Shown here: in pieces, positions 1 to 64,000 of the stretch | Layout: each line of letters starts with the position of its first letter | Numbering within the stretch: the first letter of the stretch is position 1 | Assembly: GCA_021825365.1 (NCBI GenBank) | Contig: JAKAHR010000016.1 | Span: forward strand, 1-64,000 | Source of the DNA: Nitrospirota bacterium | GTDB taxonomy: Bacteria > Nitrospirota > Thermodesulfovibrionia > Thermodesulfovibrionales > UBA6898 | Direction: 5' to 3' | DNA: 64,000 nt | Notes under the pieces: model-generated | The model's database searches: none | The model's input: only the letters and a program-made list of their open reading frames with translations | Told to the model about the DNA's origin: nothing | Made by a program: the position numbers and the translations under genes

Positions 1-83
1 TTTGCCTTTTTCTGCATCTTCCGGTATCTTTTCCTCATAGAAAGCGATCTCCTTTTGGTTTTTGGTTTGGCGATCAATTCTAA

Positions 84-1731
84 TTGGAGGTCGCTTCCTA
101 CTTCAACAATTTACGGGGACATCATCCCCTATGGGCCATCGCCAATCAACTACGAGGCGCAATGGACGCGGACGATTTCCGCGATTACATGCTCTCCTTC
201 CTCTTCTTGCGTTATCTCTCGGATAACTACGAAGCCGCCGCCAAGAAGGAGTTAGGGGCTGACTATCCGAAAGTAACAGACGACGAAAAGCGGTCACCCT
301 TGGCTATCTGGTACAAGGCCAACGAAAAAGATGCTACCGACTTCGAGGTGCAAATGCGCCGCAAGGTGCATTATGTAATCAAGCCGGAATATTTGTGGAG
401 CAGTATCGCCGAATTGGCGCGCACTCAGAACGAAGAGTTACTGAAAACGCTGCACAAATGTTTCAAGTACATTGAAGAGGAGTCGTTTCAAAGCACCTTC
501 CAGGGTTTGTTTTCTGAGATAAATCTGGATTCGGAAAAACTCGGCAAGCTTTACACTGACCGTAATGCCAAGCTGTGTACCATCATCACCAAAATCGCCG
601 AGGGCATTGCCAAATTTTCGACAAGTAGCGATATTCTTGGCGATGCCTATGAGTACCTGATCGGCCAGTTTGCCGCTGGTTCAGGCAAGAAGGCGGGCGA
701 GTTTTATACACCCCAGCAGATTTCGAGCATCCTTTCCGCGATTGTAACACTCGACTGCCAAGACCCGACCACGGGCAAAAAGAAAAAGCTGGACAAAGTG
801 CTGGATTTTGCCTGTGGGTCTGGCTCCCTGCTGCTCAATGTGCGCAAACAGCTCGGTCCGCACGGTCTCGGCAAGATCTACGGCCAGGAATCGAACATCA
901 CTACTTACAACCTGGCGCGCAATGAACATGCTGTTGCACGGAGTGAAGGATTCGGAAGTCGAGATTCACCATGGAGACTCTCTGCTTAACGACTGGGCTA
1001 TCCTTAGCGAGCAAAACCCCGCTAAGAAACTCCATTTTGACGCTGTAGTCGCCAATCCACCATTCAGCTACCGCTGGGAACCGAGTGAGTCGATGGGTGA
1101 GGACTTTCGCTTCAAGAGCTACGGGTTAGCTCCAAAATCCGCCGCCGATTTTGCGTTCCTTCTGCACGGCTTTCACTTCCTTGGTAAAGAAGGCACCATG
1201 GCTATTATCCTGCCCCATGGCGTGCTGTTCCGTGGCGGCGCAGAGGAGAAAATCCGCCGCAAGTTGCTGGACGACGGCAATATCGACACGGTGATCGGCC
1301 TGCCTGCAAACCTGTTTTTCTCAACCGGCATTCCGGTTTGCATCCTCGTTTTGAAAAAGTGCAAAATGCCGGACGATGTGCTGTTCATCAACGCCGCAGA
1401 ATATTTCGAGAAGGGCAAGCGTCAAAATCGCCTGCTGCCTGAGCACATCGAAAAGATCGTCTCCACCTATCAGCATCGCACGGAAGAAGAGCGCTACTCC
1501 CGCCGTGTGGAAATGGATGAAATCGCTAAGAACGATTATAACCTCAACATTTCTCGTTATATCAGCATCGCCAAAGCAGAAGAGGAAGTCGATCTCAGTG
1601 CGGTCAATACCGAATTGGTTGTCTTGGAGAAAAATATTAGTCAAGCCACCCAGAAGCACAATGAGTTTCTAAAGGAGCTTGGGTTGCCTCCACTGCCTAT
1701 TGGAAGCCAGGGAACAGACAAAGGCGGGTAA
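84..1731 (+). pseudogene. hsdM: Type I restriction-modification DNA methyltransferase (HsdM), frameshifted
   Basis: The two overlapping frames (84-989 and 808-1731) together spell one N6-adenine methyltransferase subunit. Frame 1 carries the N-terminal helical domain (WAIANQLRGAMDADDFRDYM), GEFYTPQQ and the SAM motif DFACGSGSLL. Frame 2 carries the catalytic motif NPPFSY and the C-terminal target-handling part. The break lies at about 921, where CGCAATGAACATG reads as one extra A compared with the expected NLARMNMLLHG. The frame is closed upstream by TAA at 81-83, leaving TTG at 84 as the start, so the N-terminus may also be damaged. No hsdS or hsdR follows. The frameshift could be a real mutation or a sequencing error. 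The family is clear; the pseudogene status is fairly likely. Confidence 0.85.
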
Positions 1732-1787
1732 GAATAGAGGGAAAAGGCTACTTTATTCATGACTACTGCTGCTCTTAAACTCAGGCT

Positions 1788-1857
1788 TGCAAATGGGGAC
1801 AGGCTGGTTATTCTCCCCCATCACCTCCGTCATCCTCACCGCTCAAGACCTGAAGGC
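1788..1857. repeat. Left copy of 70-bp direct repeat flanking the toxin-antitoxin pair
   Basis: This copy matches 2543-2612 at 68 of 70 positions (offset 755), beginning TGCAAATGGGGACAGGCTGG. The differences are near 1834 and 1837. It lies in the 260-bp gap between hsdM and the antitoxin gene. The GGGGACAGGCT core resembles the short sequence beside the IS4 remnant near 36760. Confidence 0.9.
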
Positions 1858-1934
1858 ATGATGCAGTGGCACCCCTACAGTGTCTCTCTCCCCTCTCCTT
1901 TGGGTGAGGCCGATGGAAAGGAGGGTTGAAATAA

Positions 1935-1988
1935 AGTACTTTTCTGGGGTAATATCATGGTATCTGATAAAGTACTAAAAGGAGTACT
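1935..1988 (+). promoter_or_regulatory. Three AGTACT palindromes upstream of the antitoxin gene
   Basis: AGTACT occurs at 1935-1940, 1971-1976 and 1983-1988, with steps of 36 and 12 bp. The last copy overlaps the ribosome-binding region (GGAG) four bases before the ATG at 1992. Repeated palindromes just before an antitoxin gene are the usual site of autorepression by the antitoxin-toxin complex. The operator role is inferred. Confidence 0.5.
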
Positions 1989-1991
1989 AAA

Positions 1992-2255
1992 ATGAATACC
2001 ATAGCAGCTCAGGAAATCAAGAGGAAAGGAATTTCCGCAGTAGATGAAGCGCTCAAGAATGGTCCTGTTCATGTTATCAAGAACAACCAGCCGCAGTATG
2101 TCGTGATAACCGAGGCACGTTATCAGGAGCTTAAAGAGGCTGAGGACGAGGCATTCAGCGAACGCATACGCAAATCTCTGGCGGATGTGAAGGCAGGGAG
2201 GGTCTGGCGGGGAACGGCGGAAGAGCTGATACGCAAACTTGAGCTTGAAGACTGA
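1992..2255 (+). CDS. Phd/YefM-like antitoxin
   Basis: This 87-residue protein is the DNA-binding antitoxin of a two-gene addiction module. The N-terminal half (NTIAAQEIKRKGISAVDEAL, then VHVIKNNQPQYVVITEARYQEL) has the Phd/YefM pattern: a DNA-binding fold followed by a conserved strand reading 'xVIKNNxPxYVVI'. The C-terminal 30 residues are charged and helical, as expected for the part that wraps and neutralises the toxin. The toxin gene starts five bases after its stop codon. The AGTACT palindromes in front of it are probable operators. The pair lies between two copies of a 70-bp repeat, which suggests it arrived as a cassette. The family name is fairly sure; Phd versus RelB subtype is less so. 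Confidence 0.8.
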   Translation: MNTIAAQEIKRKGISAVDEALKNGPVHVIKNNQPQYVVITEARYQELKEAEDEAFSERIRKSLADVKAGRVWRGTAEELIRKLELED

Positions 2256-2259
2256 AAGG

Positions 2260-2535
2260 ATGTACACGCTTGTCTGGACTTCGCACTTCACGCGTGAAGC
2301 AAAGAAGTTTGCAAAGAGTCACCCCGAATTAAAAAAGAAGTTAGCCGTCGTTCTTCGCGACCTCGAAAAAGACCCGTTTCAGCCCCATCTCAAATGTCAT
2401 CACCTTGAAGGAAAACTTAAAGGCATGCAGGCCGTAAGCATTACCGATGACTACCGCATTACTCTGACCATGGTGATCACAAAAAAGGAGATCCTGCTGC
2501 TCGACATCGGAAGCCATGACGAGGTCTATCGGTGA
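2260..2535 (+). CDS. RelE/ParE-superfamily toxin
   Basis: This 91-residue protein is the toxin partner, most likely a ribosome-dependent mRNA interferase of the RelE/YafQ group. Seen in the sequence: an N-terminal helix pair (FTREAKKFAKSHPELKKKL), a basic middle strand with H-L-E-G-x-L-K, the YRITLTM strand and the C-terminal ILLLDIGSHDEVYR, a pattern typical of 'plasmid stabilisation' toxins. The ATG at 2260 is chosen over an in-frame TTG at 2239 because GAAAGG lies directly before it and it follows the antitoxin stop by four bases. ParE-type gyrase poisoning cannot be excluded from sequence alone. Confidence 0.82.
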   Translation: MYTLVWTSHFTREAKKFAKSHPELKKKLAVVLRDLEKDPFQPHLKCHHLEGKLKGMQAVSITDDYRITLTMVITKKEILLLDIGSHDEVYR

Positions 2536-2542
2536 AGGAGCC

Positions 2543-2612
2543 TGCAAATGGGGACAGGCTGGTTATTCTCCCCCATCACCTCCGTCATGCTTACCGCTCA
2601 AGACCTGAAGGC
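2543..2612. repeat. Right copy of 70-bp direct repeat flanking the toxin-antitoxin pair
   Basis: This is the second copy of the repeat at 1788-1857. It begins eight bases after the toxin stop codon. The unit between the two repeats holds only the toxin-antitoxin genes and their operators. Confidence 0.9.
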
Positions 2613-2655
2613 GGTCGGGGGCGTGGACTACCCTTATCGGCGGGCTTATGCCGTA

Positions 2656-3384
2656 TCAGTTGAGGGTATAGCTGATCGGTATGATCATCTGGGCCTCGAT
2701 CGGAGGCCTGGGGAAGGGCGAGGCATCCCGAACGGCCACGGTCGCATTTTTATCGAGCACCTCGATCCCTGAACTTTCCCTTATAGTAATGTCCCTGGCG
2801 TGCCCGTCGATGCAGACAACAAAGGAGACGATCACCTTCCCCTCCCATCCCCTCTTCCTCGCCATCTTCGGATAGCTCAGCTTCTGCTGGACGAGTCTCC
2901 GTATATAGGCGAAGTGCTCTTTGAGATAGCTCTGTTTCATCGCCTCGCCGGAGACGCCCTTTCCGGGTGAAGAAGAGGCATTCCCCTGCGGCCTGGACGG
3001 GTTTGTTGTGACTGATGAACTATTGCCCGTCGATTGGAGATGTGCGAAAGGAGACCCCCCCGCAGTTGCGGGGGCCTGAGTCTCCGTCGCCGTTTTTTCA
3101 CTGGTCGCCGCAGCCTGCTGCGCAACGGTCTTTAGAGGAACGGGTCCCTGCGTTGCCGCAACAGGCCCCTGCCTGGGCTGTTCCGGCTGCCTGACCTTCA
3201 CCTCCCGGTTTCTCGGCTCAGACGCTGTTTTTGAGGCGCCTCCTGCCGATGTGTCGTCCATGCTGAAATCGATGACAAGGGGCTTGTCAGGACGCGCCAG
3301 CGGGCCGTTCAGAAAGATGAGCAATGACAGCGCAACGATATGGATCACCGAGGAGAAGAGGAACCCTCTGACCTGAGAATTCAT
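2656..3384 (-). CDS. tonB: TonB-family energy transducer
   Basis: This protein couples the inner-membrane proton motive force to an outer-membrane receptor. It has a short cytoplasmic start, one membrane anchor (SSVIHIVALSLLIFL), a long low-complexity periplasmic spacer rich in Pro, Ala, Gln and Ser, and a C-terminal TonB domain of about 85 residues (LSYPKMARKRGWEGKVIVSF through PISYTLN). The ATG at 3384 is chosen because GGAGAAGGG stands just before it; an in-frame ATG at 3432 would add 16 residues. It follows the copper receptor gene closely on the same strand, so the two are probably co-transcribed and dedicated to each other. No exbB or exbD is in the window. Confidence 0.9.
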   Translation of the reverse strand: MNSQVRGFLFSSVIHIVALSLLIFLNGPLARPDKPLVIDFSMDDTSAGGASKTASEPRNREVKVRQPEQPRQGPVAATQGPVPLKTVAQQAAATSEKTATETQAPATAGGSPFAHLQSTGNSSSVTTNPSRPQGNASSSPGKGVSGEAMKQSYLKEHFAYIRRLVQQKLSYPKMARKRGWEGKVIVSFVVCIDGHARDITIRESSGIEVLDKNATVAVRDASPFPRPPIEAQMIIPISYTLN

Positions 3385-3440
3385 CCCTTCTCCTCTGTCT
3401 GAAGGCTCGATCTCTTTCTGATGCGATCTCATCCGGGCTG

Positions 3441-5585
3441 TCAGAAGGTGTACGTTGCCTTGACCCAGAAGGTGCGGCCCGGCTCGTTTATCCGGGTGTT
3501 GGCCGGCACCAGGTAGCCCGGGGCAGCGGCGCCGGTGCGCGACAGGTGTTCGGCGTAGGTCTTGTCAATAAGGTTGTCGATGCCGGCGGTGAGCAGGGCA
3601 TTTTTCATCGGCCTCCATCCGGCATTGATGGAGAAGACGCCGAACCCGGGGGTCTGGCCGATGTCCATGCCGTTCATGACGATGTTGCCCGATCCCACGT
3701 CGAAACGGTCCTGTGATGCCACGATCCTCCACAGGGCGCCGAAAGAGTAGACATGGTTGTCGTATTGGGCCCCCAGCCGGAACTCCAGCGGCTGCTGCTG
3801 GGCGAGGGGCTTATCATCGGTGTCGTTGTTTCCGTGGACGTAGGCCACGGCTGCGGTGGCCGTCCAGGCCGGCGACAGCCGGTAGGCGAGGTCGCCCTCG
3901 AAGCCGTATGTCGTGGCGTCGATATTGCGGGCAACGCCGCTTGGCGCCGGCATCCAGCGGATCAGGATATAGTCGACGATCTTGTTGTAGAACCCGGACA
4001 GCGAGCCGGACCATTCGCCCGCCTTCCAGCTTCCTCCGACATCGAGCTGGGTGGTCTTCTCCGGCTTTAGGTTCATCAATACGCTCTTGCCCGTTGCGTA
4101 CGTCACGGAGGAGGGATCGAGCTTCCCATGCTCCCAGTAATCGGGGAAGCGCTCGCCATGTCCGAGACCCGCAACCCAGGTGACATTCCTGCTGATGCTG
4201 CCCTCGTACCGGATGAAGCCGGAGGGGAGGGTCCTTCTGTCGGTCATGCCGTGGGTGTCGCTCATCGGGGCTGCCATCGGACCGCTGACGACCGCGCACC
4301 CTGTCCCAATATCGTCGGGGATGCCCATGCAGAAGCGCCCGTCCCTGGCCTTGTGGTGATCGACGCGCAGGCCGCCGACCAGCCGGTCGCCGGAGGCCAG
4401 GCTGTGCGCCAATTCGCCGAACAGCCCGATCTGGTCGAGGCGCATGTCCTCAATCCTCCCCTTCCCGAGATAGTTGGCGGTGGCGGCATCTCCGCTCGTC
4501 AACCCCAGCTTGCTGTCGCGGTAGCTGTGGACTTCCTGTTTCGCATCAGCGCCCACGATCAGCTTCGTCTGCGCGGCAAGGCCCAGGGTCGCGGCCAGAC
4601 GGCCGCCGGTGGTGCGGCGATCCACGTTCATCGCCATCACGGTCGCGCCCGGGGTGCGCAGGCTGTAGTTGTCCATCACATGGTCCACGTAGTTGTAGTA
4701 CAGCTGGGCCTCCACCTTCTCGACCAGGCGCGAAAGGTTCTTCTTCTCGAATTTCAGGGCTGCGTTGTTGCGGGCGAACTTGGAGCCGTCCATCCCGCGG
4801 TCGGCATACGCCGCCTTCCCGTCGCTCTTTGCGCCCGACAGTTCGAGTCGCGTATCCTTGTCCGGGGTCCAGCCGATCGCGCCGTTAAGACTCCAGCGGG
4901 TGTAATTCGAATGGACCTTCCTGCCGTCGCCGTCCTTGTAGTCGTCAGAGTGGGAGTTTGTGCCGATCGCCCGGACATAAAACGACTGGTTGCCTGCGGT
5001 AATATCCCCGATTTCGTCATGGCGGCCGAAGCTTCCGCCTACCACATCTGCGTAGAACCTGATCCCCGGCCTTTCAAAGCGTTCGAACTCCCGTTCAAAT
5101 AGCACCACGCCCGCGGAATAGCCCGGACCGCTGGTAACGTTCTGCGGCCCCTTCAGCACGGTCACGCGATCATAGGAATCAGGATACACATAGGCGGTGG
5201 GAGGGTCCATACGGCCTCCGCATCCGCCGAAGATCTGCTGTCCATCGAGGAGGATGCCGAGCCGGGAGCCGGACATGCCCCGAAACACCGGGTCGCCGTC
5301 GGTACCTCCCTTGCGTATGACCGAAAAGCCGGGAACGGTCTTGAGTATGGCCGCCCCGTCCTGCGGAGGGATCGGCTGTTGGGCAGCCTTCGGATCGAAC
5401 TGAACTTCAAGCGGTGTCTCCATCGCCGGGGCAGTGATCACCACCGGTTCGAGTTCATAGGCTGCCGGTGCATCGGTTGCCTTGCTCTCCCTGCTGTCTG
5501 CACATGAGGACGTCACCATGAGTAATTGCAGAAGAAATGCCAGTACTGAAATGGATGATGCGATGATTATCTTTGACAGTTTCAT
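3441..5585 (-). CDS. TonB-dependent outer-membrane copper receptor (OprC/NosA family)
   Basis: This 714-residue protein is an outer-membrane porin-like receptor for copper import. It has a signal sequence (about residues 1-29), a TonB box (EPVVITA, 46-52), a plug domain and a C-terminal beta-barrel ending in the aromatic residue F. The family hallmark FGGCGGRMDPPTAY gives Cys122 and Met126, and DHVMDNY gives His302 and Met304. These match the CxxxM and HxM copper ligands reported for Pseudomonas OprC, with the same 180-residue spacing. The TonB gene lies just downstream and a small secreted protein gene upstream, making a compact copper-acquisition cluster. NosA-type receptors are known to supply copper enzymes such as N2O reductase; no such enzyme is in this window. 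Confidence 0.93.
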   Translation of the reverse strand: MKLSKIIIASSISVLAFLLQLLMVTSSCADSRESKATDAPAAYELEPVVITAPAMETPLEVQFDPKAAQQPIPPQDGAAILKTVPGFSVIRKGGTDGDPVFRGMSGSRLGILLDGQQIFGGCGGRMDPPTAYVYPDSYDRVTVLKGPQNVTSGPGYSAGVVLFEREFERFERPGIRFYADVVGGSFGRHDEIGDITAGNQSFYVRAIGTNSHSDDYKDGDGRKVHSNYTRWSLNGAIGWTPDKDTRLELSGAKSDGKAAYADRGMDGSKFARNNAALKFEKKNLSRLVEKVEAQLYYNYVDHVMDNYSLRTPGATVMAMNVDRRTTGGRLAATLGLAAQTKLIVGADAKQEVHSYRDSKLGLTSGDAATANYLGKGRIEDMRLDQIGLFGELAHSLASGDRLVGGLRVDHHKARDGRFCMGIPDDIGTGCAVVSGPMAAPMSDTHGMTDRRTLPSGFIRYEGSISRNVTWVAGLGHGERFPDYWEHGKLDPSSVTYATGKSVLMNLKPEKTTQLDVGGSWKAGEWSGSLSGFYNKIVDYILIRWMPAPSGVARNIDATTYGFEGDLAYRLSPAWTATAAVAYVHGNNDTDDKPLAQQQPLEFRLGAQYDNHVYSFGALWRIVASQDRFDVGSGNIVMNGMDIGQTPGFGVFSINAGWRPMKNALLTAGIDNLIDKTYAEHLSRTGAAAPGYLVPANTRINEPGRTFWVKATYTF

Positions 5586-5666
5586 TCTTTGAATATCTCC
5601 CTCGGCGGTCAGCGCCTTTGTCTTTTCGTTTCTCCCTGTTTCGTTAGTGCCGGGCGAAAAAAGGTC

Positions 5667-5782
5667 CTGCTTCGAAGTCGTTCTTCTGTCGGTAAGAATC
5701 AGCCGGGCTTAACGGGGGAAAGGTCATAAAAGACCTTTCCGTGTATTCCCCGCAAGACGGTGACCCGACGGCTTCGAAGCAG
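5667..5782. repeat. 11-bp inverted repeat between the small secreted gene and the copper receptor gene
   Basis: CTGCTTCGAAG at 5667-5677 is the exact reverse complement of CTTCGAAGCAG at 5772-5782. The arms enclose the tight hairpin at 5717-5740. The right arm lies inside the last codons or stop region of the small secreted gene. It could fold in mRNA or bind a regulator. Confidence 0.55.
5717..5740 (-). terminator. Perfect 9-bp hairpin, terminator or attenuator before the copper receptor gene
   Basis: GGAAAGGTC and GACCTTTCC pair perfectly around a 6-base loop. No clear T-run follows on the minus strand, so this is more likely an mRNA processing or attenuation structure than a strong terminator. 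It separates the small secreted gene from the receptor gene. Confidence 0.45.
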
Positions 5783-5786
5783 AAAG

Positions 5787-6074
5787 TCAGGCCTGGGGAG
5801 GACGATCTTCCTGAAAGGGCAGATTGAAGAGTTGAACGAGGAAGGTCTGCGGAGAGATGAATTGCAGCGATTCCAGTCGAACCAGACTGAAGGTGTCTTC
5901 ACCACATGCAGGCAGCTCAGCACCTGCCGGACCCGCTCCATCCGTGACGTGGCAGACATCAAGGGTGATGATGTGCGTAATGTCCGATTTGGGGGAGTAC
6001 GACGTTCCAATCGCGAGAGGCGACAATGTCATCAGGCTCATCGCGATCAGTAGCAGTATGCCGAATACTCTCAT
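5787..6074 (-). CDS. Small secreted protein upstream of the copper receptor
   Basis: This 95-residue protein is not assigned to a family. It starts with a clear signal peptide (RVFGILLLIAMSLMTLSPLAIG). The mature part is short and contains two cysteines (LDVCH and LPACGE) and two histidines, so metal binding in the periplasm is possible. It ends with a hydrophobic, aromatic tail (FLVQLFNLPFQ). The frame is open further upstream to 6290, but the ATG at 6074 is chosen because the signal peptide begins there and a promoter lies immediately before it. It precedes the copper receptor gene on the same strand, which suggests a role in copper handling. That role is inferred from position only. Confidence 0.6.
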   Translation of the reverse strand: MRVFGILLLIAMSLMTLSPLAIGTSYSPKSDITHIITLDVCHVTDGAGPAGAELPACGEDTFSLVRLESLQFISPQTFLVQLFNLPFQEDRPPQA

Positions 6075-6083
6075 ACGGGCGAT

Positions 6084-6113
6084 ATTTTGACCGAGGATGG
6101 CGATGGCTGTCAA
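6084..6113 (-). promoter_or_regulatory. Promoter of the copper cluster
   Basis: On the minus strand TTGACA (6113-6108), an 18-base spacer and CAAAAT (6089-6084) precede the ATG at 6074 by nine bases. The leader would be very short and there is no Shine-Dalgarno sequence. Confidence 0.45.
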
Positions 6114-6331
6114 CCTCAAATTATAATTTTGTAAGGCCTGAACGTCATCGAAGTCCTGCCGAAGGGGAGATGTCTTACACAGGGCCGCCGACCCTGATGT
6201 TCGGCTTGCGGCGACCCGGACGATTCCATTACCATAGTTCATCCGAAGAGGCGTGTCCGGTCCTGAGGGTGGTTTTCTCTTTATCATCATTCGAGGCGGC
6301 TTCTTTCGTAACCGTAGCGGAGTGAGGTGTC

Positions 6332-7027
6332 ATGATCCCCTGGGAGTTGCTCGGCAGTGCGCAGATATCCGGAAGCGGCGAAAAGCTCTGCCTGTTCAGG
6401 CGGGGCAGGGAGTTTTCGATAAGGGTGAACGGCTGTGAGCTCATGAACAGCCGTGCACACGGATCAGAGGATGCCCTTGCGGACCTCGCCTGTGCAAGGA
6501 TAGCCGACCGGGACCGCGCCCATGTCCTGATCGGCGGGCTGGGCATGGGATATACCGCTGCAGCGGCTCTGCGCCGCCTCGGGTCCGGGAGCCGGGTGGT
6601 TGTGGCGGAACTGGTGCCGGCGGTCGTGGAATGGAACAGAGAGTTCCTTGCGGACCTTGCCGGCCGTCCCCTTCAGGATCCCCGGGTGACTGTGCAGGAG
6701 GCGGACGTTGCCGGGATTCTCCGGACCGGGCACGGGGCCTTTGACATGATACTCCTGGACGTGGATAATGGCCCCGCCGGTCTGACCCGGAAGGCGAACG
6801 ACTGGCTCTATTCCCCGTCCGGGCTGGAGGCAGCCTATACGGCGCTGACGCCGGGAGGCGTATTGGCTGTATGGTCAGCCGTACCGGATAGCGCGTTCAC
6901 CAAACGTCTCAGCCGGGCCGGCTTCAGGGTTGAAGAGGTCCGTGTGCGCGCGAGAGGTTCCGGAGGCGGGGGCCGCCACACGATCTGGCTCGCCCGGAGC
7001 AGGACCCCTGCAGGGCCGGGACCATGA
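6332..7027 (+). CDS. Spermidine-synthase-like SAM-fold methyltransferase
   Basis: This 231-residue protein has the Rossmann fold of the spermidine/spermine synthase group. The binding loop GGLGMGYTAAAAL is at about 69-81, followed by an acidic residue in VVVAELVP, the DVDNG segment in 'MILLDVDNGP', and TPGGVLAVWS. Many proteins of this group are not polyamine synthases; the substrate here cannot be read. The start ATG at 6332 is preceded by GGAGTGAGGTG. It stands alone on the plus strand, diverging from the copper cluster and converging on the arsenic operon with a 27-base gap. The C-terminus is Gly- and Arg-rich (RARGSGGGGRH). Confidence 0.75.
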   Translation: MIPWELLGSAQISGSGEKLCLFRRGREFSIRVNGCELMNSRAHGSEDALADLACARIADRDRAHVLIGGLGMGYTAAAALRRLGSGSRVVVAELVPAVVEWNREFLADLAGRPLQDPRVTVQEADVAGILRTGHGAFDMILLDVDNGPAGLTRKANDWLYSPSGLEAAYTALTPGGVLAVWSAVPDSAFTKRLSRAGFRVEEVRVRARGSGGGGRHTIWLARSRTPAGPGP

Positions 7028-7054
7028 ATGTGTCCCCCTCATGTGCCGGTCGCC

Positions 7055-8218
7055 TTACTTTCCGAAAGGGCAGACCGGGTAGGTGCATACCCCGCACTTC
7101 ATGCACAGCCCCCCGTGTCCCAGTTCCGCCAGTTCCCTCCGCCCGATCTTTTCACCGGCCAGGACCCTCGGGAGTACGAGGTCGAAGATAGTCGTCTTTG
7201 CGTACATGCCGCAGGCGGGTATGCCGAGGATCGGGATATCGCCGAGATATGCAGCCAGGAACATCGCGCCGGGAAGGACTGCGGAGCCGTAGGTGATATC
7301 AGCCGCCCCCAGCTTTCTGATCGCGAACCTCGTCACATCATCAGGGTCGACAGACATCCCCCCCGTCGTGATGAGAAGGTCAGCGCCGGCATCCATCAAC
7401 TCCCTCAGCCGTGCCTCGATGGATGATTCATCATCAGGCGCATAGTATATCCCGACAACCTCGCCCCCGTATGCCTTCACCTTCTCCGTGATGATCGGTC
7501 CGAAGGCGTCCTTTATCCTCCCGTGGTACACCTCATTGCCGGTGATGACCACCCCGGCCCTGGGTTTTCTCAAGGCCTTTACCTCGATGATGCCCCTGAC
7601 CTCTTCTCTTCCCGATTTCGGGTCCTGGATTTCGATTTCCCCGGTTTCTGTCGCAGGGGCAGGGTCGCCCTGCCTTCCTGATGAGGGCGAGGAAACCTCG
7701 CCCCTACATTTCGCGATCCTCACCGCTTCCCCGACCACCGCCCTCTTTACCACCAGGGGTATCGCCCGCGTGCCGGCCACGGTCTGACCCTTTTTCACCA
7801 GGGTGTTGTTGTGGAGCGTTGCGCACATGACATCACCGAGCATGTTGAGGGCAAGGAGAGAGTCCTTATCGATCTTCAGGAGCCCGTCGGTCCCGGCGAT
7901 GATCGTTATCTTGCCCTCCCGGGGCTCCCCCTTTATCCGTACCCCTTCCCCCATGAGTGCATGTGCAAGGCCATAGGCAGCCTCATCCTCGTGCATCTCG
8001 TCATCCGAGATATGCAGCACAAAGAGATGCTCCTTGCCCAGCCGCTGCAGGTGGCAGACATCCTCCGGCCTGATGACATGCCCCTTCCTGAAGGCACATC
8101 CCTTGAACTCTCCCGGCCGGATCTCGGTTATGTCATGGGCGAGCACCGTGCCTATGGCCTTGGTCACCGCCAGTTTCTTTGTCCCGGGGGCATGATTCTC
8201 CTGTAATGAATCACACAT
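7055..8218 (-). CDS. Molybdopterin-binding (MoeA/MogA-like) protein with a C-terminal cysteine cluster
   Basis: This 387-residue protein contains the molybdopterin-binding fold: GVVITGNEVYHGRI, ADLLITTGGMSVDPDD and LPGAMFLAAYLGDIPILGIP match the MoCF_biosynth domain in its C-terminal half. The N-terminal half resembles the MoeA-type beta region. It ends with CMKCGVCTYPVCPFG, four cysteines that could bind iron-sulfur or zinc. The ATG at 8218 follows AGGAGG at ideal spacing. It is the last gene of the arsenic operon, 11 bases after the Acr3-ModE fusion. A palindromic repeat is inserted in frame (7653-7711) between the two halves. Proteins of this kind commonly lie beside ModE-like regulators; whether this one makes or only senses Mo cofactor is open. 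Confidence 0.82.
   Translation of the reverse strand: MCDSLQENHAPGTKKLAVTKAIGTVLAHDITEIRPGEFKGCAFRKGHVIRPEDVCHLQRLGKEHLFVLHISDDEMHEDEAAYGLAHALMGEGVRIKGEPREGKITIIAGTDGLLKIDKDSLLALNMLGDVMCATLHNNTLVKKGQTVAGTRAIPLVVKRAVVGEAVRIAKCRGEVSSPSSGRQGDPAPATETGEIEIQDPKSGREEVRGIIEVKALRKPRAGVVITGNEVYHGRIKDAFGPIITEKVKAYGGEVVGIYYAPDDESSIEARLRELMDAGADLLITTGGMSVDPDDVTRFAIRKLGAADITYGSAVLPGAMFLAAYLGDIPILGIPACGMYAKTTIFDLVLPRVLAGEKIGRRELAELGHGGLCMKCGVCTYPVCPFGK
7653..7711. repeat. REP-like double palindrome inserted in frame in a coding sequence
   Basis: Two adjoining hairpins are seen: GGCAGGGTCGCCCTGCC (about 7658-7674) and GGGCGAGGAAACCTCGCCC (7684-7702), followed by TACATTT. The form 'TGTAGGGGCGAGG...CCTCGCCC' is typical of dispersed intergenic repeats. 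Here it lies inside the molybdopterin-binding gene and adds about 20 residues (from CRGEVSSP to PAPATE) without breaking the frame. Confidence 0.75.
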
Positions 8219-8229
8219 AAAGACCTCCT

Positions 8230-9615
8230 CTATAATTCTTTGCCCTTGACTTTCTTCCTGCATTTCTCATCAACGATCTCCTGTATCCCTCTATCACGCT
8301 CCCCATACTTCCTGAGGAATTCCCTCGCCTCCCGGGTAAGTGTCGCACCCCCGCCGTTTCTGCCCCCTGTCTGCCGCTCGATGAGCTTGAATCCGAGCCT
8401 CTCCTCCATCGCCTTGATAAACCCCCAGGCCTTTCGGCAGGAGATATGGATCGACTGTGCGGCCTGGTTGATCGAGCCGTGTCTGTCTATCGCCTCAAGC
8501 AGCAACCTCCTGCCCCTGCCGAAGACCGGCCTGCCATCCACCTCGCTCCAGAGCTTTGACCTGCAATGCTGATTCCCATAAAATTTCCGCTGGAAATACC
8601 GGGAGACATTGACCAGCCCGATAAGCACCGGGACCTCGACCAGGGGACCGATTACCGTCGCAAATGCGACACCCGAACCGATGCCGAACACCGCGACAGC
8701 GACGGCTATCGCAAGCTCAAAATCGTTTGATGCGGCGGTGAAGCTCAGCGTGGCGGACTTGGGATAATCGGCGCCCATCTTTTTTGCCACCCAGAACGTG
8801 ACGAGGAACATGAAGACGAAATAGATGAAGAGCGGGACCGCGATGCGTAGGACATCGAGCGGCAGTTTGATGATGTATTCGCCCTTGAGTGAGAACATGA
8901 CGATGATCGTGAAGAGAAGTGCGATGAGAGTCAGGGGACTGATCTTCGGAATGAACTTGTCATGATACCACTTCTTGTCTTTGAGTCTGATGAGCGTGAA
9001 CCGGGTGATTATGCCCGCAATAAAGGGGATCCCGAGATAGATAAAGACGCTCTTTGCGATCTCGCCGATGCTGACCTGCACAACCGCACCCGAAAGGCCG
9101 AAGAGCGGGGGCAGCACGGTCACGAAGAACCATGCATAGACCGAATAGGTAATGACCTGAAAAAGGGCGTTGAAGGCGACCAGCCCGGCGACATATTCGG
9201 AATCGCCGCAGGCAAGGTCATTCCAGACGAGTACCATGGCTATGCAGCGGGCAAGACCGACGAGGATCACTCCTATCATGTACTCCGGATGGTCAGGCAG
9301 AAGAATAATCGCAAGAAGGAACATGACGATCGGCCCGATGATCCAGTTCTGGATCAGACTGACCGCGAGAATCCTGGCATTTCCGAAGACCCTGGGCAGA
9401 TCCTCGTAGCGCACCTTGGCCAGAGGCGGGTACATCATGAGGATAAGCCCTATGGCGATGGGGATATTGGTGGTGCCGACGCTGAAGGCATTTACCACTT
9501 TTTCCACGCCGGGAAAAAAGTATCCCAGACCAACGCCAAAGGCCATGGCGATAAATATCCAGAGAGTCAGAAGCCGGTCGATGAACGAAAGTTTCTTTGC
9601 TGCTGCCTCTGCCAT
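8230..9615 (-). CDS. acr3: Acr3 arsenite efflux permease fused to a ModE-type HTH domain
   Basis: Residues 1 to about 350 are a complete Acr3 family exporter with ten hydrophobic segments, including the [12 protein letters not shown] motif with the cysteine needed for arsenite transport, and [14 protein letters not shown] in a late helix. Residues from about 356 to 461 are a winged-helix domain of the ModE N-terminal type: [50 protein letters not shown] and a final helix. Most Acr3 proteins end near residue 350. The frame runs through without interruption. The gene begins three bases after arsC, and a molybdopterin-binding gene follows. The fusion would place a DNA-binding domain on the cytoplasmic face of the membrane. 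It could equally be a chance fusion of two operon neighbours. Confidence 0.9.
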
Positions 9616-9617
9616 GG

Positions 9618-10052
9618 TTACACCCCTCCTGTCTTTCTGGTCCTGATAAAATCCTCAACTCTTGCTCTTATCTCATCCCGGGCCTTCCTGAATACATTCA
9701 TGATTTCCTCTTCCGCTCCGGTCGCTCCCACGGGGTCCCTGATCGGCCAGTGCAGGCGCTTGATAGCGGGCGGGGTCCACGGGCAGGACTCCTCCGCGTT
9801 GCCGCATAGTGTAATGACAATGTCCATTGTCCTTAGCAGGTCTGCTTCGATCTCCTTCGACTTCTGTCCGGAGATATCCATCCCCATCTCCCTCATCACG
9901 GCTATGGCGCGAGGATTTACTCCGGCCGCCATGAGGCCGGCGCTGTGGGGCTCGAGAAGTCCTTTGCCCAATGCGCGCGCGAAGCCCTCCGCCATCTGGC
10001 TCCTGCAGGAGTTGCCGGTGCAGAGGAACATTACCCTCAGCACCGTCCGCAC
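9618..10052 (-). CDS. arsC: Thioredoxin-coupled arsenate reductase
   Basis: This 144-residue protein reduces arsenate to arsenite for export by Acr3. It belongs to the low-molecular-weight phosphatase fold: the P-loop [15 protein letters not shown] carries the first catalytic cysteine, and [10 protein letters not shown] carries the second pair of cysteines used in the disulfide relay. The aspartate of the DPV motif (RDPVGAT) is present. The gene overlaps the end of arsR by 16 bases if GTG at 10052 is the start; ATG at 10031, preceded by TGAGGG, is an alternative but would cut into the first beta-strand. Substrate is clear from family and operon. Confidence 0.93.
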
Positions 10053-10417
10053 CTTCCTCCCGACTTCTTCAGGGGAATGACCCCCGGCCGCGGAGGTTTG
10101 GCCCCGATAAACCCGTTAAGCCTCGCGATATCACCGGCGACGATTCCCCTGTCGATCTTTTCCACTACGGAAAGCAGGAGCATCCTCCTGAACATGTCCG
10201 CGGTCTCGATCCGGTAGTGCGTCCATTTCCCCTGTCTTCTGTCCCTGATAAGACCCGACTCTTTCAGAACATTCAGGTGAAACGACACCTTCGGCTGGCT
10301 CATATCCAGAGAGGCCACCAGATCGCAGACGCAGAGCTCTCCATTTTCAAGCAGCTTCAGGATCCTGAGCCGCGTTTCTTCGGAGAGCGCCTTGAAGATG
10401 GTCAACAGATCGTCCAT
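10037..10417 (-). CDS. arsR: ArsR-family metalloregulator
   Basis: This 126-residue winged-helix repressor contains the ArsR metal site ELCVCDL (two cysteines in the recognition-helix region), followed by the HTH (MSQPKVSFHLNVLKESGLI) and the wing (RRQGKWTHYRI). Arsenite binding to these cysteines is known to release DNA. The C-terminus ends in CGRC, possibly a further arsenite or metal ligand pair. It is the first gene of the minus-strand arsenic operon and has AAAGGA before its ATG. The palindrome TTCATATGAA lies about 40 bases upstream. Confidence 0.93.
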   Translation of the reverse strand: MDDLLTIFKALSEETRLRILKLLENGELCVCDLVASLDMSQPKVSFHLNVLKESGLIRDRRQGKWTHYRIETADMFRRMLLLSVVEKIDRGIVAGDIARLNGFIGAKPPRPGVIPLKKSGGRCGRC

Positions 10418-10457
10418 GATTCAAATCCTTTCATGCGGAGACATGGCGGCTTCTCTA

Positions 10458-10467
10458 TTCATATGAA
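10458..10467 (-). promoter_or_regulatory. Candidate ArsR operator
   Basis: The perfect palindrome TTCATATGAA lies 41 bases before the arsR start. A looser dyad, TTGATGTAATTGTCAA, follows at about 10474-10489. Both are AT-rich in GC-rich DNA and are placed where an ArsR autorepressor would bind. Confidence 0.4.
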
Positions 10468-10662
10468 CAGAAGTTGATGTAATTGTCAACAGCAGGGAGG
10501 ATTACATGGGTAATTGTGGCGCATCAGCTATTTCTATATAATGGCAGGTTTATTCGTGGGAGGCGCCGGGGAGGCCTTTCTCAGGTGCGCGTGGCACGGG
10601 GCGAAGGCCGGCATGAAGCGGCGGGCCGTCGGAACGGATACCCTATCGGGAGTCCGATGTTG

Positions 10663-11724
10663 TCAAAAGATGCTGAACTTGAAATACTTGCGCGGCTGCT
10701 CCCGGATGTCCTCGGTCAGCTTCTTCAGTTCCCCGATCGCCTCTTTCAGGTCCCTGGCCGCTTCCTCATCCCTGATGAGCACACCGGCGGCGCCCTCGCC
10801 CCGGTCGATCCTCTCCAGAATCGCGGAGATGCGCTGCGAGGCCCCGTTGAGGTTGTCGTACAGCTGGGGGTCTTCCATGAGCCGGCCGAATGTCCCTGAG
10901 GGGTTGTTCATCTTCTTTCCCAGTTCCTCGACCGACGAAGCGGCTCCGACCAGTCTGGTGTAAAGGAGGTCGTCTTCGATCAGTCTGTTCATCGTCCCTG
11001 ACCCTTTTTCCAGCTTTCTGCTGAAGACCTCAAGGGAATTCGCGGTTGAGGACAACCGTTGATAGAGAGAGGGGTCTTTTACGAGGAGGCCGAAGGTGCC
11101 CCGGCCGCTGTCGATGTCCTTTGCAACAAGGGCAAGATACCGCGAAGACTCCTTCAGGTTGTCATACAGAGACGGATCTTCAAGAAACCGTGCGAGTGTG
11201 CCCTTGCTCTTTTCTATCTTCTCGACCAGCCTCCCGAGTTTTTCGATAAAGTCGGTCATCTTCTCCATGGAGGCCCCGCCCGCCTCCATCACATCCTTGA
11301 GATCGATCTGCGCTACCCCCCGGATCACATCGCCCGCCTGAAGGGGCTGCGCCGCCGCTGTCCCGGGGTTCAGTTCGACGTACTTGTCGCCCAGCAGCCC
11401 CATCGTCAGAACGCTCGCCGTAGCATCCTTCTTCAGATACCCGAGTACATTCCGGTAGATCGAGATGGACACGACGGTGCCGTACTGCGGATCGAGACTG
11501 ATGTCCTTGACCGATCCTTCCTCGATCCCGTATACCCAGACAGGGGCGCCTTTCTTCAGCCCCTTGACGTCCCGTATCGCCGCCTTCACGTGGACCTTGG
11601 GATTGAGAATTTGCTCGATGCTTCCGGCAAAGAAGACACCGAGGAAAAGGATCATCAGGGCGAGCGTGACGATGATGCCGGCCTTTATCTTCGCCCATTT
11701 AACTTGCTTCTTCAGGTCAAACAT
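10663..11724 (-). CDS. mlaD: MlaD-family (MCE) lipid-transport protein with C-terminal repeats
   Basis: This 353-residue protein is the periplasmic substrate-binding part of an MCE lipid transporter. It has an N-terminal membrane anchor (residues 15-34), one MCE domain (about 45-120, with GLKKGAPVWVYGIEEG and LGDKYVELNPG), and then a helical region. From about 172 to 325 it contains five repeats of 34-35 residues built on 'GTxxRLxxDPxLYDNL' (starting near 175, 209, 243, 277 and 312). The repeats exceed the usual length of MlaD and may form a hydrophobic tube or needle. The ATPase and permease genes lie directly upstream on the same strand. Confidence 0.88.
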   Translation of the reverse strand: MFDLKKQVKWAKIKAGIIVTLALMILFLGVFFAGSIEQILNPKVHVKAAIRDVKGLKKGAPVWVYGIEEGSVKDISLDPQYGTVVSISIYRNVLGYLKKDATASVLTMGLLGDKYVELNPGTAAAQPLQAGDVIRGVAQIDLKDVMEAGGASMEKMTDFIEKLGRLVEKIEKSKGTLARFLEDPSLYDNLKESSRYLALVAKDIDSGRGTFGLLVKDPSLYQRLSSTANSLEVFSRKLEKGSGTMNRLIEDDLLYTRLVGAASSVEELGKKMNNPSGTFGRLMEDPQLYDNLNGASQRISAILERIDRGEGAAGVLIRDEEAARDLKEAIGELKKLTEDIREQPRKYFKFSIF

Positions 11725-11748
11725 GTCTTCCTCCGCATACGCGCTCCA

Positions 11749-12495
11749 TCAAAGCCCCGAAGGGTCCTGGATGCAGAGCTCGTTGATAAAAAGCTTGATA
11801 TCCGGGTGATCGGCGTGCAGCAGTTCATGCCGGTTCCCGTCAAACAACAGCGACCCGTCCCTGAGAAATATGAACCTGTCCGCAACCTTCAGCGCGTCGC
11901 TCACCTTATGGGTGACCATGATGAACCCCTTCCCCTCCTTCGACAGCTCCGCGATCAGTCTGCATATGTTGTCCGCATTGATCGGGTCGAGCCCGGTTGT
12001 CGGCTCGTCGTAGAGGAACATCCGGGGCGTATCCAGCGCCAGCGAGCGGGCTATCGAGACCCTCCGGTGCATGCCGCCGCTGAGTTCTTCCGGCATGAGC
12101 TCCAGGGCCTGCTCTACGCCGACCGAGGAGAGGATGTGCCGCACCCTCGCGTCGATCTCGTCTTCAGACATCTCCGTGTATTCCCGCAGGCAGAATGCAA
12201 CATTTTCCTTCACATCAAGGGAATCAAAGAGAGCGCCTTCCTGGAAGACGATGCTGAACTTCATCCGCGTTTCCCTCAGTTCGCCTTCGCTCTTGTGCGA
12301 AATGTCATCCCCGTCGACGATGATGCTCCCGCTATCCGGCCGTATCAGGCCGAGGACGAGCTTCAGTATCGTCGTCTTCCCCTCCCCGCTGCCGCCGAGT
12401 ACCGCCACCCGCTCGGGGAAGTCCACGGAAAGGCTGACTGACCTGAGGACAGACCGGGCGCCGTATGCAAAATTGACCTCCTCGAACCTGATCAT
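11749..12495 (-). CDS. mlaF: MlaF-family ABC transporter ATPase
   Basis: This 248-residue protein is the ATP-hydrolysing subunit of the lipid transporter. It carries Walker A (GGSGEGKTT, about 35-43), the signature LSGGMHRR, Walker B ending FLYDEPTTGLD and the switch histidine in VTHKVSD. The LSGGMxRRVxIAR form and the 'FxEVxFxYG' start are typical of the MlaF subgroup. Its start overlaps the permease stop by four bases (ATGA), so translation is coupled. MlaD follows 24 bases later. Confidence 0.93.
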   Translation of the reverse strand: MIRFEEVNFAYGARSVLRSVSLSVDFPERVAVLGGSGEGKTTILKLVLGLIRPDSGSIIVDGDDISHKSEGELRETRMKFSIVFQEGALFDSLDVKENVAFCLREYTEMSEDEIDARVRHILSSVGVEQALELMPEELSGGMHRRVSIARSLALDTPRMFLYDEPTTGLDPINADNICRLIAELSKEGKGFIMVTHKVSDALKVADRFIFLRDGSLLFDGNRHELLHADHPDIKLFINELCIQDPSGL

Positions 12496-13256
12496 ACCGA
12501 AAACCCCAGCAGGTACAGGAGTATCCTTGTCAGCACGAAGTCGGCGACGATGATCATGACGATAGACAGGACGACCGCCCTCGTTGTCGATTGACGCAGC
12601 CCCACCGACCCTCCCCTTGTCGAAAGCCCCATATAACAGCAGATGGAGGAGATCAGGTACGCGAAGATGAAAGGCTTCGACGCGCCTGCGACGACGTTCT
12701 CAACGGTCATGATCTTCCGGATGGAACTCCAGTAGACCGTGCCGCTCTGGTGGCTGATGAAGACGGCGATGTAGTAGCCCCCCAGGAGGGCGACGGCCAC
12801 GCCGATCACGGTCAGCGCAGGCAGCATGATCAGGGAGCTTACGATACGCGGGGTGACCAGTTTTTTCAGCGGGTCGAGTCCGAATACCCGGATGGTATCG
12901 ACCTGATGCCCCAGTGACATGGACCCCAACTCCGAGGCCATCCCCGCGCCGACCCTGCCGGTGAAGACGAGCGCCGTGACAACGGGCCCCAGTTCCCTCA
13001 CCACCGAGATCCCGACGATCATGCCGATGTACATCTTCATGCCGAGGGTGGAGAGTTCGGCCGCAAGCTGCAGGGAAAGGGCCATGCCGACAAACAGGTT
13101 GACGATCACGACGATCACGACTGATCCGGCCCCTGCATAATCCATCTGCAGCAGGGCGTCCTTGAAATAGAAGGGCCGCCCGAACATGCCCAAAAGGCCG
13201 CGGAGGGACAGGGAATAGAAATCCTGAAGGTCGTTGATCGTCCTTTTTACATCCAT
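12492..13256 (-). CDS. mlaE: MlaE-family ABC permease
   Basis: This inner-membrane protein of about 254 residues is the permease of the MCE lipid transporter. It has the MlaE signatures GSVVIVVIVNLFVGMALSLQ, 'RELGPVVTALVFTGRVGAGMASELG' in two adjoining parts, and five hydrophobic helices. The ATG at 13256 is chosen over GTG at 13268 because MDVKRTI begins a natural amphipathic helix and a GGGTGGG stretch lies upstream. It is the first gene of the mlaE-mlaF-mlaD unit. No MlaB, MlaC or MlaA is seen nearby. Confidence 0.9.
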   Translation of the reverse strand: MDVKRTINDLQDFYSLSLRGLLGMFGRPFYFKDALLQMDYAGAGSVVIVVIVNLFVGMALSLQLAAELSTLGMKMYIGMIVGISVVRELGPVVTALVFTGRVGAGMASELGSMSLGHQVDTIRVFGLDPLKKLVTPRIVSSLIMLPALTVIGVAVALLGGYYIAVFISHQSGTVYWSSIRKIMTVENVVAGASKPFIFAYLISSICCYMGLSTRGGSVGLRQSTTRAVVLSIVMIIVADFVLTRILLYLLGFSV

Positions 13257-13346
13257 GCCTTTTCCCACCCGCTGTCCGTCAATGTCTTATCTGGTAATAA
13301 TAACAAATGTAGACTGAAAGGGTGCATAAATCGGGAAGGGGGCAGT

Positions 13347-14624
13347 CTATTGCCGGGGGCGAGGCGTACGGCCTGCCGGTTTCTTCCGGGTGGCCTCTTC
13401 GAATATCCGGATCCTGCCGAACTCGCCGTCAAATCCCGGCGTGATATGGACGTCGCCCGACCGCACCCTGGCGATCGCCTCTTTCAGACGGGGGGAACCC
13501 TCTGCCGCCAGGGCATCGAGCGGGACATCGAGGAGGATGCTGAACTCACTGCCCAGTGCTTCCAGAAGTCTGAAATATTCGGCAACCACCCCCTTGGTGG
13601 CAGCGCCCCTCCGGAGGACCTCGGCTATCACCTCCTGCAGCGGTATGATCGACCGGAAGGGTGGACCGCCGACCGCAGGGCTTCCCTCAGGGCGGTCCGC
13701 CAGTTTCTCGACCCGGTGCAAGACGCCGACCGTCACCTTCCTGCCGCAGGCAGGACAGAGGTTCCCTGCTCTCCGAGTCTCGGCAGGGGAAAGGCTTATG
13801 GCGCATGCCCGGTGGCCGTCATGGTGATACTTGCCCTCCTCCGGGAAAAACTCGATCGTCCCTTCGATACCATCACCGCTGCGCAGGGCCTCCCGTATCC
13901 AGTCAAAGGAGACCCCGGTGTCAAAGACAGTCGCCTCCCTGCCGATCTTGGCAGGGGAGTGGGCATCGGAATTGGATATGAGCGATATCCTGTCGAGGGA
14001 TGAGAGCCTCCGGTTCATCGCAGGATCAGAGGACAGGCCGGTCTCGATCGCGAATATGTGCGGCGTGAGTTCGTCAAAGCACTCCTCAAGGGAATCAAAG
14101 CCGGAGACTGCGCCGAATACCGAGAAGTGGGGGGTCCAGGCATGGGCAGGGACGAGGAAGCTGTTCTCTGATTCGTTCAGGACGATACGGAGGAGCTCCC
14201 TGGCATCGAGTCCCAGGATCGGTCTGCCGTCAGAGGAGAGGTTGCCTATCTTTGAGAGCGCCGCATTGATGCGCGCCACGTCGCGAAAGTCGGGCGAGAA
14301 GACGAGGGCATGCACCTTTCTCGTCCTGCCCCCCTTGCGGTAGATGCAGCTGATTTCGGCTGACAGGAGAAAAAAGACCTCGGCCCTGCACGACTCCGGC
14401 ACATCGGCGGACCGCGGTGCGTCCTTCAGCCGCAGGAGTCCGTTTCCCGCGGGTTCGAGCCTGTCCCCGAGTTCCTTCAGCCACAGAGGATGGGTGAAGT
14501 CTCCGGTGCCGATGACCGTGATCCCCTTCAGCTGCGCCCACCGCCAGAGCGCATCAGGAGACATGTCGGCGCTGGTCGCCCGTGAATAACGCGAATGTAT
14601 GTGGAGGTCGGCGATAAAGGACAT
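13347..14624 (-). CDS. Endonuclease Q (EndoQ) family PHP nuclease
   Basis: This 425-residue protein matches the EndoQ family, which cuts DNA 5' of deaminated bases such as uracil, hypoxanthine and xanthine. The PHP domain shows DLHIHSRYS (6-14), TGDFTHP (40-46), LSAEISCIY (88-95), a histidine at 105, VPAHAWTP (158-165) and SNSDAHSP (217-224). A zinc site follows: DGHRAC (269-274) and CPACGRKVTVG (290-300), then HRVEKLADRP, a family hallmark. The C-terminal part (about 330-410) holds a helix-hairpin-like segment and EFGRIRIF. EndoQ is known from archaea and a scattered set of bacteria. A TATAAT box lies five bases before the start. Confidence 0.88.
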   Translation of the reverse strand: MSFIADLHIHSRYSRATSADMSPDALWRWAQLKGITVIGTGDFTHPLWLKELGDRLEPAGNGLLRLKDAPRSADVPESCRAEVFFLLSAEISCIYRKGGRTRKVHALVFSPDFRDVARINAALSKIGNLSSDGRPILGLDARELLRIVLNESENSFLVPAHAWTPHFSVFGAVSGFDSLEECFDELTPHIFAIETGLSSDPAMNRRLSSLDRISLISNSDAHSPAKIGREATVFDTGVSFDWIREALRSGDGIEGTIEFFPEEGKYHHDGHRACAISLSPAETRRAGNLCPACGRKVTVGVLHRVEKLADRPEGSPAVGGPPFRSIIPLQEVIAEVLRRGAATKGVVAEYFRLLEALGSEFSILLDVPLDALAAEGSPRLKEAIARVRSGDVHITPGFDGEFGRIRIFEEATRKKPAGRTPRPRQ

Positions 14625-14629
14625 GCCGG

Positions 14630-14638
14630 ATTATACCA
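14630..14638 (-). promoter_or_regulatory. Extended -10 promoter abutting the EndoQ start
   Basis: On the minus strand TGGTATAAT (TGnTATAAT) ends five bases before the ATG at 14624. There is no Shine-Dalgarno sequence, so the transcript is probably leaderless. Confidence 0.55.
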
Positions 14639-14653
14639 TGCCGGGAGGCTGCC

Positions 14654-15553
14654 CTACAGACCGGCGAATGCGTGGTGCAGCCCCTGAACGACGGCTGCCA
14701 TCGTGTCATAGTCAAGGGTATCGGCGGTGTCCCCGGGCGAGTGGTAGTGGGGGTTGCGGTAGAAGGCGGTGTCCGTCACCATGCAGGCCGCGAAGCCGAA
14801 CTTCCAGAAATTGCGATGGTCCGAGAAATCTACGCCCGGGATGACCGATATGCCGCTGAGGGATTCGACCGGCACGGATGACGCTGCGGCGAAGGCCTTT
14901 TTCAGTCGCAGGGTAAAGGACCGGGACGAGAGGTTTCCCACGAACGCGATGAAATTTCCACGGTCAGGGTAAAACGGTCTGAAGAGTGAGGAGGGGTAGT
15001 ACTGGGTCCCGTTTCCGTCCGCGTAATAGCCGAGCATCTCGAGGGAAAGCATGCCCAGGACAGGGATGCCTTCTTCCCTGAGGGAGCGTGCGTATAAATA
15101 GCTTCCCATGCTCTTTGTCATGTAGGCGGGCGGCTCTTCCAGGCAGAAGGCGACGAACCTGACCGGCCTCTTCAGCGGTGAGCGGGCCGTCATGCCGGCG
15201 AGTTCGAGGAGCGCTGCGATGCCGCTGGCATTATCGTCTGCGCCGGGGGTATACAGGGCGGTATCGTAATGGGCACCCACCACCAGCATCTTTTCCCCGC
15301 TGTCCCCCGTTCCGGCGACCTCGGCGCTGATGTTATGGTAGATATTTCCCCGATAGGGGAAGGGCTGTCGCTTCACCGGGCAGCCGGTCTCCCTGAGGCG
15401 GGACTCGATGTAGTCTGCCGAGCGGCCGAGGCTGTCCAGATCGAGATAGCTCCGCTGCCCGATCGTTTCTGAAAGATACCCCACGGTTTCGACCAGCCTG
15501 GTGCGAACGGCGTCGCGATCCCGGCCGCCGGATGAGGCCTGCCCGGCGGTCAA
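14654..15553 (-). CDS. M28-family zinc aminopeptidase-like protein
   Basis: This 299-residue protein has the dinuclear-zinc peptidase core: VGAHYDT (His and Asp), PGADDNASG (bridging Asp), FCLEEPP (catalytic Glu and Glu ligand), VTDTAFYRNPHYH (Asp and terminal His region). No signal peptide is obvious, so it may act in the cytoplasm, though a TTG start at 15553 (AGGAG ten bases before) is not fully certain. The substrate is unknown; M28 members include aminopeptidases and glutaminyl cyclase-like enzymes. It ends 29 bases before the EndoQ start on the same strand, but EndoQ has its own promoter. Confidence 0.82.
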   Translation of the reverse strand: MTAGQASSGGRDRDAVRTRLVETVGYLSETIGQRSYLDLDSLGRSADYIESRLRETGCPVKRQPFPYRGNIYHNISAEVAGTGDSGEKMLVVGAHYDTALYTPGADDNASGIAALLELAGMTARSPLKRPVRFVAFCLEEPPAYMTKSMGSYLYARSLREEGIPVLGMLSLEMLGYYADGNGTQYYPSSLFRPFYPDRGNFIAFVGNLSSRSFTLRLKKAFAAASSVPVESLSGISVIPGVDFSDHRNFWKFGFAACMVTDTAFYRNPHYHSPGDTADTLDYDTMAAVVQGLHHAFAGL

Positions 15554-15612
15554 GATGTCTTCTCCTGAGATTCTCTGAGGATCATCGCGTTGCTTGCGGC
15601 CCTGTCAGAAGA

Positions 15613-15631
15613 CATACTATCATGTAGTATG
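15613..15631 (+). promoter_or_regulatory. Inverted repeat covering the start codon of the DUF922 gene
   Basis: CATACTA (15613-15619) and TAGTATG (15625-15631) pair exactly around TCATG, and the right arm ends with the ATG start. TATCAT (15618-15623) lies five bases before the ATG and could be a -10 box. A protein bound here would block both transcription and initiation. Confidence 0.45.
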
Positions 15632-16405
15632 GGTTTAATAAAGGCGTTGCCGGTCTTCCTTCTTGCGGCGGCACTTCTCTCGTATGCCGCGCCCGCCGCC
15701 GCCGTCGTGTATCAGTATTTTGACGAGGAAGGCACGCTCATCGTCACGGACAATCCCCACCGCACGAAGCGGTCCCATACTGCCTCCTCCGTGCTCGTCC
15801 CTTCTGTCAGGACCGAATCCGGGGACGGCATCACGTACGAATACTATCCGGTCACGGGAAGGACTTTTTCCGAGGCGGTTGCCGCGGCCTCGGGGCTCGG
15901 CCCGTTTGACGGCAAGGAGGGCCGGCCGTACGCGGGCCAGACCCGGTGGAGCGCCGGATGGTCGTATGCGTTCCGTTCTTCCTGCAGAAAAGAAGGAGGA
16001 CTGCTTCGCGTCTCGCTGCAGCTGACGGATATTGATTTCAAATCACGCCTGACGGTCGTCCTGCCGTCTCTTGCCGGGGGGGTCTCCCTGGGCCGGCACG
16101 ACAGCTCGCTCTGGGAGAAATTCATGAAGGGACTGCGGGAGCACGAGGCCGATCACGTGGCGATCATCAGGGACCCGGCATACCGGGACGAGGCGGTGCG
16201 GAGGCTCTCGTCCCTGCGGGAGCTGGTCGTCCCCGCTGATCCCTCCGGCGCTCCGGACGATGTCATCAGGCAGGCGGTCGAGGCGGAGACGGCACGGATC
16301 GGGCATGAGATACTGAAGAAGATCAAGGCGAGGAACGACGAATACGACCGCATCACGGAGCACGGCATAAAACATGAAATGCGCAGCGCATTTTTCGACA
16401 GGTGA
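15629..16405 (+). CDS. Secreted DUF922-type putative zinc protease with N-terminal DUF4124-like segment
   Basis: The protein of about 258 residues starts with a signal peptide (LIKALPVFLLAAALLSYAAPAAA). Next comes VYQYFDEEGTLIVTDNPH, the DUF4124 pattern. The main part matches DUF922: the 'YPVTGRTFSEAVAAA' start, 'TRWSAGWSYAF' and the HEADH motif at 'LREHEADHVAI', an HExxH-like site. The function of the family is unknown beyond this protease-like motif. The ATG at 15629 is favoured because the signal peptide begins there; TTG at 15590 is possible. A palindrome (AAATGCG CAG CGCATTT, then T5) inside the last codons may act as terminator. Confidence 0.8.
   Translation: MGLIKALPVFLLAAALLSYAAPAAAVVYQYFDEEGTLIVTDNPHRTKRSHTASSVLVPSVRTESGDGITYEYYPVTGRTFSEAVAAASGLGPFDGKEGRPYAGQTRWSAGWSYAFRSSCRKEGGLLRVSLQLTDIDFKSRLTVVLPSLAGGVSLGRHDSSLWEKFMKGLREHEADHVAIIRDPAYRDEAVRRLSSLRELVVPADPSGAPDDVIRQAVEAETARIGHEILKKIKARNDEYDRITEHGIKHEMRSAFFDR
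16377..16395 (+). terminator. Terminator-like hairpin in the 3' end of the DUF922 gene
   Basis: AAATGCG and CGCATTT pair perfectly around CAG and run into TTTTT. The structure is still inside the coding sequence, about ten bases before the stop codon. Confidence 0.4.
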
Positions 16406-16505
16406 AGACAGAGGAAGTGCGGGAAACGCAGGGATCGGGGCTTGCGAGCGAGTGTGATTTATCCCGCATGTTATATCCACGGCAAAAGGGGAACGTATTG
16501 TCACG

Positions 16506-17282
16506 ATGTGGCGTCTGATCGAATCCGGCAGGTGCAGGGCGTCGCTGAACATGGCGCTGGATGAGGCGATCGCCTTTTCCGTGAGAAAGGAAGGCCTTCC
16601 CCCGACCCTCCGGCTCTATGGGTGGGACAGGCCGTCTGTCAGCCTCGGCTGTTTTCAAAAGACATCCGAGATCGACTCCGACTACTGCGGCGGCCGCGGC
16701 ATCCCGATTGTCAGAAGGCCGACCGGCGGCAGGGCGATACTCCACGGAGAGGAGCTTACCTACAGTTTCTCGGTGAGGACCGACACGCCTCCCTTCACCA
16801 GGGGACTTCTCGATAGTTACCGTCTCATCAGCGAGGCGCTTATCCGTGCCTTTTCGAAGATCGGCATTCCGGCGGAAGCGAAGAGCCGGCGCGAGAAGGG
16901 GAGTGTGCTCGCGGGCAGCCCGCTCTGCTTCAGGTCCTCTTCCTATGGAGAGATACTTGTCGACAGGAGGAAGGTGGTCGGCTCGGCCCAGAAGAGGTGG
17001 GAAGACGGTCTTTTGCAGCAGGGCTCCATCCCCTATGACTTCCGGAAAGAGGATATGCGCAGGATCTTCAGGCTTGATGACGAAGGAGGATACATGGCCG
17101 GAGTCAGGGAAGTCGCCCCCGCCTTCGATGAAGACGCCTTCAGGGGGGCGGTCGTCTGCGCCTTCGAAGAGGCCTTTGCTATAACCCTTCTTCCCTCGGC
17201 CCCGACAGGGGAGGAACTGTCCCGGGCCCTGGATCTGGAGAAGGAGAAGTATGTTCACCCCCGGTGGACGCAGGGCCGGTAG
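16506..17282 (+). CDS. Lipoate-protein ligase / LipM-like octanoyltransferase
   Basis: This 258-residue protein has the BPL/LplA/LipB fold: RASLNMALDEAI at the start, TLRLYGWDRPSVSLG, RRPTGGRAILHG (the substrate loop) and the lysine in 'GEILVDRRKVVGSAQKR'. SPLCF near residue 138-142 has a cysteine where LipM octanoyltransferases keep their acyl-accepting cysteine, so octanoyl transfer from ACP is more likely than ATP-dependent lipoate ligation. The protein would serve lipoylation of glycine cleavage or 2-oxoacid dehydrogenases, none of which is in this window. Its last 104 bases overlap the 3' end of the convergent membrane protein gene. Confidence 0.85.
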   Translation: MWRLIESGRCRASLNMALDEAIAFSVRKEGLPPTLRLYGWDRPSVSLGCFQKTSEIDSDYCGGRGIPIVRRPTGGRAILHGEELTYSFSVRTDTPPFTRGLLDSYRLISEALIRAFSKIGIPAEAKSRREKGSVLAGSPLCFRSSSYGEILVDRRKVVGSAQKRWEDGLLQQGSIPYDFRKEDMRRIFRLDDEGGYMAGVREVAPAFDEDAFRGAVVCAFEEAFAITLLPSAPTGEELSRALDLEKEKYVHPRWTQGR

Positions 17283-18219
17283 GTCCGGCAGCCGCTCCGG
17301 AGGAAGCGGCCGGCCGCAACTCCGAATCGTAATAATAGGTGAAGATCGCGGCGAGTATCACCAGGCCGAGATACCCCTGCACGATATACGAGAGGATCTG
17401 AAAGGGGAACGAGATGACCGGCCCGATAAAAGGGATCAGGTTGAAGGGATAGATGACGAGCATCACGAGAAAACTCACCAGGATATACCCCACAAAAAGG
17501 ATGACATACAGCCAGAAGGCGTGCTGGTGGTCCCAGAGGAACCTGCAGGACTCGTTGAAGGAACGCACCGCGCCGGCCCTCCTGAAATAAAGGACCGCGA
17601 TGCCGAAGATTGTCACGGAGAGGGCGCCCATGATGATCGCCAGGCCGACGATCACCAGCAGCAGGTAGAAGAAGCTCCCGAGGAAGAGGGCGAGGGTCGA
17701 ATCCTGACCCCGGGCCGCGTTCACCACCATCCCGATGCCGCCCCCCAGGATCCCGAGGCCAAAGGCGATGGCGATGAAGATGAGCCCCGCAAAGCTGGTG
17801 TACCACATGAGCGGGAAGAAGAAACGCCTCGCCTCGCCGAAGAAATCGTGCATGCTGAACCTGAAGGCCGGCTCCGTGATCGACCTGCCGATGATGCCGA
17901 TCGATCCGCTGAAGACATAGAGGCCGACGGTCGCCACGAGGAGCAGGTACAGGAGAAAACTCGCCACGATGATCAGGACGAGGCCGAAATACTTCGAGAT
18001 CAGGTCAGCGGGGTTCCGGAGGATGCCGAAGATATCCCGCATCTCCGCGATGCTGGTGAGGTCGAGCCCGAAGATGATAAAGGCGACCCCCAGCGGGATG
18101 CCGACCATGATGAAGAAGCCGAGGCAATTGAAAAACATCATCCCCACCTGAACCAGCACCAGCTGCCAGCGGCTGTTTACGAGCTTGAAACCGTCTTTAA
18201 TCGCCGAGATGTATGACAT
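17179..18219 (-). CDS. DUF4013-like multi-pass membrane protein
   Basis: This 346-residue protein has at least six hydrophobic segments, several with the glycine-rich pattern seen in DUF4013 proteins (IGPVISFPFQILSYIVQGYLG near the end; 'FNESCRFLWDHQHAFWLYV' between helices). The tail after about residue 300 is a low-complexity Pro/Ser/Gly stretch and is predicted soluble. Its function is unknown. AGGA precedes the ATG. The tail-coding region overlaps the end of the LipM-like gene on the other strand by 104 bases, which may explain its odd composition: that DNA is constrained by, or borrowed from, the other frame. Confidence 0.7.
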   Translation of the reverse strand: MSYISAIKDGFKLVNSRWQLVLVQVGMMFFNCLGFFIMVGIPLGVAFIIFGLDLTSIAEMRDIFGILRNPADLISKYFGLVLIIVASFLLYLLLVATVGLYVFSGSIGIIGRSITEPAFRFSMHDFFGEARRFFFPLMWYTSFAGLIFIAIAFGLGILGGGIGMVVNAARGQDSTLALFLGSFFYLLLVIVGLAIIMGALSVTIFGIAVLYFRRAGAVRSFNESCRFLWDHQHAFWLYVILFVGYILVSFLVMLVIYPFNLIPFIGPVISFPFQILSYIVQGYLGLVILAAIFTYYYDSELRPAASSGAAAGPTGPASTGGEHTSPSPDPGPGTVPPLSGPREEGL

Positions 18220-18287
18220 GTCTTTGGTCCTGTACGTGCGTTATGTTCTTCCGGGTTGTTTCCCAGGGAGAGGGATGCACCCTCTTA

Positions 18288-20246
18288 TTATACATCCTCC
18301 ACCGTGATCTCCTCAAAGGAATCGGGCGGGAGTTCCCTGAGGAACCGCGACGGCCGGAGGAGGCCGAGGCTGTGCCAGTCTTCCGCGGAGACGGGATAAC
18401 AGAGGAAGAGCTCCTCCTTCGCCCGGGTTGCCGCCACATAGAAGAGCCGCCGCTCCTCCTCTTCATCGTCCGTCCTGAGGGACTTGGCTGAGGGGAACCT
18501 GCCGTCGTTCATCCCGATGATGAAGACCGTCCCCCATTCGAGCCCCTTTGCCTGGTGCACCGTCGAAAGGACCACCCTGCCTTCGGGGCTCTCCGCTGCC
18601 TCGGCCTCCGCCTCGGCCACGCCCTGGAGCGCGAGGTCGCTGAGAAAGGTCTCCAGCGAGTCGTACCGCAGGGCGAACCGGGTCATCTGCTCGATGTCCT
18701 CGATGCGCATCTCGGCGTTTGGATAGGTGGTATAGAGATGGTCCTCGTATCCGTGGTGAAGCGCATAGTCGATGGCGGCCGAGGGCGAAGACAGGTACCG
18801 CTCATCCCGGAGAGACCCGATCAGTTCCAGGAAGCGGTTGAAGCCCTCCGATGCCTTGCGGGGGACAAGACGCGAGACCCCGGCCAGGGCATCGAGAGGC
18901 GCGTCGGATTTCCCCAGAACCTCCCAAATCCTGGCCGCCGTTATGTTGCCGACGCCCCTCGTGAGTTTCAGTATCCGCTTCCAGCTGATTTCATCATGGG
19001 GGTTGACGATGATCCTGAGGAAGGAAAGGATGTCCTTGATGTGGGCCTGCTCGAAGAACTTCAGCCCCGACCTGATCTCAAAGGGTATCCCCCTCCGCTG
19101 GAACTCCATCTGCACCTGCATCGACTGGTAGTGGGAGCGGTAGAGGACGGAGATCTCGTCAAAGGCCTTTCCGTCGGAGTTCATGTCCGTCACCATCGAT
19201 GCAACGTACTCCGCCTCTTCGAAGACATCCCTGAGGCCGACGAGGCCCGGCCGGTCGCCGGACTGCCGCACCGCATGGAGCTCCTTGGTGAACTGGTTCT
19301 TGTTGTGGCCGATGATCCGGTTGGCGAGGGTGAGGATCTCGGGGGTCGAGCGGTAATTGGTCGTGAGCTTGTAGACCCCGGCCTCGGGGTACCGCTTCGG
19401 GAAGCGGAGGATATTCTCGAAATCCGCGCCCCTGAACGAATAGATCGACTGTGCGTCGTCACCCACCGCCATGAGATTGCCGTGGCCCCGCGCGGTGAGG
19501 TCGATGATGTCCGCCTGCAGGCGGTTGGTGTCCTGGTATTCGTCCACGAGGATATATTTGAACTTGAGCGAGTAATACTCCCTGATATTTTCGTTTTCCT
19601 CGAAGACCCTTTTCCACTGCACGAGGAGATCGTCGAAGTCCATGAGGTTCAGGTCGATCTTCTTCTTCTCGTAGAGGGCGGCTATCCTGCAAATGGCGTC
19701 GACGGCGTCGGCGAAGTGGGGGAAGCGCAGGGTCACGACGCCGGAGAGATCCTCCTCCGTGTTCTTCGCAAGGCTGTTGATCTCCGCGAGCACCGCGCCC
19801 CGGGGCAGCACGGAGTCCTTTTTATAGACCTCGGCGATGCACGCCTCGAAGAGCTCCCGCGCGTCCTCCCGGTCGAGGATCGAAAACCCCTGCCTGTATC
19901 CGGCGAGGCGGTAGTGCTGCCGCAGCAGGAGGTTGGCGATATGGTGGAAGGTGCCGCCGTAGAGACCCGCGATATTGCGGCCGATGAGCTGCTCGGCCCG
20001 CCGCATCATCTCGCGTGCCGCCTTGTTGGTGAAGGTGAGCAGGAGGATATTTTCAGGCAGGACCCCCGATTCCGCCAGGCGCGCGACACGGTAGGTCACG
20101 ACCCTCGTCTTGCCGGTGCCTGCTCCGGCGAGCACGAGGGCGGGTCCCGTATCATGCAGCACGGCGGTGTACTGCTCGGGGTTGAGGTCCTTTTCATAAT
20201 CCACCCGGAAAGAGGCGGCCTGCCGGTGGATGGAGTACTTCTTCAT
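18288..20246 (-). CDS. UvrD/Rep-family ATP-dependent DNA helicase
   Basis: This 652-residue protein is a superfamily 1A helicase. It has the Q motif (LNPEQYTAV, about 21-29), Walker A (GAGTGKT, 41-47), motif Ia 'LTFTNKAAREM', motif II DEYQDTN, motif III 'GDDAQSIYSFRGA', motif IV 'LTTNYRS', motif V 'STVHQAKGLEWGTVF' and motif VI 'RRLFYVAATRAKEEL'. It is shorter than E. coli UvrD (720) and lacks the long C-terminal tail. The ATG at 20246 is chosen because homology begins there; the frame stays open to 20660 only as shadow of the P-type ATPase gene. TGTTACAAT lies six bases before the start, with no Shine-Dalgarno sequence. Confidence 0.93.
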   Translation of the reverse strand: MKKYSIHRQAASFRVDYEKDLNPEQYTAVLHDTGPALVLAGAGTGKTRVVTYRVARLAESGVLPENILLLTFTNKAAREMMRRAEQLIGRNIAGLYGGTFHHIANLLLRQHYRLAGYRQGFSILDREDARELFEACIAEVYKKDSVLPRGAVLAEINSLAKNTEEDLSGVVTLRFPHFADAVDAICRIAALYEKKKIDLNLMDFDDLLVQWKRVFEENENIREYYSLKFKYILVDEYQDTNRLQADIIDLTARGHGNLMAVGDDAQSIYSFRGADFENILRFPKRYPEAGVYKLTTNYRSTPEILTLANRIIGHNKNQFTKELHAVRQSGDRPGLVGLRDVFEEAEYVASMVTDMNSDGKAFDEISVLYRSHYQSMQVQMEFQRRGIPFEIRSGLKFFEQAHIKDILSFLRIIVNPHDEISWKRILKLTRGVGNITAARIWEVLGKSDAPLDALAGVSRLVPRKASEGFNRFLELIGSLRDERYLSSPSAAIDYALHHGYEDHLYTTYPNAEMRIEDIEQMTRFALRYDSLETFLSDLALQGVAEAEAEAAESPEGRVVLSTVHQAKGLEWGTVFIIGMNDGRFPSAKSLRTDDEEEERRLFYVAATRAKEELFLCYPVSAEDWHSLGLLRPSRFLRELPPDSFEEITVEDV

Positions 20247-20252
20247 GGAGAT

Positions 20253-20261
20253 ATTGTAACA
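20253..20261 (-). promoter_or_regulatory. Extended -10 promoter abutting the UvrD-like start
   Basis: On the minus strand TGTTACAAT (TGnTACAAT) ends six bases before the ATG at 20246. A start point at the A of the ATG would give a leaderless transcript. It lies in the 35-base gap after the P-type ATPase gene. Confidence 0.5.
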
Positions 20262-20281
20262 GAGGCGGAGGGAAAGGATAC

Positions 20282-22978
20282 TCAGCCGGACTGCACGATC
20301 TTCCTCCTCTTCAGCAGCTTCTCTATTTCGACGGCGATAAAGACGACGGACGACATCGCGACCGTCACGCACAGCTCCGGCAGGGTCAGGGCTTCCGTCT
20401 TGAACAGGGGGTTGAGGACCGGTACGTATACCGTCGCCATCTGAAGGCCAAAGGTCAGCGCGACCGCACCCAGCAGATAGGGGTTGGAGAATATCCCTAT
20501 CGTAAAAAGGGATTGCTTTTCCGACCGTATCGCGAGGACATGGCCGAGCTGCGTCAGGCAGAGCACCGTAAACACCATCGTCTGCCAGTGGGTGTCTCCC
20601 GCCGTGATTGCCCCCGCCTGGACAGCCAGGACGACCGCGCCCATGAGGAGACCGACCCATACCGCATGCAGTCCGAGGCCGTGCGCAAAGATACTCTCCT
20701 GCGGATGTCTCGGCGGCCTGGTCATGACGTCCCCCTCCGCGGGTTCAACGGAAAGGGCGAGCGCCGGGAGGCCGTCCGTGACGAGATTGATCCAGAGGAT
20801 ATGGATAGGCAGAAGCGGGACCGGCAGGCCGACCAGCGGCGCGAGGAAGAGGGTCCATATCTCGCCCGAATTCGTGGTCAGCAGGTATTTGATGAATTTT
20901 CTGATATTGTCGTAGATCTTCCTGCCCTCTTTCACCGCCTTGACGATGGTGGCGAAATTGTCGTCCAGGAGGATCATGTCCGCGGCCTCTTTCGAGACAT
21001 CCGTCCCGGTAATGCCCATCGCAACGCCGATGTCCGCCCTCTTGAGCGCGGGTGCGTCGTTGACGCCGTCACCGGTCATCGCCACAAACTGCCCCCTGTC
21101 CTGAAGGGCGCGCACGATCTTCAGCTTCTGCTCAGGCGCAACGCGCGCATATACGCGCAGGCTCCCGGCCTTTTCCGTCAGCTCCTCCGCTGAAAGTCTT
21201 TCGAGCTCCCGTCCGGTGATCACCGCGCGGGAACCGTCCTCGATGATGCCGAGTCTGACCGCTACCGCCCGGGCGGTGATCGGATGGTCTCCGGTTATCA
21301 TCACCGGCTGTATCCCGGCGGCCCGGCACAGGGCGACGGCCTCTGCCGCCTCTTCCCGGGGGGGGTCCATCATGCCGACGAGGCCGAGGAGGGTGAGGCC
21401 CCTCTCCACGATTCCGGGGGACATGTCTTCAGGGGGGCGGTCCCACTTCCTCATCGCAAAGCCAAGGACCCTCAGCCCGGCTGCGGACATGCGCTCGTTG
21501 ACATCACGAATCCCGTCCGCATCGAGCGCCACGGCTCCGCGCGCGGAATAGAGGTCAGGCGCGTTGGCCGTGAGGACCTCGATCGCGCCTTTGGTGAAGG
21601 AGATGCAGGAGCCGTCAGGCAGGGCATGGACCGTTGTCATGCATTTCCTGTCGGAATCAAACGGCAGTTCGGAGATCCTCCTGAAATCCTTCTCCAGCTC
21701 CTCTTTGACATACCCCGCATCCCGGGCGCTGCCATACAGTGCGACCTCTGTCGGGTCTCCGAAGACCCTGCCGGCTGCGTCCGGCCGGGAGTCATTGCTC
21801 AGGGCGAGTGCGGTAAAGAGCAGGGATGCCGCAGGTGCGTCCTCGGGGGCTGCGGCGAGACCAGGGGCTCCGTTGCCCGCGTTCCGGAACGTGTGCATGT
21901 CCGTGTGTATCCTGCCGTCGAGATAGATCTGCTCCACGGTCATCTTGTTGAGCGTCAGGGTGCCTGTCTTGTCCGAGCAGATGTAGGTGACCGAGCCGAG
22001 CGTCTCTACCGCGGGCAGCCTCCGTATGAGGGCGTTTTGCCTGATAAGCTTCCTCGCGCCGAGCGCAAGAGAAATGGTGATGACGGCGGGCAGCGCCTCG
22101 GGTATCGCCGCCACGGCAAGGGAAATGGCGGTCAGAAACATCAGGACCGGCCTTTCCCCCCGCATCACGCCGATGCCGAAGACAACGGCGCAGATGACGA
22201 GGACGGCGTACGCCATCTTCCGGCCGAAAAGGGCAAGCCGTCTCTGCAGGGGGGTCTTCACCTCCTCCTCTTCCTGGAGCAGGGCCGCGATCCTGCCGAG
22301 TTCCGTTTCCATCCCTGTTGCAGCAACAAGGCCAAGGCCCCTGCCATAGGTGACGAAGGTGCCCTTGTACGCCATGTTCTTCCTGTCGCCGAGCGGGAGA
22401 TGTTCATCGGCCAGGGCAGCGGCATGTTTGTCGGCGGGAACGGATTCGCCGGTAAGGGCGGCTTCCTCGATCTTCAGCCGTGCTGATTCAAGCAGCCGCA
22501 GATCAGCGGGGATAACGGAGCCTGCGTCGAGGATGACGACGTCGCCCGGGACAAGCACGGATGCGGCCACGACCTCGGGCAGACCGTCCCGCACGACGGT
22601 GGCAGAGGGCGCTGCCATCTTCTTCAGGGCGGCCATCGCCTTTTCGGCCCGGTATTCCTGGACGAAGCCGATGACCGCATTCAGCACGACGATGACGACG
22701 ATCGCCACGGTGTCGGACAGTTCGCCGATCAGCCCGGAGACAAGGGCAGCGGCGATCAGGACGAGGATCATGAAGTCGCTGAACTGCCCGAGAAGCATCC
22801 GCAGCGGTGTCTTCTTCCTTTTTTCCCGCAACGCGTTGGGGCCATACCGTCGAAGCCGCTGTGCGGCCTCGACGGAGGACAAACCCCTGACGGACGATCC
22901 CAGTTCCCTGAGCAGCTGGTCAGCGGTCTTTTGATGGTAATGCGCCGGCATTCCGTTGGCAGGGCCGGAGACGGTCAT
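20282..22978 (-). CDS. P-type cation ATPase, calcium-transporter (P2A) type
   Basis: This 898-residue protein has a complete P-ATPase core: TGES (176-179) in the actuator domain, DKTGTLT with phospho-Asp336, and the hinge TGDGVNDAPALKRADIG. The membrane motifs PEALP (293-297), NSGE in the fifth helix region and 'WINLVTDGLPALAL' in the sixth match calcium pumps of the SERCA/PMCA group, so export of Ca2+ (perhaps Mn2+) is the best guess. The N-terminus (HYHQKTADQLLRELGSS) matches bacterial members of this group. The start overlaps the stop of the hybrid kinase gene by four bases, so translation of the pump is coupled to that of a signalling protein. Confidence 0.9.
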   Translation of the reverse strand: MTVSGPANGMPAHYHQKTADQLLRELGSSVRGLSSVEAAQRLRRYGPNALREKRKKTPLRMLLGQFSDFMILVLIAAALVSGLIGELSDTVAIVVIVVLNAVIGFVQEYRAEKAMAALKKMAAPSATVVRDGLPEVVAASVLVPGDVVILDAGSVIPADLRLLESARLKIEEAALTGESVPADKHAAALADEHLPLGDRKNMAYKGTFVTYGRGLGLVAATGMETELGRIAALLQEEEEVKTPLQRRLALFGRKMAYAVLVICAVVFGIGVMRGERPVLMFLTAISLAVAAIPEALPAVITISLALGARKLIRQNALIRRLPAVETLGSVTYICSDKTGTLTLNKMTVEQIYLDGRIHTDMHTFRNAGNGAPGLAAAPEDAPAASLLFTALALSNDSRPDAAGRVFGDPTEVALYGSARDAGYVKEELEKDFRRISELPFDSDRKCMTTVHALPDGSCISFTKGAIEVLTANAPDLYSARGAVALDADGIRDVNERMSAAGLRVLGFAMRKWDRPPEDMSPGIVERGLTLLGLVGMMDPPREEAAEAVALCRAAGIQPVMITGDHPITARAVAVRLGIIEDGSRAVITGRELERLSAEELTEKAGSLRVYARVAPEQKLKIVRALQDRGQFVAMTGDGVNDAPALKRADIGVAMGITGTDVSKEAADMILLDDNFATIVKAVKEGRKIYDNIRKFIKYLLTTNSGEIWTLFLAPLVGLPVPLLPIHILWINLVTDGLPALALSVEPAEGDVMTRPPRHPQESIFAHGLGLHAVWVGLLMGAVVLAVQAGAITAGDTHWQTMVFTVLCLTQLGHVLAIRSEKQSLFTIGIFSNPYLLGAVALTFGLQMATVYVPVLNPLFKTEALTLPELCVTVAMSSVVFIAVEIEKLLKRRKIVQSG

Positions 22979-25005
22979 GCCCGTTCGATGACCTCCCGGA
23001 CCTTTTTCAGCAATACATCCGGGGTGACCGGTTTTGAGAGGAAATCCGTCTCTTCTTCCGCGATGCCTTTTGCCCTGATTATGTCCGGCGTATAGCCGCT
23101 CATAAAGATGACCTTGGCGTCCGGCGCGGTCTTGCGTATCTCATCGCAGGCCTCGGTGCCGCTCTTGCCCGGCATGATCACGTCGAGGATGATCAGATCG
23201 ATTTGTCCCTCATGGCTCCTGAATTTTTCGATCGCCTCATTCCCGTCGCAGGCCTCGATTACCCGGTAGCCGAATTCCTCAAGGAGCAGGTGCGTCATCC
23301 TCCGTGTCTCCGGGTCGTCTTCGGCGAGCAGGATCGTTGCGGAACCACGTGGATAAGACGCAGCGACCGCGGGCGCGGAGCCTTCGCTTCCCTTCCGGAG
23401 CAGCGGTATATATATCCCGAAGGTCGTCCCTGCCCCGGGTGCACTGGCGATGTCGATATGCCCGCCGTGCTGTTTGATGATGCCGTATACGATCGAAAGA
23501 CCGAGGCCTGTCCCCTTGCCCACCTCCTTCGTGGTGAAGAACGGCTCGAAGATCCTTTCTCTCGTCCTTTCGCTCATGCCCTGCCCGGTGTCCGCTACCG
23601 AAATGAGTGCGTAGGTCCCGGGTGCGTCAAGGCCGTGCGCCGCCGCGCAGGCGTCATCCACGTCGACGGACCGGCAGGAGATGGTCAGGGACCCTCCGGA
23701 GGGCATCGCATCACGGGCATTGGTCGCGAGGTTCATCAGCACCTGTTCGATCTGGCCCGCGTCGGCCATGACCGTGAGATCTTCCTCCGACGGTATCGTC
23801 GCGAGCTTCACGTCTTCACCGATGAGCCGTGCCAGGAATGCCTCCACCTTCCGAATGAGGTCATTCAGGCTTACGGGCCCGAGCTTCATCACCTGCTTTC
23901 TGCTGAAGGCGAGGAGGCTCTTCGTCAGGCCGGCGGCCCGGTCGGCGGCCGTGAGGATGGGATCGACGTAGCTCCTCAGCGGGTCATCCTCCCGGAGTTT
24001 CATCTGGAGCAGATTCCCGTAGCCGATGATGGCGCTGAGGATGTTGTTGAAATCATGGGCAACCCCTCCCGCCAGCTGACCGACGGATTCCATCTTCTGG
24101 GCCTGCAGGAGCTGGGCCTCCAGCAGCCTGCGCTCGGCGATGTCGTAGACGGTGGAGCGGCTCATGAGGAAATTGCCGTCCGCATCGCGGATGGCCGTGG
24201 CGCTCAGAAGTACCGGTATGACCGTGCCGTCCTTGCGTATCATCTCGAACTCGAGGTCGCGCACCCATCCCCGTTCCTTGAATACCGGATAATGCTTCAG
24301 AAAGACCTTCATGCTTGCCGGCGTGATGATGTCGGAGAAATTCCTCTTCCCGATGATCTCGTCCCGCGCATACCCCAGCCAGGACAATTCCGTGTCGTTG
24401 ATACGGACGAAGATCCCGTTTGTATCGAGCGAGTGGTACCCGCAGGGGGCGTTGTTGTAGAGGTCATTGATCTCCTCCGCGTGCCTCCTGAGCTCCTCCT
24501 CGGCCTTCTTGCGCAGATCGAGGGCCTCCTCGAGCTCCCTGACCTTTTCCTCGAGTTTTTCGGCGACCACCTGGCTGTAGCGCTTCAGGTATTCCTCGTC
24601 TTCCCTGATGATCTCCGGGGTAAGGGTCTTGACCCGGGCGCCTTCCTTCATGATGAGTTCCACCTCGTCCCACAGCTCCCCCGGCTCCTTTGGCTTGAGG
24701 ATGTATGCCTCCGCCCCGAGGGAGATGGCGAGCTCGACGTCCTTGTATCCCTTGTACGTTGCCGAGTAGAAGACGAACGGGATAGTCTTCAGGTCAGGAT
24801 TCTCCTTTACGGCCCTCAGGAACTGGAACCCGTCCATCCCCGGCATGAGGGCGTCGGAGATGATCATGTCGGGCCGCTGAAGGGCCGCTGTTTCGAGGCC
24901 TTCCCTGCCGTCCCCCGCCTCGACCGCCTCGTGGCCCTTCTTCTCGACGATATACCGGAGGAGCCTCCTGTCGTCGCTGTTGTCGTCCACGATCAGTATC
25001 TTCAT
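22975..25005 (-). CDS. Hybrid histidine kinase: REC-PAS-HisKA-HATPase-REC
   Basis: This 676-residue cytoplasmic protein has a receiver at the N-terminus (ILIVDDNSDDRRLL, phospho-Asp in IISDALMPGMDG, lysine in ILKPKEP), a coiled coil, a PAS domain (NNAPCGYHSLDTNGIFVRIN), the phosphoacceptor box GGVAHDFNNILSAI, the ATPase motifs NLATNARDAM, DTGQGM and GTGLGLSIVYG, and a second receiver (LLAEDDPETRRM, LDVIMPGKSG, FLSKPV). The HDFNN box places it in the group that phosphorylates its own terminal receiver. No membrane segment is seen. It follows the free receiver gene by one base and overlaps the P-ATPase gene, suggesting a relay from the upstream membrane kinase. Confidence 0.92.
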   Translation of the reverse strand: MKILIVDDNSDDRRLLRYIVEKKGHEAVEAGDGREGLETAALQRPDMIISDALMPGMDGFQFLRAVKENPDLKTIPFVFYSATYKGYKDVELAISLGAEAYILKPKEPGELWDEVELIMKEGARVKTLTPEIIREDEEYLKRYSQVVAEKLEEKVRELEEALDLRKKAEEELRRHAEEINDLYNNAPCGYHSLDTNGIFVRINDTELSWLGYARDEIIGKRNFSDIITPASMKVFLKHYPVFKERGWVRDLEFEMIRKDGTVIPVLLSATAIRDADGNFLMSRSTVYDIAERRLLEAQLLQAQKMESVGQLAGGVAHDFNNILSAIIGYGNLLQMKLREDDPLRSYVDPILTAADRAAGLTKSLLAFSRKQVMKLGPVSLNDLIRKVEAFLARLIGEDVKLATIPSEEDLTVMADAGQIEQVLMNLATNARDAMPSGGSLTISCRSVDVDDACAAAHGLDAPGTYALISVADTGQGMSERTRERIFEPFFTTKEVGKGTGLGLSIVYGIIKQHGGHIDIASAPGAGTTFGIYIPLLRKGSEGSAPAVAASYPRGSATILLAEDDPETRRMTHLLLEEFGYRVIEACDGNEAIEKFRSHEGQIDLIILDVIMPGKSGTEACDEIRKTAPDAKVIFMSGYTPDIIRAKGIAEEETDFLSKPVTPDVLLKKVREVIERA

Positions 25006-25006
25006 G

Positions 25007-25375
25007 TCAGCGTATCCCCAGGACCCGGTGTATGTCGTCCATGATCCTCAGCGGGTCGATCGGTTTCTCGAAGTATCCGTTGCACCCCGCCTCCAGTATC
25101 TTCTCCATGTCGCCGCGCATGGCATATGACGTGATCGCGATTATCGGGATATGCCCGTCGATCGGGGACCGGCGTATCCTCCGGGTCGCCTCGAGTCCGT
25201 CAATGCCCGGGAGATCTATGTCCATGATGATGAAGAAGGGGGCCTCCGCGAGCGCCCGTTCCACGCCTTCCTCTCCCGTTACGGCGGAGATCACCTCGTA
25301 ACCGCTCCTGTTCAGCGCGAAGGTGATGAGCCGAAGGTTGTCTTCATTGTCTTCAATGACCAAAACTTTTTTCAT
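25007..25375 (-). CDS. Single-domain response regulator (CheY-like)
   Basis: This 122-residue protein is one receiver domain and nothing else: VLVIEDNEDNLRLI (acidic pair), IIMDIDLPGIDGLEA (phospho-Asp near residue 52), AITSYAM and the lysine in YFEKPIDP. This is the DivK-like form common in phosphorelays. Its start overlaps the end of the membrane kinase gene by 23 bases, and the hybrid kinase gene follows by one base. It is probably the shuttle between the two kinases. Confidence 0.9.
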   Translation of the reverse strand: MKKVLVIEDNEDNLRLITFALNRSGYEVISAVTGEEGVERALAEAPFFIIMDIDLPGIDGLEATRRIRRSPIDGHIPIIAITSYAMRGDMEKILEAGCNGYFEKPIDPLRIMDDIHRVLGIR

Positions 25376-28073
25376 GTGTCTCTCCTGCCGCTAACGTTAT
25401 GGGGACAGTCAGTTGGAAGGAACTCCCCTCGCCATAGACGCTTCCGGCGGTCACCTTCCCTCCCAGGATTTCGGTGGCGATCTTCCTGACCAGGTACAGC
25501 CCCAGCCCGGTCCCCTTGACCTTCAGGGTGAGGGGGGACGGCAGGCGGGTAAAGGCGACGAAAAGCTTCGGGAGGTCTTCCTCTTTGATCCCGATCCCCG
25601 TGTCGGTGACGGTTATCTCCGCGAGATCCGGCTCCGCCGCGTCGTCGTTGCTCCGCACCGGGGCCGTCTGCAGGGTGATTGTGCCCGCATCGGTGAACTT
25701 GACGGCATTGCCCAGGATGTTGACGAGGCACTGGAAAAGCCTGCGTCTGTCCGTATGCATCGCCAGGTGCGGCGAATCGACCCGTACGTCGAGGCCCTTT
25801 GTCTGTATGTCCGTTTTCAGCAGGGCGAGTGCCTCGGCGATCAGGTCATGCAGATCGAAATCCTCCCCGATCGCCTCGATCTTCCCGGCCTCGATCTTCG
25901 AAACGTCGATGACGTCGTTGATGAGGGCAAGGAGGTGCTTCCCCGACCGGAGAACGGTCGCGAGATTCTTCTTCTGCTCCTCCGAGAGGGGGCCGATCCA
26001 TTCATCGAGGATGATGCTCGAAAAACCGATGATCGAATTCAGCGGCGTCCGCAGTTCATGGCTCATGGAGGCGATGAACATGGACTTGAGCCGGTCGAGT
26101 TCCTTGAGTTTGCTGTTGGCCTGCTCCAGCTCCACGGTCTTCTGGTTGAGGTCTTCCACGATGTTCATCAGGGCCCGCTGGCTCTCCCGGAGTTCCCCGC
26201 CCGCCTTCTCCAGATCGGCGGTGCGCTCGGCGACCCTTTGTTCGAGGCTCTCATTGAGCATCCGGATCTCATGTTCCGCCTTCCGGAGTTCCGTGACGTC
26301 GCGGGCCGCGGCAAACACGCCGGCGACGCTCCCCGCTGCATCCCGGAAGAGCGAGGCATTGTACAACACGGGCGTCACATGCGCATCCCTGTGCCGGATC
26401 TCCAGCGGGTAGTCCCTCACGAAACCTTCCCGGAACACCTGCTGGTACCCGGCCTGTGCCTTCTCCGGTTCGGTGAAGTAGTCGAGGAAGTTCGTGCCGA
26501 TGAGTTCGCCCCGGGTGGAGCCGGTCACTTCCTCCGTGGCCGCGTTGACGTCGGTGATCGTGCCGTTTGCATCGATCGTGACGAGGGGATCAAGACTCGC
26601 CTCGATGAGGCTGCGGTTATAGGAACTCGCTGCCTTCAGCTTCTCCTCGGCGCGCTTGAGCTCGGTGATGTCCTGCACCGTACCGCTGGAATGAATTATC
26701 TCCCCGCCGGCATTTCTGACATGCTCGCATTTTTCGTGTACGTAGCGTATTTCTCCGTCCGATCGTCTGACGATGCGATGGATGATGTCATAGGTGAGGG
26801 CGTCCCGTACAGAGGCGGTATAGGCGTTGTTGACGGCCTCCCGGTCATCGGGATGCACGGCCTCCAGAAATGCCTCATAGGTGGCGCCGAAGGATTGCGG
26901 CTCCAACCCGAAGATGCGGTATATTTCATCCGACCACGACAGCCGGTTGTGGAGGAGGTCCAGGTCCCAGCTGCCGACGTGCGCGATACGCTGGGCCTCG
27001 GCGAGTCTCCGCTCGCTGGCGCGCAGCACCTCGTCTGTCTGTCTGCGCTCGGTGATGTCCTCCTTGACCGCCAGGTAGTAGGCGATGGCCCCTTTTTCAT
27101 CCTGGATCGGGGAAATGGATGCCGATTCCCAGTAGAGCTCGCCGTTCTTCTTCCTGTTGCATAACTCTCCGCGCCAGACGGCGCCCGACGTAATACACTT
27201 CCACAGCCTCTCGTATTCCGACGGAGGGGTCAGGCCTGACTTCAGCAGCCGGGGGTTTTGTCCCATCACCTCTTCCGGCGCATAGCCGGTGAGCTGGGTG
27301 AACTTGGGATTGACAAAAACGATCCGGCCGTCCGTATCGGTGATGACGATGGATACGGGGCTCTGCTGCACGGCGTGAGACAATTTTGAAATCGCCTCGT
27401 TCCTCTGCAGCAACTCCGACTGATAGTCGCGAATCGCCTCGCGCATGCCGCGAAAACTGTCCACGAGCACGCCCACCTCGTCACTGCCCGCCTTCGGGAG
27501 GCTGACATCGAATTCTCCGCGGGCCAGCCTCCGCGAGGCATGGGCAAGGAGCGTGACCGGTCTTCGCACTACCCATTCGACCATGATGGCGACCGCGACG
27601 ATATAGCCCGACAGGATGACCAGCAGGGCGGCGAGGAGCTCCTTCTCGCGTTTCTTCATCTCGGACAGCCGCGGCCCGAAGTCGACCCCCACGATGAGCT
27701 TCCCCAGGTATGCATCGAGGTGCTGGATCCGGTGCTCCAGCATGCGGATGTCCTGCCCCGGCCGGGGCCGGGATGCCGCCGCGTCCAGAAGCGGATAGAG
27801 CGACCTGCCGTCCGGATCGAGGAGCCTGATGTCCGTCCAGTCGCTGTTTGTCGTTCCCAGCGCGTCGAGATTTTCATAGAGGGCGTCAAGCTGGTGGGCG
27901 AGCAACAGGGGGATCAGTCCCTCCGCCACACTGTCCAGATGGCGTTCAAGGGACAGGCGGTATGCGGCCTCTGTCCTGGCGAGGGAGTGAGGCATCCAGT
28001 ATCCATAGAGATAGGCGATGAGGAGGGTGCCGGAAAATACAAGGGGCAGCACCACTTTCTTCCGCAGGCTCAT
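25353..28073 (-). CDS. Membrane sensor histidine kinase with HAMP and three PAS domains
   Basis: This 906-residue kinase has a first transmembrane helix (about 8-25), a periplasmic region of about 130 residues, a second helix (about 148-168), a HAMP domain with SRRLARGEFDVSLP, and three PAS domains ending in EDITERR, QDITELKR and ARDVTELRK. A long coiled coil precedes the catalytic core: SMSHELRTPLNSIIGF, NILGNAVKFT, DTGIGI and GTGLGLYLV. It has no receiver of its own; the free receiver gene overlaps its end. The PhnD-like binding protein gene ends five bases before its start, so the binding protein probably presents a ligand to the periplasmic region. Confidence 0.92.
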   Translation of the reverse strand: MSLRKKVVLPLVFSGTLLIAYLYGYWMPHSLARTEAAYRLSLERHLDSVAEGLIPLLLAHQLDALYENLDALGTTNSDWTDIRLLDPDGRSLYPLLDAAASRPRPGQDIRMLEHRIQHLDAYLGKLIVGVDFGPRLSEMKKREKELLAALLVILSGYIVAVAIMVEWVVRRPVTLLAHASRRLARGEFDVSLPKAGSDEVGVLVDSFRGMREAIRDYQSELLQRNEAISKLSHAVQQSPVSIVITDTDGRIVFVNPKFTQLTGYAPEEVMGQNPRLLKSGLTPPSEYERLWKCITSGAVWRGELCNRKKNGELYWESASISPIQDEKGAIAYYLAVKEDITERRQTDEVLRASERRLAEAQRIAHVGSWDLDLLHNRLSWSDEIYRIFGLEPQSFGATYEAFLEAVHPDDREAVNNAYTASVRDALTYDIIHRIVRRSDGEIRYVHEKCEHVRNAGGEIIHSSGTVQDITELKRAEEKLKAASSYNRSLIEASLDPLVTIDANGTITDVNAATEEVTGSTRGELIGTNFLDYFTEPEKAQAGYQQVFREGFVRDYPLEIRHRDAHVTPVLYNASLFRDAAGSVAGVFAAARDVTELRKAEHEIRMLNESLEQRVAERTADLEKAGGELRESQRALMNIVEDLNQKTVELEQANSKLKELDRLKSMFIASMSHELRTPLNSIIGFSSIILDEWIGPLSEEQKKNLATVLRSGKHLLALINDVIDVSKIEAGKIEAIGEDFDLHDLIAEALALLKTDIQTKGLDVRVDSPHLAMHTDRRRLFQCLVNILGNAVKFTDAGTITLQTAPVRSNDDAAEPDLAEITVTDTGIGIKEEDLPKLFVAFTRLPSPLTLKVKGTGLGLYLVRKIATEILGGKVTAGSVYGEGSSFQLTVPITLAAGETHEKSFGH

Positions 28074-28078
28074 CAGGG

Positions 28079-28945
28079 CTACTCCTCGCTCCAGGTCGGG
28101 TCATAGTAGTTCTCAAGGCCCCAGCCGAGCATCGGACGGTAGGCTTCCATGGTGACCGGGACGATTTGCTGTATCGGCACCAGGGAAAGCAAAGCCCTTC
28201 CCTCGGGGGTGTTTCCCATATCAAGAAATGCCTGGCGGACCTTTTCCCTGTCTTCTTTCCGCACCCGGGGATGCGCGGCGACAGGGTGGGACTGCAAGTC
28301 CCGCGTGGTATAGATGACGCGGAGGGCATCACGGATCGCCCCGCTCTGCTCCTGAAGGGTCTTCCCGACCCCTCCGCCGGCGGCGGCAAGACCCTTGGCG
28401 ACATGCAGATACACCGAGCTGTGTGTCTTGACATACAGGGGTTTCACGGTGATATGATGCAGCCGCTCCAGGTCGGCCCGTATCATCAGACATGCCCCCA
28501 GGGCGTTTGGTGAAGGGAAGGCAACAACCTTGCCGGTGAGGTCGCCTATGTTTTGCACCGGGCTGTCCTTGCGCACGACCAGGATTCCGCGCAGGGGCTT
28601 ATTATCCGAGACGAGGGGGATGTACCCCGGGGAAGGGTATCCCTTTACGATATGATACGGGTTCATATAGACGAAGTCGAAGAATCCCTTGAGAAACTCC
28701 CGCTCAAAATCCTGTATCTTGAGTGTGGTGACCAGTTTGAAGGTAAGCCCTGTCCGCCGCTCCAGTTCCCCGATGATCGGCTTCCATATGGCATACAGTT
28801 TCCGCTGCTCGAACTGGGGGACGACCGCAAACGTATACTCAGGGGATACGGCAGCCTCGGGCGGTGGCGGCGTCAGCCCCCGCGGGCAGATGACAGAGAT
28901 GACGCCTGTTGCGATGATCAAGAGGAGCGCGACGCTTCTGTTCAT
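28079..28945 (-). CDS. PhnD-like periplasmic solute-binding protein
   Basis: This 288-residue protein begins with a signal sequence (VALLLIIATGVISVI) and has the fold of phosphate/phosphonate-type binding proteins: YTFAVVPQFEQRKLYAIWKP, GFFDFVYMNPYHIV, 'GKVVAFPSPNALGACLMIRADL' and a C-terminal cap. PhnD-type proteins that stand next to kinases rather than permeases are known sensor subunits. No ABC permease or ATPase is nearby; the next gene is a membrane kinase. GGAGGA precedes the ATG. The ligand is unknown, with oxyanions such as phosphite or arsenite-like species possible by analogy to ArxX/AioX proteins. Confidence 0.85.
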   Translation of the reverse strand: MNRSVALLLIIATGVISVICPRGLTPPPPEAAVSPEYTFAVVPQFEQRKLYAIWKPIIGELERRTGLTFKLVTTLKIQDFEREFLKGFFDFVYMNPYHIVKGYPSPGYIPLVSDNKPLRGILVVRKDSPVQNIGDLTGKVVAFPSPNALGACLMIRADLERLHHITVKPLYVKTHSSVYLHVAKGLAAAGGGVGKTLQEQSGAIRDALRVIYTTRDLQSHPVAAHPRVRKEDREKVRQAFLDMGNTPEGRALLSLVPIQQIVPVTMEAYRPMLGWGLENYYDPTWSEE

Positions 28946-28993
28946 ACGGTTGGATCCTCCTTCCGCGACGGCGACGCCGGCGCTGTCCCGTCC

Positions 28994-29164
28994 TTACCCC
29001 GTCTCGTTGTTGTCTCCTGCTGCCGCCCCGCTGAGCTGGAGTTTTTCGAGTTCCCTGATCCGTGTCTTCAGCTCGACCTGGCGCAGTTCCCTCGCCACGA
29101 AAAGCCTGTTCATGCGCTCCAACTCGGCATTCTTCTCGGCCAGTTCCGCGGTCAGTGCCTGCAC
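28994..29164 (-). pseudogene. Remnant of a PAS-kinase coiled-coil linker
   Basis: About 56 codons read VQALTAELAEKNAELERMN, then LFVARELRQVELKTRIRELE. This 'NxELERxNxLFVxRELRxxELKxRIRELE' pattern is a well-known linker between sensor and kinase domains. It has no kinase or sensor domain left, and unrelated sequence precedes it. The piece lies just upstream of the PhnD-like gene, so it may be a leftover of an earlier sensor kinase replaced by the present binding-protein/kinase set. It could also be expressed as a short coiled-coil peptide, but no start signal is evident. Confidence 0.6.
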
Positions 29165-29377
29165 AGGGGGATAAGGCGCCGAACGGCCATGAGGGTCAGG
29201 GCGACGGGCAGGGGACAGTCGGCCCACCCGATCTTTTATCCGCGTTTGGCGTGATTGCAGGGCACGTATGCATAGTAGGGTTCCTTGGTGATATTCCCAT
29301 GATAGCGCAGTTTGGCGACGTAACAAAGTCGGGATTACCGGTTGCGCAGTACAGGGAGTGAGATGGCTCCGTAACCC

Positions 29378-29407
29378 TTGAAAGAAAAACGATAAACAGA
29401 GTATAGT
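29378..29407 (+). promoter_or_regulatory. Promoter of yajC-secD-secF
   Basis: TTGAAA (29378-29383), an 18-base spacer and TATAGT (29402-29407) precede the yajC ATG (29437) by about 30 bases, with CGGAGGTGG between. Confidence 0.6.
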
Positions 29408-29436
29408 AGATGACTAATCTTTTTCGGAGGTGGCCA

Positions 29437-29763
29437 ATGTTTGCTGACATAGCTCATGCCATGGGGCCGGCGCAGTCGGGCGGCGCAGGACAGGGCGGCG
29501 GATTGATGGGATTCTTGCCTCTCATACTCATCTTTGTCATCTTTTATTTCCTTCTTATCCGGCCTCAGCAGAAGCGGGCCAAAGAGCACAAGCAGATGCT
29601 CGACAACCTCAAGAAGGGCGACAAGGTCGTCCTCAGCGGCGGCGAGTACGGCGTGATCGAAGAGGTGAAGACCAACAGCGTCGTCGTCAAGATCGCGGAA
29701 AACGTCCGCGTGCGATACGGCAAGGCCTACATAGCCAGCCTGCGGGAGTCGGACGAAGAGTAA
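29437..29763 (+). CDS. yajC: Sec translocon accessory protein YajC
   Basis: This 108-residue inner-membrane protein joins SecDF in the holotranslocon. It has a short periplasmic glycine-rich start, one membrane helix (about residues 22-41), the conserved IRPQQKRAKEHKQML and the soluble 'LKKGDKVVLSGGEYGVIEEV' fold. The ATG at 29437 is chosen over 29410 because GGAGGTGG lies six bases before it. secD begins 61 bases after the stop and secF follows, so this is the usual yajC-secD-secF operon. Confidence 0.96.
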   Translation: MFADIAHAMGPAQSGGAGQGGGLMGFLPLILIFVIFYFLLIRPQQKRAKEHKQMLDNLKKGDKVVLSGGEYGVIEEVKTNSVVVKIAENVRVRYGKAYIASLRESDEE

Positions 29764-29824
29764 GACCGGAAGAGAAGTCCTGCAGCATCACTGCGGCATC
29801 GAGTTTATATACAGCGGAGGTTAG

Positions 29825-31447
29825 ATGAAGAAAAACATACTCTGGAGATTCTTGTTTATCGGTTTCACCGTTCTTGTTGCGATCGTATTCTTTTTGCCCA
29901 ATACGCCCCTCTTCAAGTCGATGCCTGACTGGTGGAAGAACAACATGCCGAGCAAGGGCATCATCCTCGGGCTCGACCTGCAGGGAGGTCTGCATCTGGT
30001 CTTCGAGGTTGAAGGGGACAAGGCGGTGGAGACCTCTATCGACCGGTATATCTTTCTCCTGCGGGACGCCCTCCAAAAGAAGAAACTGCAGGCAGAGGTG
30101 AAGCGCAACGGACTCAGCATCGAGATAACGCCGTCGACCCAGGAGATAGCGACGATCGTGAAAGAGGGCTTCCCTATCCTCGATGCCTCTTCTTCCGGCC
30201 AGAGTCTGGTCCTGAAGATTTCCGGCAAAGAGGCCTCGCGGATCAAAGACAGCGCCGTGGACCAGGCGCTTGAGACGATCAGGAACAGGATAGACCAGTT
30301 CGGCGTCTCCGAGCCGACCATCCATCGCCAGGGTGAAAACGAGATCGTGGTGCAGCTGCCGGGCGTCAAGGACCCCCGAAGGGCGATAGAGCTCGTCGGC
30401 AAGACCGCGCAGCTTGAATTCAAGCTGGTGGACGATGAGACCCCTGTCGCTGCGCAGCTTCCCCAGTCGGTCGGCCCCGGAGATGAGGAGCGGGTGCTCG
30501 AGCAGTTCAGGGACAAGATCCCTGCCGACGACGAGATCCTCTTCGAAAAGAAACTGAACCGGGAGACCGGGGTGGTCACGAAATTTCCCGTCCTCGTCAG
30601 GAAGCAGGCCGCTCTCTCGGGCAACCTCCTGAGCGAGGCGCGGGTGAGCCTCGACACCAAGTTCAGCGAGCCCTACGTGTCCATTTCCTTTAACGCCGAG
30701 GGCGGCAAGCTGTTTGAGGAGGTGACCGGCGCCAATGTGAAGAAGCGTCTCGCCATCATCCTCGACAAGACCATCTATTCGGCCCCGGTGATCCAGGAGA
30801 GGATCGGCGGCGGCAATGCCCAGATATCCGGGAGCTTCAGCATGGAGGAGGCGAAGGACCTGAGCATCGTGCTGAAGGCCGGCGCCCTGCCCGCCCCCCT
30901 GAAGATGCTCCAGAATGTGACCGTTGGCCCTTCCCTCGGCGAGGACTCGATATCAGCCGGCACGAGGGCGGGACTGATCGGTACGCTGGCCGTCGTTGTC
31001 TTCATGATCGCCTATTACCGCCTCTCCGGCGTTATCGCCGACTTCGCCCTGCTGCTCAACATCGTCCTGCTCTTCGGGGCGATGGCTTCGCTGAACGCCA
31101 CCCTCACGCTGCCGGGCATCGCCGGCATCATCCTGGCGATCGGCATGGCGGTGGACTCCAATGTCCTGATGTTCGAGAGGATCAGGGACGAGGTACGGAC
31201 CGGCAAGCCGCCCCGGTCTGCGGTGGACTCCGGGTACCACAAGGCGTTCTGGACGATTTTTGATGCCCACGTCACGACCCTGATCACCGCAGCGGTGCTC
31301 TTCCAGTTCGGGACCGGCCCGATCAAGGGGTTTGCCGTCACGCTCAGTCTCGGCGTTCTCATCAACCTCTATACCGCCCTCATCGGCACGAAGGCGGTCT
31401 TTGACCTGATAAACTCCCGCCGGGATGTCAAGAAGCTGAGCATATAG
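29825..31447 (+). CDS. secD: Protein translocase subunit SecD
   Basis: This 540-residue protein uses the proton motive force to pull exported proteins into the periplasm. An N-terminal membrane helix is followed by [14 protein letters not shown], a large periplasmic region with '[19 protein letters not shown]' and '[18 protein letters not shown]', and a C-terminal block of five helices starting at [16 protein letters not shown] with [19 protein letters not shown]. The length is normal for a stand-alone SecD. GGAGG lies before the ATG. secF starts eight bases after the stop. Confidence 0.97.
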
Positions 31448-31455
31448 GAGGAAGC

Positions 31456-32367
31456 ATGTTAGAAATAATAAAAAATACCAACATAGATTTCATGGGGAAA
31501 CGGAAGTATACCTTCATCATCTCCGGCATACTCTCGATCCTCGGCATCATCGCGATCGTCCAGGTGGCGAACGGAAGGGCGAACCTCGGCATCGACTTTG
31601 CCGGCGGCACCGCCATCCAGCTGAAGTTCGAAAAGCCGGTGAGCCTGCATGAGGTGAGAAAGGCGGTTGAGGAAAGCGGTATCAGGGACCCCGAACTCCA
31701 GGACTTCCCCGCTGTCAACAAGGTGCTTATCAGGGTGAAGAAGACCGAGCAGCAGCTGGGACAGGTCTCCGACGCGATCACCCTGGCGATCAGCCAGAAA
31801 CTGCCGAACAATAAATACGTCGTCGACTCTACCACCGTGATCGGCCCCAAGGTGGGCAGCAGGCTGCGGGTGGACACCGCCCAGGCGGTCCTCATCTCGG
31901 TCGTCGGCATCCTCGTCTACGTTGCCTTCCGGTTCAAGTTCAATTTTGCCGTGGGCGCGACGATCGCGACGTTCCACGACGTCCTCGCCGTCCTCGGCAT
32001 ATTCTATGTCCTCGGCAAGGAGATCAACCTCATCCTTATCACCGCCCTGCTGACGATCGCCGGCTATTCCCTGACCGACACGGTCGTCGTCTTCGACCGG
32101 ATCAGGGAAAACCTCAAGATACGGCTGAAGGACTCCGTCGAGTCGGTCATGAACCTGAGCATCAACGAGGTGCTCTCGCGGACGATCGTCACGTCCATGA
32201 CCGTCCTGATCACCTCCATCGCCCTTTTCTTTTTCGGCGGCGAGGTGATCCATGACTTCAGCCTCGCGATGATCGTCGGGGTGATTATCGGGACCTACTC
32301 CTCCGTCTTCGTGGCGAGCCCCGTCGTTCTCCTCTGGCCTTCGAAGAAGCCGTTGGCAAAGAAATAG
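31456..32367 (+). CDS. secF: Protein translocase subunit SecF
   Basis: This 303-residue partner of SecD has an N-terminal helix, the motif GIDFAGGTAIQLKF, a small periplasmic part and five further helices with 'GYSLTDTVVVFDRIREN' and 'RTIVTSMTVLITSIALFFFGG' in adjacent segments. These are the SecF signatures. It is translated from an ATG with AGGAGGAAGC in front. A 10-bp inverted repeat follows the stop, before recJ. Confidence 0.97.
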   Translation: MLEIIKNTNIDFMGKRKYTFIISGILSILGIIAIVQVANGRANLGIDFAGGTAIQLKFEKPVSLHEVRKAVEESGIRDPELQDFPAVNKVLIRVKKTEQQLGQVSDAITLAISQKLPNNKYVVDSTTVIGPKVGSRLRVDTAQAVLISVVGILVYVAFRFKFNFAVGATIATFHDVLAVLGIFYVLGKEINLILITALLTIAGYSLTDTVVVFDRIRENLKIRLKDSVESVMNLSINEVLSRTIVTSMTVLITSIALFFFGGEVIHDFSLAMIVGVIIGTYSSVFVASPVVLLWPSKKPLAKK

Positions 32368-32378
32368 ATACGAACGTG

Positions 32379-32485
32379 AACAGGGAAGCAGGAGCAGGGA
32401 AGTAGGGAATGGGAAGTGCGACGTGGGGTGTGACTTCATCTTTACAGACGATGTAGCGGATTCACCTGATTGCCCCTTCCCTGTT
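32379..32485. repeat. Inverted repeat in the secF-recJ gap
   Basis: AACAGGGAAG (32379-32388) pairs with CTTCCCTGTT (32476-32485). Between them are further purine-rich GGGAAG units (GCAGGGAAGTAGGGAATGGGAAG). The region may be a remnant of a dispersed repeat; no T-run marks it as a terminator. Confidence 0.4.
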
Positions 32486-32513
32486 TCCCGCCTCCTGTCC
32501 CCGGATTTCCGCG

Positions 32514-34268
32514 ATGCATAGGCGCTGGTTCATCAACAAGACCAATCCCGAGTTCCTTTCCTACATAACGAAGACCGCATCCATATCGCCTGTCCTCGCG
32601 CAGGTCCTCATCAACCGGGGGATCAGGACACCCGAGGCGATCCGCGAGTTCATGCACCCCTCGGCCACCGCCCTTTCGGACCCTTTCGATATCTCGGGCA
32701 TGCGCGGCGCGGTCGAGCGGATACAGGCGGCCCTGAAGGGAAACGAGCGGGTGCTGGTGCACGGCGATTATGATGCCGACGGCCTCACCGCGACCGCTAT
32801 CGTCGTCCATGCGCTGGAGCGGGCCGGGCTGGATGTCCGGTATTTCATCCCGGTCAGGATGATCCACGGGTACGGCTTCACGCCCCAGGCGGTGGACCTC
32901 GCCCGGGAGATCGGGGCCCGCCTCATCATAACGGTCGACTGCGGCATCACCTCTTTTGAGGCTGCGGCCTCCGCCCGCAGGGCGGGCATCGACGTCATCA
33001 TCACCGATCACCACGAACCCCTGCGGAAGAGGGATGACGGACATAACGGGGGCGCCGGCGCGACGGAGGGTCCTGCCGGGGAGGCGGTGATCCCGGAGGC
33101 CCTGAGCGTCATCAATCCGAAACTGCCCGGCCATGCCGGGGAGGTGGCCAGCCTCTCCGGGGCGGGTGTCGCCTTTAAGCTTGTCCACGCCCTGGCGCTG
33201 GCGGGCGTTGCCGGTTTTCCCGTCGACGCGGCGATCGGGCTCCTCGACCTTGCGGCGGTCGGGACGGTCGCGGACGTGGTGCCCCTGGCGGGGGAGAACA
33301 GGGTCCTGGTGCGGGAGGGGTTGCGGCTGATGAAGGCGGCCGGCCGGCCGGGGCTCCGCGCCCTCAGGGATATCTGCAACCTCTCGGGCCGTGAGATGAA
33401 GTCCGGTCTTCTCGCCTACACGATGGTCCCGAGGATCAATGCCGCGGGCCGGATGGGTGAATCCAGAGACGTCGTGCGGCTCCTGCTCACCGCCGACGAT
33501 GCCGAGGCCGATGAACTCAGCGCCTGGCTTGACCGGCTGAATGCCGAGAGGCAGGCGACGGAAGAGCTGGTCTACCAGGAGGCGCGGGTGAAGCTCGAGG
33601 GCGGCGGGGTGGACGGCGCGATCGTGCTTGCCGGCGAAGGCTGGCACCAGGGGGTCCTCGGCATAGTCGCCTCCCGCATCGCGGAGGAGTATTATCGTCC
33701 CACGTTCATCCTTTCCGTGGAGGACGGGGTCGCCAAGGGGTCGGCGCGGAGCATCCCCGCCTTTGACATCTGCAAGGGGCTCGCGGAATGCAGCCATCTC
33801 CTCCTTTCCTTCGGAGGCCACCGGCAGGCCGCCGGGGTGCGCCTGCATGTCTCCGACATACGGACTTTTCACAAGGCGATCAACGAGCTGGTGAAAAAGA
33901 GCGTCGACGGCCGCGACCTCACCCCCACCATAGAGATCGATGCGCTCATATCACTCTCCGATATTACCCACCCGCTGATGAAGGAGATCGCGATGCTCGA
34001 ACCCTTCGGCTACGGCAACGCCGAGCCCCTTTTCGGATCGAGGGGGCTGGAGGTGGTCAACCCCCGCTCCGTGGGCCACAACCACCTGAAGATGCGGCTG
34101 AAGAAATTCGCCCAGTCGATGGATACGATCGGCTTCGACATGTGGGGGGTCTTCGACGACCTGAACCAGCCCAACATGGTCGATGCCGTCTTTACGCCGG
34201 GGTTCAACGAATGGAACGGCAACCGGTACCTGCAGCTCGTGGTGAAGGCCCTGCGGCCGAGCCGGTAG
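32514..34268 (+). CDS. recJ: Single-strand-specific 5'-3' exonuclease RecJ
   Basis: This 584-residue enzyme acts in recombination and mismatch repair. The DHH domain shows HGDYDADGLTATAIV, 'TVDCGIT', ITDHHEP and 'AVGTVADVVPL'; the DHHA1 domain shows SFGGHRQAAGV; a C-terminal OB-like segment (GYGNAEPLFGSRGL) closes the protein. The length is standard. No Shine-Dalgarno sequence is obvious before the ATG at 32514. A Gly-rich insert follows the DHH motif (about residues 173-195), where members vary. Confidence 0.95.
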   Translation: MHRRWFINKTNPEFLSYITKTASISPVLAQVLINRGIRTPEAIREFMHPSATALSDPFDISGMRGAVERIQAALKGNERVLVHGDYDADGLTATAIVVHALERAGLDVRYFIPVRMIHGYGFTPQAVDLAREIGARLIITVDCGITSFEAAASARRAGIDVIITDHHEPLRKRDDGHNGGAGATEGPAGEAVIPEALSVINPKLPGHAGEVASLSGAGVAFKLVHALALAGVAGFPVDAAIGLLDLAAVGTVADVVPLAGENRVLVREGLRLMKAAGRPGLRALRDICNLSGREMKSGLLAYTMVPRINAAGRMGESRDVVRLLLTADDAEADELSAWLDRLNAERQATEELVYQEARVKLEGGGVDGAIVLAGEGWHQGVLGIVASRIAEEYYRPTFILSVEDGVAKGSARSIPAFDICKGLAECSHLLLSFGGHRQAAGVRLHVSDIRTFHKAINELVKKSVDGRDLTPTIEIDALISLSDITHPLMKEIAMLEPFGYGNAEPLFGSRGLEVVNPRSVGHNHLKMRLKKFAQSMDTIGFDMWGVFDDLNQPNMVDAVFTPGFNEWNGNRYLQLVVKALRPSR

Positions 34269-34322
34269 GGGACGACTTCACCGCCCGACGGAGATCCTCC
34301 GGCATGACGGACTGTGCAGCTG

Positions 34323-34358
34323 TTGACACCGCTTTACCATATATGATAAAAGTAAAGC
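34323..34358 (+). promoter_or_regulatory. Promoter and operator of vapBC
   Basis: TTGACA (34323-34328), a 16-base spacer and GATAAA (34345-34350) form a promoter. GCTTTAC (34331-34337) and GTAAAGC (34352-34358) form an exact 7-bp inverted repeat that overlaps it, as expected for autorepression by VapBC. Confidence 0.55.
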
Positions 34359-34374
34359 AACAGGGGGTGTCGCC

Positions 34375-34593
34375 ATGCAGACCGTGAGGCTGAGTTCAAA
34401 GAATCAGATCGTGCTGCCCAAAGAGGCACGGGAGGCCATGAGGCTCAAAGGCCGCGATGAGCTTATCGTCGTGGTGAAGGGGGACATTACCGTCATCATG
34501 CCTAAACCGAAGGGCTACCGGAGCGATCTCGCAGGCTCCGGGAAGGGGCTATACCCAAAGACGCATCTTCGGAGGGAACGCAAGGCTTGGTAA
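34375..34593 (+). CDS. vapB: AbrB/MazE-type antitoxin (VapB)
   Basis: This 72-residue protein has the swapped-hairpin AbrB DNA-binding fold in its first 45 residues: VRLSSKNQIVLPKEAREAM, then 'GRDELIVVVKGDITVIMPKP'. The rest is a short charged tail that would bind the PIN toxin. The toxin gene overlaps its last codons. AGGGGG lies about ten bases before the ATG. The inverted repeat in its promoter is a probable operator. Confidence 0.86.
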   Translation: MQTVRLSSKNQIVLPKEAREAMRLKGRDELIVVVKGDITVIMPKPKGYRSDLAGSGKGLYPKTHLRRERKAW

Positions 34594-35039
34594 AAAAATT
34601 CCCCGGGGATCTGTTGAAGGCTCACCGGAGGGTTTATCTTGACACCAGTATTTTCATCTATTTTGTAGAGCGCCATCCCCGCTTTTTTGATGCGTGCGAT
34701 TCGATCTTCAGGGATATGGAAGAGGGCCGCATCGAGGCGGCGACGTCCACCCTGACACTGCTTGAGCTGCTCGTTCAGCCCTACAGATTGAAGAAAGAAG
34801 AAGTTGTGCTCAAGTTCTATTCCCTGTTTACGACATATCCCCATCTGAGCTGGATACCCTTGAACCTTGAGATCTCCGACCTTGCGGCAAAGCTGAGGGC
34901 CGTGCATAACCTGAAGACACCGGACGCCATACAGATTGCCTCTGCCGTTTCAGGCGGCGCCACCGTCTTCGTCTGCAACGACAGCGCCTTCCGGAGGGTA
35001 AGGGAAATCGAGTGTGTGATATTGAGTGACGGCGTTTAG
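34587..35039 (+). CDS. vapC: PIN-domain toxin ribonuclease (VapC)
   Basis: This 150-residue protein is a PIN nuclease: YLDTSIFIYF gives the first acidic residue, 'TLTLLELLVQP' the glutamate, 'KTPDAIQIASAV' the third acidic residue and 'FVCNDSAFRRV' the last. VapC toxins cut tRNA or rRNA. It probably starts at TTG 34587, with GGAGGG eleven bases before it, overlapping the antitoxin stop by seven bases. A weak hairpin with a T-run follows at 35112-35142. Confidence 0.88.
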   Translation: MVKKFPGDLLKAHRRVYLDTSIFIYFVERHPRFFDACDSIFRDMEEGRIEAATSTLTLLELLVQPYRLKKEEVVLKFYSLFTTYPHLSWIPLNLEISDLAAKLRAVHNLKTPDAIQIASAVSGGATVFVCNDSAFRRVREIECVILSDGV

Positions 35040-35111
35040 AAACGTGGGGAGTTCGCGCAATCGAAGGGCTGAAGACCGGGAAGATGCGACAACCTACCTG
35101 TTATCGCCACA

Positions 35112-35142
35112 CTTTCCTGTTGCCCGGAAAGCCCTTCTTTTT
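35112..35142 (+). terminator. Weak terminator after vapC
   Basis: CTTTCC and GGAAAG pair around eight bases, followed after four bases by TTCTTTTT. Confidence 0.4.
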
Positions 35143-35156
35143 GTATATTGGGTGTG

Positions 35157-35245
35157 AAACAGGGGCGAGGCAATTGCTGCGATTGCCGGAGTCGGGGCAA
35201 TCCCAGTCAACCAGCTGCTTTCAACCACGTCATTGTCCCCTGTTT
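35157..35245. repeat. 9-bp inverted repeat, possible small-element ends
   Basis: AAACAGGGG (35157-35165) and CCCCTGTTT (35237-35245) are exact reverse complements that enclose 71 bases. Confidence 0.5.
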
Positions 35246-35313
35246 AACCGGTAATACGCCGGAGAGGGGGGATTGAAACGCCATAGTGAAAGGCCCGCGG
35301 CTTCGTTCAACTT

Positions 35314-35383
35314 GCTTCTATCTGAAATCTGCGCTCGCGGTACGACCACTCGGTTTGCTGGCAACTTGACTTCAGATAGAAGC
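35314..35383. repeat. 13-bp perfect inverted repeat upstream of mrr
   Basis: GCTTCTATCTGAA (35314-35326) and TTCAGATAGAAGC (35371-35383) pair exactly, with 44 bases between. The right arm ends 46 bases before the mrr start codon. It could be the ends of a tiny mobile element or an operator or mRNA structure for mrr. Confidence 0.6.
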
Positions 35384-35429
35384 TTAAATGTTGGCCCGAA
35401 TAGATTACGGAAAATTAAGGAGATAAATA

Positions 35430-36338
35430 ATGGCGGTTCCTGATTTTCAGTCCTTCTTCAAACCATTACTCGAAATGGCAGCAGATGGTAAAGAACATTC
35501 TATGAAGGAAGCCAGAGAAATAATTGCACTATATATGAATCTATCTGAAGAAGACTTAAAAGAAATGCTGCCCAGCGGCGCACAGACAAAGTATGACAAT
35601 CGCGTTGCTTGGGCTAAGAGTTATTTTGTTCAGGCCAAAGTTCTTGAAGCGCCCCGGCGGGCATATTTTCGGATCACAGATCGCGGTCTCGATCTCCTCA
35701 AGAAAGGCTATGACCGAATCGACGTAAAGATCCTAAATCAATATCCTGAATTTGTTGAATTTCACACAATGAAAGCTGCCGCTTCAACTGAAAGCGCCGA
35801 GCAAGAGACATTACAGCTTGAAACGCCAGAAGAGACACTTCAAAAAGCATATCAGAACATAAGAGGCGATTTAGCCGCAGAAATACTGGAAAAGATAAAA
35901 GGCAATTCGCCACAGTTTTTTGAAAGACTCGTGGTAGACATCATGGTAGCACTTGGTTATGGCGGTTCTCGTGTCGATGCCGGCAAATCCATTGGGCAAA
36001 GCGGAGACGAAGGCATTGACGGAATTATAAAAGAAGACAGGCTTGGACTAGACGTAATCTATCTGCAAGCAAAAAGGTGGGACGGCACAGTCGGGCGTCC
36101 AGAAATCCAGAAATTTGTCGGAGCCCTTCACGGCAAAAGAGCAAAGAAAGGGGTATTCATCACAACAGGCCGCTTTTCCGACGATGCTATCAGGTACGTC
36201 GAAAGCATTGACCCGAAGGTCATCCTTATCGACGGTCGCACTCTCTGCGAGCTAATGATAGACTACAATCTCGGAACAGCTACAATGGCCAAATACGAAA
36301 TAAAGAGAATTGATTCTGATTATTTTACAGAAGAATGA
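35430..36338 (+). CDS. mrr: Mrr-type restriction endonuclease (type IV-like)
   Basis: This 302-residue protein has the two-part Mrr layout: an N-terminal winged-helix DNA-binding domain (about 1-95, with 'KSYFVQAKVLEAPRRAYFRITDRG') and a C-terminal PD-(D/E)xK nuclease (about 150-280). The nuclease motifs are FERLVVDIMVALGYGG, GDEGIDGII (catalytic Asp) and YLQAKRW (Q-x-K). Mrr enzymes cut methylated DNA. The coding sequence is clearly poorer in GC than its neighbours and is flanked by inverted repeats and an IS remnant, so it was probably acquired by transfer. AAGGAG precedes the ATG. Confidence 0.9.
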   Translation: MAVPDFQSFFKPLLEMAADGKEHSMKEAREIIALYMNLSEEDLKEMLPSGAQTKYDNRVAWAKSYFVQAKVLEAPRRAYFRITDRGLDLLKKGYDRIDVKILNQYPEFVEFHTMKAAASTESAEQETLQLETPEETLQKAYQNIRGDLAAEILEKIKGNSPQFFERLVVDIMVALGYGGSRVDAGKSIGQSGDEGIDGIIKEDRLGLDVIYLQAKRWDGTVGRPEIQKFVGALHGKRAKKGVFITTGRFSDDAIRYVESIDPKVILIDGRTLCELMIDYNLGTATMAKYEIKRIDSDYFTEE

Positions 36339-36389
36339 CGTGTGTAGTAGGCGAAGGCAATTTTCTGTTTGTTTATCATTACTGTCCGG

Positions 36390-36725
36390 TTAAAACAGAG
36401 CGCCCTGAAGGGGCACTTCTTCTCGTAATTTAAGTTTATCAAGCTTCAGAGTCAAAATATCTATGAGGGCCTTTCTCTCAAAAAGCATTTCTCGAATCAC
36501 CCGGCTTAACTGCAACAGTGAGGCCCCATATTTTGTCTGGTACTTAATATAGGTCAGAAGCAGAAAGTAGCACATAGCCACCCAGATTTGAGTCATCACA
36601 GCATTCTTGCTGGTTCCCAGAAACGACTTGATCTTTAGGTTCTGCTTGATCCATTTGAAAAATAATTCGATCTGCCAGCGGGACTTGTAGATCTGGGCAA
36701 TCGTCGTTGCTGCAAACCTGAAATT
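36390..36725 (-). pseudogene. IS4-family transposase, C-terminal fragment
   Basis: About 110 residues match the C-terminal end of an IS4-type DDE transposase: TIAQIYKSRWQIELFFKWIKQ with the catalytic Glu (the YREK-like motif), then KSFLGTSKNAVMTQIWVA. The N-terminal part with the first two acidic residues is missing; the sequence stops at a junction near 36725, where two 18-bp direct repeats begin. On the other side, TGTCCGGTTAAAAC near 36383 resembles an IS4-type terminal sequence. The copy cannot move by itself. Confidence 0.85.
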
Positions 36726-36727
36726 GG

Positions 36728-36763
36728 GGAACTGAAAAGGGGACAGGAACTGAAAAGGGGACA
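36728..36763. repeat. Tandem 18-bp repeat at the IS4 fragment junction
   Basis: GGAACTGAAAAGGGGACA occurs twice in direct succession (36728-36745 and 36746-36763), followed by ACAGGCTACTTTTT. The GGGGACA..AGGCT core recalls the repeat that flanks the first toxin-antitoxin pair. Confidence 0.85.
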
Positions 36764-37027
36764 ACAGGCTACTTTTTCGGGTAGATTACTTTGCGTTGTC
36801 CATGTAATCAGCTCTTGACATTCCGCTGGTCACAATATTAGCCTTATTCAACGGGCGAAACATGGGGAATTACGACGAGGGTAGAATTGTTGCTCCGCCA
36901 TTGGCCTGCCGGCCGGTCAGAGAACCGCAGGACCTCTACACACGCCTTTCGAAACTTTCCGGGATTTATGCTTGGCAGACCATTTCTGCACGGTCTGCAT
37001 TTTTCAAAATAGGGGAGGAAGCGCGCT

Positions 37028-37624
37028 ATGACTGTCAAAATGATAACAGTGATTGCTGTAGTCTTGTTGGGGACGTGGGCTTATGGAGATGAGTGCAACA
37101 GCCTTCGGTATGTTGACAACGGCAACGGGACGGTGACCGATTGCAGAACCGGTCTGGTCTGGCTGAAGAACGCAAGTTGTATGGTCGCCTCCAATGGGGT
37201 GCCAAACCCCGTTGGCATGCTTAATTGGCAGAATGCGATGAAATGGGTGGCCGGCCTCGGAAACGGCCTCTGCAGCCTGACCGACGGCTCGGCTGCCGGC
37301 GATTGGAGGCTCCCGACGAAGTACGAATGGATGATGATGCTCGAAGCAGCCAGGAAGCTGCTTCTGAGCAATCCAGCCTTTATAAATCCGACGTTTACGA
37401 ATGCGGCTGGAACAGGCCAGTGGACCACCGGCGATTACTTTACCGGTATCGCCACCGATGGCATCTACTGGTCGGCCACGTCCAATGCGGCCCTTCCTGA
37501 CTACGCTGGGTATGCTTATTTATATAACGGTCTTGTCAGTAACGCGCCTAAATCGGAACTCATGTACGTGTGGCCCGTTCGAGGAGGGCAGGCGGGCACA
37601 ATCGGCACTTTGAGGGTTGAATAG
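37028..37624 (+). CDS. Secreted DUF1566 (Lcl C-terminal-like) protein, copy 1
   Basis: This 198-residue protein has a signal peptide (VKMITVIAVVLLGTWAYG) and then one DUF1566 domain: CNSLRYVDNGNGTVTDCRTG, LVWLK, a 'W..AM.WVAGLGNGLC' helix, AGDWRLPTKYEW and the end strand MYVWPVRGGQ. DUF1566 folds are related to C-type-lectin-like surface and binding proteins; a function is not known. It is the first of four paralogues in tandem. The central part (about 115-165), between the two conserved blocks, differs strongly between copies. GGGGAGG precedes the ATG. Confidence 0.85.
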   Translation: MTVKMITVIAVVLLGTWAYGDECNSLRYVDNGNGTVTDCRTGLVWLKNASCMVASNGVPNPVGMLNWQNAMKWVAGLGNGLCSLTDGSAAGDWRLPTKYEWMMMLEAARKLLLSNPAFINPTFTNAAGTGQWTTGDYFTGIATDGIYWSATSNAALPDYAGYAYLYNGLVSNAPKSELMYVWPVRGGQAGTIGTLRVE

Positions 37625-37656
37625 AACGGCACATCATAAGTGGGAGGGATAGTGTT

Positions 37657-38235
37657 ATGACCGTCAGAATTATAGCAATAACGGTTGTGATGGTGTTGTA
37701 CGGGGCTCTTGCCTATGCCGACGAATGCAACAGCCTCAGGTACGTCGACAATGGCAACGGCACCGTGATCGACTGCAGGTCCGGCCTGACGTGGCTGAAG
37801 AACGCCAATTGTCTTGATATCGTAAACGGGGTGGACAAGAGCGGAGGCTCACTGACCTGGTATGCCGCCATGGACTGGGCGGCGGGTCTGGGTAATGGAC
37901 TCTGCGGCCTGTCGGACGGGTCGCTTGCCGGGGACTGGAGGCTGCCTACAAAGACGGAAATGATGGCCATGATCGCAAGCGCGAAGAAACAGGGCTTTAC
38001 GATGCCGATCCTGACGAACGCGCCAGGCACGGCAAAATGGTCCAACGGGAATTTATTCGACAATGTCTTAAATAACAACTACTGGACGGCTACGACACAT
38101 ACCAGTGAGACCAGCGCATGGTACGTTAGTCTCTATAACGGCTCCGTGGATTACTACGTCAAGAATGGCATGATCTACGTCTGGCCCGTGCGGGTAAGGC
38201 AGTTCGTGACCTTCGGCGACGTAAGCGTCGAATAA
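37657..38235 (+). CDS. Secreted DUF1566 protein, copy 2
   Basis: This 192-residue paralogue keeps the signal peptide ending ALAYA, then DECNSLRYVDNGNGTV, SGLTWLKNANC, the WRLPTKTEM block and IYVWPVRVRQ. It departs from the others near the end, with VRVRQFVTFGDVSVE where the others have VRGGQxGTxGxLR. The middle part (about 110-165) is its own. It starts 32 bases after copy 1 with GGGAGGG ahead of the ATG. Its cysteines line up with those of the other copies, suggesting a shared disulfide. Confidence 0.85.
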   Translation: MTVRIIAITVVMVLYGALAYADECNSLRYVDNGNGTVIDCRSGLTWLKNANCLDIVNGVDKSGGSLTWYAAMDWAAGLGNGLCGLSDGSLAGDWRLPTKTEMMAMIASAKKQGFTMPILTNAPGTAKWSNGNLFDNVLNNNYWTATTHTSETSAWYVSLYNGSVDYYVKNGMIYVWPVRVRQFVTFGDVSVE

Positions 38236-38261
38236 AAGATAGCGACAGGAGGTATGACGAG

Positions 38262-38849
38262 ATGATCCGCAGGAATATAGTCATGGCGGTGCTTATGGTC
38301 TGCTGCTGGTCGCCGGCGCATGCCGACGAATGCAACGGCCTCAGGTATGTCGATAACGGCAACGGGACGGTGACCGACTGCAGGACCGGGCTGATATGGT
38401 TGAAGACTCCAATTTGCTTCGATCAGTCAAACGGCATTGCAAATACCACCGGCCGACTGACCTGGTATGATGCCATGAAGTGGACGGCCGGCCTCGGAAA
38501 CGGACTCTGCGGCCTGACAGACGGCTCCCACGCGGGCCATTGGCGGCTTCCTACCAGGACCGAGTTTATGGCGATGACTGAGAGCGCGCGGAAGCTGGGC
38601 TACTCTAATCCGGCTTTTACCAATGCGGCGGGTATTGCGCAGTGGACCGCAGGAAATGTGTTTACGGACGTGTATTCCACTTTCTGGACCAGCACCACAA
38701 GCGCGACAAATGAAGCAATGGCTTATTTTGTTTGGCACGCAGACGGCGTTGCCAGCGTTTGGTATAAGGCGGACGGCGTGAATTATTTTACGCCTTGGCC
38801 TGTTCGCGGCGGACAGACCGGCACGTTCGGCGGTTTAAGGATCGATTGA
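38262..38849 (+). CDS. Secreted DUF1566 protein, copy 3
   Basis: This 195-residue paralogue has the signal peptide NIVMAVLMVCCWSPAHA, CNGLRYVDNGNGTVTDC, TGLIWLK, 'WTAGLGNGLCGLTDG', HWRLPTRTEF and PWPVRGGQTGTFGGL. The variable middle has aromatic residues (STFWTSTTSA, YFVWHADG). It starts 26 bases after copy 2 and has AGGAGG upstream. Confidence 0.85.
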   Translation: MIRRNIVMAVLMVCCWSPAHADECNGLRYVDNGNGTVTDCRTGLIWLKTPICFDQSNGIANTTGRLTWYDAMKWTAGLGNGLCGLTDGSHAGHWRLPTRTEFMAMTESARKLGYSNPAFTNAAGIAQWTAGNVFTDVYSTFWTSTTSATNEAMAYFVWHADGVASVWYKADGVNYFTPWPVRGGQTGTFGGLRID

Positions 38850-38878
38850 AAGAGTCCGTTTGATGGGAGGAATGTGAA

Positions 38879-39469
38879 ATGAAATCAAGATATATGATGA
38901 TAGCAGCTGTGCTGTTATTGTCCTGCGCCGTGGCATTAGCCGACGAATGCAACAGTCTCAGGTATTCGGACAATGGAGATGGAACGGTAACCGACTGCAG
39001 GACTGGGCTGATATGGCTCAAGGATGCAAATTGTCTGGATACCTCAAACGGGATCGTAAAAACAAGCGGCAATCTCAACTGGTATAACGCCATGAAATGG
39101 GTGGCCGGTCTTGGCAACGGGCTATGCAGTCTGGCCGATGGCTCGACCGCCGGGGACTGGCGCCTCCCGACGGATACAGAGTGGAGTGCGGCGGTGGAGA
39201 GCGGCAGGAAACAGGGGTTCACTTCACCTGTTATAACGAACGCGGCCGGCACGGCTCACTGGACTGCTAACGGAGATGCCTTTAATAATGTGATGCCGAA
39301 CCCGGTCTTCGTTGTCTACTGGGCATCCATCAGGTTCGGATCGGTGCACGCCTGGCGTGTAGTTATGGAGTCTGGAGTCATGGACGTGGATGGCAGGAGC
39401 AATGTGGCTTATGTCTGGCCGGTGCGCGGTGGGCAGTCCGGGACGTTTGGTAATCTCAGGATAGAGTGA
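38879..39469 (+). CDS. Secreted DUF1566 protein, copy 4
   Basis: This 196-residue paralogue has the signal peptide MIAAVLLLSCAVALA, CNSLRYSDNGDGTVTDC, TGLIWLKDANC, 'WVAGLGNGLCSLADG', DWRLPTDTEW and VWPVRGGQSGTFGNL. It starts 29 bases after copy 3 with GGGAGG before the ATG. The four genes are evenly spaced and each has its own ribosome-binding site, so they probably arose by tandem duplication and are made together. Confidence 0.85.
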   Translation: MKSRYMMIAAVLLLSCAVALADECNSLRYSDNGDGTVTDCRTGLIWLKDANCLDTSNGIVKTSGNLNWYNAMKWVAGLGNGLCSLADGSTAGDWRLPTDTEWSAAVESGRKQGFTSPVITNAAGTAHWTANGDAFNNVMPNPVFVVYWASIRFGSVHAWRVVMESGVMDVDGRSNVAYVWPVRGGQSGTFGNLRIE

Positions 39470-39763
39470 GATCGGCGGAGAGCGGACGGGCCGCTTGCCC
39501 GGTTGATGAAGTTGTTTCCTGCAGCTAGTCAGGTAATCGAGCGCCTGTCGAAATAAGGGCGTCATGATCGGTGTGGTCTGACCACGCGCTTTCGTATGCG
39601 CTATGAATAATCTGACGCGCCTCTGCTGAAGGCAGCATGGGGGCAAGACAAAACAGGTGAATACCAGAAGCTATTAGACCAACTCGAGGACACCTGTCCC
39701 CTTTTCTTGTCTCCTGGTTTCCACCACGGCGTCTGATGATTATCTGCACCAAACACGTAAACT
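39470..39763. other. 294-bp gap between the DUF1566 array and the TPR gene
   Basis: No gene is seen. A short dyad GTGGTC-T-GACCAC lies at 39573-39585, and GGACACCTGTCCCC near 39690 recalls the GGGGACAGG motif seen elsewhere. The two flanking genes converge here. Confidence 0.45.
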
Positions 39764-41599
39764 TCAGCGCGGCCCTGTCTCGATTTCCATGAGCCGCCTT
39801 CGTGCCACATCGTCATCCGGACTGAGCTGTAATGCGGTCCGGAATTCTGCCGCCGCCCTGTCCCGGAGCCCCTGGGCTGCATAAGCAAGACCGAGGTTTC
39901 TGTGGGCCATGGCGAAATCGGGATTCAGCCGCAAGGCCGTCTGGAATTCCACAACCGCCTCTTCCCAGAGGCGCTTTGATGCGTACGCAATGCCAAGATT
40001 ATTATGGGCCTCCGCATATTGGGGGTTAAGGCGCATCGCCTGCTGGAATTCAGGAACGGCGCTATCCCACAGGTTCTGGGACGAGTATGCCAGACCAAGG
40101 TTGTTATGGGCCTCCACGTCATTGGGCCTCAGCCGTAATGTCGTGCGGAATTCTCCGACTGCATCGTCCCACATGCCCTGAGATGCGTAGGCGATGCCGA
40201 GGTTATTATGGGCATCAGCATTATCGGGCGCCTTCCTGACCGTATCCGACCAGAGGTTGAAACTATTCTGCCAGACATTGTTTCTGGTTACGGTTCCCAC
40301 GGCATATGCCCCCGCTATCACCGTAAATACTGCCGCAAGGACCGCCGCTGATCGCAGCAGTTTTGCACTGCCCCGCGACAACAAAATCGCCAGGAAAAGT
40401 ACGTAACCCACCGACGGCAGATAGAGGTATCTCTCGGCAAAGGGCTGGTCCGTCAGTCCCTTAATATAAAACGCCGGCAGCAGAGGGATACCGACCAGAA
40501 GGAGACTGAAGAGGACCATCTTGTCCATTCTATATGCCGTCACCGCACCGGCGAGAAATAAGACGGCAATGATAGCGGAAATAATTCCCTGCGCCCCGAA
40601 TAAGGAGCCTATGGGACGGAAAGGGTGAAACAGGTTCAGCTGGAAAGGCCAGAGCAGGCCGGCAAGATAGTCCTTGAAGAGCGGCAGGACGTTGATGATG
40701 GCTTCATAGGTGGTAAGGTGGGCATTGGTCTTCGTCGGGGCAAGGCCGCCGAGGGCATAATATCTCATTGAAAGATAAATGCCCGCTACAACGACATAGG
40801 GAATATATCTCCCCACAGCCTTCCATGAGGTCTCATCCCGCCTCTTAAACAGGGCATCATACGCCATCAGGACAAGGGGAAGTGTAATGGCTGGCTCCTT
40901 GGAAAAGGCCGCTGCCGCAAAGGAAAGCACGGACAATGCATAGCCGCCCGCGGCGCCGTCCCGATACAAAACATACAGATAAAATGAAAGGAGATAAAAG
41001 AAGGAAAAGAATATATCGGCACGCCCCGATATCCATGCAACCGCCTCGGTGTGTATGGGATGCAACGCAAAAAGAGCAGCGGCCATGAACGGAGGGGAGA
41101 GATAAACAGGGACAGGCAAGGTCTCCTGACCCGAAAGGAGTCTCCGGACAACCAGAAATACGAGGACCGTGACGCTGCAGTGAAAGATCATGTTGACCAG
41201 GTGAAAACCCCACGGTTTCAGACCGAACAAGGAATAATTAAGGATCCCAAAGATTGCCGACAGGGGCCGGTAGTAGTTCAAGGTGGTTTGTGCATCATGC
41301 GATCCGGCAAATATGTTCGTCGAAAAAGCAGACGGTATGTTCCTCATGTCTCTGAACCACTGGTTCTCCAGCAGGTCCCTGTCGTCATAGACGAAATCAC
41401 CTGAAAGGCAGTTGAAGTATACGCCGAAAGAGAGAAGCAGCAGGATGAAAAGGGGGGTACATCTCACAAGCAATGCGGTTTTAGGAGAGCCGGAAACTGA
41501 TGACGGCTCATGAGAAGAAGGCGATCCCTTCTCCTGCCCGCCCTGATCACCCGAACCTTCGCGCGGTGAGAGCTTTCTTCTCCTCGACGCCTTGCCCAC
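39764..41599 (-). CDS. TMTC-like multi-pass membrane protein with four C-terminal TPRs
   Basis: This 611-residue protein has about ten membrane helices (about 40-460) and the DUF1736/TMTC-type signature ALHPIHTEAVAWISGRADI, with the early loop DFVYDDRDLLENQWF holding an acidic pair typical of GT-C glycosyltransferases. Four TPR units of exactly 34 residues follow (NADAHNNLGIAYASQGMWDDA and relatives). TMTC-like proteins are O-mannosyl transferases in animals; in bacteria the acceptor is unknown. The GTG start at 41599 lies seven bases after TGATATAAT. The TPR DNA itself forms 102-bp near-repeats. Confidence 0.82.
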   Translation of the reverse strand: MGKASRRRKLSPREGSGDQGGQEKGSPSSHEPSSVSGSPKTALLVRCTPLFILLLLSFGVYFNCLSGDFVYDDRDLLENQWFRDMRNIPSAFSTNIFAGSHDAQTTLNYYRPLSAIFGILNYSLFGLKPWGFHLVNMIFHCSVTVLVFLVVRRLLSGQETLPVPVYLSPPFMAAALFALHPIHTEAVAWISGRADIFFSFFYLLSFYLYVLYRDGAAGGYALSVLSFAAAAFSKEPAITLPLVLMAYDALFKRRDETSWKAVGRYIPYVVVAGIYLSMRYYALGGLAPTKTNAHLTTYEAIINVLPLFKDYLAGLLWPFQLNLFHPFRPIGSLFGAQGIISAIIAVLFLAGAVTAYRMDKMVLFSLLLVGIPLLPAFYIKGLTDQPFAERYLYLPSVGYVLFLAILLSRGSAKLLRSAAVLAAVFTVIAGAYAVGTVTRNNVWQNSFNLWSDTVRKAPDNADAHNNLGIAYASQGMWDDAVGEFRTTLRLRPNDVEAHNNLGLAYSSQNLWDSAVPEFQQAMRLNPQYAEAHNNLGIAYASKRLWEEAVVEFQTALRLNPDFAMAHRNLGLAYAAQGLRDRAAAEFRTALQLSPDDDVARRRLMEIETGPR

Positions 41600-41606
41600 G
41601 GCCGAT

Positions 41607-41615
41607 ATTATATCA
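41607..41615 (-). promoter_or_regulatory. Extended -10 promoter abutting the TMTC-like start
   Basis: On the minus strand TGATATAAT (TGnTATAAT) ends seven bases before the GTG at 41599. No Shine-Dalgarno sequence is present. Confidence 0.55.
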
Positions 41616-41732
41616 TAGCGGAGATTGCCGGAAGAGTCCTTGCACGCCGATCGTCAGACCGATGGAGATGTGAGGAAAAATAGTATGGGGAGGGGCGAAG
41701 CCGTGAGGCTTCCCCCTGTCGCGATTAACCTC

Positions 41733-43730
41733 TTACCCCGCGAGGCAGATGCGGTTGCGGCCTTCCCGCTTTGCGCGATACAACGCTGCATCGGCCGCCT
41801 CGTGAAGGTCGGCGGCGGTGCGGTACTCCGGGAATGTCGCGATCCCGCAGCTGAAGGACACGTAGAACTCCTGCCCCCGGCACTGGTGGCATATCCTGAA
41901 GAAATCCTCCCGGATCGTATCCAGTATCGCCTTGGCCGCGGCGCTGTCGGCCCCTTCAAGCAGGACGGAGAACTCCTCCCCGCCGTACCGGCCGACGACG
42001 TCCGTCTTGCGCAGCCGCTGCAGCAGGAGCCGGGAGAGGCCCTTCAGGACCTGGTCTCCGGTGGCATGGCCGTAGGTGTCATTGACCGCCTTGAAATGGT
42101 CGATGTCGATCAGCGCATAGGCGAGGCCGGAATTCCCGCGTTCGGCCCGGGCGACCCCCATCTGCAGCTGTTCCTTCGCCTTCGTATGATTGAGGAGACC
42201 GGTGAGGCTGTCGCGCACCATGAAGGAGTGCAGCAGCCGCGAACGCTCCACCCGGGACCTGACCGAAGAGACGAGATGGCTGTCCTTGATCGGCTTGGTC
42301 AGGAAGTCATCGCCCCCGAGGCTCATGGCGGCAAGCTGTTTCTCAACGTCCGTCTCTGCGGAAAGGAAGACGATGGGGATGCTGACAAAGGACGACATCT
42401 GCCGGATCACCTTCGAAAGCTCGATGCCGCTGCTGTCGGGCATATACATGTCCATCAGGATCAGGTCAGGCCTGAAGGCGAAGAGCATCTCCATCATCTG
42501 CAGGGGGTCGGAGGTGATCTCGGTCCTCATGCCGGCGGACTTCAGGATCAGGTCATACCGGGAGGCGAGCGTGATGTCGTCATCGACGATGAGGATGCGG
42601 TAGGCGTCCTCGTCGCTGCGAGCGGTCAATGCGTCCAGTTTGTCTATCAGGCTGCTGGTATCAACGGACCGGGTGAAGTAGGCCTCGCCTCCGGCCCTCA
42701 CCGCGCTCAGGCGCGCGGCGAAATCCTCGGTCTCGGAAAGGAAGATGACCGGCGCCTTGCCCGTCCGTCCGGCCATGCCGGAGATGATCTCCGCAATCGG
42801 CAGCCCGTCCGCCCGGAGCGACATGTCCGCAATGATGGCCGCGGGCGCTCTCCGCGCAACCTCTTCTCTCAGTTCGTCGGCCCGCAGGCTGCAGACCCGA
42901 TAGCCGAAATACCCCAGTTGCTGGCTCAGACCCTGAAGGGCGGGGCTGTCGCCGACGACAAGGTAGATCAGCCGGTCGTCGTCCGCATTGCGGACAGGGG
43001 CCTCGCAGGCAATCTTCTCTCCCTCTGCACCGTCATCCGGCCGGGGCGCGACTGCAGCGGCGGCCAGGCCCCTGACGAGTTCTTCGATATGCCGCCGGTC
43101 TTCACCGGCCTGCAGGGAAGGGCTTCGCTTGAGGGCGAGTTCGAGAAGATGGGCCGCTGCGCTGACCTCGGGGAACCCGAACGTCGCGCCCGAGCCGGCC
43201 AGCTTATGGACCAGGAGAAGCATCTCCTTCGCCTGCGCGCCTTCTCCCTCCTCCGGCATCCTTTGCCAGAGCGCCTCTATCTCCCTGACCTTTGCGGGGA
43301 GTTCCGCTGCGTACACCTCTGTCAGGGCCTGCAGATTTGCCGCCGCCTCCTCGCGCGCCTTTTCCCGGTGCGCCAGGACCTCCCCGATCTTCCCGGGAAA
43401 GGTCATCGCATCGAAAGGCTTGGCGATGACCCCCGAGGCGCCGAGCCTGGTATAGGAATCGATCTCATGCTGTTCCGTGCTCGCCGTGAGAAAGACGACC
43501 GGGACGCGGGACATCCCCGGAAGCCTGCGGATCTCGGCCAGGGTCTGGATGCCGTCCATATCAGGCATGTTGACGTCGAGGATGACGATGTCGGGCCTGA
43601 ACATGCTGACCGCGCGGAGCGCCTCGGCGCCGGAACCGCAGATATGCGTCTCGTGGCCGCCGACCCGTTCAAGCGTTATCCGGGCCAGCTTCTGGATGGA
43701 GGTATCGTCGTCTGCCAGCAGGACCCGCAT
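41733..43730 (-). CDS. Diguanylate cyclase with REC-Hpt-REC-REC-GGDEF layout
   Basis: This 665-residue protein has a first receiver (VLLADDDTSIQKL, LDVNMPDMDG, IAKPFDA), an Hpt domain with the phosphoacceptor HKLAGSGATFGF, a degenerate second receiver (GDSP in place of the acidic pair; Arg in place of the conserved Lys in YFTRSVD), a complete third receiver (LIVDDDITLAS, LMDMYMPDSSG, LTKPIKD) and a GGDEF domain. The active motif GGEEF is intact and the inhibitory site RKTD lies five residues before it, so it should make c-di-GMP under product control. Its ATG shares one base with the stop of the protease gene. It is the last gene of the hydrogenase-signalling operon. Confidence 0.92.
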   Translation of the reverse strand: MRVLLADDDTSIQKLARITLERVGGHETHICGSGAEALRAVSMFRPDIVILDVNMPDMDGIQTLAEIRRLPGMSRVPVVFLTASTEQHEIDSYTRLGASGVIAKPFDAMTFPGKIGEVLAHREKAREEAAANLQALTEVYAAELPAKVREIEALWQRMPEEGEGAQAKEMLLLVHKLAGSGATFGFPEVSAAAHLLELALKRSPSLQAGEDRRHIEELVRGLAAAAVAPRPDDGAEGEKIACEAPVRNADDDRLIYLVVGDSPALQGLSQQLGYFGYRVCSLRADELREEVARRAPAAIIADMSLRADGLPIAEIISGMAGRTGKAPVIFLSETEDFAARLSAVRAGGEAYFTRSVDTSSLIDKLDALTARSDEDAYRILIVDDDITLASRYDLILKSAGMRTEITSDPLQMMEMLFAFRPDLILMDMYMPDSSGIELSKVIRQMSSFVSIPIVFLSAETDVEKQLAAMSLGGDDFLTKPIKDSHLVSSVRSRVERSRLLHSFMVRDSLTGLLNHTKAKEQLQMGVARAERGNSGLAYALIDIDHFKAVNDTYGHATGDQVLKGLSRLLLQRLRKTDVVGRYGGEEFSVLLEGADSAAAKAILDTIREDFFRICHQCRGQEFYVSFSCGIATFPEYRTAADLHEAADAALYRAKREGRNRICLAG

Positions 43731-44227
43731 CAGCAGACCGCCTGTCCGTCGGCAGCTTCCGGACGGACCATCTCTTCTATTATCCGGACCGCCTTTTCGA
43801 CCGCAGGGACGACTCCGGGAGTGAGGCACTCACCGTACCCCGAGCAATCGGCTGCAAGGACGCCGATAATCGTTGTCTCCGGCCTCTTCCACAGGGCCGC
43901 CGTCATGTCGAGTATGTCTCCCACCCTGCCGAGGTGTCCGGACAGGAAATGGTCGCCCTGCGTCTCCTCTTCCCTGATGATCCGTATGTCTCCGGGAGAC
44001 CCGTCGCCGACAAGGGCGTCGACGATGATCAGCCTGTCGACGCCTTCCAGATAGGTGACGAGGTCAAGGCCTGCGGTGCCCCCGTCGAGGAGCCGCACGG
44101 ATGAGGGGAGGCCGGCCCCCTCCAGCCGCCGTATGACGTGGATCCCCACGCCGTCGTCTCTCCTGAACAGATTGCCTACGCCGAGAACAAGGGTCACGCC
44201 CTGTCCCTCCTCACCGATTTTTCTCAT
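43730..44227 (-). CDS. NiFe hydrogenase maturation protease
   Basis: This 165-residue protein belongs to the HycI/HyaD/FrcD protease family, which trims the C-terminus of the large subunit after nickel is inserted. Seen: LVLGVGNLFRRDDGVGIHV with the first nickel-binding acidic residue, LLDGGTAGLD, 'RLIIVDALVGDGSPG' with the second Asp and SGHLGRVGD with the His. It lies two genes after the large subunit, whose 25-residue tail behind DPCxxCxxH is a fitting substrate. Confidence 0.92.
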   Translation of the reverse strand: MRKIGEEGQGVTLVLGVGNLFRRDDGVGIHVIRRLEGAGLPSSVRLLDGGTAGLDLVTYLEGVDRLIIVDALVGDGSPGDIRIIREEETQGDHFLSGHLGRVGDILDMTAALWKRPETTIIGVLAADCSGYGECLTPGVVPAVEKAVRIIEEMVRPEAADGQAVC

Positions 44228-44275
44228 GGTTCGCGCGACCGCCGACGGACTTCCCGCAGAACGTTATCCGGCGGA

Positions 44276-46654
44276 CTACAGGCCCATCATCTTCTTGGCC
44301 TTTTCGATCTTTTCCTCCGACCCGGCCTCCGACATGATGATGAACAATATGTTCTCGAGGCTCTTTTCGAAGCGCAGGGTCCTCACCATATCGTGGCGGT
44401 CCGAAAGGGCGGAATCGACGATGACCATGTCCGGCCGTGTGCTTACCGCCTTTTCGATGCCTTCTTCGCCGCTGTATGCCTCGGTTATGTGGTAGCCCTT
44501 TGTCTCGAGGACGTCCTTCAGCGTCCTGACGGTGGATATGTCTTCATCGATGACGAGGACCTTCTTCCGCGACGTGCCCCTCGAAAGCAGGTTCTCGATG
44601 CTCCTGAGCAGCTCGACCGTATCGACCGGCTTGGTAAGGTAGTTGTCAATGCCCAGCCGGTAGCCGCGGTCCTTGTCCTCGACGATCGAGAGGATGATGA
44701 TCGGTATATCGCCGGTGAGGGGGTTGTTTTTGAGCACGGCTGCGACATCGAACCCGCTGATCCCCGGCATCATGACATCGAGGGTGATGATATCCGGCCT
44801 CTTCTTCCTGATCTCCGAGATCGCCTGCATACCGTCCTTCGCCTCTGTCACCTCATAGCCGTTTTCTTCGAGCACCTGCCGCAGGAAGTTGCGGATATGG
44901 TCCTCGTCGTCCACGACGAGGACGCATTTCTTGCCCCCTGCCGCGGCCTCGGCCGCGGCAGGGATACTGCTTTCAAAATGACGCAGGAGTCTTTCGACGG
45001 ATGCCGGCTCGGTCACACTCTCAGGGATCGCAACCGGCAGGGTGAAGGAGAAGGTGCTGCCCCCGCCCCTGCGGCTCTCCGCCCATATCCTGCCGCCGTG
45101 GTGTTCGACGATCTCCTTGCAGATCGGCAGGCCGAGGCCCGTGCCTTTCGGCTTGTCCGTCAGGGTATCGCCGACCTGCTTGAATTTCTCGAAGACCCTC
45201 GGCAGGTCTTCTTCGTCTATGCCCATGCCCGAGTCCGCCACGCTCACCCGGATCACGTCCGCCTCTTTCCGGGCGCTGCAGGTGATCGAGCCGGCGTCCG
45301 TAAACTTGACGGCATTGGACAACAGGTTGATCACCACCTGCATGAGCCGGTCGCCGTCCCCCGTCACGGGCGCCAGGTCCGCGCCGACGTCCGTGAAGAG
45401 GGGGAGCCCCTTCTGCTGAAACAGGGATGAGGTCGCCGCGGTCGCCCGCCGGATGATCTCGTCGATGAACACCGGCTCCTTCTTCCAGTCGACCTTTCCG
45501 GCCTCCATCTTCGCGATGTCGAGGACGTCGTTGATGAGGGAGGTGAGCCTTTCTCCCTCCGACACGATGATGCTGAGGTTGTCGCCTATCTGCCTGACCG
45601 CCCTGAGCGCCTTCTTGTCGTCCGTGCGGACGAGGGGGGCGATGACGTCTTCGAACTTCTTCCTGATCAGTTTCGCAAACCCCAGCACCGACGTCAGCGG
45701 CGTCCGCAGCTCATGTGAGACCGTTGAGATGAAATCCGTCTTCATCCGGTCGACTTCCCATTCCTTGGTGATGTCCCGCAGCACGGTGATGATGCCGAGG
45801 AACTCGCTTTCATTGCTGATGGAGTAGGCGTTTGCCCGGAAGACCCGGCCGGAAAGCCGGAAGTCCCTCTGGATGATGTCCGCACGGCCGCCCCTGATGA
45901 CCGCATCGATCATGCCGTTGATGTCCATGTCCCTGAAGACGTCCGCTATATACTTTCCGGCGACGCTCCCCGGCGCCAGCCCGAACATGCGCTCGACCGC
46001 CGGGTTTGCCAGCATGATCGACTTGTCGGCGGACGTGACGACGAGGCCGTCCGTCATGTTCGTGATGACCGCATTGAGTTTGTTTCTTTCGTTGTCGAGC
46101 GCCCGCGTCGTCTTGCGTATCCTCTCGTACGACAGGGCATTGTTCACCGAGAGGGCGATGTTCGGGGTGAGGGCGCTGATGAAGGAGAGTATCTCGAAGC
46201 TCGTCGCCGTATCGTCCGCAACGAGGAGAACGCTGTTGACGGTCCCCTCGTAGATGCAGGGAAAGGCGGCGAGCGTCAGGACGGGCCTGCCGGAATCGAG
46301 GCCGAAGCCGGAGACATCGCCTCCTTCCTTCATGACCATATCCCTTGCGGCGGCCGCCTCCGCGACGATGCCGCCTTCGGCAGGGGAAACACCGGCAGAC
46401 AGCCCCTCCGCCCCCAGGACCGGGAAGGAGCCGTTGTCCCGCAGATAGACCGCTCCGGCCTTGATCCCCGTTGTCTGCCTCAGCCTGCCGATGATCGACG
46501 AGGCCAGTTTCGGCAGGTCCAGGGCAGACGACAGCATCTGGGCGATATCGGCAAAATGGCCCTGCATCCTGACGGCGTCCTGCAGCGAGCGACAGCGGGC
46601 CTCGAGTTCACGGTTGCGGTCCTGGAGGGTCTGGCTGTCTTTATCGTTTCCCAT
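44276..46654 (-). CDS. Soluble hybrid histidine kinase: GAF-PAS-HisKA-HATPase-REC-REC
   Basis: This 792-residue protein has a coiled-coil start, a GAF-like domain (about 30-175), a PAS domain (NAVITNMTDGLVVTSADK through TVLRDITKE), the box STVSHELRTPLTSVLGF, ATPase motifs NLLSNAVKFTD, DSGMGI and GTGLGLPI, one complete receiver (VLVVDDEDHIRNFL, LDVMMPGISG, LTKPVDT) and a second, shorter one (VLVIDEDISTVRTL, VDSALSD) that stops before its last strand. No membrane segment is seen. It starts directly after the stop of the 82-residue gene. The position inside a hydrogenase operon suggests that its GAF or PAS domain reads the redox or hydrogen status. Confidence 0.92.
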   Translation of the reverse strand: MGNDKDSQTLQDRNRELEARCRSLQDAVRMQGHFADIAQMLSSALDLPKLASSIIGRLRQTTGIKAGAVYLRDNGSFPVLGAEGLSAGVSPAEGGIVAEAAAARDMVMKEGGDVSGFGLDSGRPVLTLAAFPCIYEGTVNSVLLVADDTATSFEILSFISALTPNIALSVNNALSYERIRKTTRALDNERNKLNAVITNMTDGLVVTSADKSIMLANPAVERMFGLAPGSVAGKYIADVFRDMDINGMIDAVIRGGRADIIQRDFRLSGRVFRANAYSISNESEFLGIITVLRDITKEWEVDRMKTDFISTVSHELRTPLTSVLGFAKLIRKKFEDVIAPLVRTDDKKALRAVRQIGDNLSIIVSEGERLTSLINDVLDIAKMEAGKVDWKKEPVFIDEIIRRATAATSSLFQQKGLPLFTDVGADLAPVTGDGDRLMQVVINLLSNAVKFTDAGSITCSARKEADVIRVSVADSGMGIDEEDLPRVFEKFKQVGDTLTDKPKGTGLGLPICKEIVEHHGGRIWAESRRGGGSTFSFTLPVAIPESVTEPASVERLLRHFESSIPAAAEAAAGGKKCVLVVDDEDHIRNFLRQVLEENGYEVTEAKDGMQAISEIRKKRPDIITLDVMMPGISGFDVAAVLKNNPLTGDIPIIILSIVEDKDRGYRLGIDNYLTKPVDTVELLRSIENLLSRGTSRKKVLVIDEDISTVRTLKDVLETKGYHITEAYSGEEGIEKAVSTRPDMVIVDSALSDRHDMVRTLRFEKSLENILFIIMSEAGSEEKIEKAKKMMGL

Positions 46655-46903
46655 CTATGACCCCAGATACTTGAGCCACTTCGAGACCCTTTCCTGCACT
46701 TCGAGGCTGCCCCACATGCCGAGCAGTTTATCGTCCCTGCCGAGACATTGGACGAAGGTCCTGCATTTCGTCTCCTCGTCGGAGTCCCGGATCTCCGCAG
46801 CAACCTTCATCTTCGCCTTGTTCAGGATAAGGTTGGCCATCGACGCCCCGAAGAGCGACTCTATGTCAGGCTTTATCCTGTCTCTCAGGAGGTCAAGCTC
46901 CAT
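46655..46903 (-). CDS. Small unknown protein between hydrogenase and hybrid kinase
   Basis: This 82-residue protein is not recognised. It is mainly helical and charged, with two cysteines (KCRTFVQCLG) eight or so residues apart and a WGSLEVQERVSKWLKYLG tail. There is no signal or membrane helix. GGAG precedes the ATG, and the kinase ATG follows its stop codon directly, so the two are surely translated together. A link between the hydrogenase and the kinase is a reasonable guess, based only on place. Confidence 0.65.
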   Translation of the reverse strand: MELDLLRDRIKPDIESLFGASMANLILNKAKMKVAAEIRDSDEETKCRTFVQCLGRDDKLLGMWGSLEVQERVSKWLKYLGS

Positions 46904-46948
46904 CCCCGTTGCTCCTTGTCGCGTCGCCGGCCGGTTTGCACGGTCCCA

Positions 46949-48370
46949 TCAATATTTCCTGAGTACATCGATGCATTCACCCGCGGCTGAATACAGGCGC
47001 ACCTCAAGAGGCATCTTGCCCACCGCGTGGGTCGAGCACGACAGGCAGGGATCATAGCACCGTATCGCCATCTCGACCCGGTTCAGCATGCCCTCCCTCA
47101 CCCTGCCTCCCTTGATGTACTTCCTGGCGACGTCCTTCACCGACAGGTCGATCGCCCTGTTGTTATGCGCCGTGGCGACGATAAAATTCGCCTTTGTCAC
47201 GCGGCCGTCGTCATCCGCCTGGTAGTGGTGGATAAGGGTCCCCCGCGGGGCCTCGACAACGCCGACCCCCTCACCGGCCTTCCTTTCCGCCTTAATCCGC
47301 ACGTCCTTTGAAACGATCTCATCGTCGGACAGGAGTTCCCGCGCCCTCTCGGAGGCGTACAGGATTTCGATCATCCGCGCGACATGGTAGTAGAGGTTTT
47401 CATTCACCGTATCGCCCATCGCCCTGAAGACCCTGAACCTCTCCGCGGCAGCCGGTGTGCCGACGGAGGAGGAGACATTCAGCCGCGCCAGCGGTCCGAC
47501 CCGGTATATCCCGTTCGGCCACCCCTCTTTCTTGTAGTAGGGGAATTTGAGCCATGTGTCATCCTCGACATGCTCGGCGATATAGTCGAGATAGTCCCTG
47601 CCCGCGAACTCGGCGACCTTCCGGTTTTCGGCATTCTTCAGGACGATCGGACCGTCATAGAATTCGAGGCTGCCGCTGTTCGTGAGGCCCATGTGCTTGG
47701 TGCGGAAATTCCCGAGGCTCGGCAGCTTGTCAGCGTACGATTCCAGCATGCCGTACGCGGCGTCCACCGCCGATTCGGACAGGGACACCGCCTCTCCGGC
47801 GTCCCTGAGGAGGTGGAACCTGTCCTCATGCGCAAGCGCCATGCTCATGCCGCCGGGAATGGCGGTGACCGGGTGTATCGGCCGTCCGCCGACCCTGTCG
47901 ATGATCGTCTGGCCTATCTTCCGCAGGCGCAATGCCCTCTTCGCCAGGTCGGGGTTTTTTTCGTAGAGACCGATGAGGCTCCTCTTCTCGGGGTCTGAAT
48001 CCGGACCGAGGATGAAGTCCGGCGCCGAGAGGAAGAAGAAATGCAGGGCATGGGACTGGATGATCTGCCCCATATGCATCAGCTCCCGGAGCTTCTTCGC
48101 AGCGGGCGGGATGACGACGCCGAGCAGGTCGTCGCATGCCTTGGCAGCGGCAAGGTGGTGGCTCACCGGGCAGATCCCGCAGATCCGGGTGGTGATGACC
48201 GGCATGTCCCAGAGCATCCTGCCCTCGCAGAACTTCTCGAAGCCGCGGAACTCCGTCACATGGAAACGTGCGTCAGACACCCGGCCGTCGTCGTCGAGAT
48301 GGATGGTCACCTTGCCGTGGCCTTCGACCCTGGTGACAGGTTCGATCTCTATCTTCTTCTTCTTCATCAT
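46949..48370 (-). CDS. NiFe hydrogenase large subunit (group 3-like, MvhA/HoxH-type)
   Basis: This 473-residue catalytic subunit holds the NiFe centre. The first metal motif is RICGICPVSHH (Cys64 and Cys67), the second DPCLSCSTH (Cys442 and Cys445). It starts with IEIEPVTRVEGHGKV, the classic large-subunit N-terminus. The tail after His448 is 25 residues and would be removed by the protease encoded downstream, so this is an enzyme that matures normally, unlike regulatory HupV-type proteins. Sequence style is that of cytoplasmic group 3 enzymes. The ATG at 48370 overlaps the small-subunit stop (ATGA) and follows GGAGG. Confidence 0.93.
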   Translation of the reverse strand: MMKKKKIEIEPVTRVEGHGKVTIHLDDDGRVSDARFHVTEFRGFEKFCEGRMLWDMPVITTRICGICPVSHHLAAAKACDDLLGVVIPPAAKKLRELMHMGQIIQSHALHFFFLSAPDFILGPDSDPEKRSLIGLYEKNPDLAKRALRLRKIGQTIIDRVGGRPIHPVTAIPGGMSMALAHEDRFHLLRDAGEAVSLSESAVDAAYGMLESYADKLPSLGNFRTKHMGLTNSGSLEFYDGPIVLKNAENRKVAEFAGRDYLDYIAEHVEDDTWLKFPYYKKEGWPNGIYRVGPLARLNVSSSVGTPAAAERFRVFRAMGDTVNENLYYHVARMIEILYASERARELLSDDEIVSKDVRIKAERKAGEGVGVVEAPRGTLIHHYQADDDGRVTKANFIVATAHNNRAIDLSVKDVARKYIKGGRVREGMLNRVEMAIRCYDPCLSCSTHAVGKMPLEVRLYSAAGECIDVLRKY

Positions 48371-49260
48371 TTTTCCTCCCGGTACGGATATATCGATACC
48401 GGCAGCGAATATCGGTACCCGACGCCCACCACGTCTTCCATGAACATCATCGCACCGGCGGGCAGGATCGAGGCGAGGGCATTGATCATCTTGGCGCCCT
48501 GCTCCAGCGCCCCGGTCGTCGGTCCCATGCACCCCCTGCACGGAACGTTGCCCTTCACGCAGCGGGCCTCGCATCCCTCCCGGGTGGCGGGGCCCATGCA
48601 GATCAGTCCCTGTTCGAGAAAGCACCGGTCCGGATCGATGACATCGAGCTCCATGATCGCGTGGACCGCATTCGTCACGAATTCCCTCTTCGGCACGTAC
48701 ATCTCCTGGTGTTTCCTGTTGCATTCATGGCAGAGGTTCTTCTGCGGTATGACCGGCTTCTTCCCGCCGATGATGTCCTTCAGGACCGAACGGATCATCT
48801 TCGGGGTAGGGGGGCAGCCGGGCAGTTCGTAATCAACGGCTATCTCCTGGTGGACCGCCCTGACATGCGGAAGCATCGCCGGGATGTCCGGAGACGACGG
48901 GACCTTGCCGCGCACCGTGCTCTCGGTCTCGACATACGCCCTCTGCAGCACGTCGTCCAGGCTGAAGAGGTTCCTCAGGCCGTTGATCCCGCCGAAGGCG
49001 GCGCATGTTCCAAAGGCGAGGATCTTTCCCGCCTTCTTCCTGAACTCCCTGGCCACCGCGACATTCGACGTGTTGCAGAGCGCGCCGTCGAGTATGCCGA
49101 GGTCGACCTTCGGCACGGACTTCACGTCGTTTATCGGCGAGCGGACGATGTCGATCGAATCGAGCAGGGAGAGGAGGTCCTCATCCAGGTCGAGGATCGC
49201 CATATGGCACCCGAAGCATCCCTGGAGGTGTCCGGTCGCAACGCGCAGCTTCTTCATCAT
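48367..49260 (-). CDS. NiFe hydrogenase small subunit (MvhG-like)
   Basis: This 297-residue iron-sulfur subunit carries electrons away from the NiFe centre. The proximal cluster ligands are in QGCFGCHMA (Cys15, Cys18), 'FGTCAAFGG' and LPGCPPTP. Further cysteines follow in NLCHECNRKHQ, 'RCFLEQGLICMGPATREGCEARC' segments and VPCRGCMGPT, enough for two more clusters. There is no twin-arginine signal, so the enzyme is cytoplasmic. The ATG at 49260 overlaps the stop of the HdrA-like gene and follows GGGGAGGGG. Confidence 0.93.
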   Translation of the reverse strand: MMKKLRVATGHLQGCFGCHMAILDLDEDLLSLLDSIDIVRSPINDVKSVPKVDLGILDGALCNTSNVAVAREFRKKAGKILAFGTCAAFGGINGLRNLFSLDDVLQRAYVETESTVRGKVPSSPDIPAMLPHVRAVHQEIAVDYELPGCPPTPKMIRSVLKDIIGGKKPVIPQKNLCHECNRKHQEMYVPKREFVTNAVHAIMELDVIDPDRCFLEQGLICMGPATREGCEARCVKGNVPCRGCMGPTTGALEQGAKMINALASILPAGAMMFMEDVVGVGYRYSLPVSIYPYREEK

Positions 49261-50858
49261 CCCCTCCCCATCTTCCTGAGATGTTCTATGAAATCCACCG
49301 CGCCCCTGACGCAGGAATTTCCGTCGCAGTTGCTCACCCCGAATATGCGGAGGCGCTCGGGCGATATCCCCCTGCTGTCGAGGACCGCGCGGAACAGGTT
49401 GGCGCGCCTGTCGAGGTCCGTATTGCCGACGATGTTGAGGCAGCGGTCGTCCCCGCATTTGCAGATGACGACCCCGCTGAAGCCTTCCCTGAAGGCCTCG
49501 ATAATGAACTGGGTGTCGATCCTGCCGGCGCACCGGACCGAAAGAGGCATGACACTCGTCGGATACTCCATCCCCTCCCTGCCGGCGAAATCCAGCGACT
49601 GGTACCCGCACCCCTCGCAGAGGAGATACAACAGCCTGATGCCGTTGGGAGGATTATAGGAAGCCAGTATCCTGATCGCCGAAAGGAGGTATTCCGTGCT
49701 GGCGCTCACCTGGTCCCGCGCACCCGTCGGGCAGGCCGAGACGCAGTTGCCGCAGCCGACGCACCTCTTGATGTTCGTTGTCGAAAGCTTGCTCGAGGGG
49801 TCGAGCTCGGCGGCGTGGAAAAGGCAGGTCTTGATGCAGGTGCCGCAGCCGCCGCAGATCTCCTGGTTCACCTCGGAGACGAAGAGCTCGTGGGTGATCG
49901 AGTGGCGCTTCAGGAGCGTGTCCAAAGACAGCGCGGCCGAGTCGGCGCAGGCGATGACGGAGGCCGGAGGCGTATCGTGCGGGATGAGAAAGATGCCCGG
50001 GTTCACCGTCTCGGTCACCGCCGTGTCGGAGAAGATCGTACGGAAATGGCCCTCGTTGCTCCTCTCGAGCCGCAGGAAAGGGTACAGCTCGCCGGTGTAT
50101 GCCAGGTCGTCTCCGATCGCCACGATAATTCCGCCTGCCCGCAGCCTGACGCCCCCCTTCAGGTGTATCCTGAAATTCCCCGCATAGCCGTACAGCTCCT
50201 CAAGGGGCGCGACATGGAAGACGGCATGCGGATGGTTCTTCACATAGGCGAGGGTCGGCATCGCATCGGCGGAGGCCGGAGTCGCTTTCTCCTGCCGCGG
50301 CCTGTCGACGAAGGCTACGTGAAACCCTCTTTCAAGGAGCCTCTGGGCCGCATAGATGCCGCCGGAGGTCGTGCCGATGACCGCAACCGTCTTCTTCGGC
50401 GCCACCTCGATCATGCCGACATCATGGGAGAGCCTCGCCTTCTCGATCCCGACAGCTATCAGCACGGACGCCTTCCTGGTCGCCTCGAGGGGCGTGGCCC
50501 GGTGGGGCAGGGCCGTCTGTTCCTTGAGGTTGACGATCGCTATCCTGTTTGCATTCATGCCCTCTTCCTGCAGGACGCGCAGCAGCAGATCCCCGTTTCG
50601 GGCCGAACGGTAAAACAGGGGGGATTCCCCGGCGAGCACAACAGAGTCGAGCCTCTCCTCCCTCACGACGCTCCGGACCGCGTTGATGCTTTCCGAGCTA
50701 TGCAGGTTGTCGTAGATCCGGACGGGCAGGCTCTTCCTGAAGCGCGCCGACAGGGACTTCAGGTCAAGCACGCTGCTTATCGCGCCGTCCGCTCCGGAGA
50801 GGAAGAGGCCGGTCGTCGCCCCGGCGTGGCCGCGCGCTTTCTTCGCCCGGTCACTCAA
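49257..50858 (-). CDS. HdrA-like flavoprotein fused to an MvhD-type electron-transfer domain
   Basis: This 533-residue protein joins three parts. The first (about 1-320) is HdrA-like with a nucleotide-binding loop (VAVIGTTSGGIYAAQRL). The second has two 4Fe-4S motifs, CGGCGTCIKTC and CVGCGNCVSACP. The third (about 405-533) is an MvhD/FrhD domain with CEGCGYQSL, RCAGRIDTQF, CKCGDDRC and NCDGNSC, a set of paired cysteines for a 2Fe-2S cluster. It would link the hydrogenase to a flavin site. HdrB and HdrC are absent from the window, so the electron acceptor is not the usual heterodisulfide reductase. Its start overlaps the receiver gene by eight bases. Confidence 0.88.
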   Translation of the reverse strand: MSDRAKKARGHAGATTGLFLSGADGAISSVLDLKSLSARFRKSLPVRIYDNLHSSESINAVRSVVREERLDSVVLAGESPLFYRSARNGDLLLRVLQEEGMNANRIAIVNLKEQTALPHRATPLEATRKASVLIAVGIEKARLSHDVGMIEVAPKKTVAVIGTTSGGIYAAQRLLERGFHVAFVDRPRQEKATPASADAMPTLAYVKNHPHAVFHVAPLEELYGYAGNFRIHLKGGVRLRAGGIIVAIGDDLAYTGELYPFLRLERSNEGHFRTIFSDTAVTETVNPGIFLIPHDTPPASVIACADSAALSLDTLLKRHSITHELFVSEVNQEICGGCGTCIKTCLFHAAELDPSSKLSTTNIKRCVGCGNCVSACPTGARDQVSASTEYLLSAIRILASYNPPNGIRLLYLLCEGCGYQSLDFAGREGMEYPTSVMPLSVRCAGRIDTQFIIEAFREGFSGVVICKCGDDRCLNIVGNTDLDRRANLFRAVLDSRGISPERLRIFGVSNCDGNSCVRGAVDFIEHLRKMGRG

Positions 50859-51228
50859 GGCCCAGCACCTCGACCGTCTTGGCGTGAATCTCGTCAGGGT
50901 TGAAGGGTTTGGTCATGTAGATATCGGCACCGACCTCCAGCCCTTTCTTCTTGTCGAACTCCTGGCCCTTGGCCGTCAGCATGATGATGTATACGTCCCG
51001 CATGTTCAGTTCGTTCTTGACCGTCCTGCAGACGTCGAAGCCGTTTACCTTGGGCATCATGACATCGAGGAACACCAGATCAGGCTTGTCCGCTTTTATG
51101 ATCTCGAGGGCCTTTTCGCCGTCTTCGGCGATCAGGAGATCGACCCCCGAATCCTCCAGGTCTTCGAGCGTCTGCTCGAGCAGCATGCGTATATGCGGTT
51201 CGTCGTCTACGATCAATACCTTTGGCAT
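50851..51228 (-). CDS. Single-domain response regulator
   Basis: This 125-residue protein is a lone receiver: VLIVDDEPHIRMLLEQTL, LDVMMPKVNGFDV, MLTAKGQEFD and YMTKPFNPDE. All receiver residues (acidic pair, phospho-Asp, Thr, Lys) are present. It overlaps the start of the HdrA-like gene by eight bases, which ties it to hydrogenase expression, and lies 44 bases after the ATPase-receiver gene. Confidence 0.9.
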   Translation of the reverse strand: MPKVLIVDDEPHIRMLLEQTLEDLEDSGVDLLIAEDGEKALEIIKADKPDLVFLDVMMPKVNGFDVCRTVKNELNMRDVYIIMLTAKGQEFDKKKGLEVGADIYMTKPFNPDEIHAKTVEVLGLE

Positions 51229-51272
51229 CTCATCTCTCCCTGCATAATGTTTTCACGGAACAGGCCGCTGCG

Positions 51273-53528
51273 TCAGTTTCCCATCCTCTTCATGAGTCTC
51301 TTCACCCGGGCCTGCAGCTCGGTATAGTCGAACGGTTTTGTTATGTAATCGTCGGTGCCGAACGTAAACCCCTTCAGCTTGTCCTCGACCGAATCACGCG
51401 AGGAAAGTATCACCACGGGGATGAACATCGTGCTGACCTTGCTTCTGAGTTCCCTGATGAGCTCGTACCCGTCCATCACCGGCATGTTGATGTCCGTGAT
51501 GATGAGGCCGGGGTTGATGTTCCGGGCCGCCTCAAGAGCCTCCCTGCCGTTTTGCGCGGTGTGCACCTCGACGTCGAGGGGCCGGAGGGCGAGTTCCACC
51601 ATCTTCAGGATGCCGAATTCATCATCAACGATCAGGACCCTGGCCTTCTCCTCCGCGCCGGGCGCCTTCTCCTTTTCGCGCGGGCTTCCGCAGAAGGGGC
51701 AGAAGGCCCATCCCTCCTCGAGGCCGGAAGAGCACTTCCTGCAGGAGGTCTCCGGCATGGTCCCGCAATAGGGGCAGTCGGCTTCCGCATGCATCCTTCC
51801 GCAATTGGGGCAGGAGGCGCCGGGGGTGTCATCCACGGTCACCGCCCGGAGCACCTCATCGATGGTGGTCTTTCCGTTGTAGACATGCTCGAGGGCCGCC
51901 TCATACAGGGTGCGCATCCCCTCCTTGCGGGAGGCATCCCGCAGTTCGCCGGCAGAGGCGCGGCCTGATATGAGTTTCCTGAGGGAAGGGGTGATCTCCA
52001 TGATCTCCACGACCGCCAGTCTTCCCCGGTATCCGGTATTGTTGCACTTCGCGCAGCCCTTGCCCCTCACAAACGACGCCTTCCTGTCGATGCCGGGCAG
52101 GGCGGCGAAGGCGTCCTCGTCCGGGGCGTATTTTACCGCGCAATGGGGGCAGATCACCCGGAGCAGCCTCTGGGCGACGACGCAGTGCAGGGACGATGAG
52201 ATGAGGTACGGCTCGACCCCGATATCGTACAGCCTCGTTATCGTGGCAGCCGTGCCGTTTGTGTGGAGCGTGCTGAGGACTAGATGGCCGGTATTGGACG
52301 CCCTGAAGGCGACGTCGGCTGTCTCGATGTCCCGTATCTCGCCCACCATGACAACGTCCGGGTCCTGCCGGAGTATCGAACGGAGGGCGTTGGCAAAGGT
52401 GAGGCCGGCCTTTTCATTCACATGCACCTGGGTGATGCCCTCCAGTTCGTATTCGACCGGGTCCTCCACCGTCACGATATTGGTGCCCTCGGAGCGCAGT
52501 TCAGTCAGCATGCCGTGCAGGGTGGTGGTCTTGCCGCTGCCGGTGGGGCCTGTCATGAGGATCATGCCCTGCGGCCGGGACATCGCCGTCCTGAGCCTTT
52601 CCAGGTCGGCGCCGGAGAGGCCCGAGAGGGGCAGTTCGATCGCCTTTTCGCCCGGCTTCAGGAGCCTCATCACGACCTTTTCCCCCAGGTGCGTGGGAAG
52701 TGTCGAGACCCTGACGTCGAGCTGGACATTCCCGACCTTCAGCTTCATCCCGCCGTCCTGCGGGGTCTTCCGGTTGCTGATGTCGAGCTTCGACATGATC
52801 TTTACCCGTGAGGCGATCGCCGAGTGCATCCACTTGGGTATCTGGGTGTGCGTCGCCAGGACGCCGTCGATCCTGAACCGCACGGTAACCGCCTTCTGGC
52901 CGGGCTCTATGTGGATGTCGCTCGCGCGGCAGTCCAGCGCCTCCCTGATGAAGAGGTTTACCAGCTTTATCGCGGGCGCAAGCATCTGCTCGTCAAGCTC
53001 CTCCCGCTTGCCGGTCATGAACGCCTCCTCGATCCGCTTGTCGCCGTGGTCCTGCACGAACTCGACCTCGGCCACGGCTCCGGAGGATACGCTGTCCAGC
53101 ACCCGGGCGAGGTCCGTGCTCATGTCGAAGCACCGCTGCATGGCCGCCATCAGCTGGCTCTTCGATGTCACGTGCGGAACCGGGGTCAGGCCCGTAATGA
53201 AGGAGAACTCCTGCAGGGTGCCGATGTCGAGCGGGTCGAGCATCGCGACCTTCACCTTCCTGCCCTCTTTTTCGAACGGCATGCACATGTATTTGAGCGC
53301 GTGGTCTTTCGTGAATTTCCCGAGCGCATCGGGCATGATGTCGGAAAGGTCGGCCCTCCTGATCTTCAGCCCGTCCGCAAAGATGTCGACTATCCTGTCT
53401 TCGTCGACGTCCAGGGTGTTATATATCTCGACAACGAAACTGCGGCCTTTTGCCCGGGTCCTGATGCCGTTCAGGACGTCCGCGCTCACAATGCCTTCCT
53501 TTATCAGAAGATCGCTTACCGTGTCCAT
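51273..53528 (-). CDS. GspE/PilB-type ATPase with zinc ribbons and a C-terminal receiver
   Basis: This 751-residue protein begins with an MshEN-like domain (about 1-140), followed by the ATPase of type IV pilus and type II secretion systems: RASDIHIEP, Walker A GPTGSGKTTT (about 330), 'VVMVGEIRDIETAD' (Walker B), TLHTNG and the tetracysteine pair CPHC and CAKC. Beyond this, where PilB ends, are paired cysteines (CPNCGRMH, CPYCGT, CRKCSS, CPFCGSP) making two zinc ribbons, and then a full receiver (VLIVDDEFGILKM, ITDINMPVMDG, ITKPFD). No pilus genes are nearby. Phosphorylation of the receiver could switch the motor. Confidence 0.92.
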   Translation of the reverse strand: MDTVSDLLIKEGIVSADVLNGIRTRAKGRSFVVEIYNTLDVDEDRIVDIFADGLKIRRADLSDIMPDALGKFTKDHALKYMCMPFEKEGRKVKVAMLDPLDIGTLQEFSFITGLTPVPHVTSKSQLMAAMQRCFDMSTDLARVLDSVSSGAVAEVEFVQDHGDKRIEEAFMTGKREELDEQMLAPAIKLVNLFIREALDCRASDIHIEPGQKAVTVRFRIDGVLATHTQIPKWMHSAIASRVKIMSKLDISNRKTPQDGGMKLKVGNVQLDVRVSTLPTHLGEKVVMRLLKPGEKAIELPLSGLSGADLERLRTAMSRPQGMILMTGPTGSGKTTTLHGMLTELRSEGTNIVTVEDPVEYELEGITQVHVNEKAGLTFANALRSILRQDPDVVMVGEIRDIETADVAFRASNTGHLVLSTLHTNGTAATITRLYDIGVEPYLISSSLHCVVAQRLLRVICPHCAVKYAPDEDAFAALPGIDRKASFVRGKGCAKCNNTGYRGRLAVVEIMEITPSLRKLISGRASAGELRDASRKEGMRTLYEAALEHVYNGKTTIDEVLRAVTVDDTPGASCPNCGRMHAEADCPYCGTMPETSCRKCSSGLEEGWAFCPFCGSPREKEKAPGAEEKARVLIVDDEFGILKMVELALRPLDVEVHTAQNGREALEAARNINPGLIITDINMPVMDGYELIRELRSKVSTMFIPVVILSSRDSVEDKLKGFTFGTDDYITKPFDYTELQARVKRLMKRMGN

Positions 53529-53570
53529 CGTTCCTCCTTATGAAATGAAACCCCCTGCACGTCCCTGTCT

Positions 53571-55082
53571 TCAGCGCAACGGCAGCGTTATGACGAAGTT
53601 TGCCCCGTTGAACCCTTCGACTCCCGAGTAGTTGCCGTTTACCGCCCTGATCGAGCCGCCGTGCTCTTCGACGATCTTCCTCGTGACGGCGAGGCCGAGG
53701 CCGGTGCCTGATTTCTTGCCCTTCGTGACGAACGGCTCGAACAATGAATCTATGATATCATACGGGATACCTCCGCCCGTATCCGCGAAGACCATCTCCG
53801 AATCAGGGCCGGAGGGCCGAAGCAATATCAGGAAGCGCCCTCCGTTGTGGAGTTCCTCCCGCGCATTGCCGGCGATATTGAACACCACCCGCTTGAACCG
53901 TTCGACGTCGAGCAGCAGGTCGCCCGAATAGTCCACCCTCCTGACGACCGCGATGTCCCTGGCTGCCATGTCTTTTTCTATGTACGGGATGAGAGAGCCG
54001 ATGAACTCTTCCGCACCGATCCTCTCCAGCGTGAGTCGGGTCTTGAAACCCCGGGTAAAGGAGAGGAGGTCTTCCACCATGCCGACCAGCCTGTCCACCT
54101 CCTTGATGATCATGCCGCTGTATTCCTTGCGCTCGTCCTTCGTAAAATCCAGGTCTCCCAGCAGGCCGGCAAAGCCCTTGATGGTGGTCATCGGGTTTTT
54201 TATGTCGTGGATGATGCCGGCCGCCATCTGGCCCACGGCCGTAAATTTCTCGTCCCTGATCTTCTCCTCGATCAGGCGCGCGTTTTCGATCACCTCGGCG
54301 ATGACGATGCACATGGAGTTGAGGAGGGCCTCGTCTTCGCTCGTGAAGACGGAATCGGCCTTGTTCCGCAGCGTCAGGATCCCGATCGTCGAGTCCTTTA
54401 CCTTGAGGGGCAGACAGAGAAGCGAATAGATCAGCACGCTGCCCGTCCTGACGAATCCCGGATGCTCGGCAGGTTCATTGGCGATGATGGGCAGGCCGGT
54501 TTCGAGCACCCTGCCGGCGATGCCCTCCATCGTCTTCAGCTCGAGGGGCTCGTTGACCGCACGACCTGATATCGCCTTGAGCACGAACGTCCCGGTCCTG
54601 GAGTCCGCCACCATGACCGAGCAGGATTCGACGCGGATGATCTCATGCACCCGCGCCGTGGCGGTACAGAGGATGTCGGACACATCCACCGAGGAGCTCA
54701 TGATCTTGTTGATCTCGGCGAGAAAACTCATCTCGCGGTATTTCTGGAGCGTATGCTCGATCATCGTCTTCTTTTCGACGATCTCCCGGAGGTAGAGTCC
54801 GAAAAGGGCCGCGGCGGCGGCGAGGGAGCCTGACGCCCCCGCAAGGCGGCCGACGGTCCTGCCGTCAACCACGACGTCGGCGCCGGCGCAGCCGTCTCCG
54901 GCCGCAAATCCCGGCGATGCATGCAGTGCCCTGCCGTCACTGCCGGAAAAGGAGAGCGGACCTGCCATGACAGACAGCATGTCGCAGATCTGAGAGACGT
55001 CTTTCTTCCTCAGCACCATGTTCCTCGTTTCCTCCGCAGGGCATTCTCCGGGCAGGGCCGGGTTTTCGGCCGGCGGCAGCAT
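53571..55082 (-). CDS. Soluble GAF-domain histidine kinase
   Basis: This 503-residue kinase has an N-terminal region of about 110 residues without clear homology, a GAF domain (about 130-285; 'ARVHEIIRVESCSVMVAD', 'GIAGRVLETGLPIIANEP', 'LCLPLKVKDSTIGILTL'), the box GIIHDIKNPMTTIKGF, and ATPase motifs FNIAGNAREEL, DTGGGIP and GTGLGLAVTRKI. It has no receiver of its own. It is the first gene of the operon; the next encodes the ATPase with a receiver, a likely partner. ATG 55082 has GGAGG eight bases ahead; ATG 55019 with GAGG is an alternative. Confidence 0.9.
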   Translation of the reverse strand: MLPPAENPALPGECPAEETRNMVLRKKDVSQICDMLSVMAGPLSFSGSDGRALHASPGFAAGDGCAGADVVVDGRTVGRLAGASGSLAAAAALFGLYLREIVEKKTMIEHTLQKYREMSFLAEINKIMSSSVDVSDILCTATARVHEIIRVESCSVMVADSRTGTFVLKAISGRAVNEPLELKTMEGIAGRVLETGLPIIANEPAEHPGFVRTGSVLIYSLLCLPLKVKDSTIGILTLRNKADSVFTSEDEALLNSMCIVIAEVIENARLIEEKIRDEKFTAVGQMAAGIIHDIKNPMTTIKGFAGLLGDLDFTKDERKEYSGMIIKEVDRLVGMVEDLLSFTRGFKTRLTLERIGAEEFIGSLIPYIEKDMAARDIAVVRRVDYSGDLLLDVERFKRVVFNIAGNAREELHNGGRFLILLRPSGPDSEMVFADTGGGIPYDIIDSLFEPFVTKGKKSGTGLGLAVTRKIVEEHGGSIRAVNGNYSGVEGFNGANFVITLPLR

Positions 55083-55139
55083 CCCGGGAGCCTCCGTAAT
55101 TGTACCTTAATTGCTCAATTCCTGCATGAAATAATCCTT

Positions 55140-55182
55140 GTCGCTAAAGGCTTTTCTACTATGTATAATAAGGCATGCCGGA
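55140..55182 (+). promoter_or_regulatory. Promoter-like element A, twin of the one before rel
   Basis: GTCGCTAAAG (55140-55149), 14 bases, TATAAT (55164-55169) and AAGGCATGCCGGAG match the element at 57900 almost base for base. The ATG five bases after TATAAT opens an 8-codon frame (55175-55201), which could be a leader peptide of the binding-protein gene. Confidence 0.55.
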
Positions 55183-55254
55183 GCGGGCGCCCCGTGCGTA
55201 ACCTGCTTCTCCCGAAGGGTGCACCGGACCGCTGAGAAGTCTCCGGAGAATTCC

Positions 55255-56298
55255 GTGAAAAATAACGATATTCCTGTAATGTGTATTCCTTCGAAGCAGG
55301 TGCTGATCCGGCTGGCGCTCGCCGTCTCTGCCCTGACCCTCTGCGTTGCTGTTCCGGCCTGCTTCGGGACTGACCGCAACTCCGCCGGTCCGCCTGAAAA
55401 GGTCACCATCGCCTATGCCACCCCACCGTACACGCTTCTCGCCGACATCGCCCAGGCCAGGGGATATTTCCGGCAGGAAGGGCTGGAGGTGAAGCCGCTC
55501 TTTCATTCGACCGGCAAGGCCGCTCTCGACGACGTGCTGCAGGGGAAGGCGGAATTTGCGACCGTCGCCGATACGCCCGTCATGTTTGCGGTCATGAGGG
55601 GGGCACCGATCGCCATCATCGCGACTATACAGACATCCAATAAGACCAATGCCATCTTCGCAAGAAAGGACAGGGGCATCCTCACCCCCGGTGATCTGAA
55701 GAAGAAGAGGATAGGGGTGACGTACGGCGGCATCGGCGAATTCTTCACGGATACCTTCCTGGCTGCCCATGGAATTGCAGGAGGAGACGCACGGCTGATC
55801 GACATGAAGCCCGAGGAAATGTCGGAGGCCCTGGCGAACGGTGATGTTGACGCCATCTCGGCATGGCCCCCTTATCTGAACCAGGCGCAGAAGAAACTGG
55901 CGGGCAGGGGCATCATGTTTTATGACGAGGATATCTATACACAGACCTTCAACGTCGCCGCATCCCGGGAATTCATCCGCAATAACCCCGGCGCGGTCAG
56001 GAAGGTCCTCCGCGGCCTGATCAGGGCGGAGGAATTCTTCGGGCAGAATCCGGCGGAGGCCCTGCGGTCTGTCGCCGGGTTTCGGAAGATGGATGAGGCG
56101 CTGGTGGGAGAGATATCAGCAGGAAATGCCTTCAGCGTGACGCTCGACCAGCTGCTCCTGCTGGCGCTGGAGGACGAATCGCGCTGGGCGATACGGCACG
56201 GACTCACCCGCCGGACCGAGGTGCCCAACTACCTCGACCTTCTCTATCTAGACGGGCTGGCATCGATCAGACCCAAAGCGGTAAACATACTGAGGTAG
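55255..56298 (+). CDS. NMT1/TauA-like solute-binding lipoprotein
   Basis: The protein of about 347 residues has a lipoprotein signal ending in VPAC and the two-lobe fold of NitT/TauT substrate-binding proteins: VTIAYATPPYTLLADIAQ, GYFRQEGLEVKP, 'KAEFATVADTPVMFAVM', KRIGVTYGG and 'GDVDAISAWPPYLNQ'. GTG at 55255 is chosen because GGAGA precedes it; ATG 55279 is an alternative. No permease or ATPase gene follows. Instead, nine bases later, a membrane histidine kinase starts, so this protein is probably a sensor input and not a transporter part. The ligand is unknown. Confidence 0.85.
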   Translation: MKNNDIPVMCIPSKQVLIRLALAVSALTLCVAVPACFGTDRNSAGPPEKVTIAYATPPYTLLADIAQARGYFRQEGLEVKPLFHSTGKAALDDVLQGKAEFATVADTPVMFAVMRGAPIAIIATIQTSNKTNAIFARKDRGILTPGDLKKKRIGVTYGGIGEFFTDTFLAAHGIAGGDARLIDMKPEEMSEALANGDVDAISAWPPYLNQAQKKLAGRGIMFYDEDIYTQTFNVAASREFIRNNPGAVRKVLRGLIRAEEFFGQNPAEALRSVAGFRKMDEALVGEISAGNAFSVTLDQLLLLALEDESRWAIRHGLTRRTEVPNYLDLLYLDGLASIRPKAVNILR

Positions 56299-56307
56299 GC
56301 AGGATCC

Positions 56308-57816
56308 ATGCAGGTCAAGACAAGGCTGAGAATAAGCACCGTGATAACGGCCATGACGGTCTTCGTCATTGTCGGCATGCTGTCTCTGGCCCTTTATCGC
56401 ATCATCGATGCTGTCGAGGGTTCTGCAATTACGGACGACATAATAGCCGGGGCGCTGGAACGCCTGGCGCTGCGAAACGATTATGTCCATAACGAAAATG
56501 AGAGGGCGAGGGTCCAGTGGGATGCCAAACATGAACGGATCGGGGGACTCCTGCATGCGGCGTCGAAACGCTTCCGGGAACCCAGGTACAAAAAGACCAT
56601 TGATGAAATGATCAGGAATCATGAGTCCATTGGAAAACTCTTTGCGGGCATCGTCGAAAACCGGGAAAAGATGAGGCGGCGGGCAATCCCCACCGGCCTT
56701 GCCCGGGAGACCGAAGACAGGCTGATCAGCCAGTTGAACATGAGAGTCTACGCGGTGATCGTGCTCGGGAACAGATTGCTGGAGTCCAGCAGGGAGTCCC
56801 TCTTTGCTGCCCTCAGACTGGCGGGCTGGGGCATCTTCCTTGCGCTCGTGGTCCTGCTCGCGGTGTCGATAACCAACCTCCGGATAATGGGCCGGGCTAT
56901 TACGGACCGCGTCCGCAGGCTGCATGATGGCGCTCTGGAGATCGGAAGGGGCAATCTCGATCACCGGATCGATGTCAGGGGTGATGATGAATTTGCCGGG
57001 CTCTCCGATGCCTTTAACTCAATGACCGCGAAGCTGAAGACATCGTACCGTAATCTTGAAACCGAGGTTGAGGAGCGCAAGCGGGCGGAAGCGGACATCC
57101 TGAAGCTAAGCGAAGACATGGCGGCGCGCAACGTGGAACTCGAATACGCCAACAGGGAGCTTGAATCCTTTGTATACTCCGTTTCTCACGACCTCAGGGC
57201 CCCGCTGCGCTCGATTATGGGGTTCACGAAGATCGTCATGGAGGATTATGCCGGCACACTCGACGCCCAGGGAAGGGACTACCTCGACCGCATCGCACGG
57301 GGCTCTGCCAGGATGAGTCATCTTATCGACGCCCTCCTGGACCTGTCGAGGATCTCAAGACAGGAGGTGCAAAGGACGGATGTCGATCTGAGCGCGATGG
57401 CGGGCTCGATCATCTCCGAACTGCGGGAGGCGCATCCGGACAGGCAGGTTGACGTGCGGATCGGGGAGGGTGTATCCGCCTTCGCCGACAGGCGGCTGAT
57501 CGAGCTCGTCCTCTCGAACCTTCTCGACAACGCCTGGAAGTTCACCGCCAGGAGCGGGAGCGCCCGGATCGAGTTTGGGGCCGATGAGAAGGACGGCCCG
57601 ACCGTCTATTACGTGAGGGACAACGGCGTAGGGTTCGATCAGGAGTATGCGGAGAAGATGTTCCTGCCGTTCCACCGGCTCCACAGTGACAGTGAATACG
57701 AGGGCACCGGGATTGGCCTGTCGATCGTCGAGCGGATCGTCCGCCGCCACGGGGGAAGGATCTGGGCGGAGGGAGCTGCCGGCGGAGGCGCGGTGGTATA
57801 TTTCACGGTGTCGTGA
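56308..57816 (+). CDS. Membrane sensor histidine kinase with HAMP domain
   Basis: This 502-residue kinase has an N-terminal helix (about 8-30), a periplasmic helical region of about 130 residues, a second helix (about 170-193), a HAMP domain (DGALEIGRGNLDHRIDV), a coiled coil and the core: YSVSHDLRAPLRSIMGF, NLLDNAWKFT, DNGVGFD and GTGIGLSIVERI. The HDLRAPLR form with 'FLPFHRLHSDSEYEGTG' is the bacteriophytochrome-type kinase subgroup. The gene follows the binding protein by nine bases. No receiver gene is next to it; rel comes after. Confidence 0.92.
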   Translation: MQVKTRLRISTVITAMTVFVIVGMLSLALYRIIDAVEGSAITDDIIAGALERLALRNDYVHNENERARVQWDAKHERIGGLLHAASKRFREPRYKKTIDEMIRNHESIGKLFAGIVENREKMRRRAIPTGLARETEDRLISQLNMRVYAVIVLGNRLLESSRESLFAALRLAGWGIFLALVVLLAVSITNLRIMGRAITDRVRRLHDGALEIGRGNLDHRIDVRGDDEFAGLSDAFNSMTAKLKTSYRNLETEVEERKRAEADILKLSEDMAARNVELEYANRELESFVYSVSHDLRAPLRSIMGFTKIVMEDYAGTLDAQGRDYLDRIARGSARMSHLIDALLDLSRISRQEVQRTDVDLSAMAGSIISELREAHPDRQVDVRIGEGVSAFADRRLIELVLSNLLDNAWKFTARSGSARIEFGADEKDGPTVYYVRDNGVGFDQEYAEKMFLPFHRLHSDSEYEGTGIGLSIVERIVRRHGGRIWAEGAAGGGAVVYFTVS

Positions 57817-57899
57817 CCTGCGGGAACTCCGGCAGGATGCGGCAGGCCGCTTTTGGGGGCAGGCCTGGAGAAACAGTCCCGATCTGATTCGAAATCCCC

Positions 57900-57944
57900 G
57901 TCGCTAAAGATTTTTTCAAAAATGTATAATAAGGTATGCCTGAG
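57900..57944 (+). promoter_or_regulatory. Promoter-like element B, abutting the rel start
   Basis: GTCGCTAAAG (57900-57909), 15 bases, TATAAT (57925-57930), AAGGT and the ATG of rel at 57936. The -10 box ends five bases before the start codon, which suggests a leaderless transcript. Confidence 0.6.
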
Positions 57945-60062
57945 TCGCTGTCATTGAACGGCCTGCTGGAGAAGGTCCGTTCCTACAGTCCGGAGAAGGA
58001 CCTGGGGCTCCTGAAGCGGGCCTATCACTTTTCACGGGAGGCCCACTGCAGCCAGAAGAGGGGGGAGGGCTCACCCTACATCAAGCACCCACTAGCCGTC
58101 GCCTCGATACTGGCCGACATCAAGATGGATGTGGCGTCCATCTCCGCCGGCCTGCTTCACGACACGATCGAAGACACGCGCACGACCATGGAGGAGCTGA
58201 AGGACCTCTTCGGCAGCGAGATCGCCTTCATCGTCACGTCCCTCACAAAACTCTCGAAGGTGGAATTCAGGACGAAGAAGGAGGCGCAGGCGGAGAATTT
58301 CCGGAAGATGCTCCTGGCGATGTCCGAGGACGTCAGGGTCATCCTCATCAAGTTCGCCGACCGCCTGCATAACATGCGCACCCTGCAGTTCCTCCCGGAA
58401 AACAAGCAGCAGCGGATCGCTTCGGAGACCCTCGAGATATATGCGCCGCTCGCCAACCGTCTCGGCATCGGCTGGCTGAGGACCGAACTGGAAGACCTCA
58501 GCTTCAAATACATCATGCCCGACCTGTACGACGAGCTCCAGCGGAAGGTGGCAAAGCGCAAGGAGGAGCAGGAGGGGTACATCCGCGAGGTGATCAGCCT
58601 GATCGAGCAGAAGCTCAGGGAGCAGGGGCTGCCGGGCAAGGTGACCGGCAGGATCAAGCACCTCTACGGGATATACCAGAAGATGCAGAAACAGCGCATC
58701 ACCTTCGACCAGGTCCACGACGTCATCGGGCTGCGCATCCTCACCGACAGCAAGGCCAACTGTTACGCGATCCTCGGGCTGATACATTCCCTGTGGACCC
58801 CGATCCCCGGCAGGTTCAAGGACTATATCGGCGTGCCCAAGTCAAACCTCTACCAGTCCCTGCATACCACCGTCATCGGCCCCAAGGGAGAGAGGGTTGA
58901 GTTCCAGATCCGGACCGAGGAGATGCACCGCATCGCCGAGGAAGGCATCGCCTCCCACTGGAAGTACAAGGAGAGCGGCATCATCGACGAGAAGAGCAGC
59001 AAGTATATCTCGTGGCTGCGGGACCTCGTGCAGGTGCAGAAGGATGTCCCCGATGCGATGGACTTCCTCGAGGCGGTCAAGGGCGAGGTCGTGCCCGAGG
59101 TGGTGTATGTCTTCACGCCGAAGGGCGAGATCAAGGAGATGCCGCTGGGCGCCACCCCGGTCGACCTGGCGTACAGCATCCATACGCAGGTGGGCCACCG
59201 CTGCGTCGGCGCCAAGATAAACGGCAAGATCGTCCCCTTGCGGTACAAGCTCCGCAACGGCGATACGGTCGAGATCATCACCTCCCAGACGCACGGGCCG
59301 AGCAGGGACTGGCTGAAGTTCGTCGTCACCCAAAGGGCGAAGACGAGGATCAAGCAATGGATAAAGGCGGAGGAGCGGGCGCAGAGCGTCGAGCTCGGCA
59401 TCCGGCTCCTCGAGGCGGAGCTGCGGAAGCACAACATGAGCAACGCCCTCATGAAGTCGGACGAGATCCTCGGGGCGGCCAGGGCGCTGGGAATGAACTC
59501 CCTGGAAGACCTGTACGTCGCCGTCGGCTTCGGCAAGATGTCCCCCCACCAGGTCGTCAACCGTCTCATGCCGGAGAAGGCGGTCGAGGAGGAGCCGGTC
59601 AGGCCCCGCCGGCCGGTGAAGGAACAGAAGGGCGTGAGCATCAAGGGGATCGACAACGTGCTGTATCATACGGCAAAGTGCTGTTATCCCGTCCCCGGAG
59701 ACGCGCTCGCCGGTTTTGTCACGATCGGCAAGGGCGTGACGATACACCGGAAGGACTGCCCCAACCTCGAACGCCTCGCCCTGGAAGAGGCGAGGCTGGT
59801 GGATGTGGACTGGCAGGCCTCGGCCGATGCGAATGCCTACGCGCGCCTCTTTGTCGAGACGGTCGACCGGCCGGGGATATTGGCGAACCTGAGCGCGCTG
59901 ATATCATCTCTGAATATCAACATCAACCATCTCGAGGCGACCTCCACCCAGGAGAAGCAGGGGCACATCACCTTCATCATCGAGGTGAAGGACAGTACCC
60001 AGCTGAAGGGCCTGATCCATAAGATCAGCCAGATGGAGGGCATCTTGCGGGTGAAGCGGTGA
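57936..60062 (+). CDS. Bifunctional (p)ppGpp synthetase/hydrolase Rel
   Basis: This 708-residue protein controls the stringent response. The hydrolase domain is intact: HxxxxHPLAVA-type start, LLHDTIEDT and FADRLHNMRTL. The synthetase domain has GRIKHLYGIYQKM, HDVIGLRI, 'GRFKDYIGVPKSNLYQSLHT' and EFQIRT. Then come the TGS domain (YVFTPKGEIKEMPLGATPVD), a helical and cysteine region (HTAKCCYPVPGD) and a C-terminal ACT domain (ETVDRPGILANLSALIS). One such enzyme usually suffices outside gamma- and betaproteobacteria. It begins at ATG 57936, directly after a TATAAT box. Confidence 0.96.
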   Translation: MPESLSLNGLLEKVRSYSPEKDLGLLKRAYHFSREAHCSQKRGEGSPYIKHPLAVASILADIKMDVASISAGLLHDTIEDTRTTMEELKDLFGSEIAFIVTSLTKLSKVEFRTKKEAQAENFRKMLLAMSEDVRVILIKFADRLHNMRTLQFLPENKQQRIASETLEIYAPLANRLGIGWLRTELEDLSFKYIMPDLYDELQRKVAKRKEEQEGYIREVISLIEQKLREQGLPGKVTGRIKHLYGIYQKMQKQRITFDQVHDVIGLRILTDSKANCYAILGLIHSLWTPIPGRFKDYIGVPKSNLYQSLHTTVIGPKGERVEFQIRTEEMHRIAEEGIASHWKYKESGIIDEKSSKYISWLRDLVQVQKDVPDAMDFLEAVKGEVVPEVVYVFTPKGEIKEMPLGATPVDLAYSIHTQVGHRCVGAKINGKIVPLRYKLRNGDTVEIITSQTHGPSRDWLKFVVTQRAKTRIKQWIKAEERAQSVELGIRLLEAELRKHNMSNALMKSDEILGAARALGMNSLEDLYVAVGFGKMSPHQVVNRLMPEKAVEEEPVRPRRPVKEQKGVSIKGIDNVLYHTAKCCYPVPGDALAGFVTIGKGVTIHRKDCPNLERLALEEARLVDVDWQASADANAYARLFVETVDRPGILANLSALISSLNININHLEATSTQEKQGHITFIIEVKDSTQLKGLIHKISQMEGILRVKR

Positions 60063-60175
60063 GAGATGGTATGCTAGAAGAAGCGGATTGGGATGCCCTC
60101 TTCGCGGGGTGATGTGATGATACGTCCCGTGCGACGCATGGCACGGATACAACGCAGCAGTGGAGAAATGACGGT

Positions 60176-60997
60176 ATGAAACAGCTGATAGTCCTGATTT
60201 CTGTAAGCAGTATCTTCTTTGCCGTGCTCCTGTTGAGGGCACCTGACGTCCTGCCCTTCGGCGGGTGTGAGGAGGATTGCCAGAAATGCCACAGCCTCGA
60301 TCAGCAGGAGGCGCAGGCGATACTCTCGAAGATGAAGGCCCCGTCCGCCCGGATACTCGGCATCAGGATGAGCCCGATCCGCGGCCTCTGGGAGGTTGCG
60401 GTCGAGGACAGGGGCAACCGGGGGATCCTCTATGTGGGTTTCTCCAAGAAATACGTGATCGGCGGCTCCATCTTCGAGGTGGACACCGCTGCCAACAAGA
60501 CCCGGGAGACCCTGGACGGCATGAACAAACAGCCGGACCGGTATGTCGACCTTTCGAAGATATCCCTTGACGGCAGCATCGTGATGGGGGACAAGGAGGC
60601 GCCCTACCGGGTGATCGTCTTTACTGATCCCGACTGCCCCTTCTGCGGGAAGCTGCACGCTGAACTCAAAAAGATCCTCTCGGAGAGAAAGGACATCGTC
60701 TTTTATCTGAAGCTGATGCCCCTGAAGTTTCACCCGGACGCATACTGGAAATCGCAGTCCATCCTCTGCAGCCCCGGCCCCCTGAGGCTCCTGGAGGAGA
60801 ACTTCGAAAAGATACCGATCCCGAAGCCGGACTGCGACGCAAAGACGGTTGATGAGAACGTGAAACTCGGCGGCGAACTGGGAATAACCGGCACGCCGAC
60901 CCTTGTCCTGCCTGACGGTCTCGTCGTGACAGGAGTCAAGGATGCCCCCGCCGTCACCGACCTGGTCATCAAACACCCGAGGAGGAATGCATCATGA
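60176..60997 (+). CDS. DsbC/DsbG-like periplasmic thiol-disulfide protein with cysteine-rich N-terminus
   Basis: This 273-residue exported protein has a signal sequence (LIVLISVSSIFFAVLLL), a small dimerisation-type domain with 'MSPIRGLWEVAVEDRGN', and a thioredoxin-fold catalytic domain with FTDPDCPFCGKLH (CPFC) and the cis-proline loop ITGTPTLV. This is the DsbC pattern for disulfide isomerases. Near the start lies CEEDCQKCHSL, where CQKCH has the form of a haem c site but could also bind metal or form a disulfide. The small coiled-coil gene overlaps its end by four bases. Confidence 0.87.
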   Translation: MKQLIVLISVSSIFFAVLLLRAPDVLPFGGCEEDCQKCHSLDQQEAQAILSKMKAPSARILGIRMSPIRGLWEVAVEDRGNRGILYVGFSKKYVIGGSIFEVDTAANKTRETLDGMNKQPDRYVDLSKISLDGSIVMGDKEAPYRVIVFTDPDCPFCGKLHAELKKILSERKDIVFYLKLMPLKFHPDAYWKSQSILCSPGPLRLLEENFEKIPIPKPDCDAKTVDENVKLGGELGITGTPTLVLPDGLVVTGVKDAPAVTDLVIKHPRRNAS

Positions 60998-61596
60998 TGA
61001 AATATGCCGGAGCGTTTCTGCTGGCGGTCGTCTGCTCATGGGTCCTTCCGTCCGGCGCCTTTTCCGACGTAAGGATCTATCTGAAGAACGGCTCGACGAT
61101 CACCGCCGATGGGTGCGAGGAGTCCGGAGGTGCGCTCGTCTGCTACCGGGCGGGCGGGGCCTTTGAGCTGGAGAAGAATGAGGTGGAGCGGGTCAGGGAG
61201 ATCGCCGGCAGTGCTGACAGCGGGTCAACCCCGGAACCCCCGGGCAACGGCACCACCCAGGACAAGTCCGGCCCGGGCAAGGGGGATGCTGCCGACAAGC
61301 CGGCAGGGAAGGGAGCGGCGATGACCCCCCAGCAGGAGTTCGACCAGATACAGCAGAAAAAGGTGGAGATGCAGAAGGAGCGGGAGAAACTGGCACAGGA
61401 ACGGGAGAAGCTCCAGGGTGAACTGAAGAAGGCGCCTGACTGGATGCCGGACAAGCAGTTCGATGAGCTGAAGAAGCGGAACACCGAACTCGATGAAAAG
61501 GTGAAAAAGTTCAACGAAGAGGTGAAGCGGCTGGATGCGGAAGAAAAGAAGATACCGGGGGTCCAGCCGAAGCAGGAGAAAAAAAAGGAGGAGTAA
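60994..61596 (+). CDS. Exported coiled-coil protein with a small N-terminal beta domain
   Basis: This 200-residue protein has a signal peptide (YAGAFLLAVVCSWVLPSGAFS), a beta-hairpin segment (VRIYLKNGSTITADGCEES, then ALVCYRAGGAFELEKNEVERV) with two cysteines, a Gly/Pro/Lys-rich linker and a coiled coil of about 75 residues rich in Lys, Glu and Gln. The function is not known. Translation is coupled to the DsbC-like gene (ATGATGA overlap), so its cysteines may be a client of that protein. Its last codons double as half of the terminator of the convergent SYLF gene. Confidence 0.72.
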   Translation: MMKYAGAFLLAVVCSWVLPSGAFSDVRIYLKNGSTITADGCEESGGALVCYRAGGAFELEKNEVERVREIAGSADSGSTPEPPGNGTTQDKSGPGKGDAADKPAGKGAAMTPQQEFDQIQQKKVEMQKEREKLAQEREKLQGELKKAPDWMPDKQFDELKKRNTELDEKVKKFNEEVKRLDAEEKKIPGVQPKQEKKKEE

Positions 61597-61609
61597 CCCG
61601 TACTCCTCC
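61579..61609 (-). terminator. Intrinsic terminator of the SYLF gene inside the neighbouring reading frame
   Basis: GGAGGAGTA (61587-61595) and TACTCCTCC (61601-61609) pair over nine bases around ACCCG. On the minus strand the hairpin is followed by eight T (complement of 61579-61586). It ends transcription of the SYLF gene and overlaps the last codons of the coiled-coil gene on the plus strand. Confidence 0.8.
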
Positions 61610-61632
61610 CCGTTGCCTCAGGCCTGCGGGAA

Positions 61633-62472
61633 TTACCCCTTGTCAGTTGCGGGCGCTTCCTTTGCCGGTGTCTCCTTCACGGGCGTTTCCATTGCAGGCG
61701 CCTCCTTTACCGGTGCTTCCTTTGCGGGTGTTTCTTTTGCCGGAGCCTCCGCTGCCGGTGTTTCCTTCACCGGCGCCTCTTTCCCGTTTGTATACCTCTT
61801 CAACACCTGCCGCAGCTTCTCCGCCGACGCAGGGGTGGTGAGCTCCTTGCTCATGAAGATGTCCCGCACCTCGGACGCCTTTCGCCCGTAATATATCTCG
61901 TTGGCGGTGTCGTCCACCTGCAGGGAGGCCCCCTCAAGGGACAGGCCGACAAAGAGCCCCCTGGTCCGCGAATAGGAGACGATCTCTGCCTTGAGCTGCA
62001 CGTCCGTGCCCGCCTCCACCCTCCTGCCTACCGGGCCGGCGGCAACGCCCGCATCCGCACCAAGGGTGAATTTCCCGCGCATCATGTTCTCCACGCCCTT
62101 TCGTGACTTGAAGACGAGGATGATGTCGATTGACTGAACGCCCACCTGCCAGCCGATGCTCCCGCCCCCGATGCTGATGAAGGCCGGCCTGCTCCAGACC
62201 CCCTCCGGATTACGGATGAGCATGACGCCGGTGCCGTACCTGCCGCCGAGGAAGAAGCCCGCCTTGATGACGCCGGGGATGATGGCGATGCCCTGGGCCT
62301 CCGCGAGGATCTCCTGCGGGATGCCGCTTTCGGGTATCCCCATGATCTGCTCGATCACCTCGATCGAGTCATTGATCTTGCCGGTTTCCTTGTCAGTATC
62401 GGCCTGCGCCGCCAGGGGGATAAGCATGACAGCGAGCACCGCGAAGGCGATAACAGATGAAATTTTTTTCAT
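61633..62472 (-). CDS. SYLF/YSC84-domain exported lipid-binding protein with PKE-type tail
   Basis: This 279-residue protein has a signal peptide (ISSVIAFAVLAVMLIPLAAQA) and a SYLF (Ysc84-like) domain: EAQGIAIIPGVIKAGFFLGG, GVMLIRNPEGVWSRPAF, 'GGSIGWQVGVQSIDIILVF' and YSRTRGLFVGLSLEGA. SYLF domains bind lipids in eukaryotes; bacterial members are of unknown role. From about residue 230 the tail is a five-residue repeat (APVKE, TPAKE and variants), probably stiff and surface-exposed. The ATG at 62472 follows GGAGGTCATATC. The frame stays open upstream but without homology. Confidence 0.88.
   Translation of the reverse strand: MKKISSVIAFAVLAVMLIPLAAQADTDKETGKINDSIEVIEQIMGIPESGIPQEILAEAQGIAIIPGVIKAGFFLGGRYGTGVMLIRNPEGVWSRPAFISIGGGSIGWQVGVQSIDIILVFKSRKGVENMMRGKFTLGADAGVAAGPVGRRVEAGTDVQLKAEIVSYSRTRGLFVGLSLEGASLQVDDTANEIYYGRKASEVRDIFMSKELTTPASAEKLRQVLKRYTNGKEAPVKETPAAEAPAKETPAKEAPVKEAPAMETPVKETPAKEAPATDKG
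61655..61786. repeat. 15-bp tandem repeat coding for the PKE tail
   Basis: About eight full units of 15 bp (such as GCTTCCTTTGCCGGT) and a partial one follow each other without gaps. Copies differ by one to five bases, so the array is old or under selection for protein sequence. Unit loss or gain would change tail length in steps of five residues. Confidence 0.8.
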
Positions 62473-62716
62473 GATATGACCTCCTTTTCCATGGATATCT
62501 CTGCAAGAATACCATATTTTCGGAGATGATTTCTCAACGCCTGCAGGGGTGTCTGTCCATTCCCGGTGCGGGAGATGTCCGGTCCGGACATCCGGATCTT
62601 CCGCAACTTGCGGCAGAGGAAAAATATCCTGGCAGTGCGATGTAATACCCTTCATTTTGTGCGACAATGTGAGTGGTGCAGCACGAAATCCTGAAAAGAG
62701 GACGGGAACTGAAACG

Positions 62717-63430
62717 ATGAAGGCGATTTCGCAGCTCGACAGGGACACCTTTATAAAAGAGATATTTGCCACCGTCGCCCATGACATCGATTTCCTGAGC
62801 ACGTTTTTCAGTTTCGGCCTCGATCGCAGCTGGCGGAGAAGGCTCGTTTCCCTTCTTGACCTGCGCGGAGGGGAACAGATACTCGACGTATGCACCGGCA
62901 CGGGAGAGCTGGCGCTCCTTCTGGCCCGGAAGGTGGGAAAGAGCGGGTCGGTGCGGGGAGTCGACTTCAGCAGGGAGATGCTCGGCATCGCCCGGACAAA
63001 GCTCAACGGCAACGGCTCGAATATCAGCCTCACGCTGTCGGATGCAAAAGACCTCGATTTTCCCGACGACTCGTTTGATGCGGTGACCGTCGCCTTCGGC
63101 ATGAGGAATATCATCGACACCGCCGCCGCCCTGCGCGAGGCATGCAGGGTCCTCCGCCGAGGCGGGAGGTTCTGCTGCCTTGAACTCACGCCTCCGACAG
63201 TGCAGTGGGTGAAGCCACTTTATTCAGTGTATTGTTTCAGGATCATGCCCTTTATCGCCGCAAAGGTGCTCAAGACCGCGGTGCCGTACAACTACCTGCC
63301 CAAATCGATACATGCCTTCGCCCCTCCCGGGGAGTTCAGGCGGATGCTCGAGACCTGCGGGTTTTCGGACGTGGACGTGCATTCCATGACCTTCGGCATC
63401 GCGACCATCTACTCTGCCCGCAAGGGCTGA
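62717..63430 (+). CDS. ubiE: Demethylmenaquinone/ubiquinone methyltransferase (UbiE/MenG)
   Basis: This 237-residue SAM-dependent enzyme performs the last methylation of menaquinone or a related quinone. Seen: the FSFGLDRSWRR start, the SAM loop LDVCTGTGELALLLAR, GVDFSREML, 'DFPDDSFDAVTVAFGMRNI' (the UbiE signature) and 'LRRGGRFCCLELTPP', followed by YNYLPKSIHAF. The ATG at 62717 is chosen because homology begins there, with GAGGACGG about ten bases before. An anaerobe with hydrogenase would be expected to use menaquinone, hence MenG is the likelier role. Confidence 0.93.
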   Translation: MKAISQLDRDTFIKEIFATVAHDIDFLSTFFSFGLDRSWRRRLVSLLDLRGGEQILDVCTGTGELALLLARKVGKSGSVRGVDFSREMLGIARTKLNGNGSNISLTLSDAKDLDFPDDSFDAVTVAFGMRNIIDTAAALREACRVLRRGGRFCCLELTPPTVQWVKPLYSVYCFRIMPFIAAKVLKTAVPYNYLPKSIHAFAPPGEFRRMLETCGFSDVDVHSMTFGIATIYSARKG

Positions 63431-63443
63431 GCAGCAGTCCCTC

Positions 63444-64000
63444 CTACCACCATTTCCAGAGGGCGATGACGAAGACGATGAGGAAGGTGAGGCAGAGGTT
63501 CATATAGGCGAAGAAGTAAAAGAGCCGCTCGTGGAAAGGGCGGGCCTTCGCGCCGCCCCCTGACTTCAGACGTCCTGCAACGGGCATCCCCAGGATCTTC
63601 TCTTCCCCGTGCGGGGCCGTCCTGAGCGCCTCGGTCAGGTCGTTGCCTGCTGCGTGCTTCTTCAGGTGAGAGCCGTCTTTCCAGAGGCGGCTGTCGCTGA
63701 CATCATAGATGACGCCCTTATAAGCCACCCGCGCCGGCCTTCCCTCCCTGCCGTCGTACGCAGCAAGTTCCTCCGGTGTGCAATCGCCCCCGGTGACGCT
63801 GACTGCAAGTCCCCGCTGCCTCCTCAGGCGCGGCCCGATATACATCGTGACGATGACCGCCGAGGCGAGCATCAGCAGGAAGAGGAATATCTTGATGCTC
63901 AGCAGTACGCCGAACCGCGTGGTATAGAAGATCTTCCACGACGGCACACGCGCGATCGTCAGGAGCACCCCGCTCACCAGGATGAGGACGATCGAGATCC
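63444..64000 (-). CDS. CopD-like membrane protein with cytochrome b5-like domain (5' end outside the window)
   Basis: The visible part is at least 185 residues and its frame is open to the window edge (…VLILVSGVLLTIARV), so the gene begins beyond base 64000. It shows two membrane helices of CopD type (FYTTRFGVLLSIKIFLFLLM), then a cytochrome b5/steroid-binding-like domain (about 60 residues, YKGVIYDVSDSRLWKDGSH, with two histidines HLKKHAAGNDL for haem) and a C-terminal membrane helix (FFAYMNLCLTFLIVFVIALW). A role in redox or copper handling is plausible but not shown. It converges on ubiE with a 13-base gap. Confidence 0.7.
   Translation of the reverse strand, partial: ISIVLILVSGVLLTIARVPSWKIFYTTRFGVLLSIKIFLFLLMLASAVIVTMYIGPRLRRQRGLAVSVTGGDCTPEELAAYDGREGRPARVAYKGVIYDVSDSRLWKDGSHLKKHAAGNDLTEALRTAPHGEEKILGMPVAGRLKSGGGAKARPFHERLFYFFAYMNLCLTFLIVFVIALWKWW

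Follow-up and report, generated by a model that had tools for sequence, protein, structure and literature searches.

Why should a [NiFe] hydrogenase be encoded together with histidine kinases, a diguanylate cyclase and a pilus-type ATPase? This question was raised by the window, a stretch of 64,000 nucleotides from the Nitrospirota contig JAKAHR010000016.1, in which ten genes at positions 41733-55082 of the minus strand had been described in an earlier note as one operon that turns hydrogen turnover or redox state into phosphotransfer and c-di-GMP output. All ten open reading frames were found at the following positions, starting with the first gene of the operon:

53571..55082, minus strand: HK1, a cytosolic GAF histidine kinase of 503 aa (Pfam GAF, HisKA, HATPase_c)
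51273..53528, minus strand: PilB-REC, 751 aa, with an MshEN-like domain, a T2SSE ATPase, a zinc ribbon and a C-terminal receiver (Pfam)
50851..51228, minus strand: a free receiver (REC) of 125 aa (Response_reg)
49257..50858, minus strand: a truncated HdrA fused to MvhD (FlpD), 533 aa (Pfam Fer4-FlpD, HdrA alignment)
48367..49260, minus strand: HydS, an MvhG/VhuG-like small subunit of 297 aa (Oxidored_q6; NF045875, 235.7 bits)
46949..48370, minus strand: HydL, the [NiFe] large subunit (NiFeSe_Hases; motifs RICGICPVSH and DPCLSCSTH)
46655..46903, minus strand: u82, a conserved four-helix protein of 82 residues (no Pfam family)
44276..46654, minus strand: HK2, a PAS hybrid kinase of 792 aa (Pfam PAS-HisKA-HATPase-REC-REC)
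43730..44227, minus strand: a HycI/HybD-type hydrogenase maturation protease of 165 aa (PF01750, TIGR00072)
41733..43730, minus strand: a REC-Hpt-REC-REC-GGDEF diguanylate cyclase (Pfam)

The junctions also bore out the single operon, and Pfam the domains. HK1 is separated from PilB-REC by 42 bases and PilB-REC from the free receiver by 44; the receiver overlaps HdrA-MvhD, which has a TTG start, by 8 bases, and overlaps of 1-4 bases join HdrA-MvhD to the small subunit and the small subunit to the large one. A gap of 45 bases follows before u82, u82 abuts HK2, 48 bases lie between HK2 and the protease gene, and the latter overlaps the GGDEF gene by 1 base (TGATG). On the minus strand no terminator-like site was detected at any gene border of the operon.

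All compared genomes were metagenome-assembled (MAGs) and some contigs were short (7.2 kb in G356, 8.5 kb in G357, 4.1 kb in G107 and 5.7 kb in G314), so that unrelated genes might have been joined by chance or by an assembly error. However, G260, from a second genus, has collinear homologues of all ten proteins with 49-70% identity; outside the ten-gene block only generic kinases match and the flanks are unrelated. G356, an independent MAG of a third genus, has seven of the ten genes in the same order on its short contig. Because of these two genomes we do not regard the block as a product of chance or misassembly. That explanation is practically refuted, since independent MAGs from three genera share the gene order but not the flanks, and hydrogenases are enriched near the receiver (see below).

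Judged from the sequence, the hydrogenase is cytosolic and of the [NiFe] kind; in the large-subunit tree, whose deep branches are supported only moderately, it forms a branch of its own next to groups 3c and 3d. HydS has no Tat-type signal. Every Ni-Fe and Fe-S ligand cysteine is present, the twelve cysteines of HydS are conserved, and HydL carries a 25-residue C-terminal extension after DPCLSCSTH. With this extension and the protease, the enzyme should be able to mature, as had been proposed earlier. The best solved-structure match of HydL was Acetomicrobium HydABCSL (7t2r, 544 bits), but the operon lacks HydABC subunits and encodes a small subunit of the longer, MvhG type.

The subunits are of the MvhA/MvhG type and an MvhD domain is present (PF02662, 106 bits), as in the group 3c Mvh-Hdr enzymes. 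In contrast to these, the window enzyme belongs to a separate clade beside Mvh enzymes encoded with a full-length HdrA, its HdrA is truncated and fused to MvhD, HdrB and HdrC are absent, and signalling genes share the operon. HdrA-MvhD had been taken for a full HdrA. In the alignment, residues of about 236-498 (about 260) are missing from the HdrA part, including much of the flavin domain, and GxGxxG is altered, with two 4Fe-4S motifs kept; this loss was read solely from the sequence alignment, as the AlphaFold2 model (mean pLDDT 56.7) was too poor for the flavin site. Bifurcation is therefore predicted to be unlikely, and finding a 3c-like hydrogenase in a genome does not by itself imply a bifurcating metabolism. 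The truncated HdrA-MvhD was found in six sequenced species only. The proposed bond between the hydrogenase core and the signalling genes held in three genomes, while in three others (G107, G136, G156) the HdrA-MvhD, small subunit, large subunit, u82 and protease genes occur without attached signalling genes, and so the core can work as a plain enzyme, which was counted against the phosphorelay reading discussed below. Under the refuting condition set in the earlier note, the count is thus even (3 with, 3 without), and the split follows bacterial family.

The module of HK1, PilB-REC, receiver and HK2 was detected in nine genomes of the order, and an HK1 homologue precedes PilB-REC in every module whose contig extends far enough. 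Different hydrogenases lie beside its receiver and kinase: the truncated-HdrA enzyme in three genomes (the window's own, G356 and G260), an MvhAG-like pair in G357, and within the module of G122 a HupV/HoxC-type enzyme without a C-terminal extension, the large subunit of which clusters with HoxC/HupV (support 100/98). G107 and G314 encode the HupV/HoxC type, also without extension, on short receiver-small subunit-large subunit-HK2 contigs, and both genomes carry the module as well. Our guess is that contigs C22 and C43 of G107, and C267 and C24 of G314, make up one operon each, because one contig end carries a truncated kinase and the other a fragment of a receiver; that the join to the PilB-REC contigs is only putative was counted against the phosphorelay reading. 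The modules of G272 and G358 contain no hydrogenase, which was likewise counted against it, whereas the joint loss of hydrogenase and protease in G358, with u82 and the other module genes retained, was counted in its favour.

The free receiver family marks related cassettes in 35 of 177 genomes. A NiFe large subunit was located within 12 kb of 14 of about 42 related receiver loci, where about 2 were expected (binomial P about 2e-9 at p=0.045). Half of these linkages (7/14) involve canonical 3c operons, and in some of these cases operon and cassette are divergently oriented.

HupV/HoxC-type hydrogenases are known H2 sensors that signal through a histidine kinase (PMC10073562; PMC5037454). As related operons place other hydrogenases, one of this sensor type, by the same receiver and kinase, the window hydrogenase is probably an input that tells the cell that hydrogen is present. 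The operon would then encode a phosphorelay that responds to hydrogen (or to redox state) and takes its input from an exchangeable hydrogenase, a reading to which we give a probability of about 0.58 on the present sequence evidence. The earlier note had already tied the hydrogenase to a phosphorelay and to c-di-GMP, and this link was strengthened by the finding that several different hydrogenases accompany one type of receiver and kinase.

A metabolic hydrogenase might instead be merely co-expressed, passing electrons from H2 to a soluble acceptor; the kinases would then respond to another signal, and sharing an operon would only synchronise expression with an attached lifestyle. The lone hydrogenase core in three genomes, the retained extension, protease and ligands, and the canonical, partly divergent 3c operons among the wider linkages would all fit this, but G122 has a sensor hydrogenase of the non-catalytic type (HupV-like, without extension) at the equivalent place, the flavin domain of the HdrA partner is largely gone, which makes the normal 3c reaction unlikely, and linkage to the same receiver family recurs. 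We regard this explanation as unlikely.

The cyclase has the GG(D/E)EF signature, in the GGEEF form, and the RxxD I-site (RKTDVVGRYGGEEF); its Hpt histidine and relay residues are intact. HK2 had been called a GAF/PAS hybrid kinase, of which the PAS part was found and the N-terminal GAF was unrecognised by Pfam even at E<=5. The signal could also run in reverse, with the relay or c-di-GMP controlling the hydrogenase complex, for example if electron flow were gated by the free receiver or by u82. The overlap of the receiver gene with that of HdrA-MvhD, the position of u82 between large subunit and HK2, and GAF and PAS domains that could be true sensors agree with such control. However, the hydrogenase-free modules of G358 and G272 indicate that controlling a hydrogenase is not the module's sole task, and G122 carries a sensor-type enzyme; we consider reverse control quite improbable.

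PilB-REC shares the MshEN-T2SSE domain order and the intact Walker A (GPTGSGKT) with the PilB/MshE extension ATPases, but has gained a C-terminal receiver, and the operon has no PilC or pilin gene. Its family was found in nine genomes, all within this order. Scored by the relaxed published form, the MshEN c-di-GMP motif (tandem RLGxx..Q) was absent from all eight PilB-REC proteins having an N-terminus, whereas both copies are intact in the canonical PilB of the same genome, which is encoded in a pilB-pilT-pilC locus elsewhere (contig C29). Regulation of PilB-REC through MshEN by c-di-GMP from the operon's cyclase was therefore rejected, and the earlier expectation that c-di-GMP acts on the operon's PilB is probably wrong. 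A wider group of T2SSE proteins, in which the receiver is N-terminal (L102-L106, 38-39% identical), was set aside as a different system.

In the phosphorelay reading, the hydrogenase would equilibrate with H2 and its Fe-S chain would continue into the truncated HdrA-MvhD subunit. HK2 may read this complex by its redox state or its binding state, perhaps via u82, much as the HoxJ kinase reads HoxBC. Phosphate would travel by way of the HK2 receivers and the Hpt domain and reach the free receiver, PilB-REC and the cyclase's own receivers. The canonical PilB could be the target of c-di-GMP and PilB-REC could be set by phosphorylation, so that surface behaviour (pilus extension or attachment) would be matched to hydrogen supply. 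We infer that hydrogen may control a motor in this way. More tentatively, [NiFe] hydrogenases from several unrelated groups, catalytic ones of the 3c/3d side among them, may have been recruited as plug-in inputs for H2; the single phosphorelay that they feed would phosphorylate a pilus motor ATPase directly, and surface motility or attachment would come under the control of H2.

Among [NiFe] enzymes, H2 sensing is established for HoxBC/HupUV, which control hydrogenase genes. As in these group 2b systems (HoxBC-HoxJ-HoxA, HupUV-HupT), a cytosolic hydrogenase shares the operon with a PAS histidine kinase, here HK2, and the relatives G122, G107 and G314 carry a group 2b-type enzyme itself. The window large subunit, however, groups on the 3c/3d side and not with HoxC/HupV, it has the extension and protease where those three enzymes have no extension, it is accompanied by HdrA-MvhD and an Hpt relay, and the candidate outputs are c-di-GMP and PilB-REC instead of a DNA-binding regulator. 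That the window enzyme keeps its extension and catalytic residues, unlike group 2b sensors, was counted against the phosphorelay. In HydDB [NiFe] group 2c (diguanylate cyclase-linked, putative) and in the [FeFe] groups C1-C3 (putative), hydrogenase genes are likewise linked to kinases or GGDEF proteins and H2 sensing has been proposed (PMC5037454), but the window hydrogenase is of another lineage and the operon includes a receiver-fused pilus ATPase. A connection between H2 and c-di-GMP has so far been listed only as putative (PMC5037454), and literature searches on group 2c with kinases, on sensory hydrogenases with c-di-GMP and on hydrogenases with PilB and a receiver found nothing on such an arrangement. 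The operon is best read as a new variant among hydrogen-sensing hydrogenase systems, in which several hydrogenase lineages meet the same receiver and kinase within one order; its candidate outputs are a c-di-GMP enzyme and a PilB fused to a receiver. It thus becomes directly testable whether bacteria of the subsurface use H2 to position themselves.

The AlphaFold2 model of u82 (pLDDT 91.8) is a four-helix fold, for which the fold search gave no significant PDB match. The protein is encoded at all six truncated-HdrA loci, as well as in G358.

The window covers bases 1-64000 of contig C35 (80,195 bases) in a genome of 3.26 Mb and 52 contigs, the closest matches of which are Nitrospirota MAGs. 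All ten minus-strand genes of the operon were found as the earlier note had described, and no gap is longer than 48 bases; of the nine junctions, four overlap and one abuts, and no terminator-like element was detected on the minus strand at any gene border. Analysis with Pfam and NCBIfam bore out the domain calls with two corrections. The hybrid kinase HK2, thought to carry a GAF domain, has PAS and no recognisable GAF, and in the protein named HdrA-MvhD the MvhD domain stands while the HdrA part is truncated. None of the seven products checked by hydropathy has a clear membrane span, so the assembly is probably cytosolic. Two more long minus-strand ORFs at 22978-28100 resemble HK2 of genome G260 (29-35% identity), and the window therefore has further kinase genes outside the operon.

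The best solved relatives of the hydrogenase large subunit were 7t2r (the Acetomicrobium HydABCSL large subunit, 544 bits), MvhA (477) and F420-non-reducing hydrogenase subunit A (448). In a tree including HoxG, HoxC, HoxH and Nitrospirota enzymes it and five relatives made up a separate clade (85/99), adjoining the full-HdrA Mvh clade and the HoxH/3d clade. The enzyme retains both Ni-Fe motifs, twelve small-subunit cysteines and its 25-residue C-terminal extension, and the operon encodes a HycI/HybD-type protease, so the hydrogenase should mature, as the earlier note had expected. The alignment of its partner protein covers HdrA residues 51-235 and 499-633 together with MvhD; the MvhD domain is retained, as are two 4Fe-4S motifs. 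About 260 HdrA residues are missing, and with them other ferredoxin-type sites and a large part of the flavin domain; the structure model was of too low quality to bear on this loss. From the missing residues we infer that electron bifurcation of the HdrABC-Mvh kind is impossible for this protein. This truncated form was found in six species only, counting one genome per species; the five besides the window's, all Nitrospirota, were recovered both by a genome search of the order and among GTDB contigs.

The hydrogenase core can occur apart from the signalling module, and the module apart from the core. In these comparisons, made nearly all on MAGs with several key contigs short, G107, G136 and G156 carry HdrA-MvhD, both subunits, the 82-residue protein (u82) and the protease without the signalling genes. 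G260, of the window's family, has all ten genes collinear between flanks unrelated to the window's, with three extra genes separating PilB-REC from the free receiver: one for a PilB-like protein that lacks the PilB Walker A motif, one for a PilT-like ATPase and one for a receiver. In G356 PilB-REC, receiver, HdrA-MvhD, both subunits, u82 and HK2 are present, the contig ending inside PilB-REC and HK2. Nine genomes, all within the order, have a PilB-REC with 57-82% identity to that of the window, and the GAF kinase HK1 precedes it wherever the contig extends far enough, hydrogenase present or not. Relatives of the module also encode PilB-like proteins, in most cases with genes for a PilT-like ATPase and a receiver after them; these genes are missing from the window.

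PilB-like proteins with MshEN and a degenerate T2SSE lacking the PilB Walker A motif
L036, 3950-6841
L098, 2061-4549
L097, 2219-3592
L101, 14468-17348

A DnaJ-domain protein of 216-226 aa follows PilB-REC in two genomes (L098:4565-5242, L099:8731-9378). A second kind of receiver-PilB fusion, with the receiver N-terminal, lies within receiver/kinase arrays in other genomes of the order (L102-L106).

The hydrogenase linked to these parts is exchanged between genomes. In G122 a HydS/HydL pair is flanked on one side by PilB-REC, which has a DnaJ-like gene after it, and on the other by a PAS hybrid kinase. DPCLVCTVH forms the very end of this pair's large subunit, which clusters with HoxC/HupV (100/98) and on plasmids is best matched by loci bearing the annotation HupU protein. 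HoxC, the large subunit of an H2 sensor signalling through the kinase HoxJ, likewise has no C-terminal extension (PMC10073562). The G122-type enzyme recurs in G107 and G314 as REC-HydS-HydL-HK2 on short contigs, and in G357 the receiver is followed by an MvhG/VhuA-like pair without HdrA, where the contig ends. G358 retains HK1, PilB-REC, receiver, u82, HK2 and the GGDEF protein without HdrA-MvhD, both subunits and the protease; u82 is therefore associated with both the signalling genes and the hydrogenase. G272 has a dCache kinase in place of HK2 and no hydrogenase.

With the free receiver as marker, 42 loci were found in 35 of the 177 genomes of the order. Of the 40 loci examined in the receiver tree, 14 had a NiFe large subunit on their contig no more than 12 kb away, comprising seven canonical Mvh (3c), three truncated-HdrA-type and three HupV-like enzymes and a single MvhAG-like one. 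The probability of at least 14 of 42 is about 2e-9 at p of about 0.045 per locus, under an approximate null that assumes about five hydrogenases per 2.8 Mb genome (the upper end of counts seen) and with loci that are not independent, linkages being common to related genomes. Parsimony required 10 label changes on the receiver tree, which is poorly resolved in places. The receiver also marks a cassette widespread in the order (L122-L153), with hybrid kinase, dCache kinase, GAF-HD-GYP protein and receiver. Many cassettes encode the GAF-HD-GYP protein, its motif intact or nearly so, and that of G014 an Hpt-REC-GGDEF protein instead; c-di-GMP turnover is thus a recurrent neighbour.

The components, their linkage and the swapping of hydrogenases are read directly from the genomes. 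The analogy to HoxBC-HoxJ, together with a hydrogenase that varies beside a constant receiver and kinase, leads us to infer that the hydrogenase is the input of the phosphorelay. Domain content is compatible with a relay from HK2 through its receivers to Hpt and on to the receivers of the GGDEF protein and PilB-REC. In the cyclase both the GGEEF signature and the inhibitory site are intact. The MshEN c-di-GMP motif is lost in all eight PilB-REC proteins having an N-terminus, whereas the genome's canonical PilB (contig C29, with pilT and pilC) has both motif copies; the canonical pilus motor would therefore be the target of c-di-GMP, and phosphorylation would switch PilB-REC. Judged by its genes, the system would work like the group 2b or putative 2c sensor systems (PMC5037454), although the enzyme does not belong to group 2b, by tree and by its extension, nor to 3c Mvh-Hdr, by HdrA content. 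Our literature search, covering few subscription journals, found no paper on this arrangement.

Elsewhere in the genome, a group 1-type [NiFe] large subunit (contig C36, 20805-22457; L053, L156) reads TGA in frame at the position of the second L1 cysteine (RFCGV-TGA-TTVH), a feature shared by each of the 13 family copies read (relatives L157-L180). A SelB gene is present. A paralogue in five genomes (50-52% identity) carries two TGAs, as RI-TGA-GV-TGA-TTVH. These TGAs are candidate selenocysteines in L1, as against the known position in L2.

Follow-up and report, generated by a model that had tools for sequence, protein, structure and literature searches.

How two-component signals act on the pilus motor has not been settled even for model systems, where receiver and motor are different proteins. 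The localization of the extension ATPase PilB in Pseudomonas is controlled by PilG, a stand-alone receiver, and receiver phosphorylation in this Pil-Chp system (PilG/PilH acting on PilB), which has a CheA-like kinase, governs the pilus extension ATPase (PMC12632253). The MshEN domains that bind c-di-GMP carry a tandem RLGxx motif, imperfect forms of which can still bind, and MshEN domains are also found together with receiver (REC) domains (Wang et al, 2016; PMC5013675). A hydrogenase, a histidine kinase and a receiver are combined in the HoxBC-HoxJ-HoxA and HupUV-HupT-HupR systems, of which the known output is a transcription factor. The H2-sensing HoxC has no C-terminal extension (PMC10073562). 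Our literature search found no description of a PilB-type ATPase that has both zinc ribbons and a fused receiver. A protein of this kind, P0001, in which, unlike in Pil-Chp, one chain holds receiver and motor together, is encoded in the window, that is, the whole stretch of 64,000 nucleotides analyzed here, on contig C35 of its genome. We consider it reasonably likely to be a response regulator that has a PilB-type (type IV pilus extension) motor as its output domain and, therefore, one in which phosphorylation would control pilus extension directly.

P0001 (51273..53528, minus strand) has 751 amino acids with an ATG start and is composed, all on the minus strand, of an MshEN (T2SSE_N) domain at residues 59-137 (53118..53354; Pfam, 1.5e-15), a T2SSE ATPase core at residues 182-561 (51846..52985; Pfam, 2.9e-130, with identical coordinates in the genome scan), a double zinc ribbon with four CxxC pairs at residues about 573-614 (51690..51812; motif scan and Pfam DZR) and a receiver (Response_reg) at residues 631-743 (51300..51638; Pfam, 9.9e-27). 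The score against the T2SSE profile was 434.7 bits (curated cut-off, 24.9), and the motifs expected of the T2SSE superfamily were all present, with Walker A (GPTGSGKT, residues 327-334, 52527..52550, minus strand), Walker B (VVMVGEIR at 392), the His box and the tetracysteine, together with STLHT at 419, found by motif scan. Residues K333, E397, H415 and H422 of the ATPase were invariant across nine of nine orthologs, as were D635, D636, D679, S709 and K731 of the receiver, which thus has the complete response-regulator set (DD, phospho-Asp, Ser/Thr, Lys), with D679 (51492-51494, minus strand) as the phospho-acceptor. The motif scan placed CxxC pairs at 460, 492, 573, 585, 596 and 610; the DZR match was under the Pfam cut-off (7e-4), yet all four pairs of the ribbon were present, and in one ortholog (G089) one zinc-ribbon Cys is replaced by Ser. 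The first-pass annotation, which had described a complete ATPase core followed by four CxxC pairs and a full receiver with all phosphorylation residues, was therefore accurate on the architecture, with the small correction that the first tetracysteine, inside the ATPase, is also found in standard PilB/GspE. Because the tetracysteine at 460/492 has a counterpart at 500/535 in the plain PilB encoded on contig C29 of the same genome, the extra ribbons of P0001 are the four pairs from 573 on.

The closest PDB sequence and fold of P0001 were of the PilB type (Geobacter PilB, 5tsg/5zfr; Thermus PilF, 5oiu), with which it shares the MshEN/T2SSE order, Walker A/B, His box and tetracysteine, and from which it differs in the extra double zinc ribbon and C-terminal receiver, the absence of pil genes around it and an MshEN domain without the RLGxx motif. 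It also scored under the NCBI equivalog cut-offs for both PilB (TIGR02538; 538.5 versus 675.65 bits) and GspE (TIGR02533; 540.3 versus 630.25 bits). An AlphaFold2 monomer model built from 19 sequences (pLDDT 78, pTM 0.53) was good in the ATPase and poor in the ribbon and linker, with unreliable placement of the receiver, and Foldseek with this model gave PilF/PilB as the top match (8e-52). The solved sequences nearest to the receiver were mostly OmpR/PhoB-type regulators. Because many regulators of this type dimerize when phosphorylated, it could be that receiver pairing tunes ring assembly in P0001.

Full-length orthologs with 57-64% identity were found in 9 of 177 genomes of the order, representing nine genera and two families (five genomes in the family of the window and four in the other), and their existence rules out a chance or frame artefact. 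Their profile scores were more than 1000 bits, and the proteins ranking below them reached about 625. No further ortholog was found among 396 genomes sampled across the phylum or by a search of named genomes. The receiver was the most conserved domain, with a mean pairwise identity among the nine orthologs of 75%, compared with 69% for the ATPase, 52% for MshEN and 39% for the ribbon.

A receiver-free PilB with a double zinc ribbon (PilB-DZR; about 640 amino acids) is common in Desulfobacterota and in Nitrospirota, where it occurs in classes other than that of the window. It has the same MshEN-ATPase-double-zinc-ribbon frame, being about 38-44% identical to P0001, but typically has no recognized two-component gene alongside. 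Among 297 genomes of Desulfobacterota, the phylum of a Geobacter MAG, three proteins had a C-terminal receiver, one with the zinc ribbon (G502) and two without it (G581 and G741). In a third form, REC-PilB-DZR (about 810 amino acids), a receiver is likewise fused to the PilB-DZR ATPase in a kinase/receiver operon, but at the opposite end, the N terminus, and the other genes of this operon include those for a Ras/Arf-like GTPase and REC-HD-GYP proteins, with no hydrogenase among them. The ATPase tree separated the nine orthologs (100/100) and the N-terminal-receiver family (100/100) into two clades and G581/G741 into a third, whereas G502, the sole Desulfobacterota protein with both ribbon and receiver, was placed uncertainly on a long branch. 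Because these clades are separate, the sequence relationships indicate that receivers have been joined to PilB-type ATPases at least three separate times, and the tree gave no support to a single common ancestry of all receiver fusions.

The REC-PilB-DZR operon was widespread and syntenic (L130:8969-18662, L173, L174, L175, L179, L181, L195, L196, L200 and L220), was also present in one Desulfobacterota genome, and has the order kinase, REC-PAS, one or two REC-HD-GYP, Ras/Arf-like GTPase, kinase, REC-PilB-DZR and single receiver. Its GTPase (about 222 amino acids) is strongly conserved, with 65-90% identity. PilB and PilT are positioned by a Ras-like GTPase in Myxococcus (PMC4316618), and the operon appears to be a pilus-polarity control system not described before. 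Separately, a PilB-DZR ATPase of G373 (L194:8468-10921), adjoining a DnaJ-like protein, has a GGDEF domain fused to its N terminus, as a diguanylate-cyclase analogue of the receiver fusion.

The genes from 55019 to 41733 of the window are co-directional on the minus strand, with gaps of at most 48 nt and several overlaps. P0001 is preceded by a GAF sensor histidine kinase without a predicted TM segment (53571..55019; Pfam GAF/HisKA/HATPase_c), of which the ORF runs to 55082 and the start at 55019 is backed by orthologs. It is followed by a CheY-like single receiver (50851..51228; Pfam, 2.9e-30), which is 65-89% identical between relatives where found, an HdrA-like/FlpD (MvhD) electron-transfer protein (49257..50858; Pfam FlpD and Fer4, with NCBIfam HdrA2/VhuD similarity under the cut-offs), the VhuG/MvhG-like small subunit (48367..49260; Pfam Oxidored_q6; NCBIfam VhuG, 2.1e-70, under the cut-off) and the VhuA/MvhA-like large subunit (46949..48376) of a [NiFe]-hydrogenase, the starts of which were inferred from the frame and from alignment, respectively. 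Further on are a conserved helical protein of 82 amino acids (46655..46903) without a Pfam match, a PAS hybrid histidine kinase with two receivers (44276..46654; Pfam), of which orthologs are present in the clusters of relatives, a hydrogenase maturation protease (HycI; 43730..44227; Pfam, 6.2e-18) and a REC-Hpt-REC-REC-GGDEF diguanylate cyclase (41733..43730; Pfam) with an intact GGEEF motif, the ORF of which extends to 43829. The 82-amino-acid protein gave a confident three-helix model (pLDDT 93) without a PDB structural match below E 0.001, and it has 59-80% identity in two relatives. Divergent from the operon, an NMT1-like solute-binding protein and then a HAMP histidine kinase are encoded at 55138-57816.

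The GAF-kinase profile picked out precisely the 9 of 177 genomes that carry the ATPase, and the kinase gene adjoins that of the ATPase or is one gene away in all eight unbroken loci, the contig of G010 breaking there. From this gene order and co-occurrence, the GAF histidine kinase just upstream is likely the cognate kinase of the P0001 receiver, and because the ATPase is always found with the expected sensor kinase, the sensed signal may drive the pilus motor directly. The remainder of the cluster varied. The G004 cluster lacks the hydrogenase genes and keeps everything else, including the 82-amino-acid protein; no hydrogenase was recognized in the G089 cluster, and the G044 cluster has a different hydrogenase in place of the window's type. 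The G018 and G005 clusters keep the hydrogenase and add a receiver and a pseudo-PilB, which consists of MshEN and a degenerate T2SSE that has lost Walker A and B, with C-terminal CxxC pairs, and the G032 and G102 clusters have a pseudo-PilB, a PilT-family ATPase, a receiver and a Cache-domain kinase. The G032 cluster runs off the contig end, beyond which a hydrogenase is possible. A DnaJ-domain protein is encoded in the G032 and G044 clusters, and a short one in that of G005. By profile search, the pseudo-PilB was found in four genomes (L122:11017-12399, L123:2216-3592, L125:3125-4549 and L172:14480-15916), all carriers of the receiver-PilB and none outside them. The PilT-family ATPase, which keeps Walker A and B, was found in three of these four (G018 included; it was not called in G005) and is not in the window's own cluster; the one such protein tested, that of G018, exceeded the NCBI PilT/PilU cut-off.

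That no pilin or secretin genes lie in the window, as had been noticed on first reading, extends to the whole of contig C35, in which a contig-wide profile scan gave no prepilin, T2SSF or secretin match; nor was a platform protein or pilin recognized in the cluster of any ortholog, and an ordinary pilus cluster is thus ruled out. Elsewhere, the genome has 17 prepilin (N_methyl), 8 platform (T2SSF) and 2 secretin matches. The plain, receiver-free PilB that the annotation had proposed to look for is present in a PilB-PilT-PilC-PilS-PilR locus on C29, and platform proteins with prepilin clusters are also on C17, C18, C38 and C42. T2SSF platform proteins were found in all nine carriers and prepilins in all seven carriers checked. 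The architecture is thus rare (9 of 177 genomes) and outside pilus clusters in all contexts read, rather than common and always within ordinary pilus clusters, and this position, the intact residues and the machinery on C29 are in accord with the earlier suggestion of a PilB-type ATPase, predicted to be phospho-switchable, serving pili encoded elsewhere. Beside the C29 locus, an MshEN-only protein of 323 amino acids with RLGxx-type motifs (L135:1372-2343) is a possible stand-alone c-di-GMP receptor, judged from its sequence.

The closest PDB entries for the large subunit of the window's hydrogenase were 7t2r and the methyl-viologen-reducing hydrogenase 5odc. It has both NiFe motifs (RICGICPVSH and DPCLSCSTH), the latter followed by a 25-residue C-terminal extension. 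With this extension and the HycI maturation protease nearby, it would fit a catalytic enzyme, and these same features, by which it differs from HoxC, speak against a pure H2 sensor. The G044 hydrogenase (L126:5220-7675) is group-2-like and closest to the hydrogenase-2 of 7uus/7utd, which we take to be mycobacterial Huc; it ends exactly at DPCxxCxxH with 0 residues after it, and its small subunit has no recognizable signal peptide at the start. Among the cluster hydrogenases compared, only this enzyme appears to fit the hallmarks of a sensory hydrogenase. Because it has no extension, the trait published for HoxC, H2 or the redox state of the H2-oxidizing enzyme is plausibly the input in hydrogenase-carrying relatives, and least certainly so for the window itself.

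The proposed mechanism is as follows. The soluble GAF histidine kinase would phosphorylate D679, and the receiver behind the zinc ribbon would then alter the assembly or activity of the hexameric ATPase or its recruitment to the pole or basal body. The ATPase would be an alternative motor to the plain PilB, working with a platform and pilins whose genes lie elsewhere, and the input is modular. Because the same cassette holds the CheY-like receiver, the hybrid kinase and the diguanylate cyclase, a single phosphorelay probably serves both outputs, the pilus motor and c-di-GMP. Regulation via MshEN and c-di-GMP is unsupported, despite the GGDEF gene of the operon: no RLGxx motif (tandem, 24-residue) was found by motif scan in the MshEN of P0001 or its orthologs, whereas that of the C29 PilB has it. 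The motor-output reading is supported by the intact motor and receiver residues, the strong conservation of the receiver, the co-occurrence of the kinase, the operon-like order, the pseudo-PilB and PilT-family neighbours in relatives, the fold match to PilB/PilF and the pilus-type machinery in carriers, and also by the REC-PilB-DZR sister family, with its two-component genes and GTPase, and by PilG of Pseudomonas; against it are the lack of pilus genes nearby, the missing MshEN motif, the scores under the PilB/GspE cut-offs, the absence of the PilT-family neighbour from the window's own cluster and the presence of a hydrogenase in some carriers only.

The earlier thought that P0001 may have become a signalling protein is one rival. 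A PilB-like ring that no longer drives pili might act as a signalling scaffold or ATP-dependent switch, passing the phosphorylation state to the diguanylate cyclase, hybrid kinase and hydrogenase. We consider this possible but unlikely: the composition of the cluster, with signalling and redox genes and no pilin, platform or secretin, agrees with it, as do the degenerate MshEN motif and the catalytically dead PilB paralogue adjoining in four carriers, but no ortholog departs from the Walker A, Walker B, His or tetracysteine motifs, and three carriers encode alongside it a PilT-family ATPase that looks active. The intact catalytic motifs and the PilT-family neighbours would thus favor a motor over a pure signalling protein. 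If P0001 is a motor, the machine that it serves could also be a different type IV filament system of the cell, T2SS-like or a minor pilus, and not the main pilus. The several platform proteins with prepilin clusters on C17, C18, C38 and C42 and the nearly equal scores against the GspE and PilB models would allow this, which we nevertheless judge improbable, as the C17 and C18 clusters already own an ATPase each and P0001 groups on the C29 PilB side of the tree, away from those of C17/C18 (98/88).

An ordinary hydrogenase operon with the kinases and the ATPase as chance neighbours would agree with the catalytic-type features of the VhuA/MvhA-like enzyme in the window, namely its C-terminal extension and maturation protease. 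The kinase-ATPase pair, however, persists in two families and is also present in carriers without a recognized cluster hydrogenase (G004 and G089), which makes such an arrangement highly improbable. The cassette resembles the Hox and Hup systems in combining a hydrogenase, a histidine kinase and a receiver, with G044 lacking the extension as HoxC does, and it differs in that the receiver sits on a motor ATPase. An H2-sensing two-component system, in which H2 directly gears type IV pilus extension and the diguanylate cyclase is a second output, is conceivable, but we put it forward only tentatively.

With P0001 regarded as a response regulator with a motor as its output, the receiver covalently attached to the motor offers a minimal system (one kinase, one protein and one ATPase assay) for the gearing of a PilB ring by phosphorylation. 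The fusion has arisen repeatedly and independently, at the C terminus with the ribbon, at the C terminus without it and at the N terminus, which suggests that phosphorylation acting directly on the extension motor is a solution reached more than once in lineages that have received little study. Through its hydrogenase, the receiver-PilB cassette has a testable sensory input, and H2 sensing, if true, would mean H2-directed attachment or motility.
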